DNA from: Shinella lacus
Lineage (GTDB): Bacteria; Pseudomonadota; Alphaproteobacteria; Rhizobiales; Rhizobiaceae
DNA length: 64,000 nucleotides
Reading direction: 5' to 3'
NCBI RefSeq assembly: GCF_010994755.1
Contig: NZ_WHSB02000003.1
Location: forward strand, 434,001-498,000
Position 1 is the stretch's first letter. Each line of letters starts with the position of its first letter. The notes under the pieces are model-generated. The model searched no databases. It was not told the origin of the DNA and was given only the letters and a program-made list of their open reading frames with translations. Shown here piece by piece: positions 1-64,000 of the stretch. The translations under genes and the position numbers were made by a program.

Positions 1-1
1 C

Positions 2-22
2 AGCCACCACGCCATGGCCTGA
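2..22 (+). CDS. Possible 3' end of an upstream gene (partial)
   Basis: A reading frame enters from the left edge and stops at a TGA at 20-22, leaving only the residues SHHAMA. It lies 23 bp before the next gene and so could be the last codons of an upstream member of the same operon. Nothing about its product can be said from six residues; a chance open frame is equally possible. Confidence 0.25.
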   Translation, partial: SHHAMA

Positions 23-45
23 CGGCGGGCGAGGGGAGAATAGAA

Positions 46-2421
46 ATGTCGATTGCAGAGATTCTTGACACGATGAGCTACGGCCCGGCCCCCGAAAGCG
101 ACAAAGAAGCGCGCGCCTGGATCAAGACGCTGGGCGGCGAAACGAAGCTGTTCATCGGCGGCGCCTGGAAGAAGGCGAAGACCGGCGAAAGTTTCGAGAC
201 AACCGCACCGGGGTCCGGCGAGGTTCTGGTGCGCATCGCCCAGGCGGGTGCCGCCGATGTCGATACCGCCGTCAAGGCTGCGGCCAAGGCACAGCCGGCC
301 TGGGCCGCACTTCCCGGTCACCAGCGCGCCCGCTACCTCTATGCGCTGGCCCGTCTCATTCAGCGCCACAGCCGCCTCTTCTCGGTGGTGGAAACGCTCG
401 ACAACGGCAAGCCGATCCGCGAGACGCGCGACATCGACATCCCGCTCGTCGCCCGCCATTTCTACCACCACGCCGGCTGGGCGCAGCTCATGGATGGCGA
501 GCTTGCCGACCGCGAGGCGCTCGGCGTTTGCGGCCAGATCATCCCGTGGAATTTCCCGCTGCTGATGCTCGCCTGGAAGATCGCGCCGGCCATCGCGCTC
601 GGCAACACGGTCGTGCTGAAGCCCGCCGAATACACCTCGCTGACCGCGCTTCTTTTCGCCGAAATGTGCCAGAAGGCCGGCCTGCCGGAGGGCGTGGTCA
701 ACATCATTACCGGCGATGGCGCGACGGGCGAGGAGATCGTCAAGCACCCCGGCATCGCCAAGATCGCCTTCACAGGCTCGACCGAAGTCGGCCGCCGCAT
801 TCGCGAGGCGACTGCCGGCACCGGCAAGAGCCTGACGCTGGAACTCGGCGGCAAGTCGCCCTTCATCGTCTTCGACGATGCCGATCTCGACGCGGCTGTC
901 GAAGGCGTGGTCGATGCCATCTGGTTCAACCAGGGTCAGGTCTGCTGCGCCGGCTCCCGCCTGCTGGTGCAGGAGAGCATCCACGATCGTTTCATCGCCA
1001 AGCTCAAGGCGCGCATGGAGACGCTGCGCGTCGGTGATCCGCTCGACAAGGTCATCGATATCGGCGCCATCGTGCATCCGGTACAGTTGGAACGTATCCG
1101 CTCGCTGGTGGAGGCGGGCGTCAAGGAAGGCGCCACCCTGCACCAGCCGAAGGCCGGCGTTCCGGGCAAGGGCTGCTTCTATCCGCCGACGCTGCTGACC
1201 GGCGTGCATCCGGCCTCCACCGTCTCGCGCGTCGAGATTTTCGGTCCGGTGCTCGTTGCCACGACGTTCCGCACGCCCTCCGAGGCCGTGGAACTTGCCA
1301 ACAACACGGAATACGGCCTCGCCGCCTCGATCTGGAGCGAGACCCTTTCGCTCGCACTCGACATAGCACCGAAACTGAAATGCGGCGTCGTCTGGGTGAA
1401 TGGCACCAACATGTTCGATGCCGGCGTCGGCTTCGGCGGCTACAAGGAATCCGGCTTCGGCCGCGAGGGCGGTCGCGAGGGGCTTTCTGCCTATAGTCGG
1501 CCGAAATGGCTGGCCAAGGCGAAGGCGATCGTCGAGAAGCCGGCGGCACAGGCGACCGGCGACGTGCTCTCCACCGGCTTCGTCGATCGTACGGCAAAAT
1601 TCTATGTCGGCGGCAAGCAGGCGCGGCCCGATGGCGGTTATTCGCGCGCCATCGTCTCGCCCTCTGGCGCGCTTGTCGGCGAAGTCGGTGAGGGTAACCG
1701 CAAGGACATCCGCAACGCCGTGGAAGCTGCGCGCAAGGCGACCTCCTGGAGCACCGCGAGCGAGCACAACCGCGCGCAGATCCTCTACTACATCGCCGAA
1801 AACCTCGATGCCCGCGCCGGCGAATTCGCCGACCGCCTCGCCGCCATGACCGGCCAGCGCCGGCACGATACGATGCGCGAGGTCTCCGCGAGCGTGTCGC
1901 GCCTGTTCTCCTACGGCGCCTGGGCCGACAAGTACGAGGGCGCCGTGCACAAGCCGCCGATGCGCGGCGTGGCGCTTGCCATGAACGAGCCTGTCGGCAC
2001 GCTTGGCATTATTTGCCCGGAAGAGCCCGGCCTGCTCGGCTTCGTCTCCACCTTCGCGCCGGCCATTGCGCTCGGCAACCGCGTCGTCGTCGTACCGTCG
2101 GCAAGCCAGGCGCTCGCCGCCACCGACTTCTACCAGGTGCTGGAGACATCCGACGTGCCGGACGGCGTGGTCAACATCGTGACGGGCGACCGGGATGCGC
2201 TGGCACTCGACCTCGCCAAGCACGAGGAAGTCGACGGCATCTGGTATTTCGGCACCGCGGCCACGGCTGGCGCCATCGAAAAGGCGTCCTCCGGCAACCT
2301 CAAGCAGGTCTGGACCGAACAGGTGCAGCGCGACTGGTTTGATGCGCGCCAGGGCGAGGGCCGCGAGTTCCTCGCGCGCGCCACGCAGGTGAAGAATATC
2401 TGGGTGCCTTACGGCGAGTAA
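46..2421 (+). CDS. ALDH16-type aldehyde dehydrogenase with two ALDH domains
   Basis: NAD(P)-dependent oxidation of an aldehyde to an acid, cytosolic. The 791-aa protein is much longer than a normal ALDH (about 480-500 aa) because two ALDH domains are joined, as in the ALDH16 family. The N-terminal domain (about 35-490) is complete: QIIPWNFPLLML, the glutamate motif LTLELGGKSP near 270, and the catalytic cysteine in NQGQVCCAGSR near 305. The C-terminal part (about 515-791) keeps the cofactor-fold motif GTLGIICPEEPGLLGF but has no recognisable LELGG or active-site cysteine, so it is a degenerate, probably structural domain. A GAGGGGAG ribosome site precedes the ATG. In rhizobia this family often sits near deoC-type sugar catabolic genes, which fits here. 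The substrate is unknown. Confidence 0.85.
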   Translation: MSIAEILDTMSYGPAPESDKEARAWIKTLGGETKLFIGGAWKKAKTGESFETTAPGSGEVLVRIAQAGAADVDTAVKAAAKAQPAWAALPGHQRARYLYALARLIQRHSRLFSVVETLDNGKPIRETRDIDIPLVARHFYHHAGWAQLMDGELADREALGVCGQIIPWNFPLLMLAWKIAPAIALGNTVVLKPAEYTSLTALLFAEMCQKAGLPEGVVNIITGDGATGEEIVKHPGIAKIAFTGSTEVGRRIREATAGTGKSLTLELGGKSPFIVFDDADLDAAVEGVVDAIWFNQGQVCCAGSRLLVQESIHDRFIAKLKARMETLRVGDPLDKVIDIGAIVHPVQLERIRSLVEAGVKEGATLHQPKAGVPGKGCFYPPTLLTGVHPASTVSRVEIFGPVLVATTFRTPSEAVELANNTEYGLAASIWSETLSLALDIAPKLKCGVVWVNGTNMFDAGVGFGGYKESGFGREGGREGLSAYSRPKWLAKAKAIVEKPAAQATGDVLSTGFVDRTAKFYVGGKQARPDGGYSRAIVSPSGALVGEVGEGNRKDIRNAVEAARKATSWSTASEHNRAQILYYIAENLDARAGEFADRLAAMTGQRRHDTMREVSASVSRLFSYGAWADKYEGAVHKPPMRGVALAMNEPVGTLGIICPEEPGLLGFVSTFAPAIALGNRVVVVPSASQALAATDFYQVLETSDVPDGVVNIVTGDRDALALDLAKHEEVDGIWYFGTAATAGAIEKASSGNLKQVWTEQVQRDWFDARQGEGREFLARATQVKNIWVPYGE

Positions 2422-2438
2422 GGCACGCGAGCACGGCG

Positions 2439-2475
2439 GGCCACCCCGGCTCGCCTGAAAAAATGCCGGGTGGCC
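2439..2475. other. Intergenic hairpin, possible weak terminator
   Basis: GGCCACCCCGGC (2439-2450) can pair with GCCGGGTGGCC (2465-2475), leaving one bulged C and a 14-nt loop. There is no following T-run, so it is not a standard Rho-independent terminator. It may only attenuate or stabilise mRNA between the ALDH and SDR genes. The rest of 2422-2590 shows nothing else. Confidence 0.3.
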
Positions 2476-2590
2476 GCGATGGCCTCCCGCATCGATTTCG
2501 AAGACCGACGGTTCGCAGCCGAGGGCAGCGCTTTTGCGCGCCCACCCTTTCTTGCGGCCGGAGATCAGGCATTTTAGACGGAGGAAAGAC

Positions 2591-3361
2591 GTGTATCTCG
2601 AACGTTTCAGGCTCGACGGCGAACTGGCAGTCATCACGGGGGGAGGGCGCGGCATCGGGCTTGCGAGCGCCGATGCGCTTGGCGAGGCCGGCGCACGGCT
2701 TGCCCTCATCGAGCGCGATCCAGCCCTGCTGGAAGAGGCACGCGCGACCCTTCAGGCCAAGGGCTACGACGTCTCCGTGCATGAGGGCGACGTCACCGAT
2801 GCCAAGCGCATGCAGGCGATCGCCGACGAACTGGCCGCCAAGGGCGGCGCCTCCATCCTCGTCAACAATGCGGGCATTGCACTGAGCGACATCCCGGCCG
2901 AGGACATGGAAGACGAGCGCTGGCTCAAGGTCATCGATGTCAATCTCAACGGCGTCTACTGGTGCTCGCGCTCGTTCGGCCGCCACATGCTCGACGCCGG
3001 CCGCGGCGCCATCGTCAATGTCGGCTCGATGTCCGGCTTCATCGTCAACCGGCCGCAGCCGCAGGCGCATTACAACGCCTCGAAGGCCGCCGTGCACCAC
3101 CTGACCAAGTCGCTCGCCGCCGAATGGGCGCCGCGCGGCGTGCGCGTCAATGCAGTGGCGCCCACCTATATCGAAACGCCGCTCAATGCGCTCGTCGAGA
3201 ACAACCGACCCATGTTCGATCGCTGGATCGATTCCACGCCCATGGCGCGCATGGGCAAGGACCACGAGGTCGCAAGCGTGATCCTCTTCCTGTCCTCCCA
3301 GGCAGCCAGCCTGATGACCGGATCGATCGTGCTTGTGGATGGAGGATACACGCTCTGGTGA
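2591..3361 (+). CDS. SDR, galactitol/polyol dehydrogenase-like
   Basis: Classical short-chain dehydrogenase of 256 aa, probably NAD-dependent polyol-to-ketose oxidation. The GTG at 2591 is chosen because GGAGG lies just upstream (2580-2584) and the resulting start VYLERFRLDG matches two paralogues in this window; an ATG 57 bp earlier would add a basic, non-homologous tail. Cofactor motif TGGGRGIG, NNAG, serine in GSMSG, and YNASK active site are all present. The block GSMSG-IVNRPQ together with an ending DGGYTLW resembles Rhodobacter galactitol dehydrogenase from memory, so polyol oxidation is the best guess. It sits between the ALDH and the ABC importer genes. Confidence 0.8.
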   Translation: MYLERFRLDGELAVITGGGRGIGLASADALGEAGARLALIERDPALLEEARATLQAKGYDVSVHEGDVTDAKRMQAIADELAAKGGASILVNNAGIALSDIPAEDMEDERWLKVIDVNLNGVYWCSRSFGRHMLDAGRGAIVNVGSMSGFIVNRPQPQAHYNASKAAVHHLTKSLAAEWAPRGVRVNAVAPTYIETPLNALVENNRPMFDRWIDSTPMARMGKDHEVASVILFLSSQAASLMTGSIVLVDGGYTLW

Positions 3362-3439
3362 CCGCATCCCGTGCCGGGTGCCGCACCGCATCGTGTTTGC
3401 CGCAATAGCATGCAAACAAGTCAACTAGGAGGAGTTAAT

Positions 3440-4405
3440 ATGACCACTATCAAGACGCTTCTGGCAGGGTCCGTCGCCCTGTTCTGCCTCACATCCGCCG
3501 CCATGGCCGCGGATTGCAAGGTGGGCCTCACCATGCCCTCGCTCAACGCGCCCTACTTCGCCGCGCAGGTCGCTGCCGTCGAAAAGGCCGCCAAGGATGC
3601 AGGCTGCGAAATCACCACGGCGGACAGCCAGAGCGATTTCTCCAAGCAGATCAACGAGGTGGAAGACATGATCGCCAAGGGCATCAACATCCTCATCATC
3701 AACCCGCGTGACCAGGAAGCGCTCGTGCCAGTCGTCAATGCGGCAACGGCTGCCGGCGTCAAGGTCGTGGCCATGGACTCGACGCTGAACCCGAAGGCCA
3801 ATTTCATCTCGCAGGTGCGCTCTTCCAGTGACGAGAACGGCCGGCTGGTCGGCGACTGGATCGCCAAGACGATGAAGGGCACGCCGATCAAGATGATCCT
3901 GCTGTCCGGCAACCAGGGCAATCCGGGCGGGCTTGAGCGCCGCATGGGCGTCATCAAGGGCATTACCGAAGCGCAGCTCGTCAACGAAGGCGCCGTTAAC
4001 CTGCAGATCCTCGGCCAGGGCTGGGGCGACTGGGCGACGGACGGCGGCCTGAAGGCGGCGGAAGACCTGTTCCAGGCCCATCCGGACGCCAACCTCGTCG
4101 TCGGCGAGAACGACTCCATGGTGCTCGGCGCCGTGCAGGCGGCGAAGGCCGCAGGCCTCGACAAGATCCTCTTCGCTGCCGCTGCCGACGGACAGCGCGA
4201 GGCGCTGGCGATGATCAAGGACGGCGCCTATGGCGCGACCGGTCTCAACGATCCGGACCTCGTCGGCCGCACCGCCTTCGACGTCGCCTACAAGGCGTTG
4301 AAGGGCGAACTGCCGTCGGACTTCCCGAAGGAGTATTTCACGCCCGCAGACGTGATCTCCAAGGACAATGTCGACAAGTATTACAAGCCCGATTCTGTAT
4401 TCTAA
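3440..4405 (+). CDS. Sugar ABC transporter, periplasmic substrate-binding protein (CUT2, RbsB-like)
   Basis: Periplasmic binding protein of the ribose/galactose type (Peripla_BP_4 fold), 321 aa. Start at 3440 follows AGGAGG at 3427-3432; the first about 22 residues form a signal peptide ending in SAAMA before ADCKVGLTMPS. The mature part starts with the typical strand of the family, followed by QINEVEDMIAKGINILIINP, the usual hinge-side segment of RbsB-like proteins. Next come the ATPase and permease of the same importer, with a strong hairpin in the 54-bp gap that probably keeps the binding-protein message in excess. The ligand is not identifiable; neighbours suggest a polyol or pentose/hexose. 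Confidence 0.88.
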   Translation: MTTIKTLLAGSVALFCLTSAAMAADCKVGLTMPSLNAPYFAAQVAAVEKAAKDAGCEITTADSQSDFSKQINEVEDMIAKGINILIINPRDQEALVPVVNAATAAGVKVVAMDSTLNPKANFISQVRSSSDENGRLVGDWIAKTMKGTPIKMILLSGNQGNPGGLERRMGVIKGITEAQLVNEGAVNLQILGQGWGDWATDGGLKAAEDLFQAHPDANLVVGENDSMVLGAVQAAKAAGLDKILFAAAADGQREALAMIKDGAYGATGLNDPDLVGRTAFDVAYKALKGELPSDFPKEYFTPADVISKDNVDKYYKPDSVF

Positions 4406-4419
4406 ATCGACAGCAAGAG

Positions 4420-4450
4420 AAGGATGCACCGGTTTCCGGTGCATCCTTTT
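4420..4450 (+). terminator. Hairpin with T-run after binding-protein gene (partial terminator/attenuator)
   Basis: Perfect 13-bp stem AAGGATGCACCGG / CCGGTGCATCCTT with a TTT loop, directly followed by TT. It lies inside the operon, 14 bp after the binding-protein stop codon and 9 bp before the ATPase start. This is the common layout for making more binding protein than transporter. The right arm runs close to the GGGAG ribosome site of the next gene (4451-4455). Confidence 0.75.
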
Positions 4451-4459
4451 GGGAGCCCA

Positions 4460-5965
4460 ATGACAGAACTTGTCAGTCTATCCGGTATCCGGAAGAACTA
4501 TGCCGGCGTGCAGGCGCTGAAAGGCGTGGATTTCGACCTGAAGGCCGGCGAAGTGCATGCGCTCGTCGGCGAAAACGGCGCGGGCAAATCCACGCTGATG
4601 CGCGTGCTCGGCGGCGAAACGCCCCCGACCTCTGGCACGGTCAGCCTCTACGGCGAGATGGTCGCACTGTCCGGCCCACGGGATGCGACGAGCCGCGGCG
4701 TGTCCGTCATCCACCAGGAACTGGCGCTGGCGCCGGACCTGACGGTGGCCGAAAACATCTTTCTCGGGCGCCTGCCGGGCTTCGTCAATCACGGCGCGCT
4801 GCGCAAGGCGGCACGCGATATCCTCGATCGCCTCGGCTTTGCCATCGACCCCGCCGTGCAGGCCGGTCGTCTGACGGTCGCCCACCAGCAGGTGGTTGAG
4901 ATCGCCAAGGCGCTGTCCAACAAGGCGCGCATCATCGTCTTCGACGAACCGACCGCCGTGCTCGCCAACAGCGATGCCGAGCGGCTGCTCGCGATCATCC
5001 GCGAGCTGCGCGCCGGCGGCACCGGCGTCGTCTATATTTCCCATCGCCTGAACGAGGTCTTCGACCTCTCCGACCGCATCACGGTGATGAAGGACGGTTC
5101 CCATGTCGAGACGCTGGAGACCGTCGCGACCGATGTCGATGCGGTGATCGCCCGCATGGTCGGCCGCCAGATGTCCGCGCTGTTTCCGCCCAAGGACGGG
5201 CGCGTGCCCGGCAAGGTGGTCGTCGACGTGCGCAACGTCACCCGCGGCCGCAAGGTCCGCGATGTGAGCTTTTCCGTCCGCGCGGGCGAGGTCGTCGGTC
5301 TCGGCGGGCTCGTCGGCTCGGGCCGCACGGAGGTCGCGCGCCTCGTCTTCGGCGCCGACAAGATGGATTCCGGCACGGTCGAGCTTAACGGCAAGCCTTT
5401 GCACCTCTCGTCGCCGCGCGATGCCGTGCGCGCCCAGATCGGGCTCGTTCCGGAAGACCGCAAGGAGCACGGCGTCATCCTCGATGCGCCGATCCGCATC
5501 AACACGACGCTCGCCAAGATCCGCAGCATCACCCGTTTCGGCATCCTGAACGTCACCAAGGAACGGCAGGTTGCCACAGCGCTCGGCGCCGAGATGCGCC
5601 TCAAGGCGTCGAGCGTCGATGCGCCGGTTTCCAGCCTTTCGGGCGGCAACCAGCAAAAGGTGGCGCTCGCCAAGTGGTTCCATGCGGACTGCGACCTGCT
5701 CATTCTCGACGAGCCGACACGCGGCGTCGATGTCGGGGCGAAAAGCGAAATCTACAATTTGATCAACGACCTGGCCAAAGCCGGCAAGGCGGTTCTCGTC
5801 ATCTCGTCCGAACACCAGGAGCTGTTCGGCATTTGCGACCGCATTCTCGTGATGGCGGAAGGCGCCATCGTCGGCGAACTCGCCGAAGGCGCGTTCACCG
5901 AGCAGCAGCTTTTGACGCTGGCAATGACCCAGTCGGCCAGGAACAGGGATGAGGCAAGCCTATGA
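4460..5965 (+). CDS. Sugar ABC transporter ATP-binding protein (CUT2, RbsA-like, two ABC domains)
   Basis: Double-domain ATPase of 501 aa that energises the adjacent permease. Domain 1: Walker A GENGAGKS near residue 38, QELALAPDLTVAENIFLG, signature region LTVAHQQVVEIAKAL and Walker B IIVFDEPT. Domain 2 (about 255-500): degenerate Walker A GLVGSGRTE, signature LSGGNQQKVALAKW and Walker B LLILDEPTRGVDVG. These are the regular features of RbsA/XylG/MglA. Start at 4460 is supported by GGGAG and removes 12 residues translated from the hairpin. It overlaps the permease gene by 4 bp, so translation is coupled. Confidence 0.9.
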   Translation: MTELVSLSGIRKNYAGVQALKGVDFDLKAGEVHALVGENGAGKSTLMRVLGGETPPTSGTVSLYGEMVALSGPRDATSRGVSVIHQELALAPDLTVAENIFLGRLPGFVNHGALRKAARDILDRLGFAIDPAVQAGRLTVAHQQVVEIAKALSNKARIIVFDEPTAVLANSDAERLLAIIRELRAGGTGVVYISHRLNEVFDLSDRITVMKDGSHVETLETVATDVDAVIARMVGRQMSALFPPKDGRVPGKVVVDVRNVTRGRKVRDVSFSVRAGEVVGLGGLVGSGRTEVARLVFGADKMDSGTVELNGKPLHLSSPRDAVRAQIGLVPEDRKEHGVILDAPIRINTTLAKIRSITRFGILNVTKERQVATALGAEMRLKASSVDAPVSSLSGGNQQKVALAKWFHADCDLLILDEPTRGVDVGAKSEIYNLINDLAKAGKAVLVISSEHQELFGICDRILVMAEGAIVGELAEGAFTEQQLLTLAMTQSARNRDEASL

Positions 5966-6954
5966 CCACTACACCCGCAAGCGCCGCTGCGCCGTCGTCG
6001 CTTACGCCCCGCATTCTGGAGGCCGTCCGCCACTACGGCACGCTCGGCATCTTCCTGGTGCTGGTGATCGTCGCCTCGCTCTGGTCCGATGCGTTCCTGA
6101 CCGAGCGCAACCTGATGAACGTGGTGCGCCAAGTCGCCTCCGGTGCCGGCATCATGGCCGTCGGCATGCTCTTCGTCGTGCTGACGCGCGGCATCGACCT
6201 TTCGGTTGGCTCGATCGCCGCCGTCGGCTCGGTGCTCTGCGCCCATCTCATTGCCGCGCAGGGATTCAGCGTGCCGCTGGCGATCCTGCTCGTCATCGCA
6301 ACCGGCGCGGCCTGCGGCGTGGTCACCGGTTTCTTCGTCGCCTATATGCGGCTGCCGTCCTTCGTCATCTCGCTCGCCATGATGGCGATCGCGCGCGGCA
6401 TTTCGCTGATCGTCAGCGCCGGCCGGCCGATCACCATGGGAGAGCCCGGTGCGTCGCTCGTCGATTTCGGCAGCGGCTTCTTCCTCGGCATTCCGCAGCC
6501 GGCGATCCTGATGCTGCTCATCTACGCCATCGGCGCGGCGGTTTTGACCTATACGAGCTTCGGCCGTATCGTTACCGCCATCGGCTCCAACGAGGAAGCC
6601 GTGCGGCTCTCCGGCGTGCCGGTCGAGCGTTACGTGCTGTCGGTCTATGTCATCAGCGGCGCATTGGCGGCCGTTGCGGGCATCGTGGCGGCCGGGCGTA
6701 CGGGCATCGGCACGCCGCAAGTCGGCGTCGGCGCGGAACTCGATGTCATCGCGGCCGTGGTCATCGGCGGGGCGAGCCTGATGGGCGGGCGCGGCAACAT
6801 GTTCAACACGCTGCTCGGCGCGCTGATCCTCGGCATTATTACCAACATCATGAACCTTGCCGGCGTGCCGGGCTATCACCAGAACGTCTATCTCGGACTG
6901 ATCATCATCCTGGCGATGCTCATCCAGTACGTCACCGCCCGTTCGCGGCGCTAA
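5962..6954 (+). CDS. Sugar ABC transporter permease (CUT2, RbsC-like)
   Basis: Inner-membrane permease of 330 aa with about nine or ten hydrophobic segments. It carries family signatures TRGIDLSVGSIAAVGS near 75 and VVIGGASLMGGRGN near 270, the latter the usual cytoplasmic coupling region of BPD_transp_2 proteins. ATGA overlap with the ATPase gene. A single permease gene implies a homodimer. Part of the block-1 importer together with the binding protein at 3440 and the ATPase at 4460. Confidence 0.9.
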   Translation: MTTTPASAAAPSSLTPRILEAVRHYGTLGIFLVLVIVASLWSDAFLTERNLMNVVRQVASGAGIMAVGMLFVVLTRGIDLSVGSIAAVGSVLCAHLIAAQGFSVPLAILLVIATGAACGVVTGFFVAYMRLPSFVISLAMMAIARGISLIVSAGRPITMGEPGASLVDFGSGFFLGIPQPAILMLLIYAIGAAVLTYTSFGRIVTAIGSNEEAVRLSGVPVERYVLSVYVISGALAAVAGIVAAGRTGIGTPQVGVGAELDVIAAVVIGGASLMGGRGNMFNTLLGALILGIITNIMNLAGVPGYHQNVYLGLIIILAMLIQYVTARSRR

Positions 6955-6967
6955 ATCGGAGAACAGC

Positions 6968-8056
6968 ATGTCCCGTTCCTTCGGCAGCCCCAGCCGCTAC
7001 ATCCAGCGCCGCGGTGAAATCGCGCGCCTCGGCGAACACCTGGCGCCGCTTGGCCGCAAGCCGCTCGTGCTCATCGATGCCTTCCTCTTCGAGCGTTACG
7101 CCGAAACGCTCGGCACGAACCTGAAAGAGGGTTTCGAGGTCAGGTTCGAAAAATTCGGCGGCGAATGCAGCGACCGCGAGATCGCGCGGGTGACGGCGAT
7201 CGCGGCCGAACATGGCGCGGATGTCGTCGTCGGCATCGGCGGCGGCAAGACGCTCGACACCGCCAAGATGGCGGCGCACAGGACCAATGCGCGCATGCTG
7301 GCCGTGCCCACCATCGCCTCCACCGATGCGCCGACAAGCGCCGTGGTGGTCGTCTATTCCGATGAGGGCGTCTTGCAGGAGGCACACAACCTGCCGCGCA
7401 ATCCCGATCTCGTGTTGGTCGATCCGGAGGTCATCGTCGCAGCACCCGTGCGCTTTCTTGTTGCCGGCATGGGGGATGCGCTCTCCACCTGGTACGAGGC
7501 GCGCGCCAATATCGAGGCCGGCACGTTCAACTACATTTCCGGCGGTTTCCCGGCCACCCGCGCCGCTATCGCCATCGCCCGCGAATGCCATGCGGTGATC
7601 ATGGAACAGGCGGTGAAGGCCAAGCTTGCGGCGGAAGCCGGCGTCGTCACACAGGCCGTCGAGGATATCATCGAGGCGAACACGCTTCTTTCCGGCCTCG
7701 GCTTCGAGAATTGCGGCGTCTCCGCCGCGCATGGCATCCATGACGCGCTGACCGTGCTGCCGGAAATCCACGGCCTCCTGCACGGCGAGAAGGTCGCCTT
7801 CGGCGTGCTCTGCCTGCTCGTCCTGGAAAACCGCCCGCAAAGCGAGATCGACGAGACGCTCCGCTTCTGCCGCACCCTCGGCCTGCCGACAACGCTGGCG
7901 GACCTGAACATCACCGAGGATGTGCCAGCCAAGGTGCGCTGGGTCGCCGAAGCCGCCGTCAAGGGCAACATTACGCACGCCACCCGCGCACCCGTGGGCG
8001 TGCAGGAAATTGAAGCGGCTATTCTCGCCGCCGACGCCCTCGGGCGGGCGGCCTGA
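6968..8056 (+). CDS. Glycerol dehydrogenase-family (iron/zinc-type) alcohol dehydrogenase
   Basis: Member of the Fe-ADH/GldA superfamily, 362 aa, typical length. NAD site GIGGGKTLDTAK near 92; metal ligands are visible as D in GMGDALSTWYEA (about 170), H in AAHGIHDAL (about 255) and H in LHGEKVAFG (about 272). The family oxidises glycerol, other polyols or 1,2-diols to hydroxyketones. It is the last gene of block 1, 13 bp after the permease, and is followed by a strong terminator. A clear paralogue is present in the facing operon at 19224-20318. No dihydroxyacetone kinase is nearby, so glycerol itself need not be the substrate. Confidence 0.85.
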   Translation: MSRSFGSPSRYIQRRGEIARLGEHLAPLGRKPLVLIDAFLFERYAETLGTNLKEGFEVRFEKFGGECSDREIARVTAIAAEHGADVVVGIGGGKTLDTAKMAAHRTNARMLAVPTIASTDAPTSAVVVVYSDEGVLQEAHNLPRNPDLVLVDPEVIVAAPVRFLVAGMGDALSTWYEARANIEAGTFNYISGGFPATRAAIAIARECHAVIMEQAVKAKLAAEAGVVTQAVEDIIEANTLLSGLGFENCGVSAAHGIHDALTVLPEIHGLLHGEKVAFGVLCLLVLENRPQSEIDETLRFCRTLGLPTTLADLNITEDVPAKVRWVAEAAVKGNITHATRAPVGVQEIEAAILAADALGRAA

Positions 8057-8082
8057 GCAGCTTTGATACTGCGAACTAAATC

Positions 8083-8110
8083 GAAACCCCGGCCGAGAGG
8101 CCGGGGTTTC
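8083..8110. terminator. Bidirectional Rho-independent terminator
   Basis: Twelve-bp perfect stem GAAACCCCGGCC / GGCCGGGGTTTC with a GAGA loop. The T-rich side serves the + strand operon and the A-rich left side serves the - strand operon, so both convergent blocks end here. It lies 26 bp past the upstream stop and 12 bp from the stop of the SDR gene on the other strand. Confidence 0.85.
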
Positions 8111-8122
8111 TTATTTGACGCT

Positions 8123-8881
8123 TTAGAAACCACCGACCACGAAGCCGCCATCGACAGGCAGGTCCGCGCCGGTGATGAAGACGGCGGCGGGGGAGGCGAG
8201 GAAAAGCGCGGTGCCGACGAGGTCGTCCACCGTGCCCCAGCGCTTCAGCGCCGAACGCTGGGCGATCTTTTCGGCCGGCACGGGGTCGGTCCACAGGCCC
8301 TTGGTCATGTCGGTCTTGTGGTAGCCGGGCGAGATCGCGTTGACGCGAATGCCATCCGGGCCGAAGGCATGGGCGAGATGGCGGGTGAGGCCGAGCACGC
8401 CGGACTTGCTGGCGCCATAGGCCGGCACGAGCGGATCGCTGACATAGCTCAGCATGGAGGCCGTGTTGAGGATGACGCCCTTTGAGGCCTTCAGCAGCGG
8501 CAGCACGGCCATGGCGAAGCGCATCTGGCTGTTCAGGTTGACATCCATCACCTCCATATAGGTTTCATCCTCGAACTCGGCTTCGGGACGGGCGATGCCC
8601 GCGCCGTTGACGAGAACGTCGAGCTTGGAAAGCGTCTTGGCGAAAGTCTTGATCGCCTCTGGGTCGCGCACGTCGACGCGCTCGAAGCGTATACCCTTGT
8701 TTTCCGGGTCGGCTGCCGCGGCCTTCAGCTTCGTCTCCGAACTGCCGAGTGCCACGACCGAGCCGCCGAGCCGGGCAAAACCCTGGGCGATGGCAAGGCC
8801 GATGCCGGACGAGCCGCCGGTGACCAGGATGTCCTTGCCGGCAAACAGATCCGGGCGAAACGTGTCGATGATGTCCTTCAT
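8123..8881 (-). CDS. SDR family oxidoreductase
   Basis: Short-chain dehydrogenase of 252 aa, last gene of the long minus-strand operon. Start ATG at 8881 has GGAGGAGG just upstream; an ATG 15 bp earlier lies on the ribosome site itself and is rejected. Motifs: TGGSSGIG, NGAG in place of the usual NNAG, and YGASK. The opening RPDLFAGKDILVTGG resembles the SDR at 31224-32015 (LFEGRQVLVSGG), and the two look like paralogues serving related substrates. Position after two FGGY kinases suggests oxidation or reduction of a polyol, ketose or sugar acid. Confidence 0.82.
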   Translation of the reverse strand: MKDIIDTFRPDLFAGKDILVTGGSSGIGLAIAQGFARLGGSVVALGSSETKLKAAAADPENKGIRFERVDVRDPEAIKTFAKTLSKLDVLVNGAGIARPEAEFEDETYMEVMDVNLNSQMRFAMAVLPLLKASKGVILNTASMLSYVSDPLVPAYGASKSGVLGLTRHLAHAFGPDGIRVNAISPGYHKTDMTKGLWTDPVPAEKIAQRSALKRWGTVDDLVGTALFLASPAAVFITGADLPVDGGFVVGGF

Positions 8882-8905
8882 AATTTCCTCCTCCAATGGG
8901 GTGAT

Positions 8906-10435
8906 TCAGGGCCGATCGCCGGCCGGGCGGATCTGGGCGGCAAGCGCGTCCATGTCGTCGTAGAGCGTCTTGCTGTGATGGTAGAGCCGGTCGAACACCG
9001 GCTGGACATGGCTGTAGACCTCGACCCAGGCGGGATCGGGCGCGATTTCGTCCGCATAACGGACATAGGCTTCCGCCGCATCCTCGGGCCGGGAGAAACG
9101 GCCCGTCGCGGTCGCGGCCATCGCGGCGCAGCCGACAAGGCCGCATTCCGGCTCCTGCGGCACGAGCACCGGCGTGTCGAAGACGCTCGCCTTGATCTTC
9201 AGCCAGAGTTTTGTGCGCGCCCCGCCGCCGGCGGCGATCATGCGCTCCAGCCGCTTGCCGGAGCTCGCCTCCATGATGCGGATATGGCGGGCCATGGCAA
9301 AGGCGATGCCTTCGAGGATCGCGCGGTGCAGGTGCTCCATCCCGTGCACCGCACCAAGCCCGAAGAACTGCGCGCGCGCGTTGCGGTGCTGGCCGAGACG
9401 CTCGCCGGTGAGGAAGGGCATGAACAGCAACGCCTCGGAACCGGGCGGTGCCTTTTCGGCTCGCTCGACGATATCGCTGTAGCTCAACGCGCCGTCGTGG
9501 AAGGCGCGGCGCGCCCAGCGCATGCCGTCACCGCCCGTTTCGAGCAGCACGAAGGGTGCCCAATTGCCCTCGATCGTCGCGACGTTGGAGATTTCGGGAT
9601 CGAGCAGCGGTTTTTCCGCGATCATCGTGACGATCGCGCCGGTGCCGGTGCTGTCCGAGCCGAGGCCGGGCCGGCAGGCGCCCGAGCCGAGCAGCGCCAT
9701 CGGATAATCCGCCCCGCCCACCATGACGGGCGTGCCGGCGGCAAGCCCCGTCGCTAGCGCGGCTTCCTCCGTGACGTGGCCGATGATGTCGAGCGGATTG
9801 CGGATCGGCGGCAGGAGGCGGGCGTCCAGGCCCATGCGCTCGATCATCACCGGCGACCATGCGACCGTCTCGGGGTTCATCAGGAAGCTGCAGGAGGCGT
9901 CGCCGGTATCCATGGCGATTTCGCCGGTCAGCCGGAAGTTGATGTAGTCCTTCGGCATGATGGCGACGGCGCTGCGCTTGTAGGCCGCAGGGTCGGCATC
10001 GCGCACCCATTGCAGCTTGAAGCCCGGCCAGGCGGGCGTTGGCGTATTACCGCTTTCGCCGAGATAGCTTTCGGGCGCGTTCTCGGCCTCGAATTTTCGC
10101 ACAAGATTGAGCGTGCGCTTATCGTTCCAGAGCGGCGCGGTATCGCGGGTCAGGTGCCCCGCATCGTCGAGCAGCACGAGGCCGTGCATCTGGCCGCAGA
10201 TGGCGACGATGGAGATGCGCTCGCGCGCGCCCTCGCTCTTGTCCAGCACGGCGCGCACTGCCGTGCAAGCGCCCTCCCACCAGTCGAGCGGACGCTGTTC
10301 CGCCCAGCCGAATTGCGGCACGATCTGGTCGTGTTCACGTGCCGCGATCTCGACGATCCGGCCCGCGGTATCGATAAGAGCCGCCCGCACGCTGCCGGTG
10401 CCGACGTCGATGGCGAGAAAGAGCTCCCCGGTCAC
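8906..10435 (-). CDS. FGGY-family carbohydrate kinase, xylulokinase-like
   Basis: ATP-dependent sugar kinase of 509 aa. N-terminal phosphate-1 motif AIDVGTGSVRAAL, GQMHGLVLLDDAG and APLWNDKR are close to XylB-type motifs, and the catalytic-base aspartate is likely the D of GGADYPMALLGSG. C-terminal actin-fold half contains AAGGGARTKLWLKIKASVFD. GTG start at 10435 overlaps the stop of the preceding kinase gene (GTGA). Two different FGGY kinases side by side suggest that two ketoses or polyols are phosphorylated, or that the products form a heteromer; this is inference. Substrate not assigned. Confidence 0.85.
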   Translation of the reverse strand: MTGELFLAIDVGTGSVRAALIDTAGRIVEIAAREHDQIVPQFGWAEQRPLDWWEGACTAVRAVLDKSEGARERISIVAICGQMHGLVLLDDAGHLTRDTAPLWNDKRTLNLVRKFEAENAPESYLGESGNTPTPAWPGFKLQWVRDADPAAYKRSAVAIMPKDYINFRLTGEIAMDTGDASCSFLMNPETVAWSPVMIERMGLDARLLPPIRNPLDIIGHVTEEAALATGLAAGTPVMVGGADYPMALLGSGACRPGLGSDSTGTGAIVTMIAEKPLLDPEISNVATIEGNWAPFVLLETGGDGMRWARRAFHDGALSYSDIVERAEKAPPGSEALLFMPFLTGERLGQHRNARAQFFGLGAVHGMEHLHRAILEGIAFAMARHIRIMEASSGKRLERMIAAGGGARTKLWLKIKASVFDTPVLVPQEPECGLVGCAAMAATATGRFSRPEDAAEAYVRYADEIAPDPAWVEVYSHVQPVFDRLYHHSKTLYDDMDALAAQIRPAGDRP

Positions 10436-11979
10436 GATGCAACCTCCCTGAGCGCGGCGAGTGCGCCCGACAATGCCTGCTGTTGTTCGGCGGCCTGGCG
10501 ATAGGCGACAAGCGCGGCTTGGTAGACGGCGCGTGTCTCCGCCAAGGGTTCACTGCGCCCTTCCGCGACATGCAAAGCGCGGATCGGCAGGAAATCCGTC
10601 CAGAGCCCCATGCCGACGAAAGCCAAGGCTGCTGCGCCCAAAGCCGCTGCCTGCTGGTCGATCTTCGTCTTGACGATCGTGCAATCGAAGACGTCGGAAA
10701 AGACCTGCCGCCAGAAGGCGCTGCGCGCACCGCCGCCCACGATGATCATTTCCGAGCCGATCGCGGTCATGCGGCGCAACTCGTCGAGTGCGACGCGCAG
10801 GCCGAGCGCCACACCCTCCAGCGTCGCGCGCAGAATGTCGGCGCGGCCGTGCTGGAGGTCCAGCCCGACGAATCCGCCGCGCACCGCAGGCCCGCCTTCG
10901 AAGCTCGTGCCGCCGCCGAGCGTGGGCACGAAGATCAGGCCGCGTGCGCCGGCTGGCGCTTCGCCGGCAAGGCGGAACAGTTCGTCATGCACGTCGAGGC
11001 CGGCGGCCTTGGCCGCCTGTTTGACGTCCGGCAGCAGCGTGTCGGTCACCCAGTTGACGCTGGTGCCGGAGGAGAAGATCGAGGTCGCCGAAATGAACAT
11101 GCCCGGCGCCACGTGGGCGAAGACGAAGGGGCGCACCCGGTCGTCAAGCAGCGGCTCGGAAGAGGAAACGGTGATCCAGCTCGATGAGCCCATCGAGGCA
11201 TAGGCATCGCCCTCCAGGAAGGTGCGGCCGCCGAGCGCCATGCAGCTGTTGTCCACGCCACCCGCGACCACCTTGACGCCCGGCGGCAGGCCGAGTTGCT
11301 TCGCGACATCGGGCAGGACTTCGCCGAGAATGGCGGTAGAGGCGACGATTGCCGGGAAGAAATCCGGGCTGAGACCCGCCGCTTCGATCAGCTCCGGCGC
11401 ATAGCGTCCGGCCTTCAGATCATAGACGCCGGTGCCCGAGGCATAGGACGGGTCGGTGGCGACGCGGCCGGTCAGCCGCAGGTTGATATAATCCTTGGTG
11501 CCGATGATCGTTCTTGTGCGGGCAAAAATGTCAGGCGCATTCCTGCGCAGCCAGATCGCCTTGAACACGGTGTAGAGCGGGGCCGGAAAGCCGTTGCCGG
11601 TCTTGCGATACCAGGCGTCCGGATCGACCCGCGTGAAGAAGTCCTCCGCTTCCGCGACGGCGCGACCATCCGACCAGAGCGGCACGAATTCCTGCAACAG
11701 GGCGCCGGTCTCGTCGAGCGGAATGCAGCCGAGGCTGTGGCCGGAAATGGCGATGGCGCGGATGGAAGCGGCATCCACTGCGGGATTGCTGAGCAGCGTC
11801 TTCAGGCTCGCGCAAATGGCATCCCACCAGTCCTCCGGGCGCTGCTCGTGGTGCGAGGAGGAGGGGTAGAACGTCTTGTAGGACACGACCTCTTCCGCAA
11901 TGCAGGTGCCGTCCGGGCGGAAGATCGCCGCCTTGACGCCCCCTGTGCCGAGGTCGAATGCTGCAACGGTATCGACCAT
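10432..11979 (-). CDS. FGGY-family carbohydrate kinase (second)
   Basis: Kinase of 515 aa with AFDLGTGGVKAAIF, AISGHSLGCIPLD, VPLWSDGRA, catalytic VAGGVDNSCMALGG and IIVGGGARSAFWRQVFSD. It differs from its neighbour at the substrate loop (GHSLGC instead of GQMHGL), so the two kinases probably take different sugars. Four bp separate it from the aldolase gene upstream and its stop overlaps the next kinase start. Operon context (DeoC-like aldolase, KDPG-like aldolase, isomerase) suggests it feeds a phosphosugar to aldol cleavage. Confidence 0.83.
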   Translation of the reverse strand: MVDTVAAFDLGTGGVKAAIFRPDGTCIAEEVVSYKTFYPSSSHHEQRPEDWWDAICASLKTLLSNPAVDAASIRAIAISGHSLGCIPLDETGALLQEFVPLWSDGRAVAEAEDFFTRVDPDAWYRKTGNGFPAPLYTVFKAIWLRRNAPDIFARTRTIIGTKDYINLRLTGRVATDPSYASGTGVYDLKAGRYAPELIEAAGLSPDFFPAIVASTAILGEVLPDVAKQLGLPPGVKVVAGGVDNSCMALGGRTFLEGDAYASMGSSSWITVSSSEPLLDDRVRPFVFAHVAPGMFISATSIFSSGTSVNWVTDTLLPDVKQAAKAAGLDVHDELFRLAGEAPAGARGLIFVPTLGGGTSFEGGPAVRGGFVGLDLQHGRADILRATLEGVALGLRVALDELRRMTAIGSEMIIVGGGARSAFWRQVFSDVFDCTIVKTKIDQQAAALGAAALAFVGMGLWTDFLPIRALHVAEGRSEPLAETRAVYQAALVAYRQAAEQQQALSGALAALREVAS

Positions 11980-11983
11980 GGTC

Positions 11984-12730
11984 TCACCCCACCGTGCCGG
12001 TTATGTCGAGGCGCCCGCCGGGCAGGGCGGCGCACTGGCGCACGAGATCGACCGCGACCTTCGTGTTGATGCCGAAGCGGGTGACGCCAAGGCGCACCAT
12101 GGCGGCAATACTCTCCAGCGAGCGAATGCCGCCCGATGCTTTCACCTCGACCGCGCCATCGACGGTGTCGATGATGAGCTTCAGCTTTTCCGGCGTGGTG
12201 GCGCTCGGCGTCCAGCCGGTGCCGGTCTTGACGAAGGCGGCGCCGCTCTCGGCGACAATGGCTGAGGCGGTGCGGATCTCGTCGTCCGTCAGATGGGCGA
12301 GTTCCAGGATGACCTTGAGAGGGACCGGCGCAATCGCCTCCACCACCGCGCGGATATCGCTGCGCACATAGTCGAGATCGCCGGATTTGAGGCGGCCGAC
12401 ATTGATCATCATGTCGAGTTCCTGCGCGCCGTTTGCGGCAAGTTCCGTGGCCTCCGCCACCTTGGTGCGGGTCGTATGCCCACCGGACGGGAAACCGACC
12501 GGGCCGCCGACGAGGGTCAGCCCGCCCGCAGGCACGAGGCTGCGCAGCAGCGGCACGAAATTCGGCAGCACATGGGCGGCGATGAAACCTTCGGCAACGG
12601 CGATTTCCGCCAGCTCCCGCACGTCCGCCTCGGTATGGAAGGCCTGGACGGCGCTGACGTCGATCAGGGCGGCGAGCTCGCGGGGCGAGAGCGATGCCGG
12701 CGTCTGGGAGCGGTGGCGGGTGTTGTGCAT
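11984..12730 (-). CDS. deoC: DeoC-type aldolase (deoxyribose-phosphate aldolase family)
   Basis: Class I aldolase of 248 aa. Key residues map well: D106 in ELDMMINVG, Schiff-base lysine K168 in FVKTGTGW and K197 in VKASGGIR, with the phosphate-binding ASGGIRS loop. It departs from ordinary DeoC at the N-terminal pocket: the usual IDHT motif reads LIDVSAV and the usual VCVNP-like strand reads AHVLPNFV. The fold and chemistry are secure, but the substrate may be a different phosphosugar than deoxyribose-5-phosphate. No deoA, deoB or deoD is nearby, which supports this. It starts 2 bp after the RpiR regulator gene. Confidence 0.8.
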   Translation of the reverse strand: MHNTRHRSQTPASLSPRELAALIDVSAVQAFHTEADVRELAEIAVAEGFIAAHVLPNFVPLLRSLVPAGGLTLVGGPVGFPSGGHTTRTKVAEATELAANGAQELDMMINVGRLKSGDLDYVRSDIRAVVEAIAPVPLKVILELAHLTDDEIRTASAIVAESGAAFVKTGTGWTPSATTPEKLKLIIDTVDGAVEVKASGGIRSLESIAAMVRLGVTRFGINTKVAVDLVRQCAALPGGRLDITGTVG

Positions 12731-12732
12731 CT

Positions 12733-13626
12733 CTATGTCTCGTTGCTCATTCTCAGATAGCGGAGGTTGCGCTTCATGCCGGTGAAGAGTTCGACATGTT
12801 CGGCGCCGCGGCGCAGCGCCACGCTGGTGGACAGGATGTCGATCACCGTCAGCGCGGCGATGCGGGAAATGGTGGGCGTGTAGATATTGGTGTTTTCCAG
12901 CGTCTCGACCTTCAGCACGAGATCGCAGAACTCGACGAGCGGCCCATCCGCACCGACGATGCCGATGATCTGGCAGCCGTTTTCGCGCGCCCGGCGGGCG
13001 GTCTCGATGATCGCGAGCGTCGCGCCCGTATTGGAGATGACGACGGCGACGTCGCCCGGCTTCAGCATGGAGACGACCATGATCTGCTGGTGGGCATCCG
13101 TCTCCGCGCCGCAGGGCACGCCGAACAGCGGGAATTTCTGCTGCGCATCACGCGCGACGATGCCCGAGGCGCCGAAGCCGAAGAAGTCGATGCGGTTCGC
13201 CTTGGCCAGCATGTCGACGACCTGGCCGACCTTGACCGGGTCGAGATGGTTGCGCACCCAGTCGAGGCTGGTGATTGTGTAGTCGAAGATTTTTTCTGAG
13301 ACCTGGGCCGGCGTGTCGTTGCCGTCGATGACCGAATGGGTGGCGGATACGCCGAGCGCCAGGCTCTGGGCGAGGCGCAGCTTGAAATCCTGGTAGCCCT
13401 GGCAGCCGACGGAGGCGCAGAAGCGGATGACTGTCGGCTGGCTGACATCCGCCCATTCGGCGGCCTCCGCGATGGTCGCGTTGATGACGCGCTTCGGATC
13501 GGCGAGCACGAGTTCGGCCACCTTGCGATCCGACTTGCGGAGCTCTCCGCGCTTCATGCGGATGACCTCCAATATGTTGTTATTGTTGCCGCCAATCGGT
13601 TTGGGCTGGAGCGCGCTGGTTGACAT
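12733..13626 (-). CDS. MurR/RpiR-family transcriptional regulator (HTH plus SIS domain)
   Basis: Regulator of 297 aa. N-terminal HTH_6 domain (about 18-95) with IAEAAEWADVSQPTVIRFC as recognition helix region; C-terminal SIS domain (about 135-270) with FFGFGASGIVARDAQ and ISNTGATLAIIETA, which binds phosphosugars. Start is placed at 13626 because upstream codons encode a low-complexity arginine-rich stretch and GGGGGT lies before this ATG. The gene sits in the middle of the operon, between the UlaG-like hydrolase and the aldolase. Palindromes of HexR/RpiR style at the operon promoter and at 35511/35628 are the best candidate operators. RpiR relatives usually respond to pathway phosphosugars such as KDPG. 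Confidence 0.88.
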   Translation of the reverse strand: MSTSALQPKPIGGNNNNILEVIRMKRGELRKSDRKVAELVLADPKRVINATIAEAAEWADVSQPTVIRFCASVGCQGYQDFKLRLAQSLALGVSATHSVIDGNDTPAQVSEKIFDYTITSLDWVRNHLDPVKVGQVVDMLAKANRIDFFGFGASGIVARDAQQKFPLFGVPCGAETDAHQQIMVVSMLKPGDVAVVISNTGATLAIIETARRARENGCQIIGIVGADGPLVEFCDLVLKVETLENTNIYTPTISRIAALTVIDILSTSVALRRGAEHVELFTGMKRNLRYLRMSNET

Positions 13627-13639
13627 GGAGACCCCCGGT

Positions 13640-14500
13640 TCACTTAGACAATCGGTATTCAACCGACAGCTTTGCCCGATGGAGCCGCGCCCTGCAATCA
13701 GCCGCCGCCGATTTGGCGTCGATCGTCGCAGGGTCCTCGGTGTTGAAGGCAAACATGCCGTAGTGGTGGGCGATCATGTCCGCCGCGCCGATCTGGTCCG
13801 AAAGCACACAAGCTTCGTCCAGCGTCAGATTGCCGGCGATGCCAGCTTGCGTGAGCTCAGGCCGACGCCCATTGACCGGCAATAGCGCGAGATCGACCTT
13901 GAAGGGCGCGACCTCGTCGACGAGCCCTTCGAAGGGGATCGTATCGCCGGAATGATAGAGGCAAACGCCCTCGCTCTCGACCACATAGCCGAGGAATTTG
14001 TGCCAGCCTTCTTCGGAGCGCTCCAATGTTTCGTGCGCGGCGCGGATGGCGGTGATGATGAGGCCGGGCAGGGGTTCGATGCGCTCACCAGCATCGATGG
14101 TGATGAGGCGTTCAGGCCCGACGCCGATGCGCTCCTTCGCGGCCTCGATCGCGGCGCGCGGCACGACGAAGCGGCAATCCGGATTGGCCGTAGCGATCGG
14201 CGTCAGCGTCTGCTGGTCCATGTGGTCGGTATGGTGATGCGTCACCAGCACGAGATCGACCGGGCCGATTTCGGACGGCTGGATGGGTGCGGCCATAAGA
14301 CGGTCGTGCTCGAAACGCTTGCCTTGGTATTTCTCCGCCAGGCTATCGGAAAGATAGGGATCGATGACGATGCGATATCGGCTGGTCGCGATGACGAAAC
14401 CGGCCTGCCCGAGCCAGTAAAGCCGGACGTCGCCGGCCGGCGGCGTAGAGAGCCGCGCGGCGAGCGTTTCCGAAAATGGCACGGGCGAGAGCGGCGTCAT
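13640..14500 (-). CDS. Metallo-beta-lactamase-fold hydrolase, UlaG-like
   Basis: Hydrolase of 286 aa with metal motif THHHTDHMD (HxHxDH) near residue 85, a further aspartate in YHSGDTIPFEG, and a terminal H in IAHHYGMF. This is the layout of UlaG/RomA-type enzymes, in which UlaG opens L-ascorbate-6-phosphate lactone. In this operon a lactonase step on a sugar-acid phosphate is plausible, since dehydrogenases that make lactones are abundant, but that is inference. ATG at 14500 overlaps the stop of the 2-hydroxyacid dehydrogenase gene by 4 bp. Confidence 0.78.
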   Translation of the reverse strand: MTPLSPVPFSETLAARLSTPPAGDVRLYWLGQAGFVIATSRYRIVIDPYLSDSLAEKYQGKRFEHDRLMAAPIQPSEIGPVDLVLVTHHHTDHMDQQTLTPIATANPDCRFVVPRAAIEAAKERIGVGPERLITIDAGERIEPLPGLIITAIRAAHETLERSEEGWHKFLGYVVESEGVCLYHSGDTIPFEGLVDEVAPFKVDLALLPVNGRRPELTQAGIAGNLTLDEACVLSDQIGAADMIAHHYGMFAFNTEDPATIDAKSAAADCRARLHRAKLSVEYRLSK

Positions 14501-15432
14501 GCGGCGTCCTCCCTGACCAGCGCGGCGAGCAGGTTTTCCACGGCGATCGTCGTCGCCTTGCTGACACTCTCGTCCGTCAGGCCGCCGATATGGCTGGTGG
14601 CGATGACGCGCGGATGGCTGGCAAGCGAGCCGGGGGCCGGCGGTTCCTCGACGAAGACGTCGGTGGCGTAGGTCTGCAAGCGGCCCTCGTCGAGTGCGGC
14701 GCGCACGGCATCCTCGTCCACCAGCGTCGCGCGGGCGGTGTTGATGAGGATGGCGTTGGGCGGCATGATCGCAAGACGTTTCGCATCGACGATAGGCTTG
14801 CCATCGGCGGGCGCGGGGCAATGCAGCGAGACGATGTCCGCTTCCGCAAACACCTCGTCTAGGCTTGCCCATTTGAACGGGCCATAGACTTCGACATTCG
14901 GGCGGAAGGGATCGTGCGCGACGACATTGGCCCGCATCGATGAGACGGCGCGCGCGACGCGCTTGCCGATCGCGCCGCAGCCGATGATGCCGACGGTGCG
15001 CTCGGCGATTTCCTTGCCGCGCGAACGCGGCCAGCCGCCGGCTCGGATGCCGGCCGTCTCGGTGGGGATGTGGCGGAGGGAGGCTAGGATGAGGCCCATG
15101 GCAAGCTCCGCCACGCCAACGGCATTGGCACCCTCGGCCTTGAGCACGCGGATGCCCCGACCCTTGAGCAGCGCCAGCGGCAGGTTGTCGATGCCGGTGC
15201 CGTTGCGGCTGATGGCGCGCAGGCTGTCGGCGGCGGCGATAACCCGGTCGGAGACCGGTTCGATGCCGGCGAGCCAGCCGACGCAGCCGGGCACGAGATC
15301 GAGCAGTTCGGCCTCGTCCGGCATGCGGCCGGGCGTCGGGAATACGAGGTCGAAACCGGCTTGGCGTAGCGGCTCCAGTTCCGGCGGTGGATCGAGCGAG
15401 AGCGAACGGGGCGTGACGAGAATACGCTTCAC
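14497..15432 (-). CDS. D-isomer-specific 2-hydroxyacid dehydrogenase
   Basis: NAD(P)-dependent dehydrogenase of 311 aa, phosphoglycerate-dehydrogenase-like. Cofactor motif GIIGCGAIGKRVA near 145; catalytic arginine region RNGTGIDNL, glutamate in DVFVEEPP and histidine in TSHIGGLT. GTG at 15432 is preferred (a second GTG lies one codon earlier) with AAGGGG upstream; the longer ATG start would reach deep into the preceding gene. Likely interconverts a 2-keto and a 2-hydroxy acid from the sugar-acid branch of the pathway. Confidence 0.83.
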   Translation of the reverse strand: MKRILVTPRSLSLDPPPELEPLRQAGFDLVFPTPGRMPDEAELLDLVPGCVGWLAGIEPVSDRVIAAADSLRAISRNGTGIDNLPLALLKGRGIRVLKAEGANAVGVAELAMGLILASLRHIPTETAGIRAGGWPRSRGKEIAERTVGIIGCGAIGKRVARAVSSMRANVVAHDPFRPNVEVYGPFKWASLDEVFAEADIVSLHCPAPADGKPIVDAKRLAIMPPNAILINTARATLVDEDAVRAALDEGRLQTYATDVFVEEPPAPGSLASHPRVIATSHIGGLTDESVSKATTIAVENLLAALVREDAA

Positions 15433-15436
15433 CACA

Positions 15437-16390
15437 TCACCCCTTCGCCGCTTCGATGGCGATGCGCGAAATCTCGTCGAAGGACGGGCCAGAGGTCGGG
15501 ATATCGATATCGAACACTTCGGCGATGACCTGCGTCCATCCATGCAGGAAATAGGTCCAGCCGTCCTCGACCTGCAACCCGCGCGCCGCCTGCTGGCGCC
15601 GTGCCTGGTCGAGAAAGACGAGATCGCCGCGGTAGTTCAGGTCCCAGGCAATCGCTCGCTCGGGGAAAATACCCGCATCGGTGATCGGCGAGCCCGGCGC
15701 GTCCTTGCCGAGGCCGGTGGCGTTGATGACGAGCGAGCCGGGTTTCAGCGCGGCCATGGCGGCGTCGTTCAGTTCCGGCCGGTCGGCCAGCACATAGTCG
15801 ATCTTCACGCGGGCTTTCATGTCCTGGTGAATGCGCCGCAGCTCGTCGAGACGCGGCTGTGAGCGGTTGGTAACGACGATGCGGGACGGCACGTCGGCTC
15901 CACGGCTTGCCTGCATGAGGTGCCAGGTGATGGCGATGGTAGAGCCGCCGGCGCCCATCGAGAGGACCTCGGCGCCAGTGTCGGCAAAGTGGCCGGCCGG
16001 CACGAAGCCGTCGATCGCGAGGCCGGAGGAAATGGGGTCCTTGGCGTGGCAGATGAGCTTGCCGTCGCGCTTCGACAGGCAGCTCGTCTCATGCATCAGC
16101 AGCGCATGCGGATCGATCACGTCGAACATGTCGCGTGCCGCGTTAAACAGGTCGATCTTGTGCGTGGTGACCAGCGCGCCGAGCGACAGCGGGTCCGTCT
16201 TGATGAAGGCGACGGCCTCGCGATAGGCGGCCGGGTCGGCATGCAGTGGAAAATCGATGCCCTTCAGCACCGCGTCCTTAAGCCCGAGATGGCGCGCCCA
16301 GGCGGGAAAAACCCGCATGATGGAGCTTTTCGCCGTCGTCACGCCGATGAAGTAGAAGGTCGGCTGGGTCGCGGGTTGATAGCGGCTCAT
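15437..16390 (-). CDS. Shikimate dehydrogenase-like NAD(P)-dependent oxidoreductase
   Basis: AroE-superfamily protein of 317 aa, longer than AroE (about 275). The substrate loop VTTHKIDLFN contains the conserved catalytic lysine in place of the usual VTxPxK, and the Rossmann motif is SMGAGGSTIAI near 170, with VINATGLG near 248. The altered loop and longer N-terminus suggest a substrate other than shikimate. Its place beside KDPG-type aldolase and 2-hydroxyacid dehydrogenase argues for a carbohydrate-derived substrate. ATGA overlap with the aldolase gene. Confidence 0.72.
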   Translation of the reverse strand: MSRYQPATQPTFYFIGVTTAKSSIMRVFPAWARHLGLKDAVLKGIDFPLHADPAAYREAVAFIKTDPLSLGALVTTHKIDLFNAARDMFDVIDPHALLMHETSCLSKRDGKLICHAKDPISSGLAIDGFVPAGHFADTGAEVLSMGAGGSTIAITWHLMQASRGADVPSRIVVTNRSQPRLDELRRIHQDMKARVKIDYVLADRPELNDAAMAALKPGSLVINATGLGKDAPGSPITDAGIFPERAIAWDLNYRGDLVFLDQARRQQAARGLQVEDGWTYFLHGWTQVIAEVFDIDIPTSGPSFDEISRIAIEAAKG

Positions 16391-17040
16391 CGGTTCGCCT
16401 CGCGTGCCTCTTTGGCCTTTGCCACCGCCGCGCGCGCCTTCGCCGTGATGTCGGCCCAGCGGCCTTCGCTAATGTCGGCCTTGGTCGCGATCCAAGTGCC
16501 GCCGACAGCGGCCACCGCGCTCAGCTTCAGCCATTCGTGCATGTTGTCGAGGCTGACGCCGCCGGTCGGCACGAAACGGGTGCCGAGATGCGCGAAGGGC
16601 GCGCTGATCGCCTCCAGCATGGCGGGGCCGCCGGCCGCTTTCGCCGGGAAAAATTTTGCCAGTTTCAGCCCGTGGCGGGTGACGGCGGTCAGGTCTGAGG
16701 GCGTCATGATGCCGGGCGCGAAGGGAAAGCCCTTGCCGTTCGCCGCCACGACGATCTCGGCATCGAAACCGGGCGCAAGGCCGAAACGGGCGCCAGCGCT
16801 GATTGCTGCGTCGAGCGCTTCCGGCGTCAAGATCGTGCCGGCACCGACCAGCAGTTCCGGCCGTTTGTCGGCCATGATGGCGATGACCTCGGCGGCGGCT
16901 TCGGTGCGGAAGGTGATCTCGGCGAGCGGGAGCCCGCCTTCGAGAAGCGCGTCTGCCAACGCGACGGCGTCGGAGGCGCGCTCGATGGCGATGACCGGAA
17001 CGACGCCGAGCTTGGCTGCCTGATCGAATGGGGCACTCAT
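16387..17040 (-). CDS. KDPG-type aldolase (2-keto-3-deoxy-6-phosphogluconate aldolase family)
   Basis: Class I aldolase of 217 aa, normal family length. The catalytic lysine is in KLAKFFPAKAAGG near 130, the general-base glutamate in AEITFRT near 43, and the phosphate-binding VPTGGVSLDN near 155. Start ATG 17040 overlaps the isomerase stop by 4 bp. Cleaves 2-keto-3-deoxy phosphosugar acids to pyruvate and an aldehyde. No Edd/IlvD-type dehydratase, the usual partner, is in the window, so its substrate must be made elsewhere or by another enzyme. Confidence 0.83.
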   Translation of the reverse strand: MSAPFDQAAKLGVVPVIAIERASDAVALADALLEGGLPLAEITFRTEAAAEVIAIMADKRPELLVGAGTILTPEALDAAISAGARFGLAPGFDAEIVVAANGKGFPFAPGIMTPSDLTAVTRHGLKLAKFFPAKAAGGPAMLEAISAPFAHLGTRFVPTGGVSLDNMHEWLKLSAVAAVGGTWIATKADISEGRWADITAKARAAVAKAKEAREANR

Positions 17041-17681
17041 GCTGTTTCTTCCTTCTGCTGATGGCCATAGAGGGCGGCGATCGTCGCAGCGTCCCGCATC
17101 CGCCAGCCGGCATTGTCGACCTGTTTCCATCCGCCTTTGCCGTCGTCGACTATGCGGGCGCGCATGCCGCCGGCTTTGGCGATGCAGTCATAGTCCTGGC
17201 CGGAATCGGCGGGGTAGCAGAACAGCATCACCAGCTCCTCGTCGCCGACATTGACGGAGCGGTGGATCCAGTAGGGCGGCACGTAGCAGACCGTCTGGGC
17301 GTCGATTTCGACGACGCGGATCTCGCCCTCCGGCGATTCCATCAGCATGAGGCCGCGGCCCTTCTGGCCATAGTAGATTTCCGGCCGGTCGGCCTGCCGG
17401 TGGATATGGCCGCGGGTGACGAAATACTCGGTTCCCACCTTGCCGGGCAGCATGCGGGTGACGCCGAAGATGAGATCGCCGGACCGTTCGTTCGGCCGGA
17501 ACTCCGAGACTTCGTAGACGACCGTGTCGTTCCACTCGGCCTGCATGGCAGAGAAGGCATCCGCATCCGCATAGAGACCCTCAAGGTCTCGAAAACGCTT
17601 CTGGTAATCGCCCGTGGCATCGCTCATGGCGCCGGTCTGAAGATCGACCTTGCACCCGACGGGCTCGAATAGCTGTGTCAA
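17037..17681 (-). CDS. Cupin-type glucose-6-phosphate isomerase
   Basis: Metal-dependent phosphoglucose isomerase of the cupin (archaeal) type, 214 aa. The motif VTRGHIHRQADRPEIYYGQKG carries the metal ligands (two histidines, a glutamate) and a later histidine is in PPYWIHRSVNVG. TTG at 17681 is taken as start because GAGGA precedes it and the N-terminal FEPVGC..LQTGAM segment is typical of the family; an ATG 54 bp downstream is the alternative. It interconverts aldose and ketose phosphates and may link this pathway to glycolysis or act on another hexose phosphate. Confidence 0.82.
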   Translation of the reverse strand: MTQLFEPVGCKVDLQTGAMSDATGDYQKRFRDLEGLYADADAFSAMQAEWNDTVVYEVSEFRPNERSGDLIFGVTRMLPGKVGTEYFVTRGHIHRQADRPEIYYGQKGRGLMLMESPEGEIRVVEIDAQTVCYVPPYWIHRSVNVGDEELVMLFCYPADSGQDYDCIAKAGGMRARIVDDGKGGWKQVDNAGWRMRDAATIAALYGHQQKEETA

Positions 17682-17712
17682 AACTGGGTCCTCGTCTCTG
17701 TCAATTTTTCGA

Positions 17713-18477
17713 TCAAACGATGGTATAGCCGCCGTCGATCATCAGGTTGGCGCCGTTCACCATCGCGGCCGCACCGCTGGCGAGGTAGAGCACCGAGGCG
17801 GCGATCTCCCACGGCTTGGCGAAGCGCCGCGTCGGGATGGCAGCGCGGGCGCGCTCGCCCTTTTCGCCGGCCCAGCCGGTGAGCCCGAGTTCCGTCTCCA
17901 CCACGGTCGGCGACAGCGCGTTGACCGTGACGCCGCGCGGTCCCCATTCCAGCGCCATGCAGTTCGTCATGCCGACAATGCCCGCCTTGCTGGCGCAATA
18001 GGCGACATGGCCCTCGATGCCGATGATGGCGGCCTGCGAGGCCATGTTGACGATGCGGCCGGATTTGCGCTCCAGCATGCCGGGCGCGACGGCACGCGCC
18101 ATCAGAAAGGAGCCCTTGAGATTGATGGCGAGCGTGCGGTCCCATTCCGCCGTCGGATAACTTTCCGCCGGCGCCAGCGGCCCGATACCTGCATTGTTGA
18201 CGAGAATGTCGATCCGGCCAAAGGCCTCGATTACCGCCTGAACGGCACGCTCGACGCCCGGCTCGTCCGTCACGTCCACGACATGTGAAATGTGGTAGGC
18301 GCCGAGCGAGGCGGCAACATCAGCAACGGAGGGATCGCGGTCGAGCAGCGCGACGCGCGCCTTCTTCGCCGCGAAGGCTTCGGCAATCGCCCGCCCGATG
18401 CCGGTCGCCGCGCCCGTGACCACCACGGTCTTGCCGCTGAAATCCAGCAGGTCGTCGAAGGAGGGGGTGTCCGTCAT
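17713..18477 (-). CDS. SDR family oxidoreductase
   Basis: Short-chain dehydrogenase of 254 aa with TGAATGIG, NNAGIG, active-site serine in MASQAAI and YCASK. The end IDGGYTIV is normal. Only 1 bp separates it from the SDR gene upstream, so the two are translationally coupled and may act in series on the same substrate. Family members act on sugars, polyols or 3-keto intermediates; specificity is unknown. Confidence 0.82.
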   Translation of the reverse strand: MTDTPSFDDLLDFSGKTVVVTGAATGIGRAIAEAFAAKKARVALLDRDPSVADVAASLGAYHISHVVDVTDEPGVERAVQAVIEAFGRIDILVNNAGIGPLAPAESYPTAEWDRTLAINLKGSFLMARAVAPGMLERKSGRIVNMASQAAIIGIEGHVAYCASKAGIVGMTNCMALEWGPRGVTVNALSPTVVETELGLTGWAGEKGERARAAIPTRRFAKPWEIAASVLYLASGAAAMVNGANLMIDGGYTIV

Positions 18478-18478
18478 G

Positions 18479-19207
18479 TCAGAATTCCTGGCCAGTATGG
18501 GTGATCGTCATCTCCTGCAGATTGACGTCCTGCGGCAGTTGGTAAGCAAAGAGCATGGTGCGCGCGATGTCGTTGACGTCGAGGCCGCCATCCAGCTTCT
18601 TGCGGCCGTTGTCCCAGAATTCGTAGGCATTCTGGTGAGTGATGGTCTTGTCGATCTCCGACTTGGCGACGCCCGGCGAGATGACCATGACGCGCACCCG
18701 ATGGGCCGACATGGTCTGGCGCATCCCCTCGCTCACGGCATGCACAAAGTGCTTGGTGCCGCCATAGACATCATGGTGCGGATAGACCTTTCGGCCGGCA
18801 ATCGAGGAGACGTTGATAATCGTGCCGTGCCGGCGTTCCTTCATGCCGGGGGCCACCGCATGCATGCCGTTCAGCACGCCGAGGCAGTTGATATCGACGA
18901 GGTCGCGCCATTGCTCGGGGTCCTGCTCGTCGAGACGCGCGAGGCGGGAAATGCCGGCATTGTTGATGAGGCAGTCGACCGGGCCGAACTTTGCCTCGCC
19001 CTCGGCGATCGCCGCGACCAGCGCCGCATGGTCTCGCACGTCGGCGTTGACGGCCAGCGTATCGGGAAGGCCCATCGCCTCGATCAGCTCGGGGCGGCGG
19101 GCGATGAGGAGCAGCGGATAACCGGCGGCGGAAAAGACGCGGGCGGTTTCCTGGCCGATGCCGGCGCTGGCGCCGGTGATCATGACGAGGGGTTTTCTGT
19201 CGGTCAT
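18479..19207 (-). CDS. SDR family oxidoreductase (NADP-type, YdfG-like)
   Basis: Short-chain dehydrogenase of 242 aa, start ATG 19207 behind GGGAGG. Motifs TGASAGIG, NNAGISR, serine in NVSSIAGR and YGGTKHFVHA. The YxxxK block with KHFVHAVSEGMR and an ending QEMTITHTGQEF place it in the YdfG-like branch (3-hydroxy acid/serine dehydrogenases, broad oxidoreductases), unlike the other SDRs here. It probably reduces or oxidises a 3-hydroxyacid-like or keto-sugar intermediate. Confidence 0.8.
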   Translation of the reverse strand: MTDRKPLVMITGASAGIGQETARVFSAAGYPLLLIARRPELIEAMGLPDTLAVNADVRDHAALVAAIAEGEAKFGPVDCLINNAGISRLARLDEQDPEQWRDLVDINCLGVLNGMHAVAPGMKERRHGTIINVSSIAGRKVYPHHDVYGGTKHFVHAVSEGMRQTMSAHRVRVMVISPGVAKSEIDKTITHQNAYEFWDNGRKKLDGGLDVNDIARTMLFAYQLPQDVNLQEMTITHTGQEF

Positions 19208-19223
19208 GGCTTACCTCCCGCGG

Positions 19224-20318
19224 TCAAGCGATGCTGCGCGAAAAGGCATCGAGCGCCAGGATCGCATCGCGAACCGCCGGCACAGTGATGGTGACGGGCG
19301 TGGCATAGATGATGTTGCCCGGCCGGCACGCGGCCTCCGCCACGCGCTCGATCTTGGCGGGCACGTCTTCCACGACGCCAAGGTCCGAAAGCTTCGTCGG
19401 CAGGCCGACGCTGCGGCAGAAGCGGATCATCGCCTCGATTTCAGCGTGCTCGCGGTTTTCCAGCATCAGCAGGCAGAGCGTGCCGAAGGCGACCTTTTCG
19501 CCGTGGAAATAGCCGTGGATTTCTTCGAGCACCGTGAGCCCGTCATGGATGCCGTGCGCAGCCGAGCAGCCGCAATTCTCGAAGCCAAGGCCGGAGAGCA
19601 GCGTGTTCGCCTCGATGATGTTTTCCACCGCCGGGGTCAATAGACCGGCCTCGACGGCGATCTTCGCCTTGACGGCATCGCGCATCAGCACACTCTGGCA
19701 ATGCTTGGCGATCGCCATGCCGGCCTCGGTGGTCGGAAAACCGCCGGCGACATAGTTGTTCGTGCGCGATTCGATGTTGGAGCGCGCCTCGAACCAGGTC
19801 GAAAGCGCGTCCCCAATGCCGGCGACAAGGAAGCGCGCGGGTGCTGCCGCGACCAGCGCGGAATCGACGACGACGACATCCGGATTGCGCGGCAGGCGGA
19901 GGGAATCCTCATAGACCCCATGTTCCGAATAGCGCACGGCAATCGCGCTGCAGGGCGCATCCGTCGAGGCGATGGTGGGTGCGATGACGATGCGGGCACC
20001 GGTGTCGATGGCGACGATCTTGGCGGTATCCGCCGTCTTGCCGCCGCCGACGCCGACCAGCACGTCGCTGCCGTGTTCGAGGGCGATTGCCCGCACACGC
20101 TCGATTTCGGATGTGCAGCACTCGCCGCCGAACCGCTCGAAGCGGATGTCGAGGGCGTCGCCCGTGCTCTTGCGGATGCGCTCGCTGAGCGCGTCGAACA
20201 GCACGCGGTCGATCAGTACGAGGGCGCGTTTGCCGAGCGGTGCCAGGTAGCTCGCCAGCTTGTCGATCTCGCCTGCGCGCTGGATATATTTGTTCGGACC
20301 GCCGAATGCGCGTGCCAT
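19224..20318 (-). CDS. Glycerol dehydrogenase-family alcohol dehydrogenase (paralogue)
   Basis: Fe/Zn-type dehydrogenase of 364 aa, clear paralogue of the gene at 6968-8056. NAD site GVGGGKTADTAK, metal ligands D in GIGDALSTWFEA, H in AAHGIHDGL and H in FHGEKVAFG. GGAGC precedes the ATG. It is second in the long operon, 31 bp after the first SDR. Having one copy at the end of each convergent operon suggests duplication and specialisation on two polyols or on two steps. Confidence 0.85.
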   Translation of the reverse strand: MARAFGGPNKYIQRAGEIDKLASYLAPLGKRALVLIDRVLFDALSERIRKSTGDALDIRFERFGGECCTSEIERVRAIALEHGSDVLVGVGGGKTADTAKIVAIDTGARIVIAPTIASTDAPCSAIAVRYSEHGVYEDSLRLPRNPDVVVVDSALVAAAPARFLVAGIGDALSTWFEARSNIESRTNNYVAGGFPTTEAGMAIAKHCQSVLMRDAVKAKIAVEAGLLTPAVENIIEANTLLSGLGFENCGCSAAHGIHDGLTVLEEIHGYFHGEKVAFGTLCLLMLENREHAEIEAMIRFCRSVGLPTKLSDLGVVEDVPAKIERVAEAACRPGNIIYATPVTITVPAVRDAILALDAFSRSIA

Positions 20319-20349
20319 TCAATTGCTCCCGTATCTCTTTTTGTGAAAT

Positions 20350-21120
20350 TCAGTGGATGGTGTAGCCGCCGTCGATGGTGAGCACCGAGCCGGTGACGTA
20401 GCTGGCGGCATCGGAGGCCAGGTACAGCACGGCCGCCGCCACTTCGCTCGGCTTGCCGGTGCGGCCCAGCGGCGTCATGCCGAGCCAGATCTTCGACCAT
20501 TCCGGATCGTCCAGCCCGCCCTGCGTCATGGCGGTTTCGATATAGCCGGGCGCCACCGCGTTGATGCGGATGTTGTTCTTGGCGAATTCGCCGGCCAGCG
20601 ACTTGGTCAGCATGTGCACGCCGGCCTTGCTGGCATTGTAGGCGACCTGGTTCTGCGGAAGATTGCTGATATAGCCGGAGATCGAGCCGATATTGACGAT
20701 CGACCCGCGCCCCGCCGCGACCATCGTCTCGATGGCCGCCCGGCAGCACCAGAAGAGGCCGGTGAGGTTGGTGTTGATCACCTCGTCCCAGGTCTCTGGC
20801 TTGACGTCGAGGCTGTCGCCATGGCGCGCGATGCCGGCATTGTTGACGAGGATATCGAGCCCGCCAAGCTCGGCGGCCGCCTGCTTCACGACCGCCTGGG
20901 CGGCGCTCTCGCTGGAAATATCGGCGGGCAGGTAGAGCGCTTCGATGCCCTTGCCGGCCAGGTGCCGCACCGCCTTTTCACCCTCGTCGCGAGAGCGCGC
21001 GGAGATGGCGATGCGCGCGCCGGCCTCCCCAAGCGCCTCGGCGCAGGCAAGCCCGATGCCTCGACTGCCGCCCGTCACCAGCGCGACACGACCATCCAAT
21101 CTGAAAAGCTCAGCGTACAC
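20350..21120 (-). CDS. SDR family oxidoreductase, first gene of the minus-strand catabolic operon
   Basis: Short-chain dehydrogenase of 256 aa starting with GTG at 21120 behind GGGAGGGG. Its opening VYAELFRLDGRVALVTGG matches the SDRs at 2591 and 34534. Motifs TGGSRGIG, NNAGIARH, serine in IGSISG and YNASK, ending DGGYTIH. It is the promoter-proximal gene and has its own strong promoter with a palindromic operator overlapping the -10 region. Probably a polyol or sugar dehydrogenase. Confidence 0.83.
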   Translation of the reverse strand: MYAELFRLDGRVALVTGGSRGIGLACAEALGEAGARIAISARSRDEGEKAVRHLAGKGIEALYLPADISSESAAQAVVKQAAAELGGLDILVNNAGIARHGDSLDVKPETWDEVINTNLTGLFWCCRAAIETMVAAGRGSIVNIGSISGYISNLPQNQVAYNASKAGVHMLTKSLAGEFAKNNIRINAVAPGYIETAMTQGGLDDPEWSKIWLGMTPLGRTGKPSEVAAAVLYLASDAASYVTGSVLTIDGGYTIH

Positions 21121-21162
21121 GATCCCCTCCCGAATAGCGCCCTCCTTGGCGCCTCTAAAAAT

Positions 21163-21175
21163 GTAGTTTAGCTAC
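21163..21175. promoter_or_regulatory. Operator-like palindrome, box C (GTAGTTTAGCTAC)
   Basis: GTAGTTTAGCTAC, a 13-bp near-perfect inverted repeat. Extended to 15 bp it reads TGTAGTTTAGCTACC and fits the HexR/RpiR-type pattern TGTARTNNNAYTACA with two mismatches. It overlaps the predicted -10 of the minus-strand operon. A sister box starts 115 bp away at 21278. Confidence 0.6.
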
Positions 21176-21194
21176 CTTGACAATCGAGTGTCAA
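21165..21194 (-). promoter_or_regulatory. Predicted sigma-70 promoter of the 14-gene minus-strand operon
   Basis: On the minus strand a perfect -35 TTGACA (21194-21189) is followed after 18 bp by TAAACT (21170-21165) as -10. The operator palindrome at 21163-21175 covers the -10 box, which is the classic position for repression. The -35 also forms one arm of TTGAC-N8-GTCAA. Confidence 0.55.
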
Positions 21195-21277
21195 TCCGAA
21201 AATCTATGTCTCAGGGATGGAATTTACCGAAATCAAAGGCAGGCGAGACATAATTCGCGCCGTGATTTCGATAAAAT

Positions 21278-21290
21278 GTAGCTTAGCTAC
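21278..21290. promoter_or_regulatory. Operator-like palindrome, box D (GTAGCTTAGCTAC)
   Basis: GTAGC-TTA-GCTAC, a perfect 13-bp inverted repeat upstream of the operon promoter and close to the 3' end of the GntR gene. It is flanked by AAAAT on the left, like boxes B and C. The 115-bp distance to box C is close to eleven DNA turns, so two bound regulators could loop. The remainder of 21121-21358 shows no gene. Confidence 0.6.
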
Positions 21291-21358
21291 GGGAGGACAG
21301 CAAAATGGGCGTTCAGCCGCGCTACCGTTTTCGGTCGGGCGACGTGGGTGGCGATGTG

Positions 21359-22069
21359 TCAGCGGCGCGTCGTTCGGCGCCGTCCCTTGGCCGGCGCCAC
21401 GGCGGCTTCCGCCTCCCGCGCCGTCACCGCAGCCAGATAATGTTCGCGCGTCGCCTCGATGTGGCGGCCCATGAGGTCCACGATGGCCTCGTCGTCGCCG
21501 GCCGCCACCAGCTCCGCCAGCCGCACATGCTCCTCGAACGAGGTGGCGTTGAGCGAGGGGGCGAGCGACAGGCGGTTGCGCAGCGCCTGCACCCGGAAGG
21601 CGATCAGCTCGTAGGCCTCCATGAGATAGGCGTTGTCGGCAAGCTCGAAGAGCACCCGGTGGAAGCCGCCGTCGAGCGTGCGGTAGAGCTCCGCGTCGTT
21701 GGCGTCGAGCGACTTGCGCATCTTCTTGACGATGTCGGCCCATTGCTTGGCGAGTGCCCGGCGATCGGTGGCAAGCGCCATGCGAAGGGCGGCGAGTTCC
21801 AGCACTTCGCGCAGTTCGGAAAGTTTTCGGACCTGGTTTGCATCCATGTCGAAGACAAACGAGCCACGCTGCGGATGCACCTCAATGAGACCCTGGCGCT
21901 TCAGCACCATCAGCGCCTCGCGCACGGGCGTCTTGGAGACGCCGAGCTCGGTGGCCAGCGCGATTTCCGAGAGCGGTTCGCCGAGCTGGAACACGCCGCG
22001 CACGATGCGGTTGCGTATTTCCTGCGCCGCCAGGTCGGTCAGCGACGGACCGCGGTCGAGTGTATTCAT
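21359..22069 (-). CDS. GntR-family regulator, FadR/FCD subfamily
   Basis: Repressor-type regulator of 236 aa. Winged HTH (about 10-75) with LATELGVSKTPVREALMVLKRQGLIEV, the diagnostic GntR motif, then an all-helical FCD effector domain (about 85-220) with FHRVLFELADNAYL and EEHVRLAELVAAGDDEA, which contribute metal/acid ligands. A basic tail KGRRRTTRR ends it. It is divergent from the block-3 operon at 22191 with 121 bp between, so that operon is its likely target, with a sugar acid or organic acid as effector. Confidence 0.87.
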   Translation of the reverse strand: MNTLDRGPSLTDLAAQEIRNRIVRGVFQLGEPLSEIALATELGVSKTPVREALMVLKRQGLIEVHPQRGSFVFDMDANQVRKLSELREVLELAALRMALATDRRALAKQWADIVKKMRKSLDANDAELYRTLDGGFHRVLFELADNAYLMEAYELIAFRVQALRNRLSLAPSLNATSFEEHVRLAELVAAGDDEAIVDLMGRHIEATREHYLAAVTAREAEAAVAPAKGRRRTTRR

Positions 22070-22130
22070 AGGGTCTCCCTTCCTTGCAGGGGTCGACGCA
22101 GGTTCACCGAGCCCCTCAACTATTTACACT

Positions 22131-22150
22131 GAGATATTAGATATGATACG
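22131..22150. promoter_or_regulatory. AT-rich symmetric element between divergent GntR and Ldh2 genes
   Basis: ATAT-TAG-ATAT at 22134-22144 lies inside the AT-rich patch of the 121-bp divergent region. It is the only symmetric element there and a weak candidate for the GntR operator. It does not match the GTAG boxes found elsewhere in the window. Confidence 0.25.
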
Positions 22151-22190
22151 CCAATTCTCGTCGTCTGCAATCTCCTAGGTTGGGTCCGAT

Positions 22191-23270
22191 ATGTCCGTCC
22201 AGACTCTAGTTGCCCCCGATTTGCTCCAAGCGCGAGTCGAAACTGCGCTGCGCAACGCCGGCGCGTGCGAAGCGTCCGCCACTGCCGCGGTGCGGGCGTT
22301 GATGCATGCCTCGCGCATCGGGGTCGACAGTCACGGCGTGCGTCTGGTGGTCCATTACGACAAGGTTCTGCGCGGCGGACGGGTCAACGGAACGCCGAAC
22401 ATCACGGTCCGCAAGACGGCGGCTGCGACGGCGATTGTTGATGGCGACAATGCGCTTGGCCACCATGCCGCCTATGTCGCGATGGACACGGCGATCGGGC
22501 TGGCGCGCGACAGCGGCATCGGTGCGGTCGGCGTCATCAATTCCTCGCATTTCGGTGCGGCCGGTGCCTATGCGCGGGTCGCCGCGGAAGCCGGTATGAT
22601 CGGCTTTGCGACCACCAATTCCGATAGCGTCGTGGCCCTCTTCCAGGGCCGCGAAGCCTTTCATGGCACGAACCCGTTGGCCTTTGCGGCACCGAGCGTC
22701 GGTGAAAAGCCCTGGTTGCTCGACATGGCGACATCGTCGATCCCGCTGAACCGGCTGCTGCTCTACAAGTCGCTGGGCGTGCAACTGCCGCAAGGCGTCG
22801 CGGTCGACGAGGCGGGCGCGCCGACCACGGACCCCGCTTCGGGCAAGACGCTCCTCCCGCTCGGCGGCGTGGATTTCGCCTTCAAAGGGGCGGCGCTTGC
22901 CGGCGTTGCGACGCTGCTGTCGGCCATTCTTCAGGGCATGACACTCGATCACGCCTTCATCCCCATGGTCGGCGGCGACGATTATTCGACGCCGCGCCAG
23001 ATGGGGCATTTCCTTCTCGCCATCGATCCAGACCGCTTTGGCGGCCGGGACGTCTTCCATGCCGGCATGGCCGCCTATCTGGCGGCTTTGAGGAGCGCGC
23101 CGGCGCAGGAAGGCGGCGAGATCCTGGCGCCCGGCGACCGCGAATGGCGGGTCGAAGCCGAGCGTCTCGTGGCCGGCATTCCGGTCGATCCCGATACCGC
23201 GGCGTTCCTTGAACTGCCGCGGAGCCCGGCCGGACCGGCCGGACATTCCAAGGAGAACACAGCAGCATAA
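22191..23270 (+). CDS. Malate/L-lactate dehydrogenase-family (Ldh2) oxidoreductase
   Basis: NAD(P)-dependent 2-hydroxy/2-keto acid oxidoreductase of 359 aa with the Ldh_2 fold, not a Rossmann fold. Family landmarks: ASRIGVDSHGV(R) near 42 with catalytic histidine and arginine, NSSHFGAAGAYA near 118, TNSDSVVALF and GTNPLAFAAP near 165, DMATSSIPLNRL near 182. The usual PD/GG loop reads PMVGGDDYSTPRQMGHF. Known members act on malate, lactate, ureidoglycolate, 2,3-diketogulonate or delta-1-piperideine carboxylates. It opens block 3 upstream of a CUT1 importer, suggesting a sugar acid or polyol substrate. No clear ribosome site precedes the ATG. Confidence 0.82.
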   Translation: MSVQTLVAPDLLQARVETALRNAGACEASATAAVRALMHASRIGVDSHGVRLVVHYDKVLRGGRVNGTPNITVRKTAAATAIVDGDNALGHHAAYVAMDTAIGLARDSGIGAVGVINSSHFGAAGAYARVAAEAGMIGFATTNSDSVVALFQGREAFHGTNPLAFAAPSVGEKPWLLDMATSSIPLNRLLLYKSLGVQLPQGVAVDEAGAPTTDPASGKTLLPLGGVDFAFKGAALAGVATLLSAILQGMTLDHAFIPMVGGDDYSTPRQMGHFLLAIDPDRFGGRDVFHAGMAAYLAALRSAPAQEGGEILAPGDREWRVEAERLVAGIPVDPDTAAFLELPRSPAGPAGHSKENTAA

Positions 23271-23322
23271 CCAATCACGCGCCGGGGCAGGGAGCCCACG
23301 GCCGTCAACCGGGAGGAATGAA

Positions 23323-24678
23323 ATGAAATCCATGCTGAAAAAGGGTTTGCTGGTCGCAGCGCTGATGACCTCGACGGCGCCGGTCGCCATGGCGCAGGAA
23401 TGCGTCGACGCCGACCGCGTGCCGATCACCTGGTCGACGATCGCCGGCTTCTATACTGATGCCATGGCGAACCTCGTCGCCGGCTTCGAGGCGAAGAACT
23501 GCGTCAAGGTCAATGTCGTCAACATCGACAATTCGCAGCTCTACAACAAGCAGGTCATCGAGATGGTCGGCCAGACCGGCGCCTATGACGTCGTGACGCT
23601 GGAAACCTCCGAAAAGGCGGAATTCGCCGAAAACGGCTTCATCCTGCCGATGACGGACTACTTTGCCGACAAGAAGGCGCAGCTCGACGACGTGGCGCCG
23701 ACGCTCGCAGCCCTGACGACCCAGTACAAGGGCGACGTCTGGGGCCTGCCCTATTACACCTACACCGCCGGCTACATCTATCGCGCCGACCTGTTCGAGG
23801 ATGCGACCGAGAAGGAAGCCTTCAAGAAGCGCTTCAACTATGATCTCGCCGTACCCACCACCTGGGCGCAGCACCGCGATATCGCCGAATTCTTCACGCG
23901 CAAGGCCGGCGAGAACCTCAAGGGCGAAGCGCTCGCCAAGGACTTTTACGGCGTCGGCTTGATGGCCGGTCCCTTCCCGGAAATCCAGGACGAAATGTCC
24001 GGCGTGCTCTGGTCGCAGGGCGCGGACTGGCTGACGGACGAAGGCAAGGTGCCGGTCGACGCGGTCGAAAAGGCCATGAACGACTATCTGGCGCTGATGA
24101 AATTCGCCCCGCCGGCAGCGCTTACCGTCACCTATGACGGCGTGATGAACCAGATGAAGGACGGGCAGATCGCCCAGACCTATTCCTTCTTCCTCGATCA
24201 ATGGCCGAATGCCGTGACGACCGAAACCAGCGTGCCGGGCGCCAAGATGGGCGTTGCCGAAGCGCCGGAGAAGAAGGCCTATATCGGCGGCTTCCTGCTC
24301 GCCGTCTCCGCATCGTCCGCCCATCCGCAGGAGGCGATGGACTTCGTCGCCTATATCGGCGGCCATGATGCGCAGATGGAGTTCGCCAAGGCGGGCGGCA
24401 CCTCGACGCTGATGAGCGTGCTCTCCGACCCCGCCTTTGCCGCACCGGAAAGCCGCACGAAGACCGGCCACTTCTCGACGCTGCTGAAGATCTTCGATTC
24501 CATGAAGGGTTTCCGCTCGAACCTGTTCGACACTCCGTTCGGCGCGAAGATCTACAACACGATGCAGATCCCGCTGCAATCGGCGGCTGCCGGCCAGATC
24601 GACGCCCGTGCGGCGGCCGAACAGCTCGCTGCCGAAGTCGAGAAGATTTGCGGCGGCCCGTGCCCGATCGGCAAGTGA
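23323..24678 (+). CDS. Extracellular solute-binding protein, family 1 (CUT1)
   Basis: Periplasmic binding protein of 451 aa. Start at 23323 follows GGGAGG (23311-23316); the first about 23 residues are a signal peptide ending APVAMAQ. The mature part has the SBP_bac_1 pattern: VITLETSEKAEFAENGFI-like opening lobe, LPYYTYTAGYIYRADLF, VPTTWAQHRDIAEFF and IGGFLLAVSASS. Cysteines near both ends (EC.. and ICGGPCPIGK) may form disulfides. It belongs to the permease and ATPase genes that follow. Ligand not identifiable; CUT1 importers take oligosaccharides, polyols or glycerol derivatives. Confidence 0.88.
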   Translation: MKSMLKKGLLVAALMTSTAPVAMAQECVDADRVPITWSTIAGFYTDAMANLVAGFEAKNCVKVNVVNIDNSQLYNKQVIEMVGQTGAYDVVTLETSEKAEFAENGFILPMTDYFADKKAQLDDVAPTLAALTTQYKGDVWGLPYYTYTAGYIYRADLFEDATEKEAFKKRFNYDLAVPTTWAQHRDIAEFFTRKAGENLKGEALAKDFYGVGLMAGPFPEIQDEMSGVLWSQGADWLTDEGKVPVDAVEKAMNDYLALMKFAPPAALTVTYDGVMNQMKDGQIAQTYSFFLDQWPNAVTTETSVPGAKMGVAEAPEKKAYIGGFLLAVSASSAHPQEAMDFVAYIGGHDAQMEFAKAGGTSTLMSVLSDPAFAAPESRTKTGHFSTLLKIFDSMKGFRSNLFDTPFGAKIYNTMQIPLQSAAAGQIDARAAAEQLAAEVEKICGGPCPIGK

Positions 24679-24700
24679 TCGAAGCATCGATCCAAGCTTT

Positions 24701-24756
24701 GCATGGTGGGCACCCGCCCACCATGCAGTTTGATTTGAAAGGCGGGTTTGCCCGCC
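24701..24756 (+). other. Two tandem hairpins between binding protein and permease genes
   Basis: First hairpin: 11-bp perfect stem GCATGGTGGGC / GCCCACCATGC with a 4-nt loop (24701-24726). Second: GGCGGG / CCCGCC with loop TTTG (24741-24756). No T-run follows. The placement right after the binding-protein gene suggests protection of its 3' end or partial attenuation ahead of the permease genes. Confidence 0.65.
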
Positions 24757-24781
24757 CAAAAGTTTCTTCTGGAGGAGTTTG

Positions 24782-25723
24782 ATGTCGCAGTCGCTATCCG
24801 TGTCGGCGTCGCAGGAAAAAGGCGTGGCGAGCCCAACCGCCATGTCCGATCGCTGGTTCTCGATCCTTCTTGTCGTGCCTGCGATGTTGGTCATCCTTGT
24901 CTTCGCGCTGCTGCCGCTCGCCTATGCGCTCGACGTGTCCTTCCGGTTCGCGGACCTGACGCGCGGCCGCATCGGCGATTTCGTCGGCCTCGACAACTAC
25001 CGGACGGTCCTGCATGACAGCGCCTTCTGGAGTTCCGTCTGGGTCACGCTGAAATTCACGCTGACGGCCGTCACGCTCGAAATGGTGCTGGGCATCGCCA
25101 TCGCCTTCCTGATCCACGGCGCAACCGTCGGCAAGGGCGTCATCCGCAGCCTGATGATCCTGCCGCTGGCCACTTCGGCGGCGGTGACGGGCCTGTTCTG
25201 GCGCTATCTCTATGATCCCCAGTTCGGCCTGATCAACTATTTCCTCGGTCTCATCGGCCTGCCCGAACCCAACTGGCTCGGCGACTATACGATCGCGCTC
25301 TGGTCCGTCATCCTGTTCGACGTCTGGCAATGGACGCCCTTCGTGGCGCTGATCGCGCTTGCCGGTTTGCAGGCGCTGCCGAAGGAGCCGTTCGAGGCCG
25401 CCGAATTGGATGGCGCCAGCACCTTCCGCGTGCTGCGCACCCTGACCTTCCCGATGCTGAAGCCGGTGCTGTTCCTCGTCCTCGTGCTGCGCACCATCGA
25501 CAGCGTGCGCCTCTACGACGCGGTGGCGGTGCTGACGCGCGGCGGGCCGGGCACGGTGACGGAAACCATGACCTTCTATCTCTATCGCACGGGGCTGAAG
25601 CTGTTCCGGATGGACTATGCCTCCACCATGGCGATCTTCTTCCTCTACGCCATGCTGGTCGCAAGCCTCTTCGCGCTTCGCCCGCTGCTCACCCAATTTT
25701 CGTCGCGCGCATCCGAAGGCTGA
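24782..25723 (+). CDS. Sugar ABC transporter permease (CUT1, first)
   Basis: Inner-membrane permease of 313 aa with six hydrophobic segments. The EAA loop reads EPFEAAELDGASTFRVLRTLTFPML near 215, the site that contacts the ATPase. ATG at 24782 follows GGAGGAG by 5 bp. MalF/UgpA type; partner permease begins 10 bp after its end. Confidence 0.88.
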   Translation: MSQSLSVSASQEKGVASPTAMSDRWFSILLVVPAMLVILVFALLPLAYALDVSFRFADLTRGRIGDFVGLDNYRTVLHDSAFWSSVWVTLKFTLTAVTLEMVLGIAIAFLIHGATVGKGVIRSLMILPLATSAAVTGLFWRYLYDPQFGLINYFLGLIGLPEPNWLGDYTIALWSVILFDVWQWTPFVALIALAGLQALPKEPFEAAELDGASTFRVLRTLTFPMLKPVLFLVLVLRTIDSVRLYDAVAVLTRGGPGTVTETMTFYLYRTGLKLFRMDYASTMAIFFLYAMLVASLFALRPLLTQFSSRASEG

Positions 25724-25733
25724 GGAGATCGCC

Positions 25734-26594
25734 ATGCTGCAACGTGAATCAAGCTTCCCGAAGGAAGCGCTCCGCTACGGCCTGATCGTCATCGTGCTCG
25801 GCTTCATCGTGTTCCCGATCGCCTGGATGATCATCACGTCGTTCAAGCCGGCCGATGCCATCATGGTGTCGCCGCCGCGCTTCCTGTTCACCCCGACGCT
25901 GGATAATTACGTCCACGCGATCTACGACAAGAACTTCCTGTTCTACATCAAGAACACGCTGTTCATCTCCGTCGCCTCGACGATCATCGTCGTCATCACC
26001 GGTTCGCTCGCCGCCTACAGCTTCGCGCGCTACAATGTCGGCGACGGCCATATCCTGTTCTTCATCCTGTCGACCAAGATGTTCCCGGCGATCGCCGTCA
26101 TACTGCCCTACTTCCTGATCTTCCGCGAAGTCGGCAGGACGGGGGCCGGTAAGTTCCTCGGCATCGGCCTCGACCAGCCGGGCGCGCTGATCATCTCCTA
26201 TACGGTGTTCAACCTGCCCTTCGCCATCTGGCTGCTGGTGTCGTTCTTCCAGGATATTCCGCGCGAACTCGAACATTCCGCCCGCCTCGACGGCCTGTCG
26301 CGGCTGAAGGTGCTGGCCAAGGTCGTCTGCCCGCTCGCAGCCCCCGGCATCGCAGTCACCGGCGTCTTCACGCTGATCTTCAGCTGGAACGAGTTCCTGT
26401 TCGCCTACATCCTGACCCGCAAGGCCGCGAGCACCGTCACCGTCGGCGTCGAATCCTTCTTCACGCTGCAGGGCATTCTCTGGGGGCCTGTTGCGGCAGC
26501 CGCCACCATCAGCGTCCTGCCGATGTTGGTCTTCGTGCTCGCCATGCAACGCTACATGGTGCGCGGCCTCACCTTCGGCGCTGTGAGAGGATAA
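25734..26594 (+). CDS. Sugar ABC transporter permease (CUT1, second)
   Basis: Inner-membrane permease of 286 aa, MalG/UgpE type, six hydrophobic segments. The EAA loop is RELEHSARLDGLSRLKVLAKVV near 180, where the usual EAAxxDG reads EHSARLDG. Ribosome site GAGGAG (25722-25727) precedes the ATG at 25734. A typical late motif FSWNEFLFAYILT confirms the family. Confidence 0.88.
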   Translation: MLQRESSFPKEALRYGLIVIVLGFIVFPIAWMIITSFKPADAIMVSPPRFLFTPTLDNYVHAIYDKNFLFYIKNTLFISVASTIIVVITGSLAAYSFARYNVGDGHILFFILSTKMFPAIAVILPYFLIFREVGRTGAGKFLGIGLDQPGALIISYTVFNLPFAIWLLVSFFQDIPRELEHSARLDGLSRLKVLAKVVCPLAAPGIAVTGVFTLIFSWNEFLFAYILTRKAASTVTVGVESFFTLQGILWGPVAAAATISVLPMLVFVLAMQRYMVRGLTFGAVRG

Positions 26595-26598
26595 GATC

Positions 26599-26841
26599 AT
26601 GAGCTTCAGTCAAGGCTGGGATACCGGCTTCCGCGTCATCCTTCTCTATGTCGGCGTCGTCTTCGTCTGGCTCGGTTTCATCGAGCCGTATTTCGCCAGC
26701 CAGTCGATGTCGGTGGTCATCATGAACATCGTTGCTTTCGTGATCTCGGCGGCCTTCGTCGTGCGCGCCCGCAGCCGCTTTATCGCCGAGCGCCAACAGG
26801 CGGAGGCGGAAGTTGCCGCCCTCATGCAGGAGGACGTCTGA
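26599..26841 (+). CDS. Small two-helix membrane protein embedded in the ABC operon
   Basis: An 80-aa protein with two strongly hydrophobic stretches (about 12-30 and 38-56) and a charged C-terminal tail rich in E, A and Q (RFIAERQQAEAEVAAL) likely to be helical in the cytoplasm. It follows the second permease by 4 bp, and its stop overlaps the next ATG (TGATG). GAGAGG precedes its start. I do not recognise the family. Rhizobial glycerol importer operons also carry a small membrane protein gene, but the sequence does not look like that one. Tight coupling implies a role in the transporter. Confidence 0.7.
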   Translation: MSFSQGWDTGFRVILLYVGVVFVWLGFIEPYFASQSMSVVIMNIVAFVISAAFVVRARSRFIAERQQAEAEVAALMQEDV

Positions 26842-27950
26842 TGTACGAACTGAAATCGGTCCACAAGCGCTACGGTCTCGCCAAGGTCGCCCTTCGTAAG
26901 ATCGATCTTACGGTGCGCGACCGCGAATTCCTTGTGATCTACGGGCCGGCCGGTGCCGGCAAGAGCACGCTCCTCAACATACTCGCCGGCATCACCAAGC
27001 CGACCAGCGGCGACGTGTTGCGCAACGGCGTCTCCATCCTGCGTGTACCGCCGGAAAAGCGCGATGCGGCGATGGCCTTCGAAAACTATGCGCTCTATTC
27101 GCACCTCTCGGTCGGCGAGAACCTGGCCTTTCCATTGAAGGCCCGCGGCATCGGCCGTGCGGAAGTCGAGGAACGCGTGAAGCGAATCTCCGGCATTCTG
27201 GGCATCGGCCACTTGCTCGATCGACGCCCCGGCTTCCTCTCTGGCGGCCAGCGCCAGCGCGTGGCACTCGGCCGCGCGATCATCCGGCCGGCGGACATTT
27301 ATCTGCTCGACGAACCGGTCGGCCATCTCGACGCGAAACTGCGCCACAAGATCCGTGCCGAACTCAAGGCGCTCGCCGAGGACTTGTCGGCGACTGTCGT
27401 CTTCACCACGACGTCGTCACGCGAGGCCCTGGCGCTTGGCGACCGGGTGGCCGTGCTCAATGCCGGCAAGCTGGAGCAGCTCGGCAAACCGGCCGATCTC
27501 TATCATCGGCCGGCAAACGCTTTCGTCGCCTCCTTCGTCGGCGATCCGCCGATGAGCTTCATTTCCGTGCAGCCGCGCCGCCATGACGGCAGGGTCGATT
27601 TCGTGACGGCGGATGGCATGCCGGTCGCCTCGCTTGCGGCCGAGGCCGTCAGCGATCTCAACGAAGAGGTCGGCTCGAAAATCCAGGTCGGCTTCCGCTC
27701 CAACGAGGTGCGGATCGCCCAGGAAAGTGACTCCAATGCGCTGCGCGGCCGCGTCGATGTCATCGAGAACCTCGGCTACATGAAGATCGCCCTTGTCGGC
27801 ATCGGCAATGACCAGGTTTCCGTCTCGGTGCCCGCCGGCACGTCGCTCGGTGTGGGCGAAACGGTCGCCATCGCCTTCCCGCGCGATGCCGTCCACTTGT
27901 TCCAGAATGCCCGGGCGGTCACGCACGCCACGCCTTCCGCAGGAGTTTGA
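26841..27950 (+). CDS. Sugar ABC transporter ATPase 1, degenerate at the switch histidine
   Basis: MalK/UgpC-like ATPase of 369 aa. Walker A GPAGAGKST (35-43), signature LSGGQ (133-137) and Walker B IYLLDE (153-158) are intact, but the Q-loop glutamine is E81 (AFENYALY) and the switch histidine is replaced: FTTTSSREA where the neighbour has YVTHDQEEA, giving T191. A C-terminal TOBE-like regulatory region follows (about 240-360). A site lacking the switch histidine should hydrolyse ATP poorly. The next gene encodes a second ATPase with an intact histidine, so the two likely form a heterodimer with one active site. Confidence 0.87.
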   Translation: MYELKSVHKRYGLAKVALRKIDLTVRDREFLVIYGPAGAGKSTLLNILAGITKPTSGDVLRNGVSILRVPPEKRDAAMAFENYALYSHLSVGENLAFPLKARGIGRAEVEERVKRISGILGIGHLLDRRPGFLSGGQRQRVALGRAIIRPADIYLLDEPVGHLDAKLRHKIRAELKALAEDLSATVVFTTTSSREALALGDRVAVLNAGKLEQLGKPADLYHRPANAFVASFVGDPPMSFISVQPRRHDGRVDFVTADGMPVASLAAEAVSDLNEEVGSKIQVGFRSNEVRIAQESDSNALRGRVDVIENLGYMKIALVGIGNDQVSVSVPAGTSLGVGETVAIAFPRDAVHLFQNARAVTHATPSAGV

Positions 27951-27954
27951 CCCC

Positions 27955-29049
27955 ATGGCCTCCATCAAAGCCGAAAGACTCGTCAAGCGCTACGGCGCCG
28001 TCCAGGCCGTGCACGGCATCGATTTCGAGATCGCCGATGGCGAGTTCGTCGCCATCCTCGGTCCGTCCGGCTGCGGCAAATCCTCGACCATGCGCATGAT
28101 CGCGGGCCTGGAGACGGTCACTGAAGGCTCTATCTATTTCGACGGCAAGCGCGTCAACGATGTGCGTGCGCGCGACCGCAACGTCGCGATGTCGTTCGAG
28201 TCCTACGCGCTCTACACGACCATCTCGATCTACGAGAACATCGCGTTCCCGCTGCGCTCGGCCAATGTCGACAGCAAGGAGATTGATCGCCAGGTCCGCG
28301 ACATTGCCGAGAAGATGGAGCTGACGGCGCTTTTGCACCTGAAACCCAAGGGCCTTTCCTCGGGCCAGGCGCAGCGTGTCGGTCTGGCGCGTGCACTGGT
28401 GCGCAAACCTGAAGTGTTCCTGCTCGACGAGCCGATCTCGCATCTCGACACACGCCAGCGCTACCGCATGCGCCGCTTCATCAAGAGCCTGCACCAGAAG
28501 TTCAACTACACGATGATCTACGTCACCCACGATCAGGAGGAGGCCTTGGCGCTCGCCGACCGCGTCATGGTGATGAGCGACGGCGAGATCCAGCAGATGG
28601 CGGTGCCGGACGAGGTCTATGCCCGGCCGAAGAACGCCTTCGTCGCCGGCTTCGTCGGCGAGCCGCCGATCAACTTCTTCGACTGCCGCGTGGCGGCGGC
28701 GGATGGCGGTTGGTCGATCGAGTTCGAAGGCCGCAAGCTTGCCTTGCCCCAACGCCTGCATGCGGCGGCACAGGATATCGGCGATGGCGGGCTTGCCGCC
28801 ATCCGCCCACACTTCCTGTCGATCGGCGGCGACAGCCCGCTGCGTGTCGATGGCAAGGTCTTCATCACCGAGGAATTGCAGGACCAGAACCTGATCTTCG
28901 TCGATGTTGGCGAGACGCGCTTCACGCTAGTCGCCCATCCCTCGGTGACGCCCAAGCGCGGCGAGGCCGTGCCGGTGTCGATCGATCCGGATCACCTGCT
29001 GCTCTTCCCGCGCTCGCAGGCCGGCAAGGTGGAGAGCATCGTCGCATGA
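27955..29049 (+). CDS. Sugar ABC transporter ATPase 2 (MalK/UgpC-like)
   Basis: ATPase of 364 aa. Walker A GPSGCGKS (36-43), Q-loop position E82 (SFESYALY), signature LSSGQ (134-138) with a G-to-S change, Walker B VFLLDE (154-159) and switch histidine H192 in YVTHDQEEA. A TOBE-like tail (about 240-364) follows. Start at 27955 is 4 bp after the previous stop, with AGGAG at 27941-27945. In a head-to-tail dimer its Walker site would pair with the intact LSGGQ of ATPase 1. That composite site would have consensus Walker A, Walker B, signature and switch histidine, apart from the Q-loop glutamate. Confidence 0.88.
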   Translation: MASIKAERLVKRYGAVQAVHGIDFEIADGEFVAILGPSGCGKSSTMRMIAGLETVTEGSIYFDGKRVNDVRARDRNVAMSFESYALYTTISIYENIAFPLRSANVDSKEIDRQVRDIAEKMELTALLHLKPKGLSSGQAQRVGLARALVRKPEVFLLDEPISHLDTRQRYRMRRFIKSLHQKFNYTMIYVTHDQEEALALADRVMVMSDGEIQQMAVPDEVYARPKNAFVAGFVGEPPINFFDCRVAAADGGWSIEFEGRKLALPQRLHAAAQDIGDGGLAAIRPHFLSIGGDSPLRVDGKVFITEELQDQNLIFVDVGETRFTLVAHPSVTPKRGEAVPVSIDPDHLLLFPRSQAGKVESIVA

Positions 29050-30707
29050 GCTACGACCACATCGTCGTCGGCGGGGGAACGGCGGGCTGCCTTGCGGCGG
29101 GCAAGCTCGCGGGCGAGCATGGCGCGCGCGTGCTCGTGCTGGAGGCCGGGCCGGATGACCGCAACCCGCTGATCCGCATGCCCGCCGGCTTCGTCAAGCT
29201 GCTCGGCGTCGAGAAATATATGTGGTTCTACAAGTCCGTGGCGCAGGCGCGGCTCGGCGGCCGCAGGCCCATCGTCCCACAGGGCCGCGTGCTCGGCGGC
29301 GGGTCGTCAGTCAATGCGATGGTCTATATGCGCGGCCAGCCGGCGGATTACGACGGCTGGGCCGACGAGATCGGCGACGAGCATTGGTCCTATGATGCGC
29401 TGCTGCCCTATTTTACGGGCATGGAGGACAATGCGCGGCTGAACGACGACTATCATGGCGTCGGTGGCCCGTGGAAGGTCTCCGATCTTGACCACATCTG
29501 CGAACTCTCCCGCGCCTTCGTGCTCGCCGCGCAGGGCATCGGCCTGCCGCACAACAGCGACTTCAACGGCCGCAGCCAGCGTGGCGTCGGCGCCTATCAG
29601 GTGACGACCCGCGATGGCCGGCGCTGCTCCGCGGTCGATGCCTTCCTGCGGCCTGCCATGGCGAGTGGCCGGCTGGAGGTAAAGACCTCTTGCCTGGTGC
29701 ATTCGCTGATCATCGAGGACGGCCGCGCGGTCGGCGTGCGCTATTCGCAGGGCGAGGGGCGGACGGTGTTGGAAGCCCGCTGCGACGGCGAGGTGCTGCT
29801 TGCCGCCGGTGCCATCGCGACGCCGAAGTTGCTGATGCTCTCCGGCATCGGCCCCGCTGATCATCTCAAAACCCACGGCATCCACGCGCTAGTCGATTTG
29901 CCCGGCGTCGGCGCCAATCTTCAGGACCATACGGAGACGCCGGTCGTGGCGCTCTGCAATGGTCCCTATGGCTATTACGGCCACGATCGCGGCTGGAAGC
30001 AGATGCGCAACGGCCTCGAATATCTTGTCAACCGCACCGGGCCGGTGACGTCCAATGGCGTGGAGGCCGGCGCATTCTTCGATCCGGACGATCTCTCCAA
30101 TGATCCAAAAATCCAGCAGTTCTGCGTGCCGACCGTCTATCTCGACAAGGACCATACCGACCAGCAGGCAAGCCACGGCCTGACGCTGAATTCCTGCGTC
30201 GCCAAGCCGCGGTCGCGGGGCTCGGTGCAGCTTGCCTCGGCCGACCCGAAGGACCAGCCGCTGGTCGATCCGAACTATCTGGCCGATCCCGAAGACCTGC
30301 GCCTGTCGATCGGCGGCGTGCGCCGCGCCCGCGAAATTCTTCAGCAGGAACCGCTGCGTTCGATGATCGCGCGAGAAATCTTCCCCGGTCCGGACAAGAT
30401 GTCCGATGCGGACCTCGCCGAACATGCGAAGCGCTTCGTCAAGACCGTCTATCACCCGGTCGGTACCTGCCGCATGGCGCGCGAAGGCGACATCGGCGGC
30501 GTGCTCGGTGCCGATATGCGGGTGCGCGGCGTCGAGGGGCTTCGGGTCATCGATGCGTCCGCAATCCCCACCATCATCGCCGGCAACACCAATGCCGCCG
30601 TGCTGGTCGTTGCCGACAAGGCGGTGGAATTCATCACCGGCGCGAAACGCCGCCAGCCTGCGGGCATCGCGCCACGGCGCGAGCCCAGCACTCTCCAGAC
30701 AGCTTGA
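29046..30707 (+). CDS. GMC-family FAD-dependent oxidoreductase, choline/alcohol dehydrogenase-like
   Basis: Flavoprotein of 553 aa. N-terminal ADP-binding motif VVGGGTAGCLAAGKLA with the GMC glutamate in LVLEAGP; second signature PQGRVLGGGSSVNAMVYMRG near 80; GMC signature 2 GAIATPKLLMLSGIGP near 262; catalytic HPVGTCRM near 475 and the final asparagine region IAGNTNAAV. ATGA overlap with ATPase 2 ties it to the importer. It oxidises a primary or secondary alcohol group of a polyol or alcohol; the electron acceptor could be quinone or oxygen. No signal peptide is seen, so it is cytoplasmic. Confidence 0.87.
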   Translation: MSYDHIVVGGGTAGCLAAGKLAGEHGARVLVLEAGPDDRNPLIRMPAGFVKLLGVEKYMWFYKSVAQARLGGRRPIVPQGRVLGGGSSVNAMVYMRGQPADYDGWADEIGDEHWSYDALLPYFTGMEDNARLNDDYHGVGGPWKVSDLDHICELSRAFVLAAQGIGLPHNSDFNGRSQRGVGAYQVTTRDGRRCSAVDAFLRPAMASGRLEVKTSCLVHSLIIEDGRAVGVRYSQGEGRTVLEARCDGEVLLAAGAIATPKLLMLSGIGPADHLKTHGIHALVDLPGVGANLQDHTETPVVALCNGPYGYYGHDRGWKQMRNGLEYLVNRTGPVTSNGVEAGAFFDPDDLSNDPKIQQFCVPTVYLDKDHTDQQASHGLTLNSCVAKPRSRGSVQLASADPKDQPLVDPNYLADPEDLRLSIGGVRRAREILQQEPLRSMIAREIFPGPDKMSDADLAEHAKRFVKTVYHPVGTCRMAREGDIGGVLGADMRVRGVEGLRVIDASAIPTIIAGNTNAAVLVVADKAVEFITGAKRRQPAGIAPRREPSTLQTA

Positions 30708-30718
30708 GGACTACGCCG

Positions 30719-31246
30719 ATGCCTCCCATGAAGACCGATCCCAATCCGCGCATGCCTTACCAGTTTCCCATGCCGAAGGAGTCGCTGCCGGATATCGTCA
30801 TTCCGGACGCCATTCCCCTCGACGACCGGGTCTGGGTGCCGCAGGGCACGAATGTCTGGTTCCGCCCGCTCTGCCTCAACCGCTCCGCCGGCTACTGGAT
30901 GAACCTGCTGAAGGTTCGCAAGTCCGGCGTGCTGAGCCGCCACCGGCATCCGCAGGCGGTGCACGGCTTCGTGCTGAAGGGCCGCTGGCACTATCTGGAG
31001 CATGACTGGGTCGCCGAAGAAGGCGGCTACGTCTTCGAGCCGCCGGGCGAAACACACACGCTGGTCGTCCCCGACGATGTCGAGGAGATGATCACCTTCT
31101 TCCAGGTCAACGGCATCATGTATTACGTCGATGCTTACGGCGAGCCGCTCGGCTTCGAGGACGTGTTCACCAAGATCGACATGTGTCGTGCGCATTACGA
31201 GGCGGTTGGGCTGGGAGCGGATTATGTCGACCAGTTCATCCGCTGA
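30719..31246 (+). CDS. Cupin protein, 2,4'-dihydroxyacetophenone dioxygenase-like
   Basis: A 175-aa single cupin. Metal ligands are visible as two histidines in SRHRHPQAVHGF and a third in PPGETHTLVV, the three-histidine site of DAD-type and acetylacetone-cleaving dioxygenases. GAGGA lies 8 bp before the ATG at 30719. Its end overlaps the next SDR gene by 23 bp. In this setting it may cleave a diketone or alpha-hydroxyketone produced by the GMC or SDR enzymes, or act as an isomerase or sensor; this is inference. Confidence 0.72.
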   Translation: MPPMKTDPNPRMPYQFPMPKESLPDIVIPDAIPLDDRVWVPQGTNVWFRPLCLNRSAGYWMNLLKVRKSGVLSRHRHPQAVHGFVLKGRWHYLEHDWVAEEGGYVFEPPGETHTLVVPDDVEEMITFFQVNGIMYYVDAYGEPLGFEDVFTKIDMCRAHYEAVGLGADYVDQFIR

Positions 31247-32015
31247 CGGGCGGACCAGCGCGATCGGCAACCCCGCCGCCTACCTTCGCCCCGGCCTGTT
31301 CGAGGGCCGTCAGGTGCTGGTAAGCGGCGGGACCTCCGGCATCGGTGCTGCGATCTGCCAGGCCTTCGTCGCGCTCGGCGCGGACGTGGTGGCGACGGGC
31401 GTCACCGACGCCGAGATCGCCGCCGCCGGAGACCGGCCCGAGATGAAGGGTGCGCTCTTCGCCACGCTCGACGTGCGCGACAAGTCGGCCGTCGATGCCC
31501 TCATCGCCGGCCTGCCACGGCTCGATCATGTGGTGAACTGCGCCGGCATTATCCGGCGAAATGACGAACTCGAACCGGACGTCTTCGCCGAGGTCGTCGA
31601 TATCAATCTCAACGGTTCCATGCGCGTCTGCGCCGCCGCGCGTCCGCGCCTTGCGGAAACCGGCGGCACGATCGTCAACACTGCTTCCATGCTGTCGTTC
31701 TTCGGCGGCGGGCTGGTGCCCGGTTATTCGGCCTCCAAGGGCGGCATCGCGCAGCTCACCAAGTCGCTGGCGATTGCCTATGCGGCAGACGGCATTCGCG
31801 TCAATGCGATCGCACCCGGCTGGATCGCCACGCCGCTGACCAAGGGCCTGCGTGAAAACGCGGAGCGCAACGCGGCCATCGTCGCCCGCACGCCGCTCAA
31901 CCGCTGGGGCGAACCGGCCGAACTTGCCGGCGGCGTCCTTTATCTCTCCTCGCCGCTTGCGAGCTTCGTTACCGGCAGCGTGCTGGTCATCGATGGCGGC
32001 TACCTGATCACATGA
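31224..32015 (+). CDS. SDR family oxidoreductase
   Basis: Short-chain dehydrogenase of 263 aa, with a 20-residue N-terminal lead before LFEGRQVLVSGGTSGIG. NCAG replaces the usual NNAG; YSASK and DGGYLIT are present. Paralogue of the SDR at 8123-8881. Start at 31224 has GGGAG upstream and overlaps the cupin gene by 23 bp, which points to translational coupling. Probable sugar or polyol dehydrogenase. Confidence 0.8.
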   Translation: MSTSSSADGRTSAIGNPAAYLRPGLFEGRQVLVSGGTSGIGAAICQAFVALGADVVATGVTDAEIAAAGDRPEMKGALFATLDVRDKSAVDALIAGLPRLDHVVNCAGIIRRNDELEPDVFAEVVDINLNGSMRVCAAARPRLAETGGTIVNTASMLSFFGGGLVPGYSASKGGIAQLTKSLAIAYAADGIRVNAIAPGWIATPLTKGLRENAERNAAIVARTPLNRWGEPAELAGGVLYLSSPLASFVTGSVLVIDGGYLIT

Positions 32016-32023
32016 GGCACCCT

Positions 32024-33019
32024 ATGAAGGCGATTGTTGTTTCCGATGCAAAGGCCCGGCTTGACGATGTGGCCCTGGCCGACCTGCCGATCCCTGAGCC
32101 CGGTCCTGGCCAGTTGCGCCTCAAGGTCATCGCCGTCTCGATCAACCCGGTCGACTGGAAGCTGGCGCTCGATCACAAGCCGGAATGGATCTATCCCCAT
32201 GTGCTGGGGCTCGATGCCGCCGGCATCATCGACGCGGTCGGTCCCGGCGTTGAAGGTTGGAAAGTCGGCGAACGGGTGGTGGTGCACAACAACCTCTGGA
32301 AGTCCGGCGTCTTTGCCGAATATTGCCTGGCGCCGGCCCACGCGACATCGCGCCTGCCTGAAGGCATCAGCTTCACGGATGCGGCCGCCGTTCCCTGTGC
32401 CGGTTACACCGCCTATCAGGCGCTCTTCCGCAAGGCGCGGATCGAGGCGGGGCAGACCGTTCTCATCCAGGGCGCGAATGGCGGCGTCGGCGGGTTTGCG
32501 ACGCAGCTTGCCCATCAGGCGGGCGCGAAAGTGATTGCGCTGACGCGTGCCGAACATTTCGATGCCGTGCGCGCTTTCGGTGCCGATATCGTCTTCGATT
32601 ATCGCGATCCGGATTTGCTGCAAAAGGTGAAGGCCGAGACGGAAGGCGGCTACGGCGTGGACGTCATGGTGGAAGTGGCGAACCCCGGCGACGCCCGCAA
32701 GTCGCTCGCCTTCGTGCATTATAACGGGCATCTCGTATCGGTCGATCCGCTGCCTGTCATGACCGATGTGCCGTCCTATACCTATGCCGCTTCCATCCAC
32801 GAGATCGGGCTCGGTGGCGCCTACAATGCCGGCCATGTGCCCACCCAGCGGGACTTCGCCCGCATGGGCGATGACCTGATGGCGCGGCTTGCGGCGGGCA
32901 AGCTCGATCCGATGGTGGAGGAGATCGTCACGCTGGAAGACATTCCGGATGCCTTGCAGCGCCTGCGTGCTCGCGCGGTGACGGGCAAGATCGTCGCCCG
33001 CGTCGTGCCGGATGCCTGA
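32024..33019 (+). CDS. MDR-family NADPH-dependent reductase (quinone oxidoreductase/zinc-type ADH fold)
   Basis: Medium-chain dehydrogenase/reductase of 331 aa. GroES-like N-domain with INPVDWKLA and GLDAAGIIDAVGPGV, then a Rossmann motif IQGANGGVGGFATQLA near 150. Cysteines and histidines for catalytic or structural zinc are missing, so this is the quinone oxidoreductase-type branch that uses NADPH to reduce enones, quinones or reactive carbonyls. ATG 32024 (GAGG 6 bp before) is preferred over the overlapping ATG at 32012. Confidence 0.82.
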   Translation: MKAIVVSDAKARLDDVALADLPIPEPGPGQLRLKVIAVSINPVDWKLALDHKPEWIYPHVLGLDAAGIIDAVGPGVEGWKVGERVVVHNNLWKSGVFAEYCLAPAHATSRLPEGISFTDAAAVPCAGYTAYQALFRKARIEAGQTVLIQGANGGVGGFATQLAHQAGAKVIALTRAEHFDAVRAFGADIVFDYRDPDLLQKVKAETEGGYGVDVMVEVANPGDARKSLAFVHYNGHLVSVDPLPVMTDVPSYTYAASIHEIGLGGAYNAGHVPTQRDFARMGDDLMARLAAGKLDPMVEEIVTLEDIPDALQRLRARAVTGKIVARVVPDA

Positions 33020-33048
33020 TGACAACACAGCACTACGGGAGGAAAGAC

Positions 33049-34485
33049 ATGCCCAGGAACACTCACTACATCAACGGCCGGTTTGTCGAGGACAGCGCCT
33101 CCGACCGCATCGCCGTCTACAACCCGGCAACCGAGGAGCAGATCGCGGAAATCCCCGATGCGTCTGCCGAGACCGTCGACGCCGCCGTGGATGCGGCCCG
33201 CAAGGCACAGCCCGGCTGGGCCGACCTGCCGCCGATTGAGCGGGCGGGTTACGTCAAGGCGATCGCCGGCAAGATTCGCGACAAGGTCGATGTGCTGGCC
33301 GAGACGATTTCCCGCGAGCAGGGCAAGACGCTTGGTCTAGCGCGCGGCGAGGTGCTCGGCATGGCCGGACTGATGGACTACATGGCCGAGTGGGCACGCC
33401 GCATAGAGGGCGAGATCATCGCCAGCGATCGCAAGGGCGAGACGATCTACCTGAACCGCGTGCCGATCGGCGTCGTCGCCGGCATCCTGCCCTGGAACTT
33501 TCCGTTCTACCTGATCGGCCGCAAGCTCGCGCCGGCGCTGGTGGCGGGCAACACGATCGTGGTGAAGCCCAGCGAGGAGACGCCGCTCAACGCCTTCCTC
33601 TTCGCGGAAATCGCGGATGAGGTGGGCCTGCCGAAGGGCGTGTTCAACATGGTCTCAGGCCGCGGCCGCACGACGGGTGCCGCCCTTTCCGGCCACACCG
33701 GCATCGACCTCGTCAGCTTCACCGGCAGCGTGCCGACGGGCGTCGCCATCATGGAGGCGGCGGCGAAGAACCTCACGCGGGTCAATCTGGAACTCGGCGG
33801 CAAGGCGCCGGCCATCGTGCTGAAGGATGCCGATCTCGACCTCGCGGTGGAGGCGATCACAGCCTCGCGGATCATCAACACCGGTCAGGTCTGCAATTGC
33901 GCCGAACGCATCTTCGTCGAGCGCCAGGTGGCGGACGATTTTACCGAACGCTTCATCAAGCGCATGTCCACCGTCAGCTATGGCGACCCGCTCACGGAGC
34001 GCGATGTCGATATGGGGCCGCTGGTCAATGCGGTGCAGCTTGGCAAGGTGGAAACCATGGTCGACCGGGCACGGCAGGCGGGCGCCACCGTGGCGCTTGG
34101 CGGACAGCGGGCCGATCGCAACCGCGGCCACCACTATGAGCCGACGGTGCTGACGGGCTGCACGCCGGACATGGAGATCATGCGCAAGGAAATTTTTGGC
34201 CCCGTCGCGCCGATCGCCGTGGTCAATGATGCCGACGAGGCGGTCTACCATGCCAACGACACCGAATACGGCCTGACATCCTCGCTCTATACGCAGGATC
34301 TCAACAAGGCGATGCAGGTCACGCGGCGCTTGCAATTCGGCGAGACCTATATCAACCGCGAGAATGGCGAGGCCTACCAGGGCTTTCACGCCGGCCGCAA
34401 GAAATCCGGCATCGGCGGTGCGGACGGCAAACACGGCTTCTACGAGTATATGGAGACGCAGGCCGTCTACATCCAGCACGGGTGA
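33049..34485 (+). CDS. aldA: AldA-type lactaldehyde/glycolaldehyde dehydrogenase
   Basis: NAD-dependent aldehyde dehydrogenase of 478 aa, normal AldA length. The active-site segment NTGQVCNCAERIFV with the nucleophilic cysteine and LELGGKAP with the catalytic glutamate are AldA-like, as is the end HAGRKKSGIGGADGKHG. GGGAGG at 33037-33042 sets the start at 33049; an earlier ATG at 33019 overlaps the previous stop. It would oxidise lactaldehyde or glycolaldehyde released by aldol cleavage to lactate or glycolate, the expected end step for the aldolases encoded in the facing operon. Confidence 0.83.
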   Translation: MPRNTHYINGRFVEDSASDRIAVYNPATEEQIAEIPDASAETVDAAVDAARKAQPGWADLPPIERAGYVKAIAGKIRDKVDVLAETISREQGKTLGLARGEVLGMAGLMDYMAEWARRIEGEIIASDRKGETIYLNRVPIGVVAGILPWNFPFYLIGRKLAPALVAGNTIVVKPSEETPLNAFLFAEIADEVGLPKGVFNMVSGRGRTTGAALSGHTGIDLVSFTGSVPTGVAIMEAAAKNLTRVNLELGGKAPAIVLKDADLDLAVEAITASRIINTGQVCNCAERIFVERQVADDFTERFIKRMSTVSYGDPLTERDVDMGPLVNAVQLGKVETMVDRARQAGATVALGGQRADRNRGHHYEPTVLTGCTPDMEIMRKEIFGPVAPIAVVNDADEAVYHANDTEYGLTSSLYTQDLNKAMQVTRRLQFGETYINRENGEAYQGFHAGRKKSGIGGADGKHGFYEYMETQAVYIQHG

Positions 34486-34533
34486 GGGTGGCCGCGAGGC
34501 ATGGGCCGCGACCTGCGGCCGGAAAGGAACGGG

Positions 34534-35307
34534 ATGTATCTTCAGAAATTCGATCTGTCCGGCCGCGTGGCGGTGGTCACCGGTGCCGGGCAGGGGATCG
34601 GGCTTGCCTGCGCCGAGGCGCTCTGCGAGGCGGGCGCGCATGTCGTGCTCACCGATATCAGCACTGAACGCAGCGAAGCCGGCCGCGCGGCGCTGGCCGC
34701 CAAGGGCTATTCCGCCGAGGCTGACGTGATTGATATCGGCGACAGCGCGTCGGTCAATGCGGTGGCGGACCGGCTGGCAAGTGCCGGCCGGGCGGCGGAT
34801 ATCCTCGTCGCCAATGCCGGCATCGCCCAGGCGGGCGTGCCTGGGGAGGACCTGTCAGATGCCGATTGGGAGCGGATGATCAACATCAACCTCAACGGTG
34901 CCTTCCGCTCGTGCCGCGCCTTCGGGAAACACATGCTGGCGAAGGGCAAGGGATCGATCGTCACCATCGGTTCCATGTCTGGCACCATCGTCAATAGGCC
35001 GCAGCAGCAGGTCCACTACAATGCGGCAAAGGCCGGCGTGCACCACATGACCCGCTCGTTTGCCGCCGAATGGGCGACGCGCGGCGTGCGGGTCAATTCC
35101 GTGGCGCCGACCTATATCGACACGCCGCTGCTGACCTTCGCCAAGGAGGACAAGCCGATGTACGAGCAATGGCTGGACATGACGCCGATGCACCGGCTCG
35201 GCCATCCGGACGAGATTGCCGCAATCGTGCTGTTCCTCGCCTCCGACGCCTCCAGCCTGATGACGGGTTCGATCGTCACTGCGGATGCCGGTTACACCTG
35301 CTGGTAA
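34534..35307 (+). CDS. SDR, galactitol/polyol dehydrogenase-like
   Basis: Short-chain dehydrogenase of 257 aa. Start at 34534 is supported by GGAAAGG and by the shared opening MYLQKFDLSGRVAVVTG. Motifs TGAGQGIG, NAGIAQ, GSMSGTIVNRPQ, YNAAK and the ending LDMTPMHRLG..ADAGYTCW. It closely follows the polyol (galactitol) dehydrogenase pattern and is the closest sibling of the SDR at 2591. Last gene of block 3. Confidence 0.82.
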   Translation: MYLQKFDLSGRVAVVTGAGQGIGLACAEALCEAGAHVVLTDISTERSEAGRAALAAKGYSAEADVIDIGDSASVNAVADRLASAGRAADILVANAGIAQAGVPGEDLSDADWERMININLNGAFRSCRAFGKHMLAKGKGSIVTIGSMSGTIVNRPQQQVHYNAAKAGVHHMTRSFAAEWATRGVRVNSVAPTYIDTPLLTFAKEDKPMYEQWLDMTPMHRLGHPDEIAAIVLFLASDASSLMTGSIVTADAGYTCW

Positions 35308-35332
35308 GGCCGCAGGTGGCATTTATCTCGCT

Positions 35333-35384
35333 GCCCGCGCTGCAATTTCACGGCGCGGGCGCAAGACTTGCCGAAGCTTTCGGC
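35333..35384 (+). terminator. Weak tandem hairpins at the end of block 3
   Basis: GCCCGCGC / GCGCGGGC with a 12-nt loop (35333-35360) is followed by GCCGAA-GCT-TTCGGC (35370-35384). Neither has a clean T-run, so termination here is only probable. They are the only stem-loops after the last gene of the operon. Confidence 0.4.
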
Positions 35385-35403
35385 CTTGAATCATTATCCT
35401 GAC

Positions 35404-35421
35404 ATGCTATACGTACAACAT
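35404..35421. promoter_or_regulatory. 18-bp near-palindrome ATGCTATACGTACAACAT
   Basis: ATGCTATACGTACAACAT matches its reverse complement at 14 of 18 positions, with all four differences being purine/purine or pyrimidine/pyrimidine, centred on TACGTA. The core TTGTACGTA (minus strand) is reminiscent of GntR/FCD operators. It lies in the 433-bp gap between blocks 3 and 4, upstream of the GTAG boxes. Confidence 0.35.
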
Positions 35422-35510
35422 GACAAATTGAGCTTTTAGCCGGTGCCGTCCGTAGCTGGACAGAGCCCGCGCGCAAAAATTTGGTGCGCCTCGCGCCCGA
35501 AAAGAATTAA

Positions 35511-35523
35511 GTAGCTTAACTAC
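35511..35523. promoter_or_regulatory. Operator-like palindrome, box A (GTAGCTTAACTAC)
   Basis: GTAG-CTTAA-CTAC, followed by ATT. Extended to 15 bp, AGTAGCTTAACTACA fits TGTARTNNNAYTACA with two mismatches. It lies 117 bp upstream of box B, mirroring the C/D pair at the minus-strand operon. Confidence 0.58.
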
Positions 35524-35627
35524 ATTCTGACGTGGTTGATTGGTTGAATTCGATCCGCCACGACGTTGCTTTTGCGCTAAATTCACTGAAATCGACGCAA
35601 GAGATTGTGATTATAATCGCAAAAAAT

Positions 35628-35640
35628 GTAGTTGAATTAC
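35628..35640. promoter_or_regulatory. Operator-like palindrome, box B (GTAGTTGAATTAC)
   Basis: GTAGTTGAATTAC with flanks gives TGTAGTTGAATTACC, a one-mismatch fit to the HexR/RpiR-type pattern and the best match in the window. It overlaps the predicted -35 element of the block-4 promoter. Confidence 0.6.
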
Positions 35641-35660
35641 CTTATCGCTTTGTCTAGCAT
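35632..35660 (+). promoter_or_regulatory. Predicted promoter of block 4
   Basis: TTGAAT (35632-35637) and TAGCAT (35655-35660) are separated by 17 bp, about 80 bp before the binding-protein start. Each hexamer matches consensus at four positions or better. Box B overlaps the -35, so bound regulator would block polymerase. Confidence 0.4.
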
Positions 35661-35740
35661 CCAATTAACGTGAGGGGTGGGAGCGCCGATCGGCGCCCAT
35701 TGCGCGCGTTGGAGGAGATTTTTTCGACAGGGAGGGAGCT

Positions 35741-36928
35741 ATGTTCAAGACGCTCGCAAAAGCATCATTGTTTGCTGCAGCCGCGACTGTTGCACTCTGG
35801 CCGGCACTGGGTGCCGCGCCGGCCGTGGCACAGGAAGGTGACAATATCGACATCACGATCGGCTGGGTGCCGCCGGACATTACCGGCGTCTTCAAGACCG
35901 CGACGAACTTCTTCGAACTGGCCGCCGCGGACGCCAACAAGAATGGCTTCAACGTCACGGTCCTGACCAAGTCGCCGACCAGCCCGACGGCCTTTGCCGA
36001 GCAGGTCAGCATCATCGAGGACATGATCCAGCGGAAGGTCGACCTGATCGCCGTGTCGCCGGCTGAAGTCGCGACCGTCAAGCCGGCGCTCGTGCGCGCC
36101 ACCGAAGCCGGCATTCCGGTCATCATCGTCAACCTGCTCGAGCCGATCGACGGCGTGAACGTCTCGTCCTATATCGGCTTCGACAACACGCAGGGTGCCG
36201 AAGTCAGCGCCTATTCGGTCGTCGATTATTTCGGCGGTCCGGGCGTGCTGGGCACGGGTGACAAGGTCACCGTCGAGCCCGGCGCCTATCTCGACCTGAA
36301 GTTCTGGCAGGATCTTGCCGCAAAACTTTCGGATGAGGACAAGGCGAAGATCAAGGCGCGCGGCGCCATCATCGAGGGCGTTGCCGGCGGCTTTTTCTCG
36401 ACGGCTCGCCTCAACGGTTTCCGTAAGGTGCTCGAACAGTTCCCGGGCATCGAGATCGTTGGCGGCACCTGCGCCGGCGACTGGAACCGCGAAAAGGGCA
36501 CGCGTTGCGCCGAGGATATCCTTCAGGCCAACCCGGAGAACCTCGACTTCATCTGGGCGGCATCGAACGAAATGGGCCTCGGCGCCATGCTCGTCGCCGG
36601 TTCCAGCGGTCGTCTCGAAACCGTGCAGGACGGCGCGAACATCGGCGACAAGAAGGTGGCGGTCTTCACCAATGACGTGACGCCGGAATCGGTCGATCGC
36701 ATTGCCGAAGGCAAGATGATTGCCGAAACGACCCACGGCTTTGCCGATTGGGGCTGGTTCGGCACCAAGTTCGCCGTCGAGCTCGCCTGCGGCCTCGAGG
36801 TGCCGAAGACCTTCGATATCCGCCCACGCACCGTCTACGAGGCGAATGCGCGCAACTTCTATCCGGAGCCGAAGCTCGAAGCGATCGACTGGAAGACCAT
36901 CCGGACGAATTGCAAGAAAGCCAACTAA
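35741..36928 (+). CDS. Sugar ABC transporter, periplasmic substrate-binding protein (CUT2, long form)
   Basis: Periplasmic binding protein of 395 aa, longer than RbsB (about 300). Signal peptide of about 30 residues ending APAVAQ; GGGAGGGAG precedes the ATG. The mature opening DITIGWVPPDITGVFKT and VSIIEDMIQRKVDLIAVSP are Peripla_BP_4-like. Two cysteines (GGTCAGDW.., GTRCAED) may form a disulfide. It is the first gene of block 4, just behind the operator pair. Ligand unknown; the epimerase at the end of the operon suggests a rare ketose or related sugar. Confidence 0.85.
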   Translation: MFKTLAKASLFAAAATVALWPALGAAPAVAQEGDNIDITIGWVPPDITGVFKTATNFFELAAADANKNGFNVTVLTKSPTSPTAFAEQVSIIEDMIQRKVDLIAVSPAEVATVKPALVRATEAGIPVIIVNLLEPIDGVNVSSYIGFDNTQGAEVSAYSVVDYFGGPGVLGTGDKVTVEPGAYLDLKFWQDLAAKLSDEDKAKIKARGAIIEGVAGGFFSTARLNGFRKVLEQFPGIEIVGGTCAGDWNREKGTRCAEDILQANPENLDFIWAASNEMGLGAMLVAGSSGRLETVQDGANIGDKKVAVFTNDVTPESVDRIAEGKMIAETTHGFADWGWFGTKFAVELACGLEVPKTFDIRPRTVYEANARNFYPEPKLEAIDWKTIRTNCKKAN

Positions 36929-36942
36929 GGTTTCTCCCAGGA

Positions 36943-36978
36943 CGCGGGGCGCATCTTCTCGTGGAGAGGTGCCCCGCG
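36943..36978 (+). other. Strong hairpin after the block-4 binding-protein gene
   Basis: CGCGGGGC / GCCCCGCG forms 8 perfect pairs, extended by G-T and C-G pairs and by an inner CTC/GAG stem. It stands in the 128-bp gap before the ATPase gene, as in the other two importers here. Likely stabilises the binding-protein mRNA or limits readthrough. Confidence 0.6.
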
Positions 36979-37056
36979 CCGCCGTTCGCCTGCAAGGCGG
37001 GCGCGTTAGGAGATGAAGCGGCACGCTCGGTGCCGGTTGAATGGTAGTCGAGGCGC

Positions 37057-38541
37057 ATGGACCAGCACGAAATCCTTCTGAAACTCCAAAATATCGAGAA
37101 GCGTTTTCCCGGCGTCGTGGCCTTGAAGTCGATCTCGCTCGACGTGCGTGCGGGCGAGGTGCAGGTGCTTCTCGGCGAGAATGGTGCCGGCAAGTCGACG
37201 CTGATGAAGATCCTCGCCGGCGAGCACGCGCCGACCGCCGGAGACATCGAGATCGGCGGCAAACGGGTTTCGGCGCTCACGCCGACGCTCGCCACGGACC
37301 TCGGCATCGGCCTTGTGCATCAGGAGCTGAGCCTCATTCCGGCGCTGAGTGTCACGGAAAACATCTTTCTCGGCCGCTTGCCGCGCAATGCCTTTGGCAA
37401 GATCAACTGGGCCAAGGCCCATGAGGCCGCGCGGCACGCGCTGGAGGCGCTCGGCGTCGCGATCGATCCGACGGCCGAGGTGCGCACGCTCGAAGTGGCC
37501 GAGCAGCAACTGATCGAGATCACCCGCGTGCTGGCGCGCGGCCCGCGCATCCTGCTGCTTGACGAGCCTACCTCGGCACTGTCGGACAGCGAGCGCAGCC
37601 GGCTTTTCGATGTCATCCGCCGCCTCAAGCAGCGCGGCCACGGCATCATCTATATTTCGCACCACCTGTCGGAAATCCCGATGATCGCCGATCGCGTGAC
37701 GATCCTGCGCGACGGCATCGTCGTCAATACGCTGCCCGCTGAACAGGCGGACGAGGAGACGGTGATCGGCCTGATGGTCGGCCGCAGGCTGGAAGAACAG
37801 TTTCCCAAGGAGACGGTGACCCTCGGCGCGCCGGTGCTGGCCGTTGAAAACCTTGCCTCCGGCGGCACGCTGAAGGACCTGTCCTTCTCGCTTCGCCGCG
37901 GCGAGATCCTCGGCATCTATGGCCTGATGGGGGCCGGGCAGGCGGAGATTGCCGGCGCGCTGTTCGGCTTGCAGACGGTCAAAGCCGGGTCGATCGAGGT
38001 CGAGAGCAAACGCGCCGATTTCCGGCATTCGTCGGATGCGATTGCGGCGGGCCTCGGCCTGATCTCGCGCGACCGCCGCCAAAGCCTCGTGCCCATGCAG
38101 CCGGTCGGCCCCAATCTCAGCCTGTCCTGGTTGGCCGGCAAGTCGCTGCTGTCGCGGCTCGATCTGGGGCGCGAGCGCGAGGAGGGCAAGCGCTACATTT
38201 CGGACCTGCGCATCCGGCCGGCCTCCACCACGCACAAGCTCTTCTTCTTCAGCGGCGGCAACCAGCAGAAGGTCATCCTGGCGCGCTGGATGTCGAGCGG
38301 CGCGCGGATCCTGATTTTCGACGAGCCGACGCGCGGCATCGATGTCGGCGCCAAGGCGGAAGTCTTTGCGGTGATGAGCCGACTGGTATCGGAAGGCGCA
38401 TCGATCCTGATGATCTCCTCGGAACTCAACGAGCTGATCGGCATGGCGGATCGCGTGCTGGTTATGCGGGGCGGACGGCTCTCGGCGGAGTTGCCGCGGG
38501 ACGAGATTACGCAGCAGAACATGCTGCGCTATGCGAGCTAG
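37057..38541 (+). CDS. Sugar ABC transporter ATP-binding protein (CUT2, two ABC domains)
   Basis: RbsA-like double ATPase of 494 aa. Domain 1: Walker A GENGAGKST near 43, HQELSLIPALSVTENIFLG, LEVAEQQLIEITRVLA and Walker B ILLLDEPTSAL. Domain 2: degenerate Walker A GLMGAGQAE, signature FSGGNQQKVILARW and Walker B ILIFDEPTRGIDVG. GAGG precedes the ATG. Serves the permease that starts 15 bp downstream. Confidence 0.89.
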   Translation: MDQHEILLKLQNIEKRFPGVVALKSISLDVRAGEVQVLLGENGAGKSTLMKILAGEHAPTAGDIEIGGKRVSALTPTLATDLGIGLVHQELSLIPALSVTENIFLGRLPRNAFGKINWAKAHEAARHALEALGVAIDPTAEVRTLEVAEQQLIEITRVLARGPRILLLDEPTSALSDSERSRLFDVIRRLKQRGHGIIYISHHLSEIPMIADRVTILRDGIVVNTLPAEQADEETVIGLMVGRRLEEQFPKETVTLGAPVLAVENLASGGTLKDLSFSLRRGEILGIYGLMGAGQAEIAGALFGLQTVKAGSIEVESKRADFRHSSDAIAAGLGLISRDRRQSLVPMQPVGPNLSLSWLAGKSLLSRLDLGREREEGKRYISDLRIRPASTTHKLFFFSGGNQQKVILARWMSSGARILIFDEPTRGIDVGAKAEVFAVMSRLVSEGASILMISSELNELIGMADRVLVMRGGRLSAELPRDEITQQNMLRYAS

Positions 38542-38556
38542 GAAGTGGGAGACAGC

Positions 38557-39600
38557 ATGAGTGCGGAAAAGAATTCGGACACGCCGGCAGCGGCCGTGGG
38601 TGGCCGCGGGGCGAAGATCAAAGGGATCGTCTTCCAGGCCGGTCCGCTGATCGCGCTTGTCTTGCTGATGGCCTATCTCGCCTTCGCCACGTCCAACTTC
38701 CTGACCTTCGACAACCTCTCCAACGTGGCGCGCCAGTCCGCCTTCGTCGCCATCCTGGCAGTGGGGCAGACCTTCGTCATCCTGACCGGCGGCATCGATT
38801 TGTCCGTCGCGGCCATCGCCGCACTGGCGGGGTCGATCACGGCCGTCCTGCTCACCCAGTCGCTCGTGCTGTTCGGCGTCGATCTCGGCTTCGTGCCGCC
38901 GCCGGTGGCGATCCTGATCGGGCTTGCCGTCGGCGTCGTTGCCGGCGCGCTCAATGGCTGGCTGATTTCCACGTTCAAGATTCCGGATTTCATCGCGACG
39001 CTCGGCACGATGACCGCGTTCCGCGGCGCGGCGCTGCTGGTGACCGATGGCATGCCGGTTCCCTCGTTCAATGCGACCCGGCAACTGCCCGAAACGCTGA
39101 CCTGGGTCGGCGGCGGCCAGCTCTTCGGCGTGCCGGTGAGCGCGCTCATTGCGCTGCTCTGTGCAGTCGCCGGCTGGTACGTGCTGCGCTACACGGCGCT
39201 CGGCCGCGCCATCTATGCCGTTGGCGGCAATCGTGCCGCTGCCCATTCCTCAGGCATCAGCATCACCCGCACCAAGATCATGACCTATGCCATCTCCGGC
39301 CTCCTGGCCGCGATTGCCGGCATCATCCTGGTCGGGCGGCTCAATTCCGGCAATGCGCTGATGGCGGAAGGCGAGGAGCTGCGCTCCATCGCCTCCGTTG
39401 TCATCGGCGGCACCAATCTCTTCGGCGGCGAGGGCGGCGTTTGGGGATCGATCATCGGCGCGACCATCATCGGCGTGCTCGGCAACGGCCTCAACCTGCT
39501 CGATGTCAGCCCGTTCTGGCAGCGCATCGCACAAGGGGTGGTCATCGTGGTCGTCGTCATCTTCGACCAATGGCGCCGCCGCAGCATGACACGCGTCTGA
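38557..39600 (+). CDS. Sugar ABC transporter permease (CUT2, RbsC-like)
   Basis: Permease of 347 aa with about nine or ten hydrophobic segments. Family markers LTGGIDLSVAAIAALAGS near 85 and VVIGGTNLFGGEGGVWGS near 295. ATG at 38557 follows GTGGGAG; an in-frame GTG 12 bp earlier is less likely. A cytoplasmic lead of about 25 residues precedes the first helix. Confidence 0.88.
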   Translation: MSAEKNSDTPAAAVGGRGAKIKGIVFQAGPLIALVLLMAYLAFATSNFLTFDNLSNVARQSAFVAILAVGQTFVILTGGIDLSVAAIAALAGSITAVLLTQSLVLFGVDLGFVPPPVAILIGLAVGVVAGALNGWLISTFKIPDFIATLGTMTAFRGAALLVTDGMPVPSFNATRQLPETLTWVGGGQLFGVPVSALIALLCAVAGWYVLRYTALGRAIYAVGGNRAAAHSSGISITRTKIMTYAISGLLAAIAGIILVGRLNSGNALMAEGEELRSIASVVIGGTNLFGGEGGVWGSIIGATIIGVLGNGLNLLDVSPFWQRIAQGVVIVVVVIFDQWRRRSMTRV

Positions 39601-39614
39601 CGAGGGAGGACAGC

Positions 39615-40508
39615 ATGAACAAGCTTGGGCTGCACGCCAATGTCTGGGTGCGCGACTGGAGCCGCGAGGAGTGTATCCTGGCGGTGAACAAAACCGCCGA
39701 ACTCGGCTTCGACATCATCGAAATCTCCGCGCCCGACCCGAAGGCCATGGACATCGCCTTCACCGCAAAGGAGTTGCAGAAGGCGGGCATTAAGGCCAAC
39801 CTGTCGCTCGGACTCGATGCCGCAAGCGACATATCGAGCGGTGATCCGGACCGAGTGAAAGCCGGCGAGACACGGCTGCGCGAGGTCATCGCCGCTGCCG
39901 CCGAACTCGGCTCGTCGCATGTCTGCGGCATCCTCTATTCCGCCTTCCAGAAATACAGCGAACCACCGACCGCCGCCGGCATTGCCGGGGCCGTCGAGGT
40001 GCTCACACGCATTGGCGAGGAGGCCGCCCGGCACGGCATCACGCTCGGCCTCGAAGTGGTCAACCGCTATGAAACCAACGTGCTCAACACCGCCGGCCAA
40101 GGCGTCGAACTGTGCAAGCGGGTCGGCCTGCCCAACGTCAAGGTCCATCTCGATTCCTACCACATGAACATCGAGGAAGCCGATGTGGAGATGGCGATCG
40201 TCGATGCCGGCGAGCATCTCGGCTATTTCCACATCGGCGAATCGAACCGCGGCTATCTCGGCGCCGGCTCCGTCGATTTCATGGCGATCTTCAACGGGCT
40301 CGCCCGGATAAACTATGCCGGCCCCATCGTCTTCGAATCCTTCTCCTCCACCGTCGTCGGCCAGCCCCTCTGCGGCATCCTCGGCATCTGGCGCAACCTG
40401 TGGACCGACGGCGAAGACCTGGCCCGCCACGCGAAGGCGTTCATTACGGCGCACCAGCAGTCAGCCAGGGAAGTCGGCAGAGAGGCGCCGCGATCGGCGC
40501 TTCCGTGA
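39615..40508 (+). CDS. Sugar phosphate isomerase/epimerase, D-tagatose/D-psicose 3-epimerase family
   Basis: TIM-barrel enzyme of 297 aa, normal length for ketose 3-epimerases. Metal and catalytic residues follow that family: E in LEVVNRYETNVLNT (about 150), D and H in VHLDSYHMNIEEADVE (about 183), H in YFHIGESNRG (about 209) and E in FESFSSTVVG (about 243). Start at 39615 has GGGAGG upstream. It would interconvert ketoses at C3, fitting an importer for a rare sugar and polyol dehydrogenases that make unusual ketoses. The exact sugar is not predictable. Confidence 0.83.
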   Translation: MNKLGLHANVWVRDWSREECILAVNKTAELGFDIIEISAPDPKAMDIAFTAKELQKAGIKANLSLGLDAASDISSGDPDRVKAGETRLREVIAAAAELGSSHVCGILYSAFQKYSEPPTAAGIAGAVEVLTRIGEEAARHGITLGLEVVNRYETNVLNTAGQGVELCKRVGLPNVKVHLDSYHMNIEEADVEMAIVDAGEHLGYFHIGESNRGYLGAGSVDFMAIFNGLARINYAGPIVFESFSSTVVGQPLCGILGIWRNLWTDGEDLARHAKAFITAHQQSAREVGREAPRSALP

Positions 40509-40591
40509 GGATTGCGCGCCGTCGCCTCCTATATGTCGAGCGGCTGTCTCCTTAGGCAAACTTCGAAGTTCTGCATCCTTGCTTTCTTGAT

Positions 40592-40620
40592 CAATATAGT
40601 TGTATTATGCAACCATATTG
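40592..40620. promoter_or_regulatory. Operator-like inverted repeat upstream of the MarR gene
   Basis: CAATATAGTTG-N7-CAACCATATTG, 11-bp arms with a single mismatch, ending 14 bp before the ATG. The spacing and AT-rich arms fit a dimeric winged-helix regulator of the MarR type, so autoregulation is likely. Nothing else is seen in 40509-40634 except a 12-bp palindrome AACTTCGAAGTT at 40559-40570. Confidence 0.6.
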
Positions 40621-40634
40621 ACCGAGAGTCCTAA

Positions 40635-41576
40635 ATGAGCACCTCCCCACGATTGGTTGAAGAGATCCGTGCCGCCTCCCGTTCGATGGTGCGCGAATGG
40701 GGCTTTATGGGCGGCGATTTTGCTGGGACGGATCTGTCCCCTTCGGCCGTCCATGCGTTGATCGAGATCGAGCAGGGCGGCATGACTGCGCGTGAGCTTG
40801 GGGTTCGCCTCCGTCTCGAAAAGTCGAGCGTCAGCCGGATGTTGCGCAAACTGGTGGAGGCTGGCGATGTCAGCGAGGATACGAGGGAAGAGGACGGCCG
40901 TGTCAAGAGGCTGTCGCTGACACCCGCCGGCAAGCAGCGCGTGCAGGCGATCCATGCCTATGCGGGTGCGCAGGTTGCCAATGCCCTCGGCCACTTGGAG
41001 AGGGGACAGGAGCGCACGGTGCTGGATGGTTTGCGGCTATACACGGCGGCCCTTGGTGCCGCGGCTGGCGAAGGCATTGCGGCTCCTGCCATCGAGATCG
41101 TCAGGGGATACCAGATCGGGCTCATCGCCCGCATCACGCAAATGCATGCGCTCTATTATGCAAGGACATCCGACTTCGGACAAAAGTTCGAGAGCGTCGT
41201 TGCCGGCGGCCTCGCCGAATTCTGCAACCGTTTGGAAAACCCATGCAACGGGATTTGGACCGCAATGCGTGGTGGCGAGATCATCGGCTCGGTTGCGATC
41301 GACGGTGAGGACCTTGGCGACGACAAGGCGCACCTGCGCTGGTTTATCGTCGATGAGGGTGTGCGTGGCGGTGGGGTGGGCCGCAAGCTACTTTCCGCCG
41401 CACTCGGCTTCGTGGACGCGCAGGGTTTCGCGGAAACGCATCTCTGGACGTTCAGCGGTCTTCTGGCGGCCCGCCACCTGTACGAGGATTTCGGCTTCAC
41501 ATGCAGGCAGGAGCAATCTGGCGCTCAGTGGGGCAGACAGGTCATGGAACAACGCTTCGTCCGGTTGCGCCCTTGA
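40635..41576 (+). CDS. MarR regulator fused to a GNAT acetyltransferase
   Basis: Fusion of 313 aa. N-terminal MarR winged helix (about 1-145): MTARELGVRLRLEKSSVSRMLRKLVEAG is the recognition helix region and DTREEDGRVKRLSLTPAGK the wing. C-terminal GNAT domain (about 155-313) with RWFIVDEGVRGGGVGRKLLSAA, the acetyl-CoA binding RGGGVG loop. This two-domain architecture is known in bacteria, but its targets are mostly unknown. It may regulate itself through the inverted repeat in front of it and acetylate a small molecule that also acts as ligand; the latter is inference. Confidence 0.85.
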   Translation: MSTSPRLVEEIRAASRSMVREWGFMGGDFAGTDLSPSAVHALIEIEQGGMTARELGVRLRLEKSSVSRMLRKLVEAGDVSEDTREEDGRVKRLSLTPAGKQRVQAIHAYAGAQVANALGHLERGQERTVLDGLRLYTAALGAAAGEGIAAPAIEIVRGYQIGLIARITQMHALYYARTSDFGQKFESVVAGGLAEFCNRLENPCNGIWTAMRGGEIIGSVAIDGEDLGDDKAHLRWFIVDEGVRGGGVGRKLLSAALGFVDAQGFAETHLWTFSGLLAARHLYEDFGFTCRQEQSGAQWGRQVMEQRFVRLRP

Positions 41577-41651
41577 CGACAAGCCCTGCTTGCGGCCTCG
41601 ATCACCCCACCGTCTTCTTCTCCGGCAGGCTGGGCGAGGTCATCGAAACGT

Positions 41652-44600
41652 TCACGCTCGGCTGCGAGCGTGGTCGAACGGCGCCGTTTTCGTAACCCCG
41701 ACAAGCCGCTTGAGCATCTCTAGGAGGTCGTCGACGAAGGTGAAGATGACCGGGATGACGACGAGGCTGAGCAGGGTGGAGGTCATCAGGCCGCCGATGA
41801 CGACGATTGCCATCGGCTGGCGGAAGCTGCCGTCACCACCGCTGAGGCTGAGCGCCACTGGCAGCATGCCGCCGGCCATCGCGATCGTCGTCATGACGAT
41901 CGGGCGGGCACGCTTGTGGCAGGCGTCGACGAGGGCGTAGAACCGTGACAGGCCAGCGCGGCGCGAGACGATCGCGTATTCGACCAGCAGGATCGAGTTC
42001 TTCGTCACCACGCCCATCAGCATCAGCAGGCCGATCACCACCGGCATGGAGAAGCCGGTTCCGGTGACGACCAGCGGCAGCAGAGCACCGCCGAGCGAGA
42101 GCGGAAGCGCCATGAGGATCGTCAGCGGCTGGAGGAAATCGTGGAAGAGCAGGACCAGGACGGCATAGATGCAGAAGACGCCGATCGCCATGGCGATGGC
42201 GAAACTGCCGAAAAGCTCGGAGCTGCGCTCCAGCTCCCCATGTTCGACGAGTTTTACCCCATCGGGAAGGTCGCGAAGCGCCGGCAGTGCCTGCGCCTCG
42301 CGATAGACGTCGCCCAGGATGCGCCCGTTCAGTTCGAGAGACAGCGTCACGTTTCGTGACCGGTCGATGCGGCTGATCTCCGACGGGCTGCCGCCGATGC
42401 GGATATCGGCGACGGAGCCGAGATCGACGCTGCCGCGGCTACCGGCAACGCGGATGTTGGCGATGTCGTCGAGCGTCGTGCGGTGATCAGGGTCGAACCG
42501 GACGCGGATGGCGAGTTGTCGTTGCGGAAGGTTGAGCTTGGCGAGTGCGGCGGCGTAGTCGCCGTTCGTCGCGACGCGGACCGCCTCGGAAATCGCCTCC
42601 GCCGTGACGCCGAGGGCTGCGGCGCGGTCGAGATCCGGCACGATCTGGATTTCGGGTGCCTGCAGGGCGGCGCTGGAGGTGACCGCTCCGATGCCCCGGA
42701 GCGTGCGCAACTGGTCTTCAAGGGCGCCGGCGGTCCGGTCGAGGGCATCGGGATCGTCGCTGGCAAGCGTGATTTGAAGCGTCGTGCCGTTGCCGCCCGT
42801 GCCGACCTCCACCCTGATGCCCGGAAGAACGGCGAGGGCCTGGCGGATGTCGTTTTCGATTTCGCTCTGCGTTCGGTCCCGATCTCCGATTTTCTTGAGG
42901 TCGACGACGAGCGAGGCCGTCGCCGTATCGACGGTCGTGGACGTGTCGAGCAGGTCGCCGGATGAGACGCTCCCGACGGCGGAAAACACGCGGGTGACGC
43001 CGGGCAGGCCCGACACGATCTCCGCCGCCCGCAACGTGGCCCTGTCCGTCTGCTCGATCGGGCTGCCGGGTTGCAGCGTCAGGGCGACCTGCGTCTGCGC
43101 ATCGTCCGACGCGGGCAGGAAACTGGTGCTCAGCAAGGTGATCGTCGAGAGCGACAGGGCGAGAAAGATGCAGACACCGAGGATCGTCAGTTTGCGATGG
43201 CTGAGGCAGGTCTTCACGAGCGCCATGTAGGTGCGCATGATCCAGCCGTCTTTTACAGCGACGGGATGCGCCTTCATCATATAGGCGGCCATCATCGGGG
43301 TCAGCAGGCGAGCGACGAGCAGGGAGGCGAGAACCGCAACGGCGGCCGCCACGCCGAACTGGCGGAAGATGAGGCCCGGAATCCCGCTCATGAAGGCGGT
43401 GGGCAGGAAGACTGCGACGAGCGTGAAGGTCGTGGCGATAACGGCGAGGCCGATCTCGTCCGCCGCCTCAAGGGCCGCTTGCTTTGGCGTTTTGCCCATT
43501 TGCAGATGGCGGGCGATGTTCTCGATCTCGACGATCGCGTCGTCGACGAGGATGCCGACCACCAGCGAGAGGGCCAGCAGCGTCACCGTGTTCAGGCTGA
43601 AATCCGCAAAATACATGACGAGGAAGGTCGGAATGACCGAGAGCGGCAGCGCGACCGCCGAGAGGAAGGTCGCTCGCCAGTCGCGCAGGAAGAGCCAGAC
43701 CACGACGACCGCCAGGATCGCGCCCTCATAGAGCATGTTCATGGAGCCGTCGTAGTTTTCGACGATCGGCCCGATCGTGCTGTAGGCCTCGACGATCTCG
43801 ACATCGGGATTGGCGGCGGAAAAATCCTTCATCGCCGTTTCGATGGCGGCTGCGACGCCGGTGTCCGAAAACCCGTTCGAACGCTTGACCTGGACGGCGA
43901 TCACGGCTTCGCCGTCGAGATAGGCGATCGACGACCGGTCGGCAAAGCTGTCCGTCACGCTGCCGATCTCGTCGAGCCGCACCAGTTCGCCGCTCGGAAG
44001 CGGGATGGGCAGCGCCTTCAGCGCCTCGATCGAGGACACGGCGCCGAGCGTGCGGATCGCCTGCTTGGCTCCGCCGATCTCCGCCCGGCCGCCTGACGTG
44101 TCCGACTGCATCGACCTCAGACGATCGGAAACGGTCGCCGCGCTCAGATCGAGCGAGGCCATGATGCCGGCGTCCAGATCGACATGCACTTCGCGGTCGA
44201 CGCCGCCGAGACGGCTGACCTCGCCGACACCGGAGACGGCGAGCAGCGCCTTCGTCATGTCATTGTCGACGAACCAGGAGAGTTCCGTCTCGTCCAGCTG
44301 GGTGGAGCGCACGGCATAGGTGAGGAGAGGCGAGCCCTGTACCGTAACCTTGGTGACGCCGGGCGTCTGCATCTGGGAGGGCAGGTAGCCGCTTGCGCTG
44401 TCGACGGCGTTGCGCACTTCGTTCAGCGCCGCCTCGCTGTCCTTCTCCAGTTGGAAGGAGACGGTGATGGAGACGGCGCCGTCGGTGATCGTCGTCGTGA
44501 TGTGGTCGAGCAGGCTCAGCGGGGCAAGCTTGTCTTCGATCTTGCGCGCGACTTCCGTTTCCAGCTGGGCAGGTGCGGCGCCTTCGAGCGTGGCGTTGAT

Positions 44601-44738
44601 CTTGATCGTCGGCAGCACCATGTCGGGAAAGTTCTGGACCGCCAGCCGGTCGAAGGCGAGAAGGCCGCCCGCGGTCAGCAGGATGAACAGGAGTATGGCG
44701 GGAACGGGATTGCGGATCGACCAGGCCGAGACGTTCAT
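41652..44738 (-). CDS. RND-family efflux transporter, inner-membrane pump (HAE1-like)
   Basis: Proton-driven pump of 1028 aa, AcrB/MexB scale, with twelve predicted helices in two halves and two large periplasmic loops. The opening MNVSAWSIRNPVPAIL is typical. The proton-relay motif in helix 4 is GILVDDAIVEIENI near 400, and helix 10-11 carries GVVTKNSILLVEYA near 930. It overlaps its adaptor gene by 4 bp (ATGA). No outer-membrane channel gene is present, so it must borrow a TolC-like protein. Substrates could be drugs, detergents or lipids. A second such pump lies at 55079-58144. Confidence 0.9.
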   Translation of the reverse strand: MNVSAWSIRNPVPAILLFILLTAGGLLAFDRLAVQNFPDMVLPTIKINATLEGAAPAQLETEVARKIEDKLAPLSLLDHITTTITDGAVSITVSFQLEKDSEAALNEVRNAVDSASGYLPSQMQTPGVTKVTVQGSPLLTYAVRSTQLDETELSWFVDNDMTKALLAVSGVGEVSRLGGVDREVHVDLDAGIMASLDLSAATVSDRLRSMQSDTSGGRAEIGGAKQAIRTLGAVSSIEALKALPIPLPSGELVRLDEIGSVTDSFADRSSIAYLDGEAVIAVQVKRSNGFSDTGVAAAIETAMKDFSAANPDVEIVEAYSTIGPIVENYDGSMNMLYEGAILAVVVVWLFLRDWRATFLSAVALPLSVIPTFLVMYFADFSLNTVTLLALSLVVGILVDDAIVEIENIARHLQMGKTPKQAALEAADEIGLAVIATTFTLVAVFLPTAFMSGIPGLIFRQFGVAAAVAVLASLLVARLLTPMMAAYMMKAHPVAVKDGWIMRTYMALVKTCLSHRKLTILGVCIFLALSLSTITLLSTSFLPASDDAQTQVALTLQPGSPIEQTDRATLRAAEIVSGLPGVTRVFSAVGSVSSGDLLDTSTTVDTATASLVVDLKKIGDRDRTQSEIENDIRQALAVLPGIRVEVGTGGNGTTLQITLASDDPDALDRTAGALEDQLRTLRGIGAVTSSAALQAPEIQIVPDLDRAAALGVTAEAISEAVRVATNGDYAAALAKLNLPQRQLAIRVRFDPDHRTTLDDIANIRVAGSRGSVDLGSVADIRIGGSPSEISRIDRSRNVTLSLELNGRILGDVYREAQALPALRDLPDGVKLVEHGELERSSELFGSFAIAMAIGVFCIYAVLVLLFHDFLQPLTILMALPLSLGGALLPLVVTGTGFSMPVVIGLLMLMGVVTKNSILLVEYAIVSRRAGLSRFYALVDACHKRARPIVMTTIAMAGGMLPVALSLSGGDGSFRQPMAIVVIGGLMTSTLLSLVVIPVIFTFVDDLLEMLKRLVGVTKTAPFDHARSRA

Positions 44739-45811
44739 CGGATGGTTTCCTCCACCCTGACAAGCGTTCGGTCCGAAAGAAACGCGCCGCCCGCCGTCAC
44801 GACATCGGCCGAGCGATCGGCGCCGGAGAGGATTTCCACCTCGCTGTTCTTGCGGCGCCCGGTCTCCACGCGGATACGGGACGTGCGCCGGTCCGCATCC
44901 ACCGTGAAGAGGTAGCTGATGCCATCCCGCAGCACGAGCGCCGATTCCGGTACGGTGAGGGCCGGCGTGCTATCGAGTTCGATCTGGCCGGTGGCGTAGA
45001 GGCCGGTGGGCGGGCGTGCCTCGGAAGGCAGCGTCACATAGGCGAGCGCACGTCCCGTATCCGTGCTGACGGTCGGCCCGACGAGCCGGACGGTTCCCTT
45101 GAGGCGTCGGCCATCGGGACCGATGATCGTCGCGGTCAGGCCCTCCTTGATGCGCGGCAGATAGCGGGCGGAGACTTCCGCCTGCCATTCGACGCGCTGC
45201 TGGCGGATGAGGCGGAACAGCTCCGTGCCGGAGGAGACGACGGCGCCGAGCTGGGCGGAGCGCGACGTGATCAAGCCGTCGTCGGGTGCCACGATGATCG
45301 TCTGGGCAAGCTTGATCGTCTGGCTGTCCAGCAGGGCTTGCGCCGCCTCGACACCCGCCGTCGCCGTTTGTTCGGCGATCAGATATTCGGTGATCTTCTC
45401 ATCCGACAGCGCGCCGCTTGTCCGCATCCTGCGCGCCCGGTCGGCATTGGCTTTTGCCTTGGCGAGGTCCGCCCTGGCGCTCGCGAGTGCGGCCTCTTCC
45501 TTGCGCAGTTCCGCCCGCACGGCCTCGTCGGCGAGCCGGACGAGGGGCTGCCCTTTGGAGACCACCGAGCCGACATCGACAAGCACATCGGTCACGCGCA
45601 GGCCGCCGGTCTCCGCGGCGACGACCGCCTCATGCCAGGGTTTCAGCCAGCCGCTGGCCGGCACGGTTTCGGGCCATTGGCGCTCCACGGGTTTTGCCAC
45701 CGCGACGGTGAGCGCGACCGCCGCCTCATCCTGTGGCGCGAGCGCGGCTTCGGCGGCAGAAACGGGATTCACGCCCAGGAAAAGCGCAAGAAAAAGAAGT
45801 GTCGGTCGCAT
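44735..45811 (-). CDS. RND efflux periplasmic adaptor (membrane fusion protein)
   Basis: Adaptor of 358 aa with an N-terminal signal peptide (about 1-19, ending VSAAEA). Order: lipoyl half GGLRVTDVLVDVGSVVSKGQPLVRLAD near 70, alpha-helical hairpin rich in A, K and R (about 100-160), second lipoyl half and beta-barrel VSARYLPRIKEGLTATI. It links the pump at 41652 to an outer-membrane channel. Upstream a TTAA-rich direct repeat (45885-45900) is a candidate response-regulator site. Confidence 0.87.
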   Translation of the reverse strand: MRPTLLFLALFLGVNPVSAAEAALAPQDEAAVALTVAVAKPVERQWPETVPASGWLKPWHEAVVAAETGGLRVTDVLVDVGSVVSKGQPLVRLADEAVRAELRKEEAALASARADLAKAKANADRARRMRTSGALSDEKITEYLIAEQTATAGVEAAQALLDSQTIKLAQTIIVAPDDGLITSRSAQLGAVVSSGTELFRLIRQQRVEWQAEVSARYLPRIKEGLTATIIGPDGRRLKGTVRLVGPTVSTDTGRALAYVTLPSEARPPTGLYATGQIELDSTPALTVPESALVLRDGISYLFTVDADRRTSRIRVETGRRKNSEVEILSGADRSADVVTAGGAFLSDRTLVRVEETIR

Positions 45812-45884
45812 CGTGCGGGTTTCCTTTCGGTTTTTGGGAAGGCTCGCACGGATGTAGCGGATCGCATGTGAAGTGCGGTCAAGT

Positions 45885-45900
45885 TGGGTTAAGATAGATT
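45885..45900 (-). promoter_or_regulatory. Candidate OmpR-type site upstream of the adaptor/pump operon
   Basis: On the minus strand: AATCTATCTTAACCCA, half-sites AAT and AACCCA with 10-bp period. The AACCCA half is identical to those at 48682-48697 and 51493-51508. The remainder of 45812-45898 holds no gene. Confidence 0.4.
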
Positions 45901-48535
45901 AAGTTGGCTGGCGAAACCCGTAGCCCACGCGATAGAAGAACGTGCCCGCCACGCTGCCATTCTTCTGCACGGCCCGCCTTTCGACGGGGCCGATAGTGTC
46001 GAACCACTTTGCAAGCCCGTCGCCGGAAACGCTGTTTTCCTTCAGTCCGTACAGGATGACGACGCGGCCCGCGGATGCCTTCCCGGCGTGCCAGTTGGCG
46101 AACATCAGGCCGTTCTGTCCGAAAAGATTCTGGCTGGTGATGTCGTCCAAGGCCGTTCGCCCCTGGCCGTAGAAGCCGAGTTGGCTCGCGATATTGTAGG
46201 CATCCATGCCGACGAGCAGCGGCGAATATCCGGTTTCGGCTGCGACCTTGGCCTTGATCTGCTCGGCGCCGGTGGAAAACTCCTCCCAGGCGACCGGCAG
46301 GCCGCGCAGGGTGCCGGAATAGCCGGTGAACGGAAGGCCCAGCGCCAGGTAGTGCAGGAACAGCGCGAAGCACAGGATGCTCGCTGCCGTGCCGATTTTC
46401 AACGCCGCAACCAGCCGTGCCCTGCGGCCTTGTTTCACGGCGTCTGCAACGATCTTCGCCATCGCCGGCAGCAGGGCAAGCCAGAGCGGCCCGGTCCAGT
46501 TCAGCTTGACGCCGTGCAGCAGGCTGAAGCCGAGGAAGACGGACAGCGGGACGAGGGTGAAGACCAGGATGAACGTGGCAGGCCCGCGCATGGCGAGATG
46601 GTCGGCAAGCCGCGGAAGTCTGGCCATCGTGATGCCTGCCAGTCCAAGCCCGATGGGGCCAAGCAAGGCTGTGACGAACATCGCCAGCGTGTGTGTGGAG
46701 AAGCGGATATCCGCCAGCCATCGCCGGCTTCCCTGGAACTGGAAGGACGCCCAGTCGTGGGTGGCGTTCCAGAGGATAACGGGCGAAAACAATGCGACGG
46801 CGATGGCTGCGCAGAGATAGGGCCATTTCGACAGGAACCAGTGCCGAGATTGCGGGTGGATGATCAGGAAAACGATCGTCGCCGGCCCGAGCAAGGCGAT
46901 CGTGTATTTCGACAACATGCCGAGGCCGATGCAGATGCCCACCCCGAGCCAGGCTCTTCGGCGCCGTCCGATCAAGGCGCGCTCCAGAAAATACAAGGCT
47001 CCCGCCCAGGCAGCCGTCAGCGGCGCGTCCGGCGTCATGATGGTGCCGATGGCGAAGAAGAACGGGAGGATGGACACGAGCAGCAGGGCCAGGAAGGCGG
47101 ATGTGCGGCCGAACAGGTTGTCGGTAAGGCGAAAGAGGAAGAACGCCGTCAGCAGCCAGCACAGGGTTGCGCCCGCGCGCACGCCGAACTCGGAATTGCC
47201 GAAGATCGACGTGCCGAGCCATATCAGCCACGCGACCATCGGCGGGTGATCCAGATAGCCCCAGGCCGGATGCTGGGCATAATTCCAGTAATAGGCTTCC
47301 TGCGGGATGAGGTCGATGCTGCCCTGGTAGACGAGCCGGATCATGACGACATAGACGGCAACGGCGACCGCTGCGAGTTTCCACCGGGTCGTCGACGGCA
47401 GGAACGTATCGCTGCGGAAGACGTAGAACTCGTTTCCGACGTAGCTGACGATCCCGCCGCCGGCGATGCCCAACATCAGCACCCATAGGAAGGGAAGCCC
47501 GAGGTCGGAGGCTGTCGCGATGAAGCCGCCGCGCATGGCCAGGGCCAGCACGGACAGAAGCAGAAATCGCGCGAACCGCGTGCTGTTCCCGGCGCGGTCT
47601 TTGAAGGACCATTCCGCGTGCGCCAGGTAGTTGAAGAGGGCCGCAAAGCAGAAACCGGACATGTGCGCGACGGTGATGTCGGCGCCAAGAATGCGCATCA
47701 TCGACACGATGGCGAAGTCCAGCACGAAGCCAGCAAAACCCACCACCGCAAAACGATGAAAGGTGTCAGAGGCGGCCGTTCCCCTGGAAAACCGCACCAG
47801 CTGGCCGAGATAGGCCGCGAACTGGCGCGCGCCGATCTTCGATTTCCCCTTGACTCGGTCGGTGAAGGAGATCGGAACCTCGGTGACCGTCAGCGCGTCG
47901 CCACCGGCGAAAATCGCCTCCAGGCCGATCTTGAAGCCTTCGGCATGGGAACCGGCCGCCAGAAGACGGTCGCGCTTTACGGCGAAAAAGCCCGAAAGCG
48001 GATCGTTCACGTCGGTGAAGGGCGAGGCGAATGCGCCGCCGAGGCGGGAGAGAAGGCGGCGGTGGAGCGGCCATCCGACGGTGCGCCCACCCTCGACATA
48101 GCGGCTGCCGACGGCCATGTCGAAGCGCCCGGACGAGAGAGGGCGAACGAGATCCGGAATGGAGCTCGCCGGGTGGCTGCCGTCAGCGTCGAGAACGACG
48201 AGGATCGGAAACCGCGCCTTCGCCGCTGCTGAAAACACATCCTCCGCCAGTCCGCCGGTCCCGGCGTTCCTGACCAAGCGAACGGGGTGCCGCCTTGTCC
48301 AGAGCGTCACCCTTTCGCATGTGCCGTCGGTCGATCCGCCATCCGTGACGATGATTTCGAAATTGAAGTGCTCACGCACGCTGTCGACGATGTCACCGAG
48401 GATGCGGTCTATATTCTCCGCTTCATTCAGCGTCGGTACGATGATCGAAACGGCGGGGCGGATGTCCTGGACATCCGAAAGCTGGAAGGCCTTGACGTGT
48501 TCCGCCTCATGCGACGGCATCCGATATGAAAACAT
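45899..48535 (-). CDS. GT2 / GtrA / PMT three-domain glycosyltransferase
   Basis: Membrane protein of 878 aa joining three modules. (1) GT2 glycosyltransferase (about 28-245): IIVPTLNEAENI and DADGSHP, polyprenyl-phosphate sugar synthase type. (2) GtrA-like four-helix region (about 250-375) with VGFAGFVLDFAIV. (3) PMT/ArnT-like glycosyltransferase (about 390-640) with the YLDHPPMVAWLIW motif, plus a C-terminal soluble tail. One protein could thus make a lipid-linked sugar, flip it and transfer it to an envelope glycan. Start at 48535 follows GGAGAG; an upstream ATG contains this ribosome site. The 21-bp upstream ATG alternative adds seven residues only. Confidence 0.85.
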   Translation of the reverse strand: MFSYRMPSHEAEHVKAFQLSDVQDIRPAVSIIVPTLNEAENIDRILGDIVDSVREHFNFEIIVTDGGSTDGTCERVTLWTRRHPVRLVRNAGTGGLAEDVFSAAAKARFPILVVLDADGSHPASSIPDLVRPLSSGRFDMAVGSRYVEGGRTVGWPLHRRLLSRLGGAFASPFTDVNDPLSGFFAVKRDRLLAAGSHAEGFKIGLEAIFAGGDALTVTEVPISFTDRVKGKSKIGARQFAAYLGQLVRFSRGTAASDTFHRFAVVGFAGFVLDFAIVSMMRILGADITVAHMSGFCFAALFNYLAHAEWSFKDRAGNSTRFARFLLLSVLALAMRGGFIATASDLGLPFLWVLMLGIAGGGIVSYVGNEFYVFRSDTFLPSTTRWKLAAVAVAVYVVMIRLVYQGSIDLIPQEAYYWNYAQHPAWGYLDHPPMVAWLIWLGTSIFGNSEFGVRAGATLCWLLTAFFLFRLTDNLFGRTSAFLALLLVSILPFFFAIGTIMTPDAPLTAAWAGALYFLERALIGRRRRAWLGVGICIGLGMLSKYTIALLGPATIVFLIIHPQSRHWFLSKWPYLCAAIAVALFSPVILWNATHDWASFQFQGSRRWLADIRFSTHTLAMFVTALLGPIGLGLAGITMARLPRLADHLAMRGPATFILVFTLVPLSVFLGFSLLHGVKLNWTGPLWLALLPAMAKIVADAVKQGRRARLVAALKIGTAASILCFALFLHYLALGLPFTGYSGTLRGLPVAWEEFSTGAEQIKAKVAAETGYSPLLVGMDAYNIASQLGFYGQGRTALDDITSQNLFGQNGLMFANWHAGKASAGRVVILYGLKENSVSGDGLAKWFDTIGPVERRAVQKNGSVAGTFFYRVGYGFRQPT

Positions 48536-48681
48536 GGAACTCTCCGGGCAATGCAACGCGCAGTCGGCAATCCGACGACGCCATTGCCTGGAACTAGCCG
48601 CTCCCCCGGCCGGATGGTTTTAAGACTTATTAACGTTTGCTCGGAGTTGTTGCCTCGGCAGGCATGGGAGAAACATCTCTT

Positions 48682-48697
48682 AACAAGACAAAACCCA
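48682..48697 (+). promoter_or_regulatory. Candidate OmpR-type site before the mipA relic and response regulator
   Basis: AACAAGACAAAACCCA inside ATCTCTTAACAAGACAAAAC. Half-sites AACAAG and AACCCA are 10 bp apart. A 23-bp stretch here matches 51485-51507 with two differences. The site lies about 90 bp before the mipA relic and 325 bp before the response-regulator gene. Confidence 0.5.
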
Positions 48698-48772
48698 TCC
48701 CAAAGCGAATCCCCACCAATGTCCGCCCCGCGGCTCCTCCGGCCTGCAGAATGCTAACGCACCCAGGAGTGA

Positions 48773-48922
48773 ACATTGTCTTCCGAGATAAAACAGACGG
48801 GCAACTGGTTCGTCAGGAGCCAGACGGAACTCGTCATCCTGACCGGCGGTGCGAAAAACAGCCCCATCGTCCAGAAAGACACCCAGCCGTCGGTCATGAT
48901 GTTGGTGGGCTACAAGTTCTGA
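48773..48922 (+). pseudogene. Relic of a mipA/ompV-type outer-membrane gene (C-terminal fragment)
   Basis: An open frame of 49 codons ending in TGA at 48920-48922 encodes NWFVRSQTELVILTGG, SPIVQKDTQPS and VGYKF, which align residue for residue with the C-terminus of the intact MipA/OmpV protein at 59965-60813 (DWFVRGEAALGILTGD, SPIVEKKLQPS, VGYKF). About 230 upstream residues are missing and stop codons at 48770 and 48755 close the frame. Only the last beta-strands remain. AGGAG then TTG at 48776 could still start a 48-residue peptide, but a dead gene is more likely. It lies just upstream of the response-regulator gene, echoing the mipA placement at the second locus. The rest of the 486-bp gap (48536-49021) shows only the site at 48682. 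Confidence 0.8.
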
Positions 48923-49021
48923 GGCGCGGCAGCGAGAGAGCCGCAGCAACAAAAATAAACACAATTGTTGCTGACAGCCACGATGGCGGGCGGGATAGTC
49001 TTTGCCGGGAGGGCGACAGGA

Positions 49022-49777
49022 ATGGCTGAGGTCATGAACAACACTGCGAGCAATGTTCTCGCCCAGGCGTCCGCCCGCATCCTCGTCGTCGAGGATGACC
49101 GCGATATCGCGAGCATGCTCATCGAGCTTATGCGCGAGGCTGGATACGCCGCCGAGGCGGTCGGTTCGGCGCTCGACATGGACCGCCTGCTGAGAAAGAA
49201 GGAGTTCCAGCTTATCATCCTGGATGGAATGCTGCCGGGTGAGGATGGCTTCAGCATCTGCAGGCGAATCCGGTCGTCCGATACGATACCCATCCTCATG
49301 CTGACCGCCCTTTCGAAAGAAATCGATCGGGTCGTCGGGCTGGAACTGGGCGCGGACGACTATGTCACCAAGCCGTTCAATTCCAGGGAGTTGCTGGCAA
49401 GAGTGAAGGCGCTCCTGCGGCGTTCGTCCTATTCGATGCAGGTTAAGCCGAGCCTGGAAAGCATGACATTCGCCGGCTGGCGGATCGACCCCGTCACCCG
49501 CGAACTGACCGACAGCGACGGCGTGCATGTGTCGCTCACCACGGCGGAATTCGATGTGCTGCTCGTCTTCTGCCAGAACCCGCGGCGCGTCATGACGCGG
49601 CAGGACATCTTGACCCGCACACATGCCGGATCCGCCGGGCCTGTAGAGCGCAGCATCGACGTGCATGTCAGCCGCGTCCGCCAGAAGATAGAGCCGAACT
49701 ACAAGGACCCGACTTTCATTAAAACCGTTCGCCTCGGCGGCTACATCTTCACGCCGGAGGTGGAGGTAGAGACATGA
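49022..49777 (+). CDS. OmpR-family response regulator (locus 1)
   Basis: Response regulator of 251 aa. Receiver domain: acidic pair EDD at 24-26, phospho-acceptor D68 in IILDGMLPGEDG, T in MLTALS and K117 in YVTKPF. C-terminal winged helix (about 150-245) with SLTTAEFDVLLVF and VERSIDVHVSRVRQKI. Start at 49022 is backed by GGGAGGG; an earlier frame start is not. Its gene overlaps the kinase by 4 bp. Homologous to the regulator at 59044. Likely targets are promoters carrying AAC-N7-AACCCA repeats. Confidence 0.88.
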   Translation: MAEVMNNTASNVLAQASARILVVEDDRDIASMLIELMREAGYAAEAVGSALDMDRLLRKKEFQLIILDGMLPGEDGFSICRRIRSSDTIPILMLTALSKEIDRVVGLELGADDYVTKPFNSRELLARVKALLRRSSYSMQVKPSLESMTFAGWRIDPVTRELTDSDGVHVSLTTAEFDVLLVFCQNPRRVMTRQDILTRTHAGSAGPVERSIDVHVSRVRQKIEPNYKDPTFIKTVRLGGYIFTPEVEVET

Positions 49778-51162
49778 TCGACCGCTTTCGCAAGGCGTCC
49801 ATACGGTGGCAGTTCATAGCAGTGGCGTTGTTTCCGATCCCGGTGATCATCGTGTTTATCATTGCCATGCTTCCCGAGCCTCTCATTTTCTACAATGAGA
49901 AGCTGCTGATGGTCAGGCGCACGCAAATCGAGATGATCGTCACGCAGTTCAGAAATGCGGGCGACAATCCCGAGGTCCAGGACCTGGTGCGCTCCAGCGC
50001 GCCTCTCGGCCTTGAATTGACGGTCGTGCCGTGGAGCGCCGCGAGCGAAGCGCAGGCGCGCGCGGAGGATACCCATGCGGTCTCGGACGAGCTGCGCCGC
50101 CTCCTGCCTGACGATTTCGAGGCAGTGGCGCTGCAAAACCCGCCGGGAAGCGAGCGGCACAATTCGGTGGCGGTGCGCCTTGATGCCAAGCGTGCCCTCG
50201 TGATCGGCTTCTCCAAGGCCTACAATTCCCCGTCGTTTCTCAGCCTGGTTCTGGAATTTGTCGCCAAGCTCACCATCCTGATGCTGCCGATGCTTCTGCT
50301 GGTGCTCTACATGGGGCGCATGATCACTTCGCCTCTCGTGCGCTTTGCGGATGCGGCGAAAAGATTGCGTCTCGACGACAACGAGGACGAGTTGTTCACG
50401 GCCGAAGGCGCCAAGGAACTTCATACGCTCGCGACGTCGCTCAACAACATGCGGCGGCGTATTCGTAAGATGGTCGATGACCGGACGCGGATGCTGACGG
50501 CCGTGAGCCACGATCTGCGAACACCGCTGACCCGGCTGCGCATGCGCGTCGAGCGCTCCAGGGACCCCGCGTCACGGGACGCGATGCTCGCGGATATCGA
50601 AACGCTGACCACCATGATCGAGGAAAGCCTGCAATATCTGAGCAGCAATGCGACCGCCGAGCCGATGAAAAAGGTCGACATTTCCAGCCTCTTGCAGACG
50701 ATCACCTCGGGATTCTGGGATCTTGGCCATACGGTGCGCTATAGCGGGCCTGAGCGGCTTGGATATCTGTGCCGGCAAAAAGCGCTTGTCCGCGCGATCA
50801 CCAACATCGTGGAAAATGCGGTGCGGTTCGGCACGGTCGTCAGCGTCGAATTGCGCAGCAATCCGCAAGGCGGCGCAGTGATCACCGTGAGCGACAACGG
50901 CCCCGGCCTTGAAGAAGGACTTGAAGAAAAAGTGCTGGAGCCCTTCTTCAAGGCCGACGAGGCGCGGTCGCCGAATTCCAATAGCGGTTTCGGATTAGGA
51001 CTTTCGATCGCGGACGAAGTCATAAAAGGCCATGGCGGTTCGCTCGCAATGGAGAATATCCTGCCGCATGGCCTGCGCGTGACGATACATCTGCCGGCGA
51101 TCCAGGCCATCTCGGTTCAAACCAGCACGCGCTTCGTCGCCAAAGGGAAGGCCATCGCCTAA
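49774..51162 (+). CDS. Sensor histidine kinase (locus 1)
   Basis: Kinase of 462 aa: transmembrane helix 1 (about 14-33), periplasmic sensor of about 120 residues, helix 2 (about 160-180), HAMP (about 182-235), HisKA with phospho-histidine H246 in AVSHDLRTPLTRLR, and HATPase with N-box ITNIVENAVRFG, G1 VSDNGPGL and G2 GFGLGLSIADEV. ATGA overlap with the regulator gene. EnvZ-like layout. The sensor region gives no hint of ligand. Its last 4 bp overlap the converging small gene at 51159. Confidence 0.88.
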   Translation: MIDRFRKASIRWQFIAVALFPIPVIIVFIIAMLPEPLIFYNEKLLMVRRTQIEMIVTQFRNAGDNPEVQDLVRSSAPLGLELTVVPWSAASEAQARAEDTHAVSDELRRLLPDDFEAVALQNPPGSERHNSVAVRLDAKRALVIGFSKAYNSPSFLSLVLEFVAKLTILMLPMLLLVLYMGRMITSPLVRFADAAKRLRLDDNEDELFTAEGAKELHTLATSLNNMRRRIRKMVDDRTRMLTAVSHDLRTPLTRLRMRVERSRDPASRDAMLADIETLTTMIEESLQYLSSNATAEPMKKVDISSLLQTITSGFWDLGHTVRYSGPERLGYLCRQKALVRAITNIVENAVRFGTVVSVELRSNPQGGAVITVSDNGPGLEEGLEEKVLEPFFKADEARSPNSNSGFGLGLSIADEVIKGHGGSLAMENILPHGLRVTIHLPAIQAISVQTSTRFVAKGKAIA

Positions 51163-51359
51163 GCCTCCGGCCTTGGCGAAGCCTTCTCCCGTGCGACCAT
51201 CCCCGGAAAGGCGCAGGCATGCCTCTCGGCCGTCCGGGCACGGGCTGCGTCGCGCAGCAGTTGCCGCATCTGCCTCAAGGATACTCCGTCTGCCCGCATC
51301 ACCTGCCGGATGAGCGGGTCCTTCAGGATCTCCGCTATCGTCATTTCGCGCTCGGTCAT
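51159..51359 (-). CDS. Small conserved-type hypothetical protein (66 aa)
   Basis: A 66-aa soluble protein opening MTEREMTIAEILKDPLIRQVMRADG and continuing SLRQMRQLLRDAARAR. Helical, charged, no membrane segment. CGGAG lies 6 bp before the ATG at 51359. Similar short proteins with IxxILKDPLIRQxxRADGVSL are common in rhizobial genomes as I recall, without a known function. It converges on the kinase gene, overlapping its last 4 bp. Confidence 0.55.
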   Translation of the reverse strand: MTEREMTIAEILKDPLIRQVMRADGVSLRQMRQLLRDAARARTAERHACAFPGMVAREKASPRPEA

Positions 51360-51492
51360 CGTGATCTCCGTTCTGCTGCCGTTTGGATAGCCGCGGCACA
51401 AAACCTCGCGATGTCAAAACGGGGACGAAACCAAGGCGTTTGGTGAAGTTTTGTTGCCAGGCGCCAAAAGCCGGTGCGCGCCAATATCTCTT

Positions 51493-51508
51493 AACAACAC
51501 GAAACCCA
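51493..51508 (+). promoter_or_regulatory. Candidate OmpR-type site before the patatin/DUF3313/RND block
   Basis: AACAACACGAAACCCA within ATCTCTTAACAACACGAAAC (51485-51504). It repeats the 48682 site almost exactly and lies about 140 bp before the patatin gene. The rest of 51360-51647 contains no gene I can support. Confidence 0.5.
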
Positions 51509-51647
51509 AGGCAATGATGAATCAGACCTAATGCCATCAGATGCGATTTCGAAGGAAGTTTGGCATGACACAACGGCGGCCTGCTGCGGCTGAAAACCAA
51601 AGCTCTATCGGCGCTCGACAGCCGTTTTCTTTCTTCACCTGAGAGCG

Positions 51648-52826
51648 GTGAACGTGCTTCGATGCATTGCCATCCTCATGCTGGTTTTCCTCGCCGGCTG
51701 CGTGGCGCCGGACCGCATCGCCTACGGGCCGCGTGCCGCGGCCAACGCGACGATCGAGGGCTTCGAGCATATCCGCATCTATGCGGATACCGGGCGAGAC
51801 CTGCCCGATGCGCGGGGTTGGCTGCCGGTCCCGGCCCGCAACGAAATCAACTATCTCGTCCTGTCCGGTGGCGGCGCGGGCGGCGCCTTCAGCGTCGGCG
51901 CGCTGAAGGCCTGGTCGGATAAGGGCGGGCGACCGCAGTTCGACATCGTCAGCGGTGTCAGCACGGGCGCGCTAATTGCGCCTTACGCTTTCCTCGGCTC
52001 CGCCTACGACGACACCCTCGTCGACCTCTATACGAGCGGCGTCGCAAAAGAGCTGATCGATGCGGACTTCCTGCCGAAGGGCCTGCTCGGCGCGAGCCTC
52101 CTGAAGCAGGCGCCGCTTCGCACGATGGTGGAGCGCTACCTGACGCGCGACATTCTGGCGAAGATCGCTGCGGAGCATCGCAAGGGTCGGCGCCTGCTTG
52201 TCCTGACCTCGAACCTCGATTCCCAGCGGGCGGTGATCTGGAACATGGGCGCCATCGCCAATAGCGGCCGGGCCGATGCCCTGAAACTGTTCCAGGACGT
52301 CATCATCGCCTCGGCAAGCATCCCCGGCCTCTATCCCGCCGTCCTCATCAAGGCGACATCCGAGGGCAGGGCATTCGAGGAGATGCATTCCGACGGCGGT
52401 TCGGCCTCCCAGATCCTCACGATCCCCGAAGGCTGGATGGCAAGCTCCGACAAGGTCGACTGGCCAAAAGGCTTCAAGTTCAACATGTTCATCATCGTCA
52501 ACAATACGCTCATTCCGGAATTCTCGACGACGACGAACAACACGTTTGCCGTCATGGCGCGGGCGAATTCCGCTCTCATCAAGGCGCAGACGCGCAGCGC
52601 GCTGCTCGCCACCTATGTCTATGCCCAGAAGACCGGCATCCGGTTTCATGTGGCCTCGATAGATACGCAGGTCCCATACAAGATGACCGACCCGTTCAAC
52701 ACCAACTACATGCGCGCCGTCTACAATCTTGGTTATGCAAAAGCGGCAAGCGGCAGCCTGTGGAAAGACAGGCCGTCCTTCAGCGAGCCGTTGAGGATCG
52801 CCCAGCCGTTGGAGCAGGCGCCATAA
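51648..52826 (+). CDS. Patatin-like phospholipase lipoprotein
   Basis: Lipoprotein of 392 aa. GTG start at 51648; signal peptide with lipobox LAGC (Cys about 18). Patatin core: oxyanion loop SGGGAGGAFSVGAL near 75, nucleophile serine in GVSTGAL near 105 and catalytic aspartate in HSDGGSAS near 250. It is probably anchored in the outer or inner membrane facing the periplasm and cleaves phospholipids or other esters. It begins a block with the DUF3313 lipoprotein and an RND pump. GAGAG precedes the start. Confidence 0.82.
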   Translation: MNVLRCIAILMLVFLAGCVAPDRIAYGPRAAANATIEGFEHIRIYADTGRDLPDARGWLPVPARNEINYLVLSGGGAGGAFSVGALKAWSDKGGRPQFDIVSGVSTGALIAPYAFLGSAYDDTLVDLYTSGVAKELIDADFLPKGLLGASLLKQAPLRTMVERYLTRDILAKIAAEHRKGRRLLVLTSNLDSQRAVIWNMGAIANSGRADALKLFQDVIIASASIPGLYPAVLIKATSEGRAFEEMHSDGGSASQILTIPEGWMASSDKVDWPKGFKFNMFIIVNNTLIPEFSTTTNNTFAVMARANSALIKAQTRSALLATYVYAQKTGIRFHVASIDTQVPYKMTDPFNTNYMRAVYNLGYAKAASGSLWKDRPSFSEPLRIAQPLEQAP

Positions 52827-52874
52827 ATGCACCGGCCCGTCCTCACTTTAAAAAATACCGACAGGAGACTGAAA

Positions 52875-53729
52875 ATGCTACCTCTTTCCCTTGGCCAGCA
52901 CCGAGTGTTCGGTGCCGCGCTTCTGCCCTGCCTCGTCGTGTCGATCCTTGGCGGGTGCGCCTCGGTGCCGCTGGAGCAGGCGAATTCGCTGGCATCCTAT
53001 GAAGGCCTCACGCCGGTCGACGGGCGCCTGAGAAAGGCGAAGTATAAGGCCGTGCCCGGTGACCTCGGCACGATCCGCACGGTCTACATCGAGCCGACCC
53101 GGATCTCGCCGACCGCCGCACTGTCGACCCAAAAATCCTCGGAACAAGCCCTGGTGGCGAACGCCATCAGCCGCGCGCTGTGCATCGGCGTCAGCGACCG
53201 GTTCGCGGTCGTCGAGCGGAAGGAGGATGCGGACCTCGTCGTCCATGCCACCATTGTCCGCATCGTGCCGACCAATCCCACGGTCGCCGGCGTCTCGACG
53301 GTCGCCTCGCTCGGCTCCTCCTTCGTGCTTCCCGTGAGCGTGCCGAGACTGCCCTTCGGCCTCGGTGGGCTCGCCGTCGAGGCCGAGGCGACGACCAGGG
53401 AGGGTAAGCAGCTCGGCGCCATGGTCTGGGCCAAGGGTGCGAATTCCCTGACCACGGATGCGCGGGTGTCCCAGGTCGGCGATGCCTATTCGCTCGCAAG
53501 CAGTTTCGGCAACGATTTTTCAAAGATGCTCGTCACGGGCAAGACGCCGTTCAAGGGCCTGCCGAAGCTGCCGTCCTCGCAGAAGCTGAAATCCAATCTG
53601 GGCGGCAAGCCCAAATATCTTGCATGCGAACGGTTCGGCCGGGCGCCCGGCCTGAAGAATTTTGCCGGCGCGCAACTCGGCATGCCGCCCTCCTGGACCG
53701 ACAAGGCGGGCGCGGAGCAGAAACGCTAG
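52875..53729 (+). CDS. DUF3313-type lipoprotein
   Basis: Lipoprotein of 284 aa. Start ATG at 52875 is chosen over 52827 because AGGAG (52863-52867) is 7 bp upstream and this yields a clean signal peptide ending in the lipobox ILGGC. The body has SYEGLTPVDGRLRKAKY and EQALVANAISRAL..ADLVVHATIVRI, in the style of DUF3313 proteins. Function unknown. It lies between patatin and the adaptor gene and may act with the pump in envelope lipid handling. Cys in KYLACERFGR is a single extra cysteine. Confidence 0.72.
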   Translation: MLPLSLGQHRVFGAALLPCLVVSILGGCASVPLEQANSLASYEGLTPVDGRLRKAKYKAVPGDLGTIRTVYIEPTRISPTAALSTQKSSEQALVANAISRALCIGVSDRFAVVERKEDADLVVHATIVRIVPTNPTVAGVSTVASLGSSFVLPVSVPRLPFGLGGLAVEAEATTREGKQLGAMVWAKGANSLTTDARVSQVGDAYSLASSFGNDFSKMLVTGKTPFKGLPKLPSSQKLKSNLGGKPKYLACERFGRAPGLKNFAGAQLGMPPSWTDKAGAEQKR

Positions 53730-53852
53730 CACGCGCTGCCCAAACGCAATCTTTCGTAATGCGATGAAACACCGGCAGCGTCCTGGATCGGTAGCCTTTG
53801 ATCCGGATCATGCCGGGGCGATGTGCCTTCGGATCAATCGGAAGGTGGTTTC

Positions 53853-55079
53853 ATGCGTGAGAAATCCAGCTCACATTCAACGCGCGCCCGTCTGCTGCTG
53901 GGCGTCCTGCTGCTGTCTTGCCCCGTGACGCTGAAAGCCCAGGAGCAGATGCCGGTAACGGTCGTCGTTGCCCGGCAGAGCACGGTGACCGAGCAGGTTT
54001 CCGTCATAGGCTCGGTGGTTTCGCGCGAGGAAGTGCAGGTGCATTCCTTCATCGAGGGGCAGGAGATACGGCAGATTCTCGTCGAGGTCGGGCAGTATGT
54101 CGAAAAGGGTCAGCCGCTCGCCGTGCTCGACACGACCGACGCCCGGATGCGGCTCGATCGCAATGCCGTCAGCATGCTGCGCGCCACGGCAGCCGTCGCC
54201 GTAGAGGCGGCCCGGGTGGATGTGGCGCGGGTGACGGAAGCGGAAACCGCCAGCGTTTTCGAGCGCAGCCGCGTGCTGCATGCCAGAAACGTCATCTCGC
54301 AACAGGTGTTGGATCAGCATCGCAACGCCCATGAGAGGGCGGCCGCCGAACTGGGCCTGGCGCGCCAGTCTCTGGCCCTTGCGGAGGCGGAAGCTGCTTT
54401 GGTGACCCGCGAACGCGCGGAAATCGAGCTGACGGTCGAGCGCAGCACGGTGCGGGCTCCGATGGCCGGGCTCATCCTCAGCCGCACGGCACGCCTCGGC
54501 GCGATGACCTCGGACACCGCCACGCCGCTGTTCCTCATCGCGGAAGAGGGGAGCATGGAATTCGTCGCTTCCGTGGTGGAAACGAATTTCGTTCGCCTGC
54601 AAAACGGCATGCGCGCCGACGTGACGCTTCCCGGCCACGAGGACCCCGTTTCCGGCACGCTGAGGCTGAAGGCCGCGCAGCTCGATCCCGCGACCCGCAG
54701 CGGTCAGGTGCATATCGCGCTCGACAGGCGGGAAGGCCTCACACCCGGCGTTTTCGCGCAGGGACGCATCGATGTTTCCGAACGCCAAAACATTCTTCTT
54801 CCGGGCAGCGCGGTGAAAACCGTGCGCGGCGCGGACACGATCTTCGTCGTGACGGAAGGTGCTGTGGATGTGCGGCCCGTCACGGTGGGTGCCCGTCAGG
54901 ACGGCTTGGTGGAGATCACGCAGGGCGTCGATGACGGGGAGATGGTGGTCCTGAAAGCGGGCGGGTTCCTCAAGGCGCAGGACAGGGTGCAGCCGGTCGT
55001 CGCCACGCTGGATGCCGCTCCCGTGGACAGATTGGCCGCCTCGCTGCCGAGCGTTGATGAAACAAGGGAGATCCGGTGA
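53853..55079 (+). CDS. RND efflux periplasmic adaptor (second system)
   Basis: Adaptor of 408 aa; signal peptide about 1-27 (ending TLKAQ). Lipoyl half SFIEGQEIRQILVEVGQYVEKGQPLAVLD near 70, helical hairpin (about 100-185) rich in A, R and E, second lipoyl half TVRAPMAGLILSR, and barrel GTLRLKAAQLD. GGAAGG precedes the ATG. Its stop overlaps the pump ATG. Pairs with the RND pump at 55079. Confidence 0.87.
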   Translation: MREKSSSHSTRARLLLGVLLLSCPVTLKAQEQMPVTVVVARQSTVTEQVSVIGSVVSREEVQVHSFIEGQEIRQILVEVGQYVEKGQPLAVLDTTDARMRLDRNAVSMLRATAAVAVEAARVDVARVTEAETASVFERSRVLHARNVISQQVLDQHRNAHERAAAELGLARQSLALAEAEAALVTRERAEIELTVERSTVRAPMAGLILSRTARLGAMTSDTATPLFLIAEEGSMEFVASVVETNFVRLQNGMRADVTLPGHEDPVSGTLRLKAAQLDPATRSGQVHIALDRREGLTPGVFAQGRIDVSERQNILLPGSAVKTVRGADTIFVVTEGAVDVRPVTVGARQDGLVEITQGVDDGEMVVLKAGGFLKAQDRVQPVVATLDAAPVDRLAASLPSVDETREIR

Positions 55080-58000
55080 TGAACGCCAACATTTCGGCCT
55101 GGGCCATTCGGAACCCGCTGCCGTCTTTCCTGCTCTTCGTGGTGCTGACCGTTGCCGGGCTCTACAGCTTCTCCCGGCTGCCCGTGACTTATTTCCCGGC
55201 GATCGTCACCCCGCTCGTGCGCATCACCGTCGAGCAGTCAGGCGCCACGCCGGTCGAGCTCGAAACCGAAGTCACGCGGCCGATCGAGAACGCGGTCGCG
55301 TCCCTGCCTGCGGTGAAGGAACTGACATCGACGGTCGATCAGGGCCGCTCCGTGACCACCGTCGAGTTCGAGCTCGGCCTGGTCTCGCCCGACCGCGCGA
55401 TGGACGATGTGCGGGATGCGGTGGCGCGCGTGCGGGGCGACCTGCCCGATGGTATCGACGAGCCCGTGATCGAACGGCTGGAAGAGGAAGCCCAGTCCGT
55501 CGTCACCTACGCCGTTTTCAGCCAGGACATGACGGTCTCGGACCTGTCGTGGTTCGTCGACGACGTGGTGGCGCGCGATCTCCAGGGACTGCGCGGCGTC
55601 AGCCGTGTCGAACGCATCGGTGGCGGCGACCGCGAGATCCGCGTCGAACTCGATGCCGACAAATTGCAGGCGCTGGCACTCACCGCCGGCGCGGTCAACG
55701 AAACGATCCGCCAGAGCCAGCTCGAGCGATCGGGCGGGCGACAAGAGATCAACGGCCGCGAACAGGTGCTGACGACCGCCGCCTCCGCCGAGACGGTTTC
55801 GAGCCTGGCCGAGCGGCGCCTTGCGCTGGCGGGCGACAGTTCCGTTCGGCTTGCGGACATTGCAAGCGTTCGCGACACCATCGCCGAGCCGCGGTCCTTT
55901 GCGACCCTGGACGGTGAAGAGATCGTGAGCTTCGCCGTCTCGCGCTCGCAGGGTGCCAGCGAGGTGGGCGTTGCCGAGGTTGTCGCGGCCGCCGTCGCGG
56001 AACTGGCGGCGAAGAACCCGGCCGTCCAGTTCCGGCTGGTGGATGACAATGTCTCCTACACGACAGGCAATTACCGCTCGGCGATGAACACCTTGCTGGA
56101 GGGTGCGGCACTTTCCATCGTCGTGGTCTTCCTGTTCCTGCGCGACTGGCGGGCGACCATCGTTGCCGCCGTGGCGCTGCCATTGTCGATCATCCCGACC
56201 TTCTTCGCGATCGACCTTCTCGGCTTTTCGCTTAACATCCTCAGCCTGCTGGCCATCACGCTGGTGACCGGCATCCTTGTCGATGATGCGATCGTCGAGA
56301 TCGAGAACGTCGTCCGCCATCGCAACATGGGCAAGTCCGCCTATCGGGCAGCGCTCGATGCCTCCGACGAAATCGGGCTTGCCGTCATCGCGATCTCTGC
56401 GACCATCATCGCGGTCTTTGCGCCCGTCGGGCTGATGAGCGGCATCGTCGGCCTCTATTTTCGCGAATTCGGCCTGACCGTCGCCATTGCGGTGTTCTTC
56501 TCCCTGCTGGTCGCACGGCTGATAACACCCATCCTCGCCGCCTATTTCATGACCGGCCATCCGCGGACGGAGTCGCGCGACGGCCGCCTGTTGCGGGCCT
56601 ACCAGAGCCTGTTGAGGGTGAGCCTTCGGTGGCGATGGGCGACGATCGGTGGCGCCTTCGGCCTGTTCGCGCTCTCCGTCATGTCGCTTGCATCGGTGCC
56701 GACGGCCTTCCTGCCGGAGGAGGACATGGGCCGGCTGACGCTCACCGTGGAACTGCCGCCCGGCGCGACATTGGAAGAGACCCGCGCCGTCACCGATGAG
56801 ATCGCGGCTCGCGCGGGTGCATTCCTCGAGGTCGAGGGTGTTTTCGCACGCGCGGGGGCCAGCATGAACGGGCAGCAGGATCTGCGCTATGCGGTGATCC
56901 TCATCGACCTCGTGCACAAGACGAAGCGGGACAGCTCCTCCTTCGCCATCGAGGCGGACATGGAAAACAAGCTTGCCTCCATCGCCGACGTGCGCTTGAG
57001 GTTCCTCAACAATCGTGGCGGTCGCGACCTGTCCTTCGCGGTGCTGGGAAGCGATGGAGAGGCGGTGCAACAGGCCGCCGATGCCATCCTGAACGAAATG
57101 TCCGGCGAGCCGAGCTTCGTCAAGCCCGCAAGCGACAACGTCGCCACGCGCCCGGAACTACGGATGTCCGTGTTGACCGACAAGGCAGCGCTGCTTGGCG
57201 TAACGCCCGCCGCGATCGCCGACACGATCCGCCTCTCGACGATCGGCGACACGGACAGCAGGCTGGCGAGCTTCATCGACGGCTCCCGCCAGATCCCCAT
57301 ACGCGTCGTGCTCTCGCCTGGCGCACGCGACCGGCTTCCGATCCTGCAAATGTTGTCCGTGCCATCAGACAAGGGCAACCATATCCCCTTGTCCGCCGTC
57401 GCCGACATCAGCTTCGACGAGACGGTCGCCGCGATCGATCGTTTCGATCGCCAGCGCCGGATCGAGATCGGCGTGGACCTGAAGGACGGCATGACATCGG
57501 GACAGGGCCTCGACCGGCTGATGCAGTTGGCGAGCGTGAAGGCCCTCCCAGAAGGTGTCCGCCTTCAGGCCACCGGCGATTCCGATTCCGAGGGGGATGT
57601 CTTCGAGAGTTTCTTCGTGGCGATGGGATCGGGCATCATGCTGGTTCTCATCGTGCTGATCCTGCTGTTTCGCAGCGTTTTGGCGCCATGGACCATCCTC
57701 GCCTCCCTTCCGCTATCGATCGGCGGCGTTGCCGCCGGGCTTCTCTTCAGCGGAAATGCCATGTCGCTTCCCGTGGTCATCGGCATCCTCATGTTGATGG
57801 GTATCGTCACCAAGAACGCCATCATGCTGCTCGACTTCGCGATCGAGCGCGAGGCGCATGGGCTTTCCCGCACGGAGGCCATCGTCGAGGCCTGCCTGGA
57901 GCGGGTGCGCCCCATCGTCATGACGACGCTCGCGATGGTGGGAGGAATGGCGCCCTCCGCCTTCGGACTGGGCGATGGCGGCGAGTTTCGCGCGCCAATG

Positions 58001-58144
58001 GCGATTGCCGTCATCGGCGGGCTGCTGGTGTCCACGGTGCTGTCGCTGATCGTAATCCCGTCGCTGCACCTCGTCATGTCCGGCCTGGGTGATCGCGTGA
58101 GCCGGACGTTCGGGCCGATGGTCCGTCCAGCCGAGACGCAATAA
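55079..58144 (+). CDS. RND-family efflux transporter, inner-membrane pump (second system)
   Basis: Pump of 1021 aa, opening MNANISAWAIRNPLPSFL like the pump at 41652 and with similar layout. Helix-4 motif GILVDDAIVEIENV, later MGIVTKNAIMLLDFA and RVRPIVMTTLAMVGGMAPSA. Periplasmic loops are diverged from the first pump, so different substrates are likely. No outer-membrane channel gene nearby. Probably one transcription unit with the lipoproteins and adaptor, 123 bp separating the DUF3313 and adaptor genes. Confidence 0.9.
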   Translation: MNANISAWAIRNPLPSFLLFVVLTVAGLYSFSRLPVTYFPAIVTPLVRITVEQSGATPVELETEVTRPIENAVASLPAVKELTSTVDQGRSVTTVEFELGLVSPDRAMDDVRDAVARVRGDLPDGIDEPVIERLEEEAQSVVTYAVFSQDMTVSDLSWFVDDVVARDLQGLRGVSRVERIGGGDREIRVELDADKLQALALTAGAVNETIRQSQLERSGGRQEINGREQVLTTAASAETVSSLAERRLALAGDSSVRLADIASVRDTIAEPRSFATLDGEEIVSFAVSRSQGASEVGVAEVVAAAVAELAAKNPAVQFRLVDDNVSYTTGNYRSAMNTLLEGAALSIVVVFLFLRDWRATIVAAVALPLSIIPTFFAIDLLGFSLNILSLLAITLVTGILVDDAIVEIENVVRHRNMGKSAYRAALDASDEIGLAVIAISATIIAVFAPVGLMSGIVGLYFREFGLTVAIAVFFSLLVARLITPILAAYFMTGHPRTESRDGRLLRAYQSLLRVSLRWRWATIGGAFGLFALSVMSLASVPTAFLPEEDMGRLTLTVELPPGATLEETRAVTDEIAARAGAFLEVEGVFARAGASMNGQQDLRYAVILIDLVHKTKRDSSSFAIEADMENKLASIADVRLRFLNNRGGRDLSFAVLGSDGEAVQQAADAILNEMSGEPSFVKPASDNVATRPELRMSVLTDKAALLGVTPAAIADTIRLSTIGDTDSRLASFIDGSRQIPIRVVLSPGARDRLPILQMLSVPSDKGNHIPLSAVADISFDETVAAIDRFDRQRRIEIGVDLKDGMTSGQGLDRLMQLASVKALPEGVRLQATGDSDSEGDVFESFFVAMGSGIMLVLIVLILLFRSVLAPWTILASLPLSIGGVAAGLLFSGNAMSLPVVIGILMLMGIVTKNAIMLLDFAIEREAHGLSRTEAIVEACLERVRPIVMTTLAMVGGMAPSAFGLGDGGEFRAPMAIAVIGGLLVSTVLSLIVIPSLHLVMSGLGDRVSRTFGPMVRPAETQ

Positions 58145-58317
58145 GGCGTACAACTTCTTAATCCGTCGAAACAAATCTTTAAGCCGGCGCGATCCCGCCC
58201 GTGGGAAGGAAATCCATCGACTTTCCTTCAAGCACGGATGTTGCGACATGCTCTTCATCGTTTGCCGATCACGGAAACTGCACCCAAGTACGGGCAAGCG
58301 GGCAGGGGAGGCGGATC

Positions 58318-58935
58318 ATGGCTGAGGTCCGTACTCCCTTCCTGCAGCAATACCGCATCAATACGCTCCGCCTCTTCGGCGCCGTCGCGTTCGCACTGCT
58401 GGCCGTGACGGCGTCGCCTCCCGGTGCACCGCTTGTGAACTCCCTCTTCGAGCTGACGGGATTGCTGGCAATCTTCACGGCCATTGCCGGCCGCGTATGG
58501 TCGCTGTTCTATATCGGCGGCCGCAAGAATGCCGAGCTCGTCACCGACGGCCCCTATTCGATCACCCGCAATCCCCTTTACCTGTTCAGCCTGATCGGGA
58601 TTGCCGGGCTCGGGGCGCAGACCGAGAGCCTGTTGTCGATGGTCGCGATGACGGGCATCGCCTATTTCGCCTTCGACATGGCGATGCGGGGCGAAGAGGC
58701 CTTCCTCGCCGGCCGCTATGGCCACAGCTTCGAGCACTATCGCCAGGTAACACCAAGGCTCCTGCCGGATTTCTCGCTCTGGCGGGAGGCCGACGATACC
58801 CCATTGCGCTCCGTCAAAGCCGTCAGCGGCCTGAAGGACGGCGCCGTCTTCCTGGCCGCCTGGCTGGGCATCGAGCTCATCAAGCTGGGGCAGGCGGCGG
58901 AATTGCTGCCGGTCTTCTGGACATTGCCGTTCTAG
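58318..58935 (+). CDS. Isoprenylcysteine/phospholipid methyltransferase-like membrane protein
   Basis: Membrane protein of 205 aa with four or five hydrophobic segments and the ICMT/PEMT-like motif GPYSITRNPLYLFSLIGI near 80, plus RGEEAFLAGRYGHSFEHYRQ near 125, the SAM-binding region. Start at 58318 follows GGGGAGG. Such proteins methylate lipids or small isoprenoid targets. It sits 173 bp after the RND pump and may modify an envelope lipid. Confidence 0.78.
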   Translation: MAEVRTPFLQQYRINTLRLFGAVAFALLAVTASPPGAPLVNSLFELTGLLAIFTAIAGRVWSLFYIGGRKNAELVTDGPYSITRNPLYLFSLIGIAGLGAQTESLLSMVAMTGIAYFAFDMAMRGEEAFLAGRYGHSFEHYRQVTPRLLPDFSLWREADDTPLRSVKAVSGLKDGAVFLAAWLGIELIKLGQAAELLPVFWTLPF

Positions 58936-58967
58936 CACCTGCCGCGCAGTCGCCCCATTTCCTCGCA

Positions 58968-58979
58968 ACAAAACATAAC
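58968..58979 (+). promoter_or_regulatory. Candidate response-regulator site (locus 2), copy 1
   Basis: ACAAAACATAAC within AACAAAACATAACAAAGC, direct half-sites AACAAA separated by 10 bp. It lies 64 bp before the regulator start. The 12-mer ACAAAMCRTAAC recurs at 60916 and 60985. Confidence 0.5.
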
Positions 58980-59043
58980 AAAGCGAAATGTTTGTCGCCC
59001 GCGTGATAAGCATTATATGCGCGTTCAGGTTGGGAAGACGAGA

Positions 59044-59766
59044 ATGCAATCGAGTTCCGCAAATGCAAGAATCCTGATTGTCGAAGACGATCCGGAGATC
59101 GGCAGTCTCCTCGCGCTGACGGTGCAGGAGAGCGGGATGATCGCGACCGTCGCGGAAGACGGGCGGGTGATGCAATCCCTGCTGCGCAACAACGAATTCG
59201 ACCTGATCATTCTGGACGTGATGCTTCCCGGCGAGGATGGCCTCAGCATTTGCAGGCGCATCCGCTCGGAGAAGACCACGCCGATCATCCTGCTCACGGC
59301 GCTGGGGGAAGAGATCGATCGCATCGTCGGGCTGGAAGTGGGCGCCGATGACTATGTCACCAAACCCTTCAGCCCCCGGGAGATCGTTGCCCGTATCCGC
59401 AGCCTTCTGAGGCGGGCGTCCTACGGCCTGGCGAACAATGTCGATCAGCGCAAGCTGCGCTTCGATGGCTGGCAGATCGATCCGCTGCGCCGGCAGCTGC
59501 ATGATCCGAGCAATGCCAGGGTGGCGCTGACCACGACGGAGTTCGATCTGTTGCTGGCTTTTTGCCGGAATCCCGGCCGGATCATCACCCGCGAGGAGCT
59601 TCTGTCCCTGACCCATAGCGGCCTTGCCGGACCGATCGAGCGCAGCATCGATGTGCATATCAGCCGGCTGCGCCAGAAGATCGAAGTGGACCCGAAAACG
59701 CCGGCACTGCTGCACACGGTGCGGCTCGGCGGCTACATGTTCACCGCCCGGGTCGAGCAATCCTAG
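59044..59766 (+). CDS. OmpR-family response regulator (locus 2)
   Basis: Response regulator of 240 aa. Receiver with EDD at 14-16, phospho-acceptor D58 in IILDVMLPGEDG and K107 in YVTKPF; winged helix with ALTTTEFDLLLAF and IERSIDVHISRLRQKI. ATG 59044 follows GGGAAG; an ATG 27 bp earlier has no ribosome site. Close homologue of the regulator at 49022. Its kinase is not adjacent but lies at 61098 beyond the mipA gene on the opposite strand. Confidence 0.88.
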   Translation: MQSSSANARILIVEDDPEIGSLLALTVQESGMIATVAEDGRVMQSLLRNNEFDLIILDVMLPGEDGLSICRRIRSEKTTPIILLTALGEEIDRIVGLEVGADDYVTKPFSPREIVARIRSLLRRASYGLANNVDQRKLRFDGWQIDPLRRQLHDPSNARVALTTTEFDLLLAFCRNPGRIITREELLSLTHSGLAGPIERSIDVHISRLRQKIEVDPKTPALLHTVRLGGYMFTARVEQS

Positions 59767-59768
59767 GG

Positions 59769-59905
59769 CCAATCGACATTCAGCCCATGCCGGTCTGCAA
59801 ACGGCAATTTTCCGCGCTTCCGGTGCTCACGTACCAAAAGTACGCTGCGCTCCTGATCGCGGAAACTCACGATTTTCGGCCCGGCCTGAACTGAATGTCG
59901 ATTGG
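59769..59905. repeat. Palindromic intergenic repeat element, about 137 bp
   Basis: CCAATCGACATTCAG (59769-59783) and CTGAATGTCGATTGG (59891-59905) form perfect 15-bp inverted ends. Inside are nested complementary blocks (TTTTCCGCG with CGCGGAAA, GTACC..AAAAGTAC hairpin and GCCGG with CCGGC), so the element can fold into a long stem. It has the look of rhizobial mosaic palindromic repeats. It carries no coding frame. It lies between the regulator stop and the terminator. Confidence 0.6.
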
Positions 59906-59925
59906 TCCTGGCCGTTGTCTTGGGC

Positions 59926-59953
59926 AAGAAGCCGGAATTGCTCCGGCTTCTTT
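59926..59953. terminator. Bidirectional terminator between regulator and mipA
   Basis: AAGAAGCCGGA / TCCGGCTTCTT, 11 perfect pairs with a 5-nt loop ATTGC, T-rich on the + side and A-rich on the left. It can end the regulator transcript and the converging mipA transcript (stop at 59965). Confidence 0.8.
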
Positions 59954-59964
59954 GATCGCATCAA

Positions 59965-60813
59965 TCAGAATTTGTAGCCGACGAAGATCGAGGCCGAGGG
60001 CTGAAGCTTCTTTTCCACGATCGGGCTGTCGGCGGCGTCTCCGGTCAGGATGCCCAGCGCCGCCTCGCCCCGCACGAACCAGTCTTCACTGAGCCCATAG
60101 GTGGCGGAGGCCGATACGTTGACGCGCTTGATGCCGGCTTCCGCCTTGTATTCGGAAAGGCCGGATGCGGCCGCCTGTGCGGCGTTTACGCCGAAATAGG
60201 CCTGCATGTGCTTGTCGTTGGCAACGACAACCTCCGCCCCGGCACTGACCATCAGCCGTTCGGTCACGGGCGCCGAATACTCGACGCCGACCGTTCCAAT
60301 GAGGCTTTCGCTTCCCTCGATCGTCTGGTCGAGCGTTGCGTAGAACTCGAAGGCGTTCCAGGTATAGGCCGCTTTGGCACCGACGGTTGCGGCGAAATCG
60401 ATGTCGCCGAGGCCATTCAGGCGGTCATGGTCATCCTGGTCGCGCCCGGTTTCATAACCGACCTTGCCCGCGAGCGAGAAGCCGCCGTTGCGAAGCGCGG
60501 TAATGGTTGCGCCTGTCGGATCGATCTCCAGCCATTCGCCATAGGTGAAGATGACGAGCGGAACGGGGCTGGCCTTGAACTCGTCGCTGCCTTCATATTC
60601 CGGTTCGTAGATGCCGCCGGCACCGATGATGAGGCTCCAGCTCGGTTTGACGGCCTCGTTGTTGAACCGCTCCTGGTCGAAGGGCGGCTCCTGTGCCTGG
60701 TCCGCGAGGCTGGCATCGGCAGCCAGCACGGTGGATGCCGTTCCGAGCGATGTGAACGTGACGAACAGCGCGCTCCGGGTAAGGCGCCAGTCGATATACT
60801 TGGTACAAAACAT
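59965..60813 (-). CDS. mipA: MipA/OmpV-family outer-membrane protein
   Basis: Outer-membrane beta-barrel protein of 282 aa, start ATG 60813 behind GGAG; signal peptide ending VLAADA. Alternating strands such as WSLIIGAGGIYEPEYEGSD near 50 and the final VGYKF with terminal phenylalanine fit a barrel inserted by the BAM machinery. MipA relatives help scaffold murein synthesis or respond to envelope stress. It faces away from the kinase gene and toward the regulator gene, splitting the two-component pair. A dead copy is at 48773. ACAAAMCRTAAC sites lie in its upstream region. Confidence 0.83.
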   Translation of the reverse strand: MFCTKYIDWRLTRSALFVTFTSLGTASTVLAADASLADQAQEPPFDQERFNNEAVKPSWSLIIGAGGIYEPEYEGSDEFKASPVPLVIFTYGEWLEIDPTGATITALRNGGFSLAGKVGYETGRDQDDHDRLNGLGDIDFAATVGAKAAYTWNAFEFYATLDQTIEGSESLIGTVGVEYSAPVTERLMVSAGAEVVVANDKHMQAYFGVNAAQAAASGLSEYKAEAGIKRVNVSASATYGLSEDWFVRGEAALGILTGDAADSPIVEKKLQPSASIFVGYKF

Positions 60814-60915
60814 GAGTGCTCCAGTGATTTGACACGGGATGCCGGCCGCAGCGGCGAACCGTGTGTGCAACCTCCTTGTCTTTTCATGGATCAGGATTGG
60901 ACTGGATGTTGTTGT

Positions 60916-60927
60916 GTTACGGTTTGT
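60916..60927 (-). promoter_or_regulatory. Candidate response-regulator site (locus 2), copy 2, facing mipA
   Basis: On the minus strand ACAAACCGTAAC within CAACAAACCGTAACACAAC, again two AAC half-sites 10 bp apart, about 103 bp before the mipA start. Confidence 0.5.
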
Positions 60928-60984
60928 TGCCGGCGGGCGATGGCGTCGGATCAGCGGATGTCCGGCCGGCCTTAATAAATCGAC

Positions 60985-60996
60985 ACAAAACGTAAC
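60985..60996 (+). promoter_or_regulatory. Candidate response-regulator site (locus 2), copy 3, facing the kinase gene
   Basis: ACAAAACGTAAC within CACAAAACGTAACGCA, half-sites 10 bp apart, about 100 bp before the kinase start. No other feature is seen in 60814-61097. Confidence 0.5.
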
Positions 60997-61097
60997 GCAG
61001 TTTGGCCGCGCGGACCTGTTTCCATTACCCTATCGATGACAGGGTCGGTTGGACAGGCAGAGTTTGTGCGCGGCGAAGGCCTGCGCGAGGAGGCGCG

Positions 61098-62417
61098 TTG
61101 AGGTTTCGCTTATCCAAGTTGATTTCGACGATTCATGGACAGATCACGATCATCGTCTTTCTCGCCCTCGTCATGGTCATCTCCGCCGGCTCCGCGCTGG
61201 AGCGCTGGATGCGTTCGGACTTCAAGATCATCGACCTCGAAAATATTTCCGAGCGCGTCTCCGCGATCGGCTCGGTGCTGGCTGAAGCCAAGCCATCGGA
61301 ACGCGTGACCATTCTGGAGATCGCCAATCGCGGCGATTGGAAATTCTCGATTCGTCCTCTCTCCCTGTCGCAGCAGTTCACCACATCGTCGCCCACCGAG
61401 CCCTTTGTCGACGTGGTCGTGGACTGGCTGTTCCCCCCGGACGACGGCGCGGAGCCGCTTGGGGGCTGGCGAACCTTCATCGACGGCAAACGCATCATCG
61501 CCGCCAAGATCGACGATAGCGAGATGCTGGTTCTGGAAAGCTTGCCGGGGCCTTTCCTGCGCGGCGATGCCTTGAATTTGGGTTCCAACTACCTTCTCGC
61601 GGTTGTCATCCTGATGATTCTGTTTTCCGCCTTCGCTGTCTGGACGATCACGCGTCCGTTGCGCCGCATTGCGGCGGCGGCAATGCGGGCGGATCTCTCT
61701 GTCGGCCCGGCGCTGTTCGAGGAGCGTGGAAGCGAGGAGATCGTGGCTTTGGCACGCGCGCTGAATGGCATGCAAAGACGCATCTCGACGATGGTTGATT
61801 CGCGCACAAGAATGCTGCGCGGCGTCAGCCACGATCTGCGCACGCCGCTCACCCGGCTGCGGCTTCGCGTCGAGCGCGTGGACCAGGAGGAGGTGCGGGA
61901 GGCCCTTCTCGCCGATGTCGAGCGCATCGATCGTCTTCTGAAGGAAAGCCTCAGCTATCTGCGCGACAACCACCGGACCGAAGCGTTTGAACGCGCCGAC
62001 CTCGCCTCGATCATCCAGACGGTGTGCGACGAATTCGAGGACATTGGCCATGACATCACCTATCGCGGCCCCGCTCGGTTGATCGCGAATTTCAAGCCGC
62101 TCGCGATCACGCGCGCGGTGACGAACCTGTGCGAGAACGCCACCAAGTTCGGCAGTAGCGTTCGCGTCGAGCTCGGCGCAAGCGCGGGTATGGCGACGAT
62201 CGACGTGGCCGACGACGGCCCCGGCATTCCCGCCGAGCATCGCAGCCGGGTGCTGGAACCCTTTTACAAGGTCGATGCGGCCCGCGGAGGAACCAACGTC
62301 GGCTTCGGCCTCGGCCTCTCCATCGTCGCCGAGATCGTGCAGGACCACGCTGGGAAACTGGAGCTGCTCGATCGGCATCCGAACGGGTTGATCGCACGGA
62401 TTGCAATCCCGACCTGA
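61098..62417 (+). CDS. Sensor histidine kinase (locus 2)
   Basis: Kinase of 439 aa starting with TTG at 61098, chosen because GAGGAGG (61087-61093) sits 4 bp before it and the preceding frame encodes an arginine-rich lead. Helix 1 (about 15-33), periplasmic sensor (about 35-160), helix 2 (about 163-183), HAMP, HisKA with H245 in GVSHDLRTPLTRLR, HATPase with VTNLCENATKFG, VADDGPGI and GFGLGLSIVAEI. Homologous to the kinase at 49774; sensor regions differ, so the stimuli may differ. Confidence 0.87.
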   Translation: MRFRLSKLISTIHGQITIIVFLALVMVISAGSALERWMRSDFKIIDLENISERVSAIGSVLAEAKPSERVTILEIANRGDWKFSIRPLSLSQQFTTSSPTEPFVDVVVDWLFPPDDGAEPLGGWRTFIDGKRIIAAKIDDSEMLVLESLPGPFLRGDALNLGSNYLLAVVILMILFSAFAVWTITRPLRRIAAAAMRADLSVGPALFEERGSEEIVALARALNGMQRRISTMVDSRTRMLRGVSHDLRTPLTRLRLRVERVDQEEVREALLADVERIDRLLKESLSYLRDNHRTEAFERADLASIIQTVCDEFEDIGHDITYRGPARLIANFKPLAITRAVTNLCENATKFGSSVRVELGASAGMATIDVADDGPGIPAEHRSRVLEPFYKVDAARGGTNVGFGLGLSIVAEIVQDHAGKLELLDRHPNGLIARIAIPT

Positions 62418-62457
62418 AGGCGGGGAACTCGACAGCCGCACCCGGGCGGGCTAGATC

Positions 62458-62862
62458 ATGACCATGAGTTTACGCTTCGATCCCGCGTCTTTCGTGCGCG
62501 CTGCTCTGCTGTTCGTGGTTTTGGTGTTGCTGGCGACGTTCGGCCGGAATCTGGGCTGGGTTCGCAGCTTTCTCGGCGATGTACTGGCTGTGGGATGGGT
62601 CTTTTACGCCATACGGGCCTTCGTAAAGGCGCGAGCATGCTCGATAGCTGCCATCGCCTTCGCCATCGGCGTCGCGGTGGAATTGGTGCAACTCCTTCTG
62701 ACCAGCTTCGATGTGCAGATACCCAACCGAATCCTCCGCATCGTCTTTGGCGCGACGCCGGACTGGTGGGATATTCTGGCCTACGCCATGGGTGCGGCGC
62801 TTGTCCTTGGCGTGAATTTGCTGAGCTCCGCACGAGAGAGGGAAATACAAGGCAAGTCCTGA
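62458..62862 (+). CDS. DUF2809-type small integral membrane protein
   Basis: A 134-aa protein with four hydrophobic segments and the DUF2809 pattern FLGDVLAVGWVFYAI, AFAIGVAVELVQLL and GATPDWWDILAYAMGAAL. Function unknown. It begins 40 bp after the kinase stop and may share its transcript. Confidence 0.7.
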   Translation: MTMSLRFDPASFVRAALLFVVLVLLATFGRNLGWVRSFLGDVLAVGWVFYAIRAFVKARACSIAAIAFAIGVAVELVQLLLTSFDVQIPNRILRIVFGATPDWWDILAYAMGAALVLGVNLLSSAREREIQGKS

Positions 62863-62948
62863 TCGCTTTTCCGCGGCGCCGTGACCTATGCGAAGCGGTC
62901 ACCCGAAGCTACAAGGAGAATCCTGCTTGTGTGATCGCGAAGGGTGAA

Positions 62949-63971
62949 ATGGTTCGAAAACCGGCGACTTTGAAGGATGTGGCGGCGCTGGCCAATGTGT
63001 CGCGCGCAACCGCCGCCCGCGCCCTGAACAGTTATGGTTATGTCGGCGACGAGACCGCGCAGAAGGTTCAGGCGGCGGCGGAACAGCTCGGTTATCGCGG
63101 CAACCGCCTGGCGCAGGCGCTCCGCAACGGGCAGTTGCCGATCGTCGGCTGCATCCTCGGCGATATCCAGAACCCGTTCTTCGCCCGCATCGCGCACGAT
63201 ATCGAAGTGCTCGCCCGCGAGCGTGGGCACAATCTCGTCATCGGCAGCAGCGAGGAAGAACTGGCGCAGGAAATCTCCCTGTTGGCGAGCCTCCAGTCGC
63301 TCAGCATCCGCGGCTTCATCGTCGCGCCGACATCGGCCGACAACAACGCTCATTTGCAGGGCCTGATTGCGGAAAATGTGCCGTTGGTGCTGATCGACCG
63401 CGTCGCCGAGGGCGTCGATTGCGACAACGTTCTCGTCGACAACGAGGGTGGCGCGCGCAAGGCCGTCGAGTATCTCATCGCGATGGGCCACCGTCACATC
63501 GGCCTGCTGCAGGACGACATGCGCATCTTCACCTCGCGTGAGCGCATGAGCGGATATCAGGCAGCGCTCGCCGCGGCCGGCATTGCGCCGGACGACCGGA
63601 TGGTCTCCGTCTCGCAATCCACGGTGGAACATGCGGTCGACGCGACGATCCGCCTCTTTAGCCAGAAGAGCCCGCCGACGGCACTTTTCACGGTCGACAG
63701 TTTGATGACGCAAGGGGCTCTTCTCGCCTTCCGCTCCATGGGCATTTCCATTCCGCACGACGTTTCGCTGATCGGTTTCGACGACTTCAATCTGGCGACG
63801 TTCACCGATCCGCAGATCACCGTCGTCTCGCAGCCAGTCTCGGAAATCGGCCGTGCGGCGGCGCGCCTGTTGTTCGACAGGCTCTCCGGCAAAAACGAAC
63901 CGCCACAGAAAATCCGCTTTGAAACCAAACTGATAGTGCGCGGCTCTGTCAGCCGGCGAAGCGACGGCTGA
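62949..63971 (+). CDS. LacI-family transcriptional regulator
   Basis: Regulator of 340 aa, complete. N-terminal HTH: LKDVAALANVSRATAARALN with a hinge-helix stretch ...RNRLAQALRNGQLPIVGCI. C-terminal periplasmic-binding-like sugar domain (about 65-335) with DVSLIGFDDFNLATFTDP. Start at 62949 has AAGGG upstream; a GTG 18 bp earlier is an alternative. It ends the window and likely governs an unseen operon to its right rather than the efflux genes. Confidence 0.87.
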   Translation: MVRKPATLKDVAALANVSRATAARALNSYGYVGDETAQKVQAAAEQLGYRGNRLAQALRNGQLPIVGCILGDIQNPFFARIAHDIEVLARERGHNLVIGSSEEELAQEISLLASLQSLSIRGFIVAPTSADNNAHLQGLIAENVPLVLIDRVAEGVDCDNVLVDNEGGARKAVEYLIAMGHRHIGLLQDDMRIFTSRERMSGYQAALAAAGIAPDDRMVSVSQSTVEHAVDATIRLFSQKSPPTALFTVDSLMTQGALLAFRSMGISIPHDVSLIGFDDFNLATFTDPQITVVSQPVSEIGRAAARLLFDRLSGKNEPPQKIRFETKLIVRGSVSRRSDG

Positions 63972-64000
63972 GCGTCGTACACAAGTCCTGAAAAAATTCT

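Follow-up and report, generated by a model that had tools for sequence, protein, structure and literature searches.

Helically phased pairs of RccR-like boxes accompany an RpiR-family regulator gene in Shinella lacus and its relatives

A sugar-catabolic island of Shinella lacus carries two pairs of palindromic boxes, and among relatives such pairs are linked to the gene of an RpiR-family regulator, are conserved across genera and mostly keep their helical phase while their spacing varies. Judging from sequence comparison, the boxes are very probably the operators of the RpiR protein encoded in the island, and it is likely, if less firmly so, that a tetrameric RccR-like repressor bridges the two operators of a pair and loops the promoter. 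A likely regulator, its operators and its regulon can hereby be named for the island. Regulator and box are of a known, RccR-like kind, and the regularly phased operator pair would be the new element. DNA looping by RpiR-family tetramers has been put forward as an open proposal (PMC12713135), and among open PMC papers we found no description of phased RpiR operator pairs.

The window, that is, the whole stretch of DNA analysed, comprises 64,000 nt of the S. lacus assembly GCF_010994755.1 (NZ_WHSB02000003.1, positions 434,001-498,000, forward strand), and its features are collected in Table 1. The sequence-only reading from which this work started had placed 13-mers at 21163, 21278, 35511 and 35628, with spacings of 115 and 117 bp, and all of them are present as claimed. 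In the window, GTAGYTNARYTAC gives seven strand matches at four places, with 0.00 expected from 100 dinucleotide shuffles, and the looser GTARYNNNRYTAC gives four matches, all of them the four boxes, against 0.06 expected. The genome scan for the motif that the same reading had suggested revealed it to be rare: in the own genome (7,043,451 bp) GTAGYTNARYTAC occurs without mismatch at these four box places only, and TGTARYNNNRYTAC occurs at seven places in the 7.04 Mb, four of them being the window boxes. Shuffles and permuted PWMs served as controls; no rate was taken from a backward-pattern control, since the own genome is much richer in the backward word (with one mismatch, 202/206 against 18/16 for the forward word, and 34/30 against 5/3 in a second comparison). 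A terminator-like structure of 5 pairs is called at box 21278 for the minus strand, with 0.4 such sites expected in shuffles, which could speak for chance palindromes or terminator hairpins; nevertheless, the expected box counts are near zero and conservation across genera refutes this explanation, so that its probability is practically negligible and the terminator reading of box 21278 was rejected.

Table 1. Features of the window discussed in the text (window coordinates)
Feature	Coordinates	Strand	Remarks
Putative operator A-proximal	21163..21175		GTAGTTTAGCTAC; over the -10 of minus-strand catabolic operon A
Putative operator A-distal	21278..21290		GTAGCTTAGCTAC; 115 bp (10.95 turns) upstream of A-proximal
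Putative operator B-distal	35511..35523		GTAGCTTAACTAC
Putative operator B-proximal	35628..35640		GTAGTTGAATTAC; over the -35 of transporter operon B; 117 bp (11.14 turns) from B-distal
Promoter A	21165..21194	-	TTGACA (21194-21189), 18 bp, TAAACT (21170-21165)
Promoter B	35632..35660	+	TTGAAT (35632-35637), 17 bp, TAGCAT (35655-35660)
RpiR-family regulator, HexR/RccR type (HTH_6 + SIS)	12733..13626	-	Proposed binder of all four boxes
Operon A	8123..21120	-	Family matches; layout suggests a single transcript
Operon B	35741..40508	+	Family matches; layout suggests a single transcript
GntR/FCD regulator gene	21359..22069	-	Adjoins operon A; rival binder, judged not to bind the boxes

The RpiR gene that had been noticed within the first operon does encode a protein of this family, with PF01418 (HTH_6) at 79.2 bits and PF01380 (SIS) at 71.5 bits, both above cutoff. 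Among NCBIfam models it matches the HexR subfamily NF008451 best (282.1 bits, just under the curated cutoff of 296), and among solved structures 8k3b is the closest in sequence (E 1.7e-67), with 124 of 279 aligned residues identical in a gap-free alignment. This structure is the RccR/KDPG complex, reported to be a tetramer (PMC10810197), and crystal structures of the RpiR family are described as tetramers (PMC12713135); the main text of another study, where the word tetramer is absent, treats RccR as a dimer (PMC5489143). The published RccR target, the 15-bp palindrome TGTAGT-N3-ACTACA, is nearly the same as the putative box in the window, and the aceE promoter has two such boxes, 68 bp apart, which seem to act cooperatively and have hypersensitive DNA in between (PMC5489143); RccR has in addition another, 28-bp type of site. 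Nevertheless, the Pseudomonas protein, which senses KDPG, governs central carbon metabolism whereas the window regulator belongs to a local catabolic island, and the aceE spacing differs from the 115 and 117 bp of the window. The boxes had also been likened to the published HexR pattern, a likeness that we can uphold, and the protein is indeed HexR/RccR-like but remains under the HexR cutoff; moreover, Pseudomonas HexR is reported to act on TTGT-N7/8-ACAA (PMC5489143, PMC5902321). With regard to the HexR role at zwf, edd and eda of the ED pathway, our examination covered the local island, beyond which mismatch-free GTAGYTNARYTAC has no place in the genome.

The connection between boxes and regulator was traced in a family sample of 394 genomes and an order sample of 397, the own genome being counted in both, where orthologs (E<=1e-70) were found in 24 and 19 genomes, respectively. 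By pattern-only search, a pair was present in 9 of the 24 family genomes with an ortholog against 5 of the 370 without (Fisher p 3.8e-9), and in 3 of the 19 order genomes with an ortholog against 1 of the 378 without (p 3.6e-4); the strict pair pattern thus catches just 9/24 and 3/19 of the ortholog genomes. Of 21 genomes of the genus, four have an ortholog (88% identity or more); the tight box pattern is found in six, these four and two others, in each of which it occurs at a single place and forms no pair. All other loci were selected through the RpiR gene, and only these pattern searches in family, order and genus are free of that choice. Four of the six pair-bearing genomes without ortholog (G057, G062, G317 and G600) carry different, G+C-rich GTAG...CTAC palindrome pairs, 105-107 bp apart. 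Additionally, a lone box of high score (27.3) was seen at L167:2474 in G012, a genome without close ortholog, whose best RpiR match has 31% identity.

A comparison with sister species had been proposed as well, and it was made on 54 ortholog loci (44 under G handles, the window and nine named loci) encoding 52 different proteins; of 21 named loci, L024-L026 (31-40% identity) were excluded, as were nine others whose contigs match included G-handle contigs in length. Box pairs less than 400 bp apart, at a PWM score of at least 15, were found in 51 of the 54 loci, 60 pairs altogether, with a PWM trained on the 54 loci themselves; against its 127 sites, 20 column-permuted PWM controls averaged 1.8, and none of them contained a pair. 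The remaining loci are G475, where a weak box (score 9.5) lies 105 bp from a strong one, and G253 and G125, with both boxes below 15, at 63 and 62 bp; a scan of L024-L026 yielded no box. A search of 367 phylum genomes for close, aceE-like pairs (spacings 63-93 bp) gave no match and lends no support to generality beyond this ortholog group.

The regulator assignment of the sequence-only reading is strengthened by this co-occurrence, by the closeness of the protein to RccR and HexR and by boxes that persist without a visible GntR/FCD gene. It is very improbable that the GntR/FCD protein binds the boxes instead: the gene adjoins pair A in the window, as it does in seven further loci of the 54, whereas in 43 of the 51 paired loci the fetched DNA holds no match of at least 40% identity, and G356, whose fetched locus is without any match, keeps both pairs. 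On these grounds we rejected it as the binder. The idea of a two-operon regulon likewise gained support, in G017, G018, G356 and G002, the transporter operon of the last lying about 144 kb from the regulator gene and still having a pair (137 bp). Furthermore, in G178, L022 and G701 alike one more box stands alone between the genes for DeoC and RpiR, and G178 has a further pair, with a spacing of 115 bp, next to an SDR gene; the regulon therefore probably includes more promoters there.

Adding the G002 transporter-operon pair to the 60 pairs gives 61 spacings. From whole 10.5-bp turns, 57 of them deviate by at most 0.2 turn and 59 by at most 0.3 turn, as looked for in looping operator pairs; the two spacings out of phase are 204 and 278 bp, and the one of 281 bp deviates by 0.24 turn. 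Up to 200 bp the spacings fall into classes of 61-63, 104-106, 114-117, 124-128, 137, 146, 167-171 and 188 bp. For these eight classes, drawn after the values had been seen, the V test at 10.5 bp gives V 0.90 with p 2.5e-5 (7.5e-4 with the period scanned); for all eleven classes p is 0.008, and 0.054 in the phase-free R test. The phase-zero statistic peaks at 10.5 bp in three of four sets and at 10.45 for all classes, and the phase-free R statistic at 10.55, 10.7, 10.85 and 10.9 across the four sets and near 10.85 over all pairs. Lac repressor phasing is described as weak at about 300 bp (PMC2682762), with which the long out-of-phase exceptions would fit. Between relatives, whole-turn differences are seen within the same genus (117 versus 128) and in G321/G224 (114 versus 104), so that the eleven-turn spacing noted at the outset is not only supported but widened to a range of 6 to 18 turns, relatives differing mostly by whole turns. 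On the RpiR tree of 41 loci the core-promoter spacing class changed at least 13 times, an approximate count, as this is a quick tree with long branches and open forks. Such variation, with a period of about 10.5 bp, amounts to an evolutionary spacing experiment made by nature, and looping is therefore testable with a few reporter constructs.

The position of the boxes relative to the promoters agrees with what the reading had claimed, namely that one box of each pair covers a promoter element. Box 21163 lies over the minus-strand -10 TAAACT of promoter A, in a promoter block conserved in nine aligned loci including the window, and box 35628 over the -35 TTGAAT of promoter B, which is nearly invariant in eight aligned loci including the window and does not appear in the output of the consensus scanner. 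The nine loci of pair A show no variation in ATTGACA and GTCAAGGTA and preserve the box half-sites, and the DNA between proximal and distal box is poorly conserved; the eight loci of pair B all share the 14-base TGTAGTTGAATTAC unchanged, with TARCAT next, and the inter-box DNA shows large length differences. The distal box of each pair lies upstream. A proximal operator on the promoter with a distal one upstream is the layout of classic loop repressors. Two further palindromes were observed here. The exact inverted repeat TTGACA-N6-TGTCAA at 21177-21194, over the -35 of promoter A, is kept exactly in seven of the nine aligned loci, persists in G356, a locus without GntR/FCD match, and could be a second operator; it is the sole exact match in the window, and with up to three mismatches there are six matches against 10.0 by chance, hence no excess. 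The near-palindrome TTGTGATTATAATCGCAA at 35604-35621, just upstream of box 35628, was not seen in the other seven aligned pair B loci.

In the mechanism that we propose, each 15-bp box would be occupied by an RpiR dimer by way of the HTH domains, and two such dimers, joined by their SIS domains into a tetramer, would bridge both boxes of a pair. The resulting loop of 115-117 bp in the window would hold the proximal box over the -10 (A) or the -35 (B) and thereby bring about repression, and a phosphorylated pathway intermediate at the SIS interface might derepress both operons together. It is improbable that the RpiR operators act singly without a loop, the distal box being a roadblock, an activator site or the site of another promoter. 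In many relatives the pair lies between divergent genes, so that the two boxes could serve two promoters, both boxes standing there in the core divergent loci, and for Pseudomonas HexR each of the zwf, edd and gap-1 promoters is listed with a single range of operator positions (PMC5902321). In the window, however, as in the relatives nearest to it, each pair is ahead of one operon only, and whole-turn spacing over 6 to 18 turns is not required of independent sites. A little less probable still is that the spacing is set by a third factor (HU, IHF or RNA polymerase) that cooperates in a phase-dependent manner, rather than by RpiR bridging. SiaR is an RpiR-type regulator, and GalR loops with HU, which counts in favour of such a factor. 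In Haemophilus, furthermore, SiaR together with CRP is reported to depend on the face of the helix (PMC2946308), but between the boxes of pairs A and B the DNA shows little conservation, and no fixed third site is therefore seen. Returning to bridging by RpiR, we lean, with reservation, towards a more general statement: the SIS-domain RpiR regulators of the clade would be looping repressors, a phosphosugar-responsive tetramer bridging two operators, with selection holding helical phase and not distance across Hyphomicrobiales and Dongia (Rhodospirillales), and spacing would evolve in quanta of one turn.

GalR at gal OE/OI has two palindromic operators about 11 turns apart. The window pairs resemble the GalR/LacI systems in having two palindromic operators, and differ in that GalR and LacI are of the LacI family and not SIS-domain proteins and that looping is proven there, while it is inferred in the window. 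Within the RpiR family, pneumococcal NanR likewise has several boxes in its own gene cluster and a tetramer stabilised by phosphosugar, looping being one of two models weighed; unlike the proposed repressor, it is an activator with an 18-bp motif, and the available part of the preprint describes no phased pair (PMC12713135).

As to the effector, KDPG had been considered a candidate, and the orthologs speak against it. Across the 54 ortholog rows, five of the nine RccR contacts to KDPG are retained (S139, H164, S183 and K270 in 54/54, R277 in 53/54 with one gap), S185 is T in 50 and S in 4, and S188 is T in 51 and S in 3, so that the four phosphate-contacting serines of RccR are S or T in all 54. 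H148, however, is Q in 54/54, and R152 is L in 52/54 and M in 2/54. Because these two of the nine contacts are replaced, KDPG is probably not the effector. In RccR the R152A exchange makes KDPG binding undetectable (PMC10810197), and therefore another phosphorylated sugar probably takes this role. The doubt about KDPG also draws on its aldolase, a KDPG/KHG aldolase homolog being found in 35 of the 54 loci only, some of which end at contig ends.

The genes of the two operons are those of a sugar-catabolic island. Operon A has 13 genes with family matches, the ORF 17037-17681 being outside that test: two FGGY kinases, a DeoC-type and a KDPG/KHG aldolase, an SDR and further SDRs, an Fe-ADH, a 2-hydroxyacid dehydrogenase, a UlaG-like metallo-hydrolase, the RpiR gene and a shikimate-dehydrogenase-like protein are encoded in it. 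Operon B encodes a sugar ABC transporter (Peripla_BP_4, ABC_tran, BPD_transp_2) and a psicose-epimerase-like protein. The shikimate-dehydrogenase-like protein (15437-16390) gave no Pfam match at 0.001, and it is found in 54/54 ortholog loci, a constant partner of the RpiR regulator.
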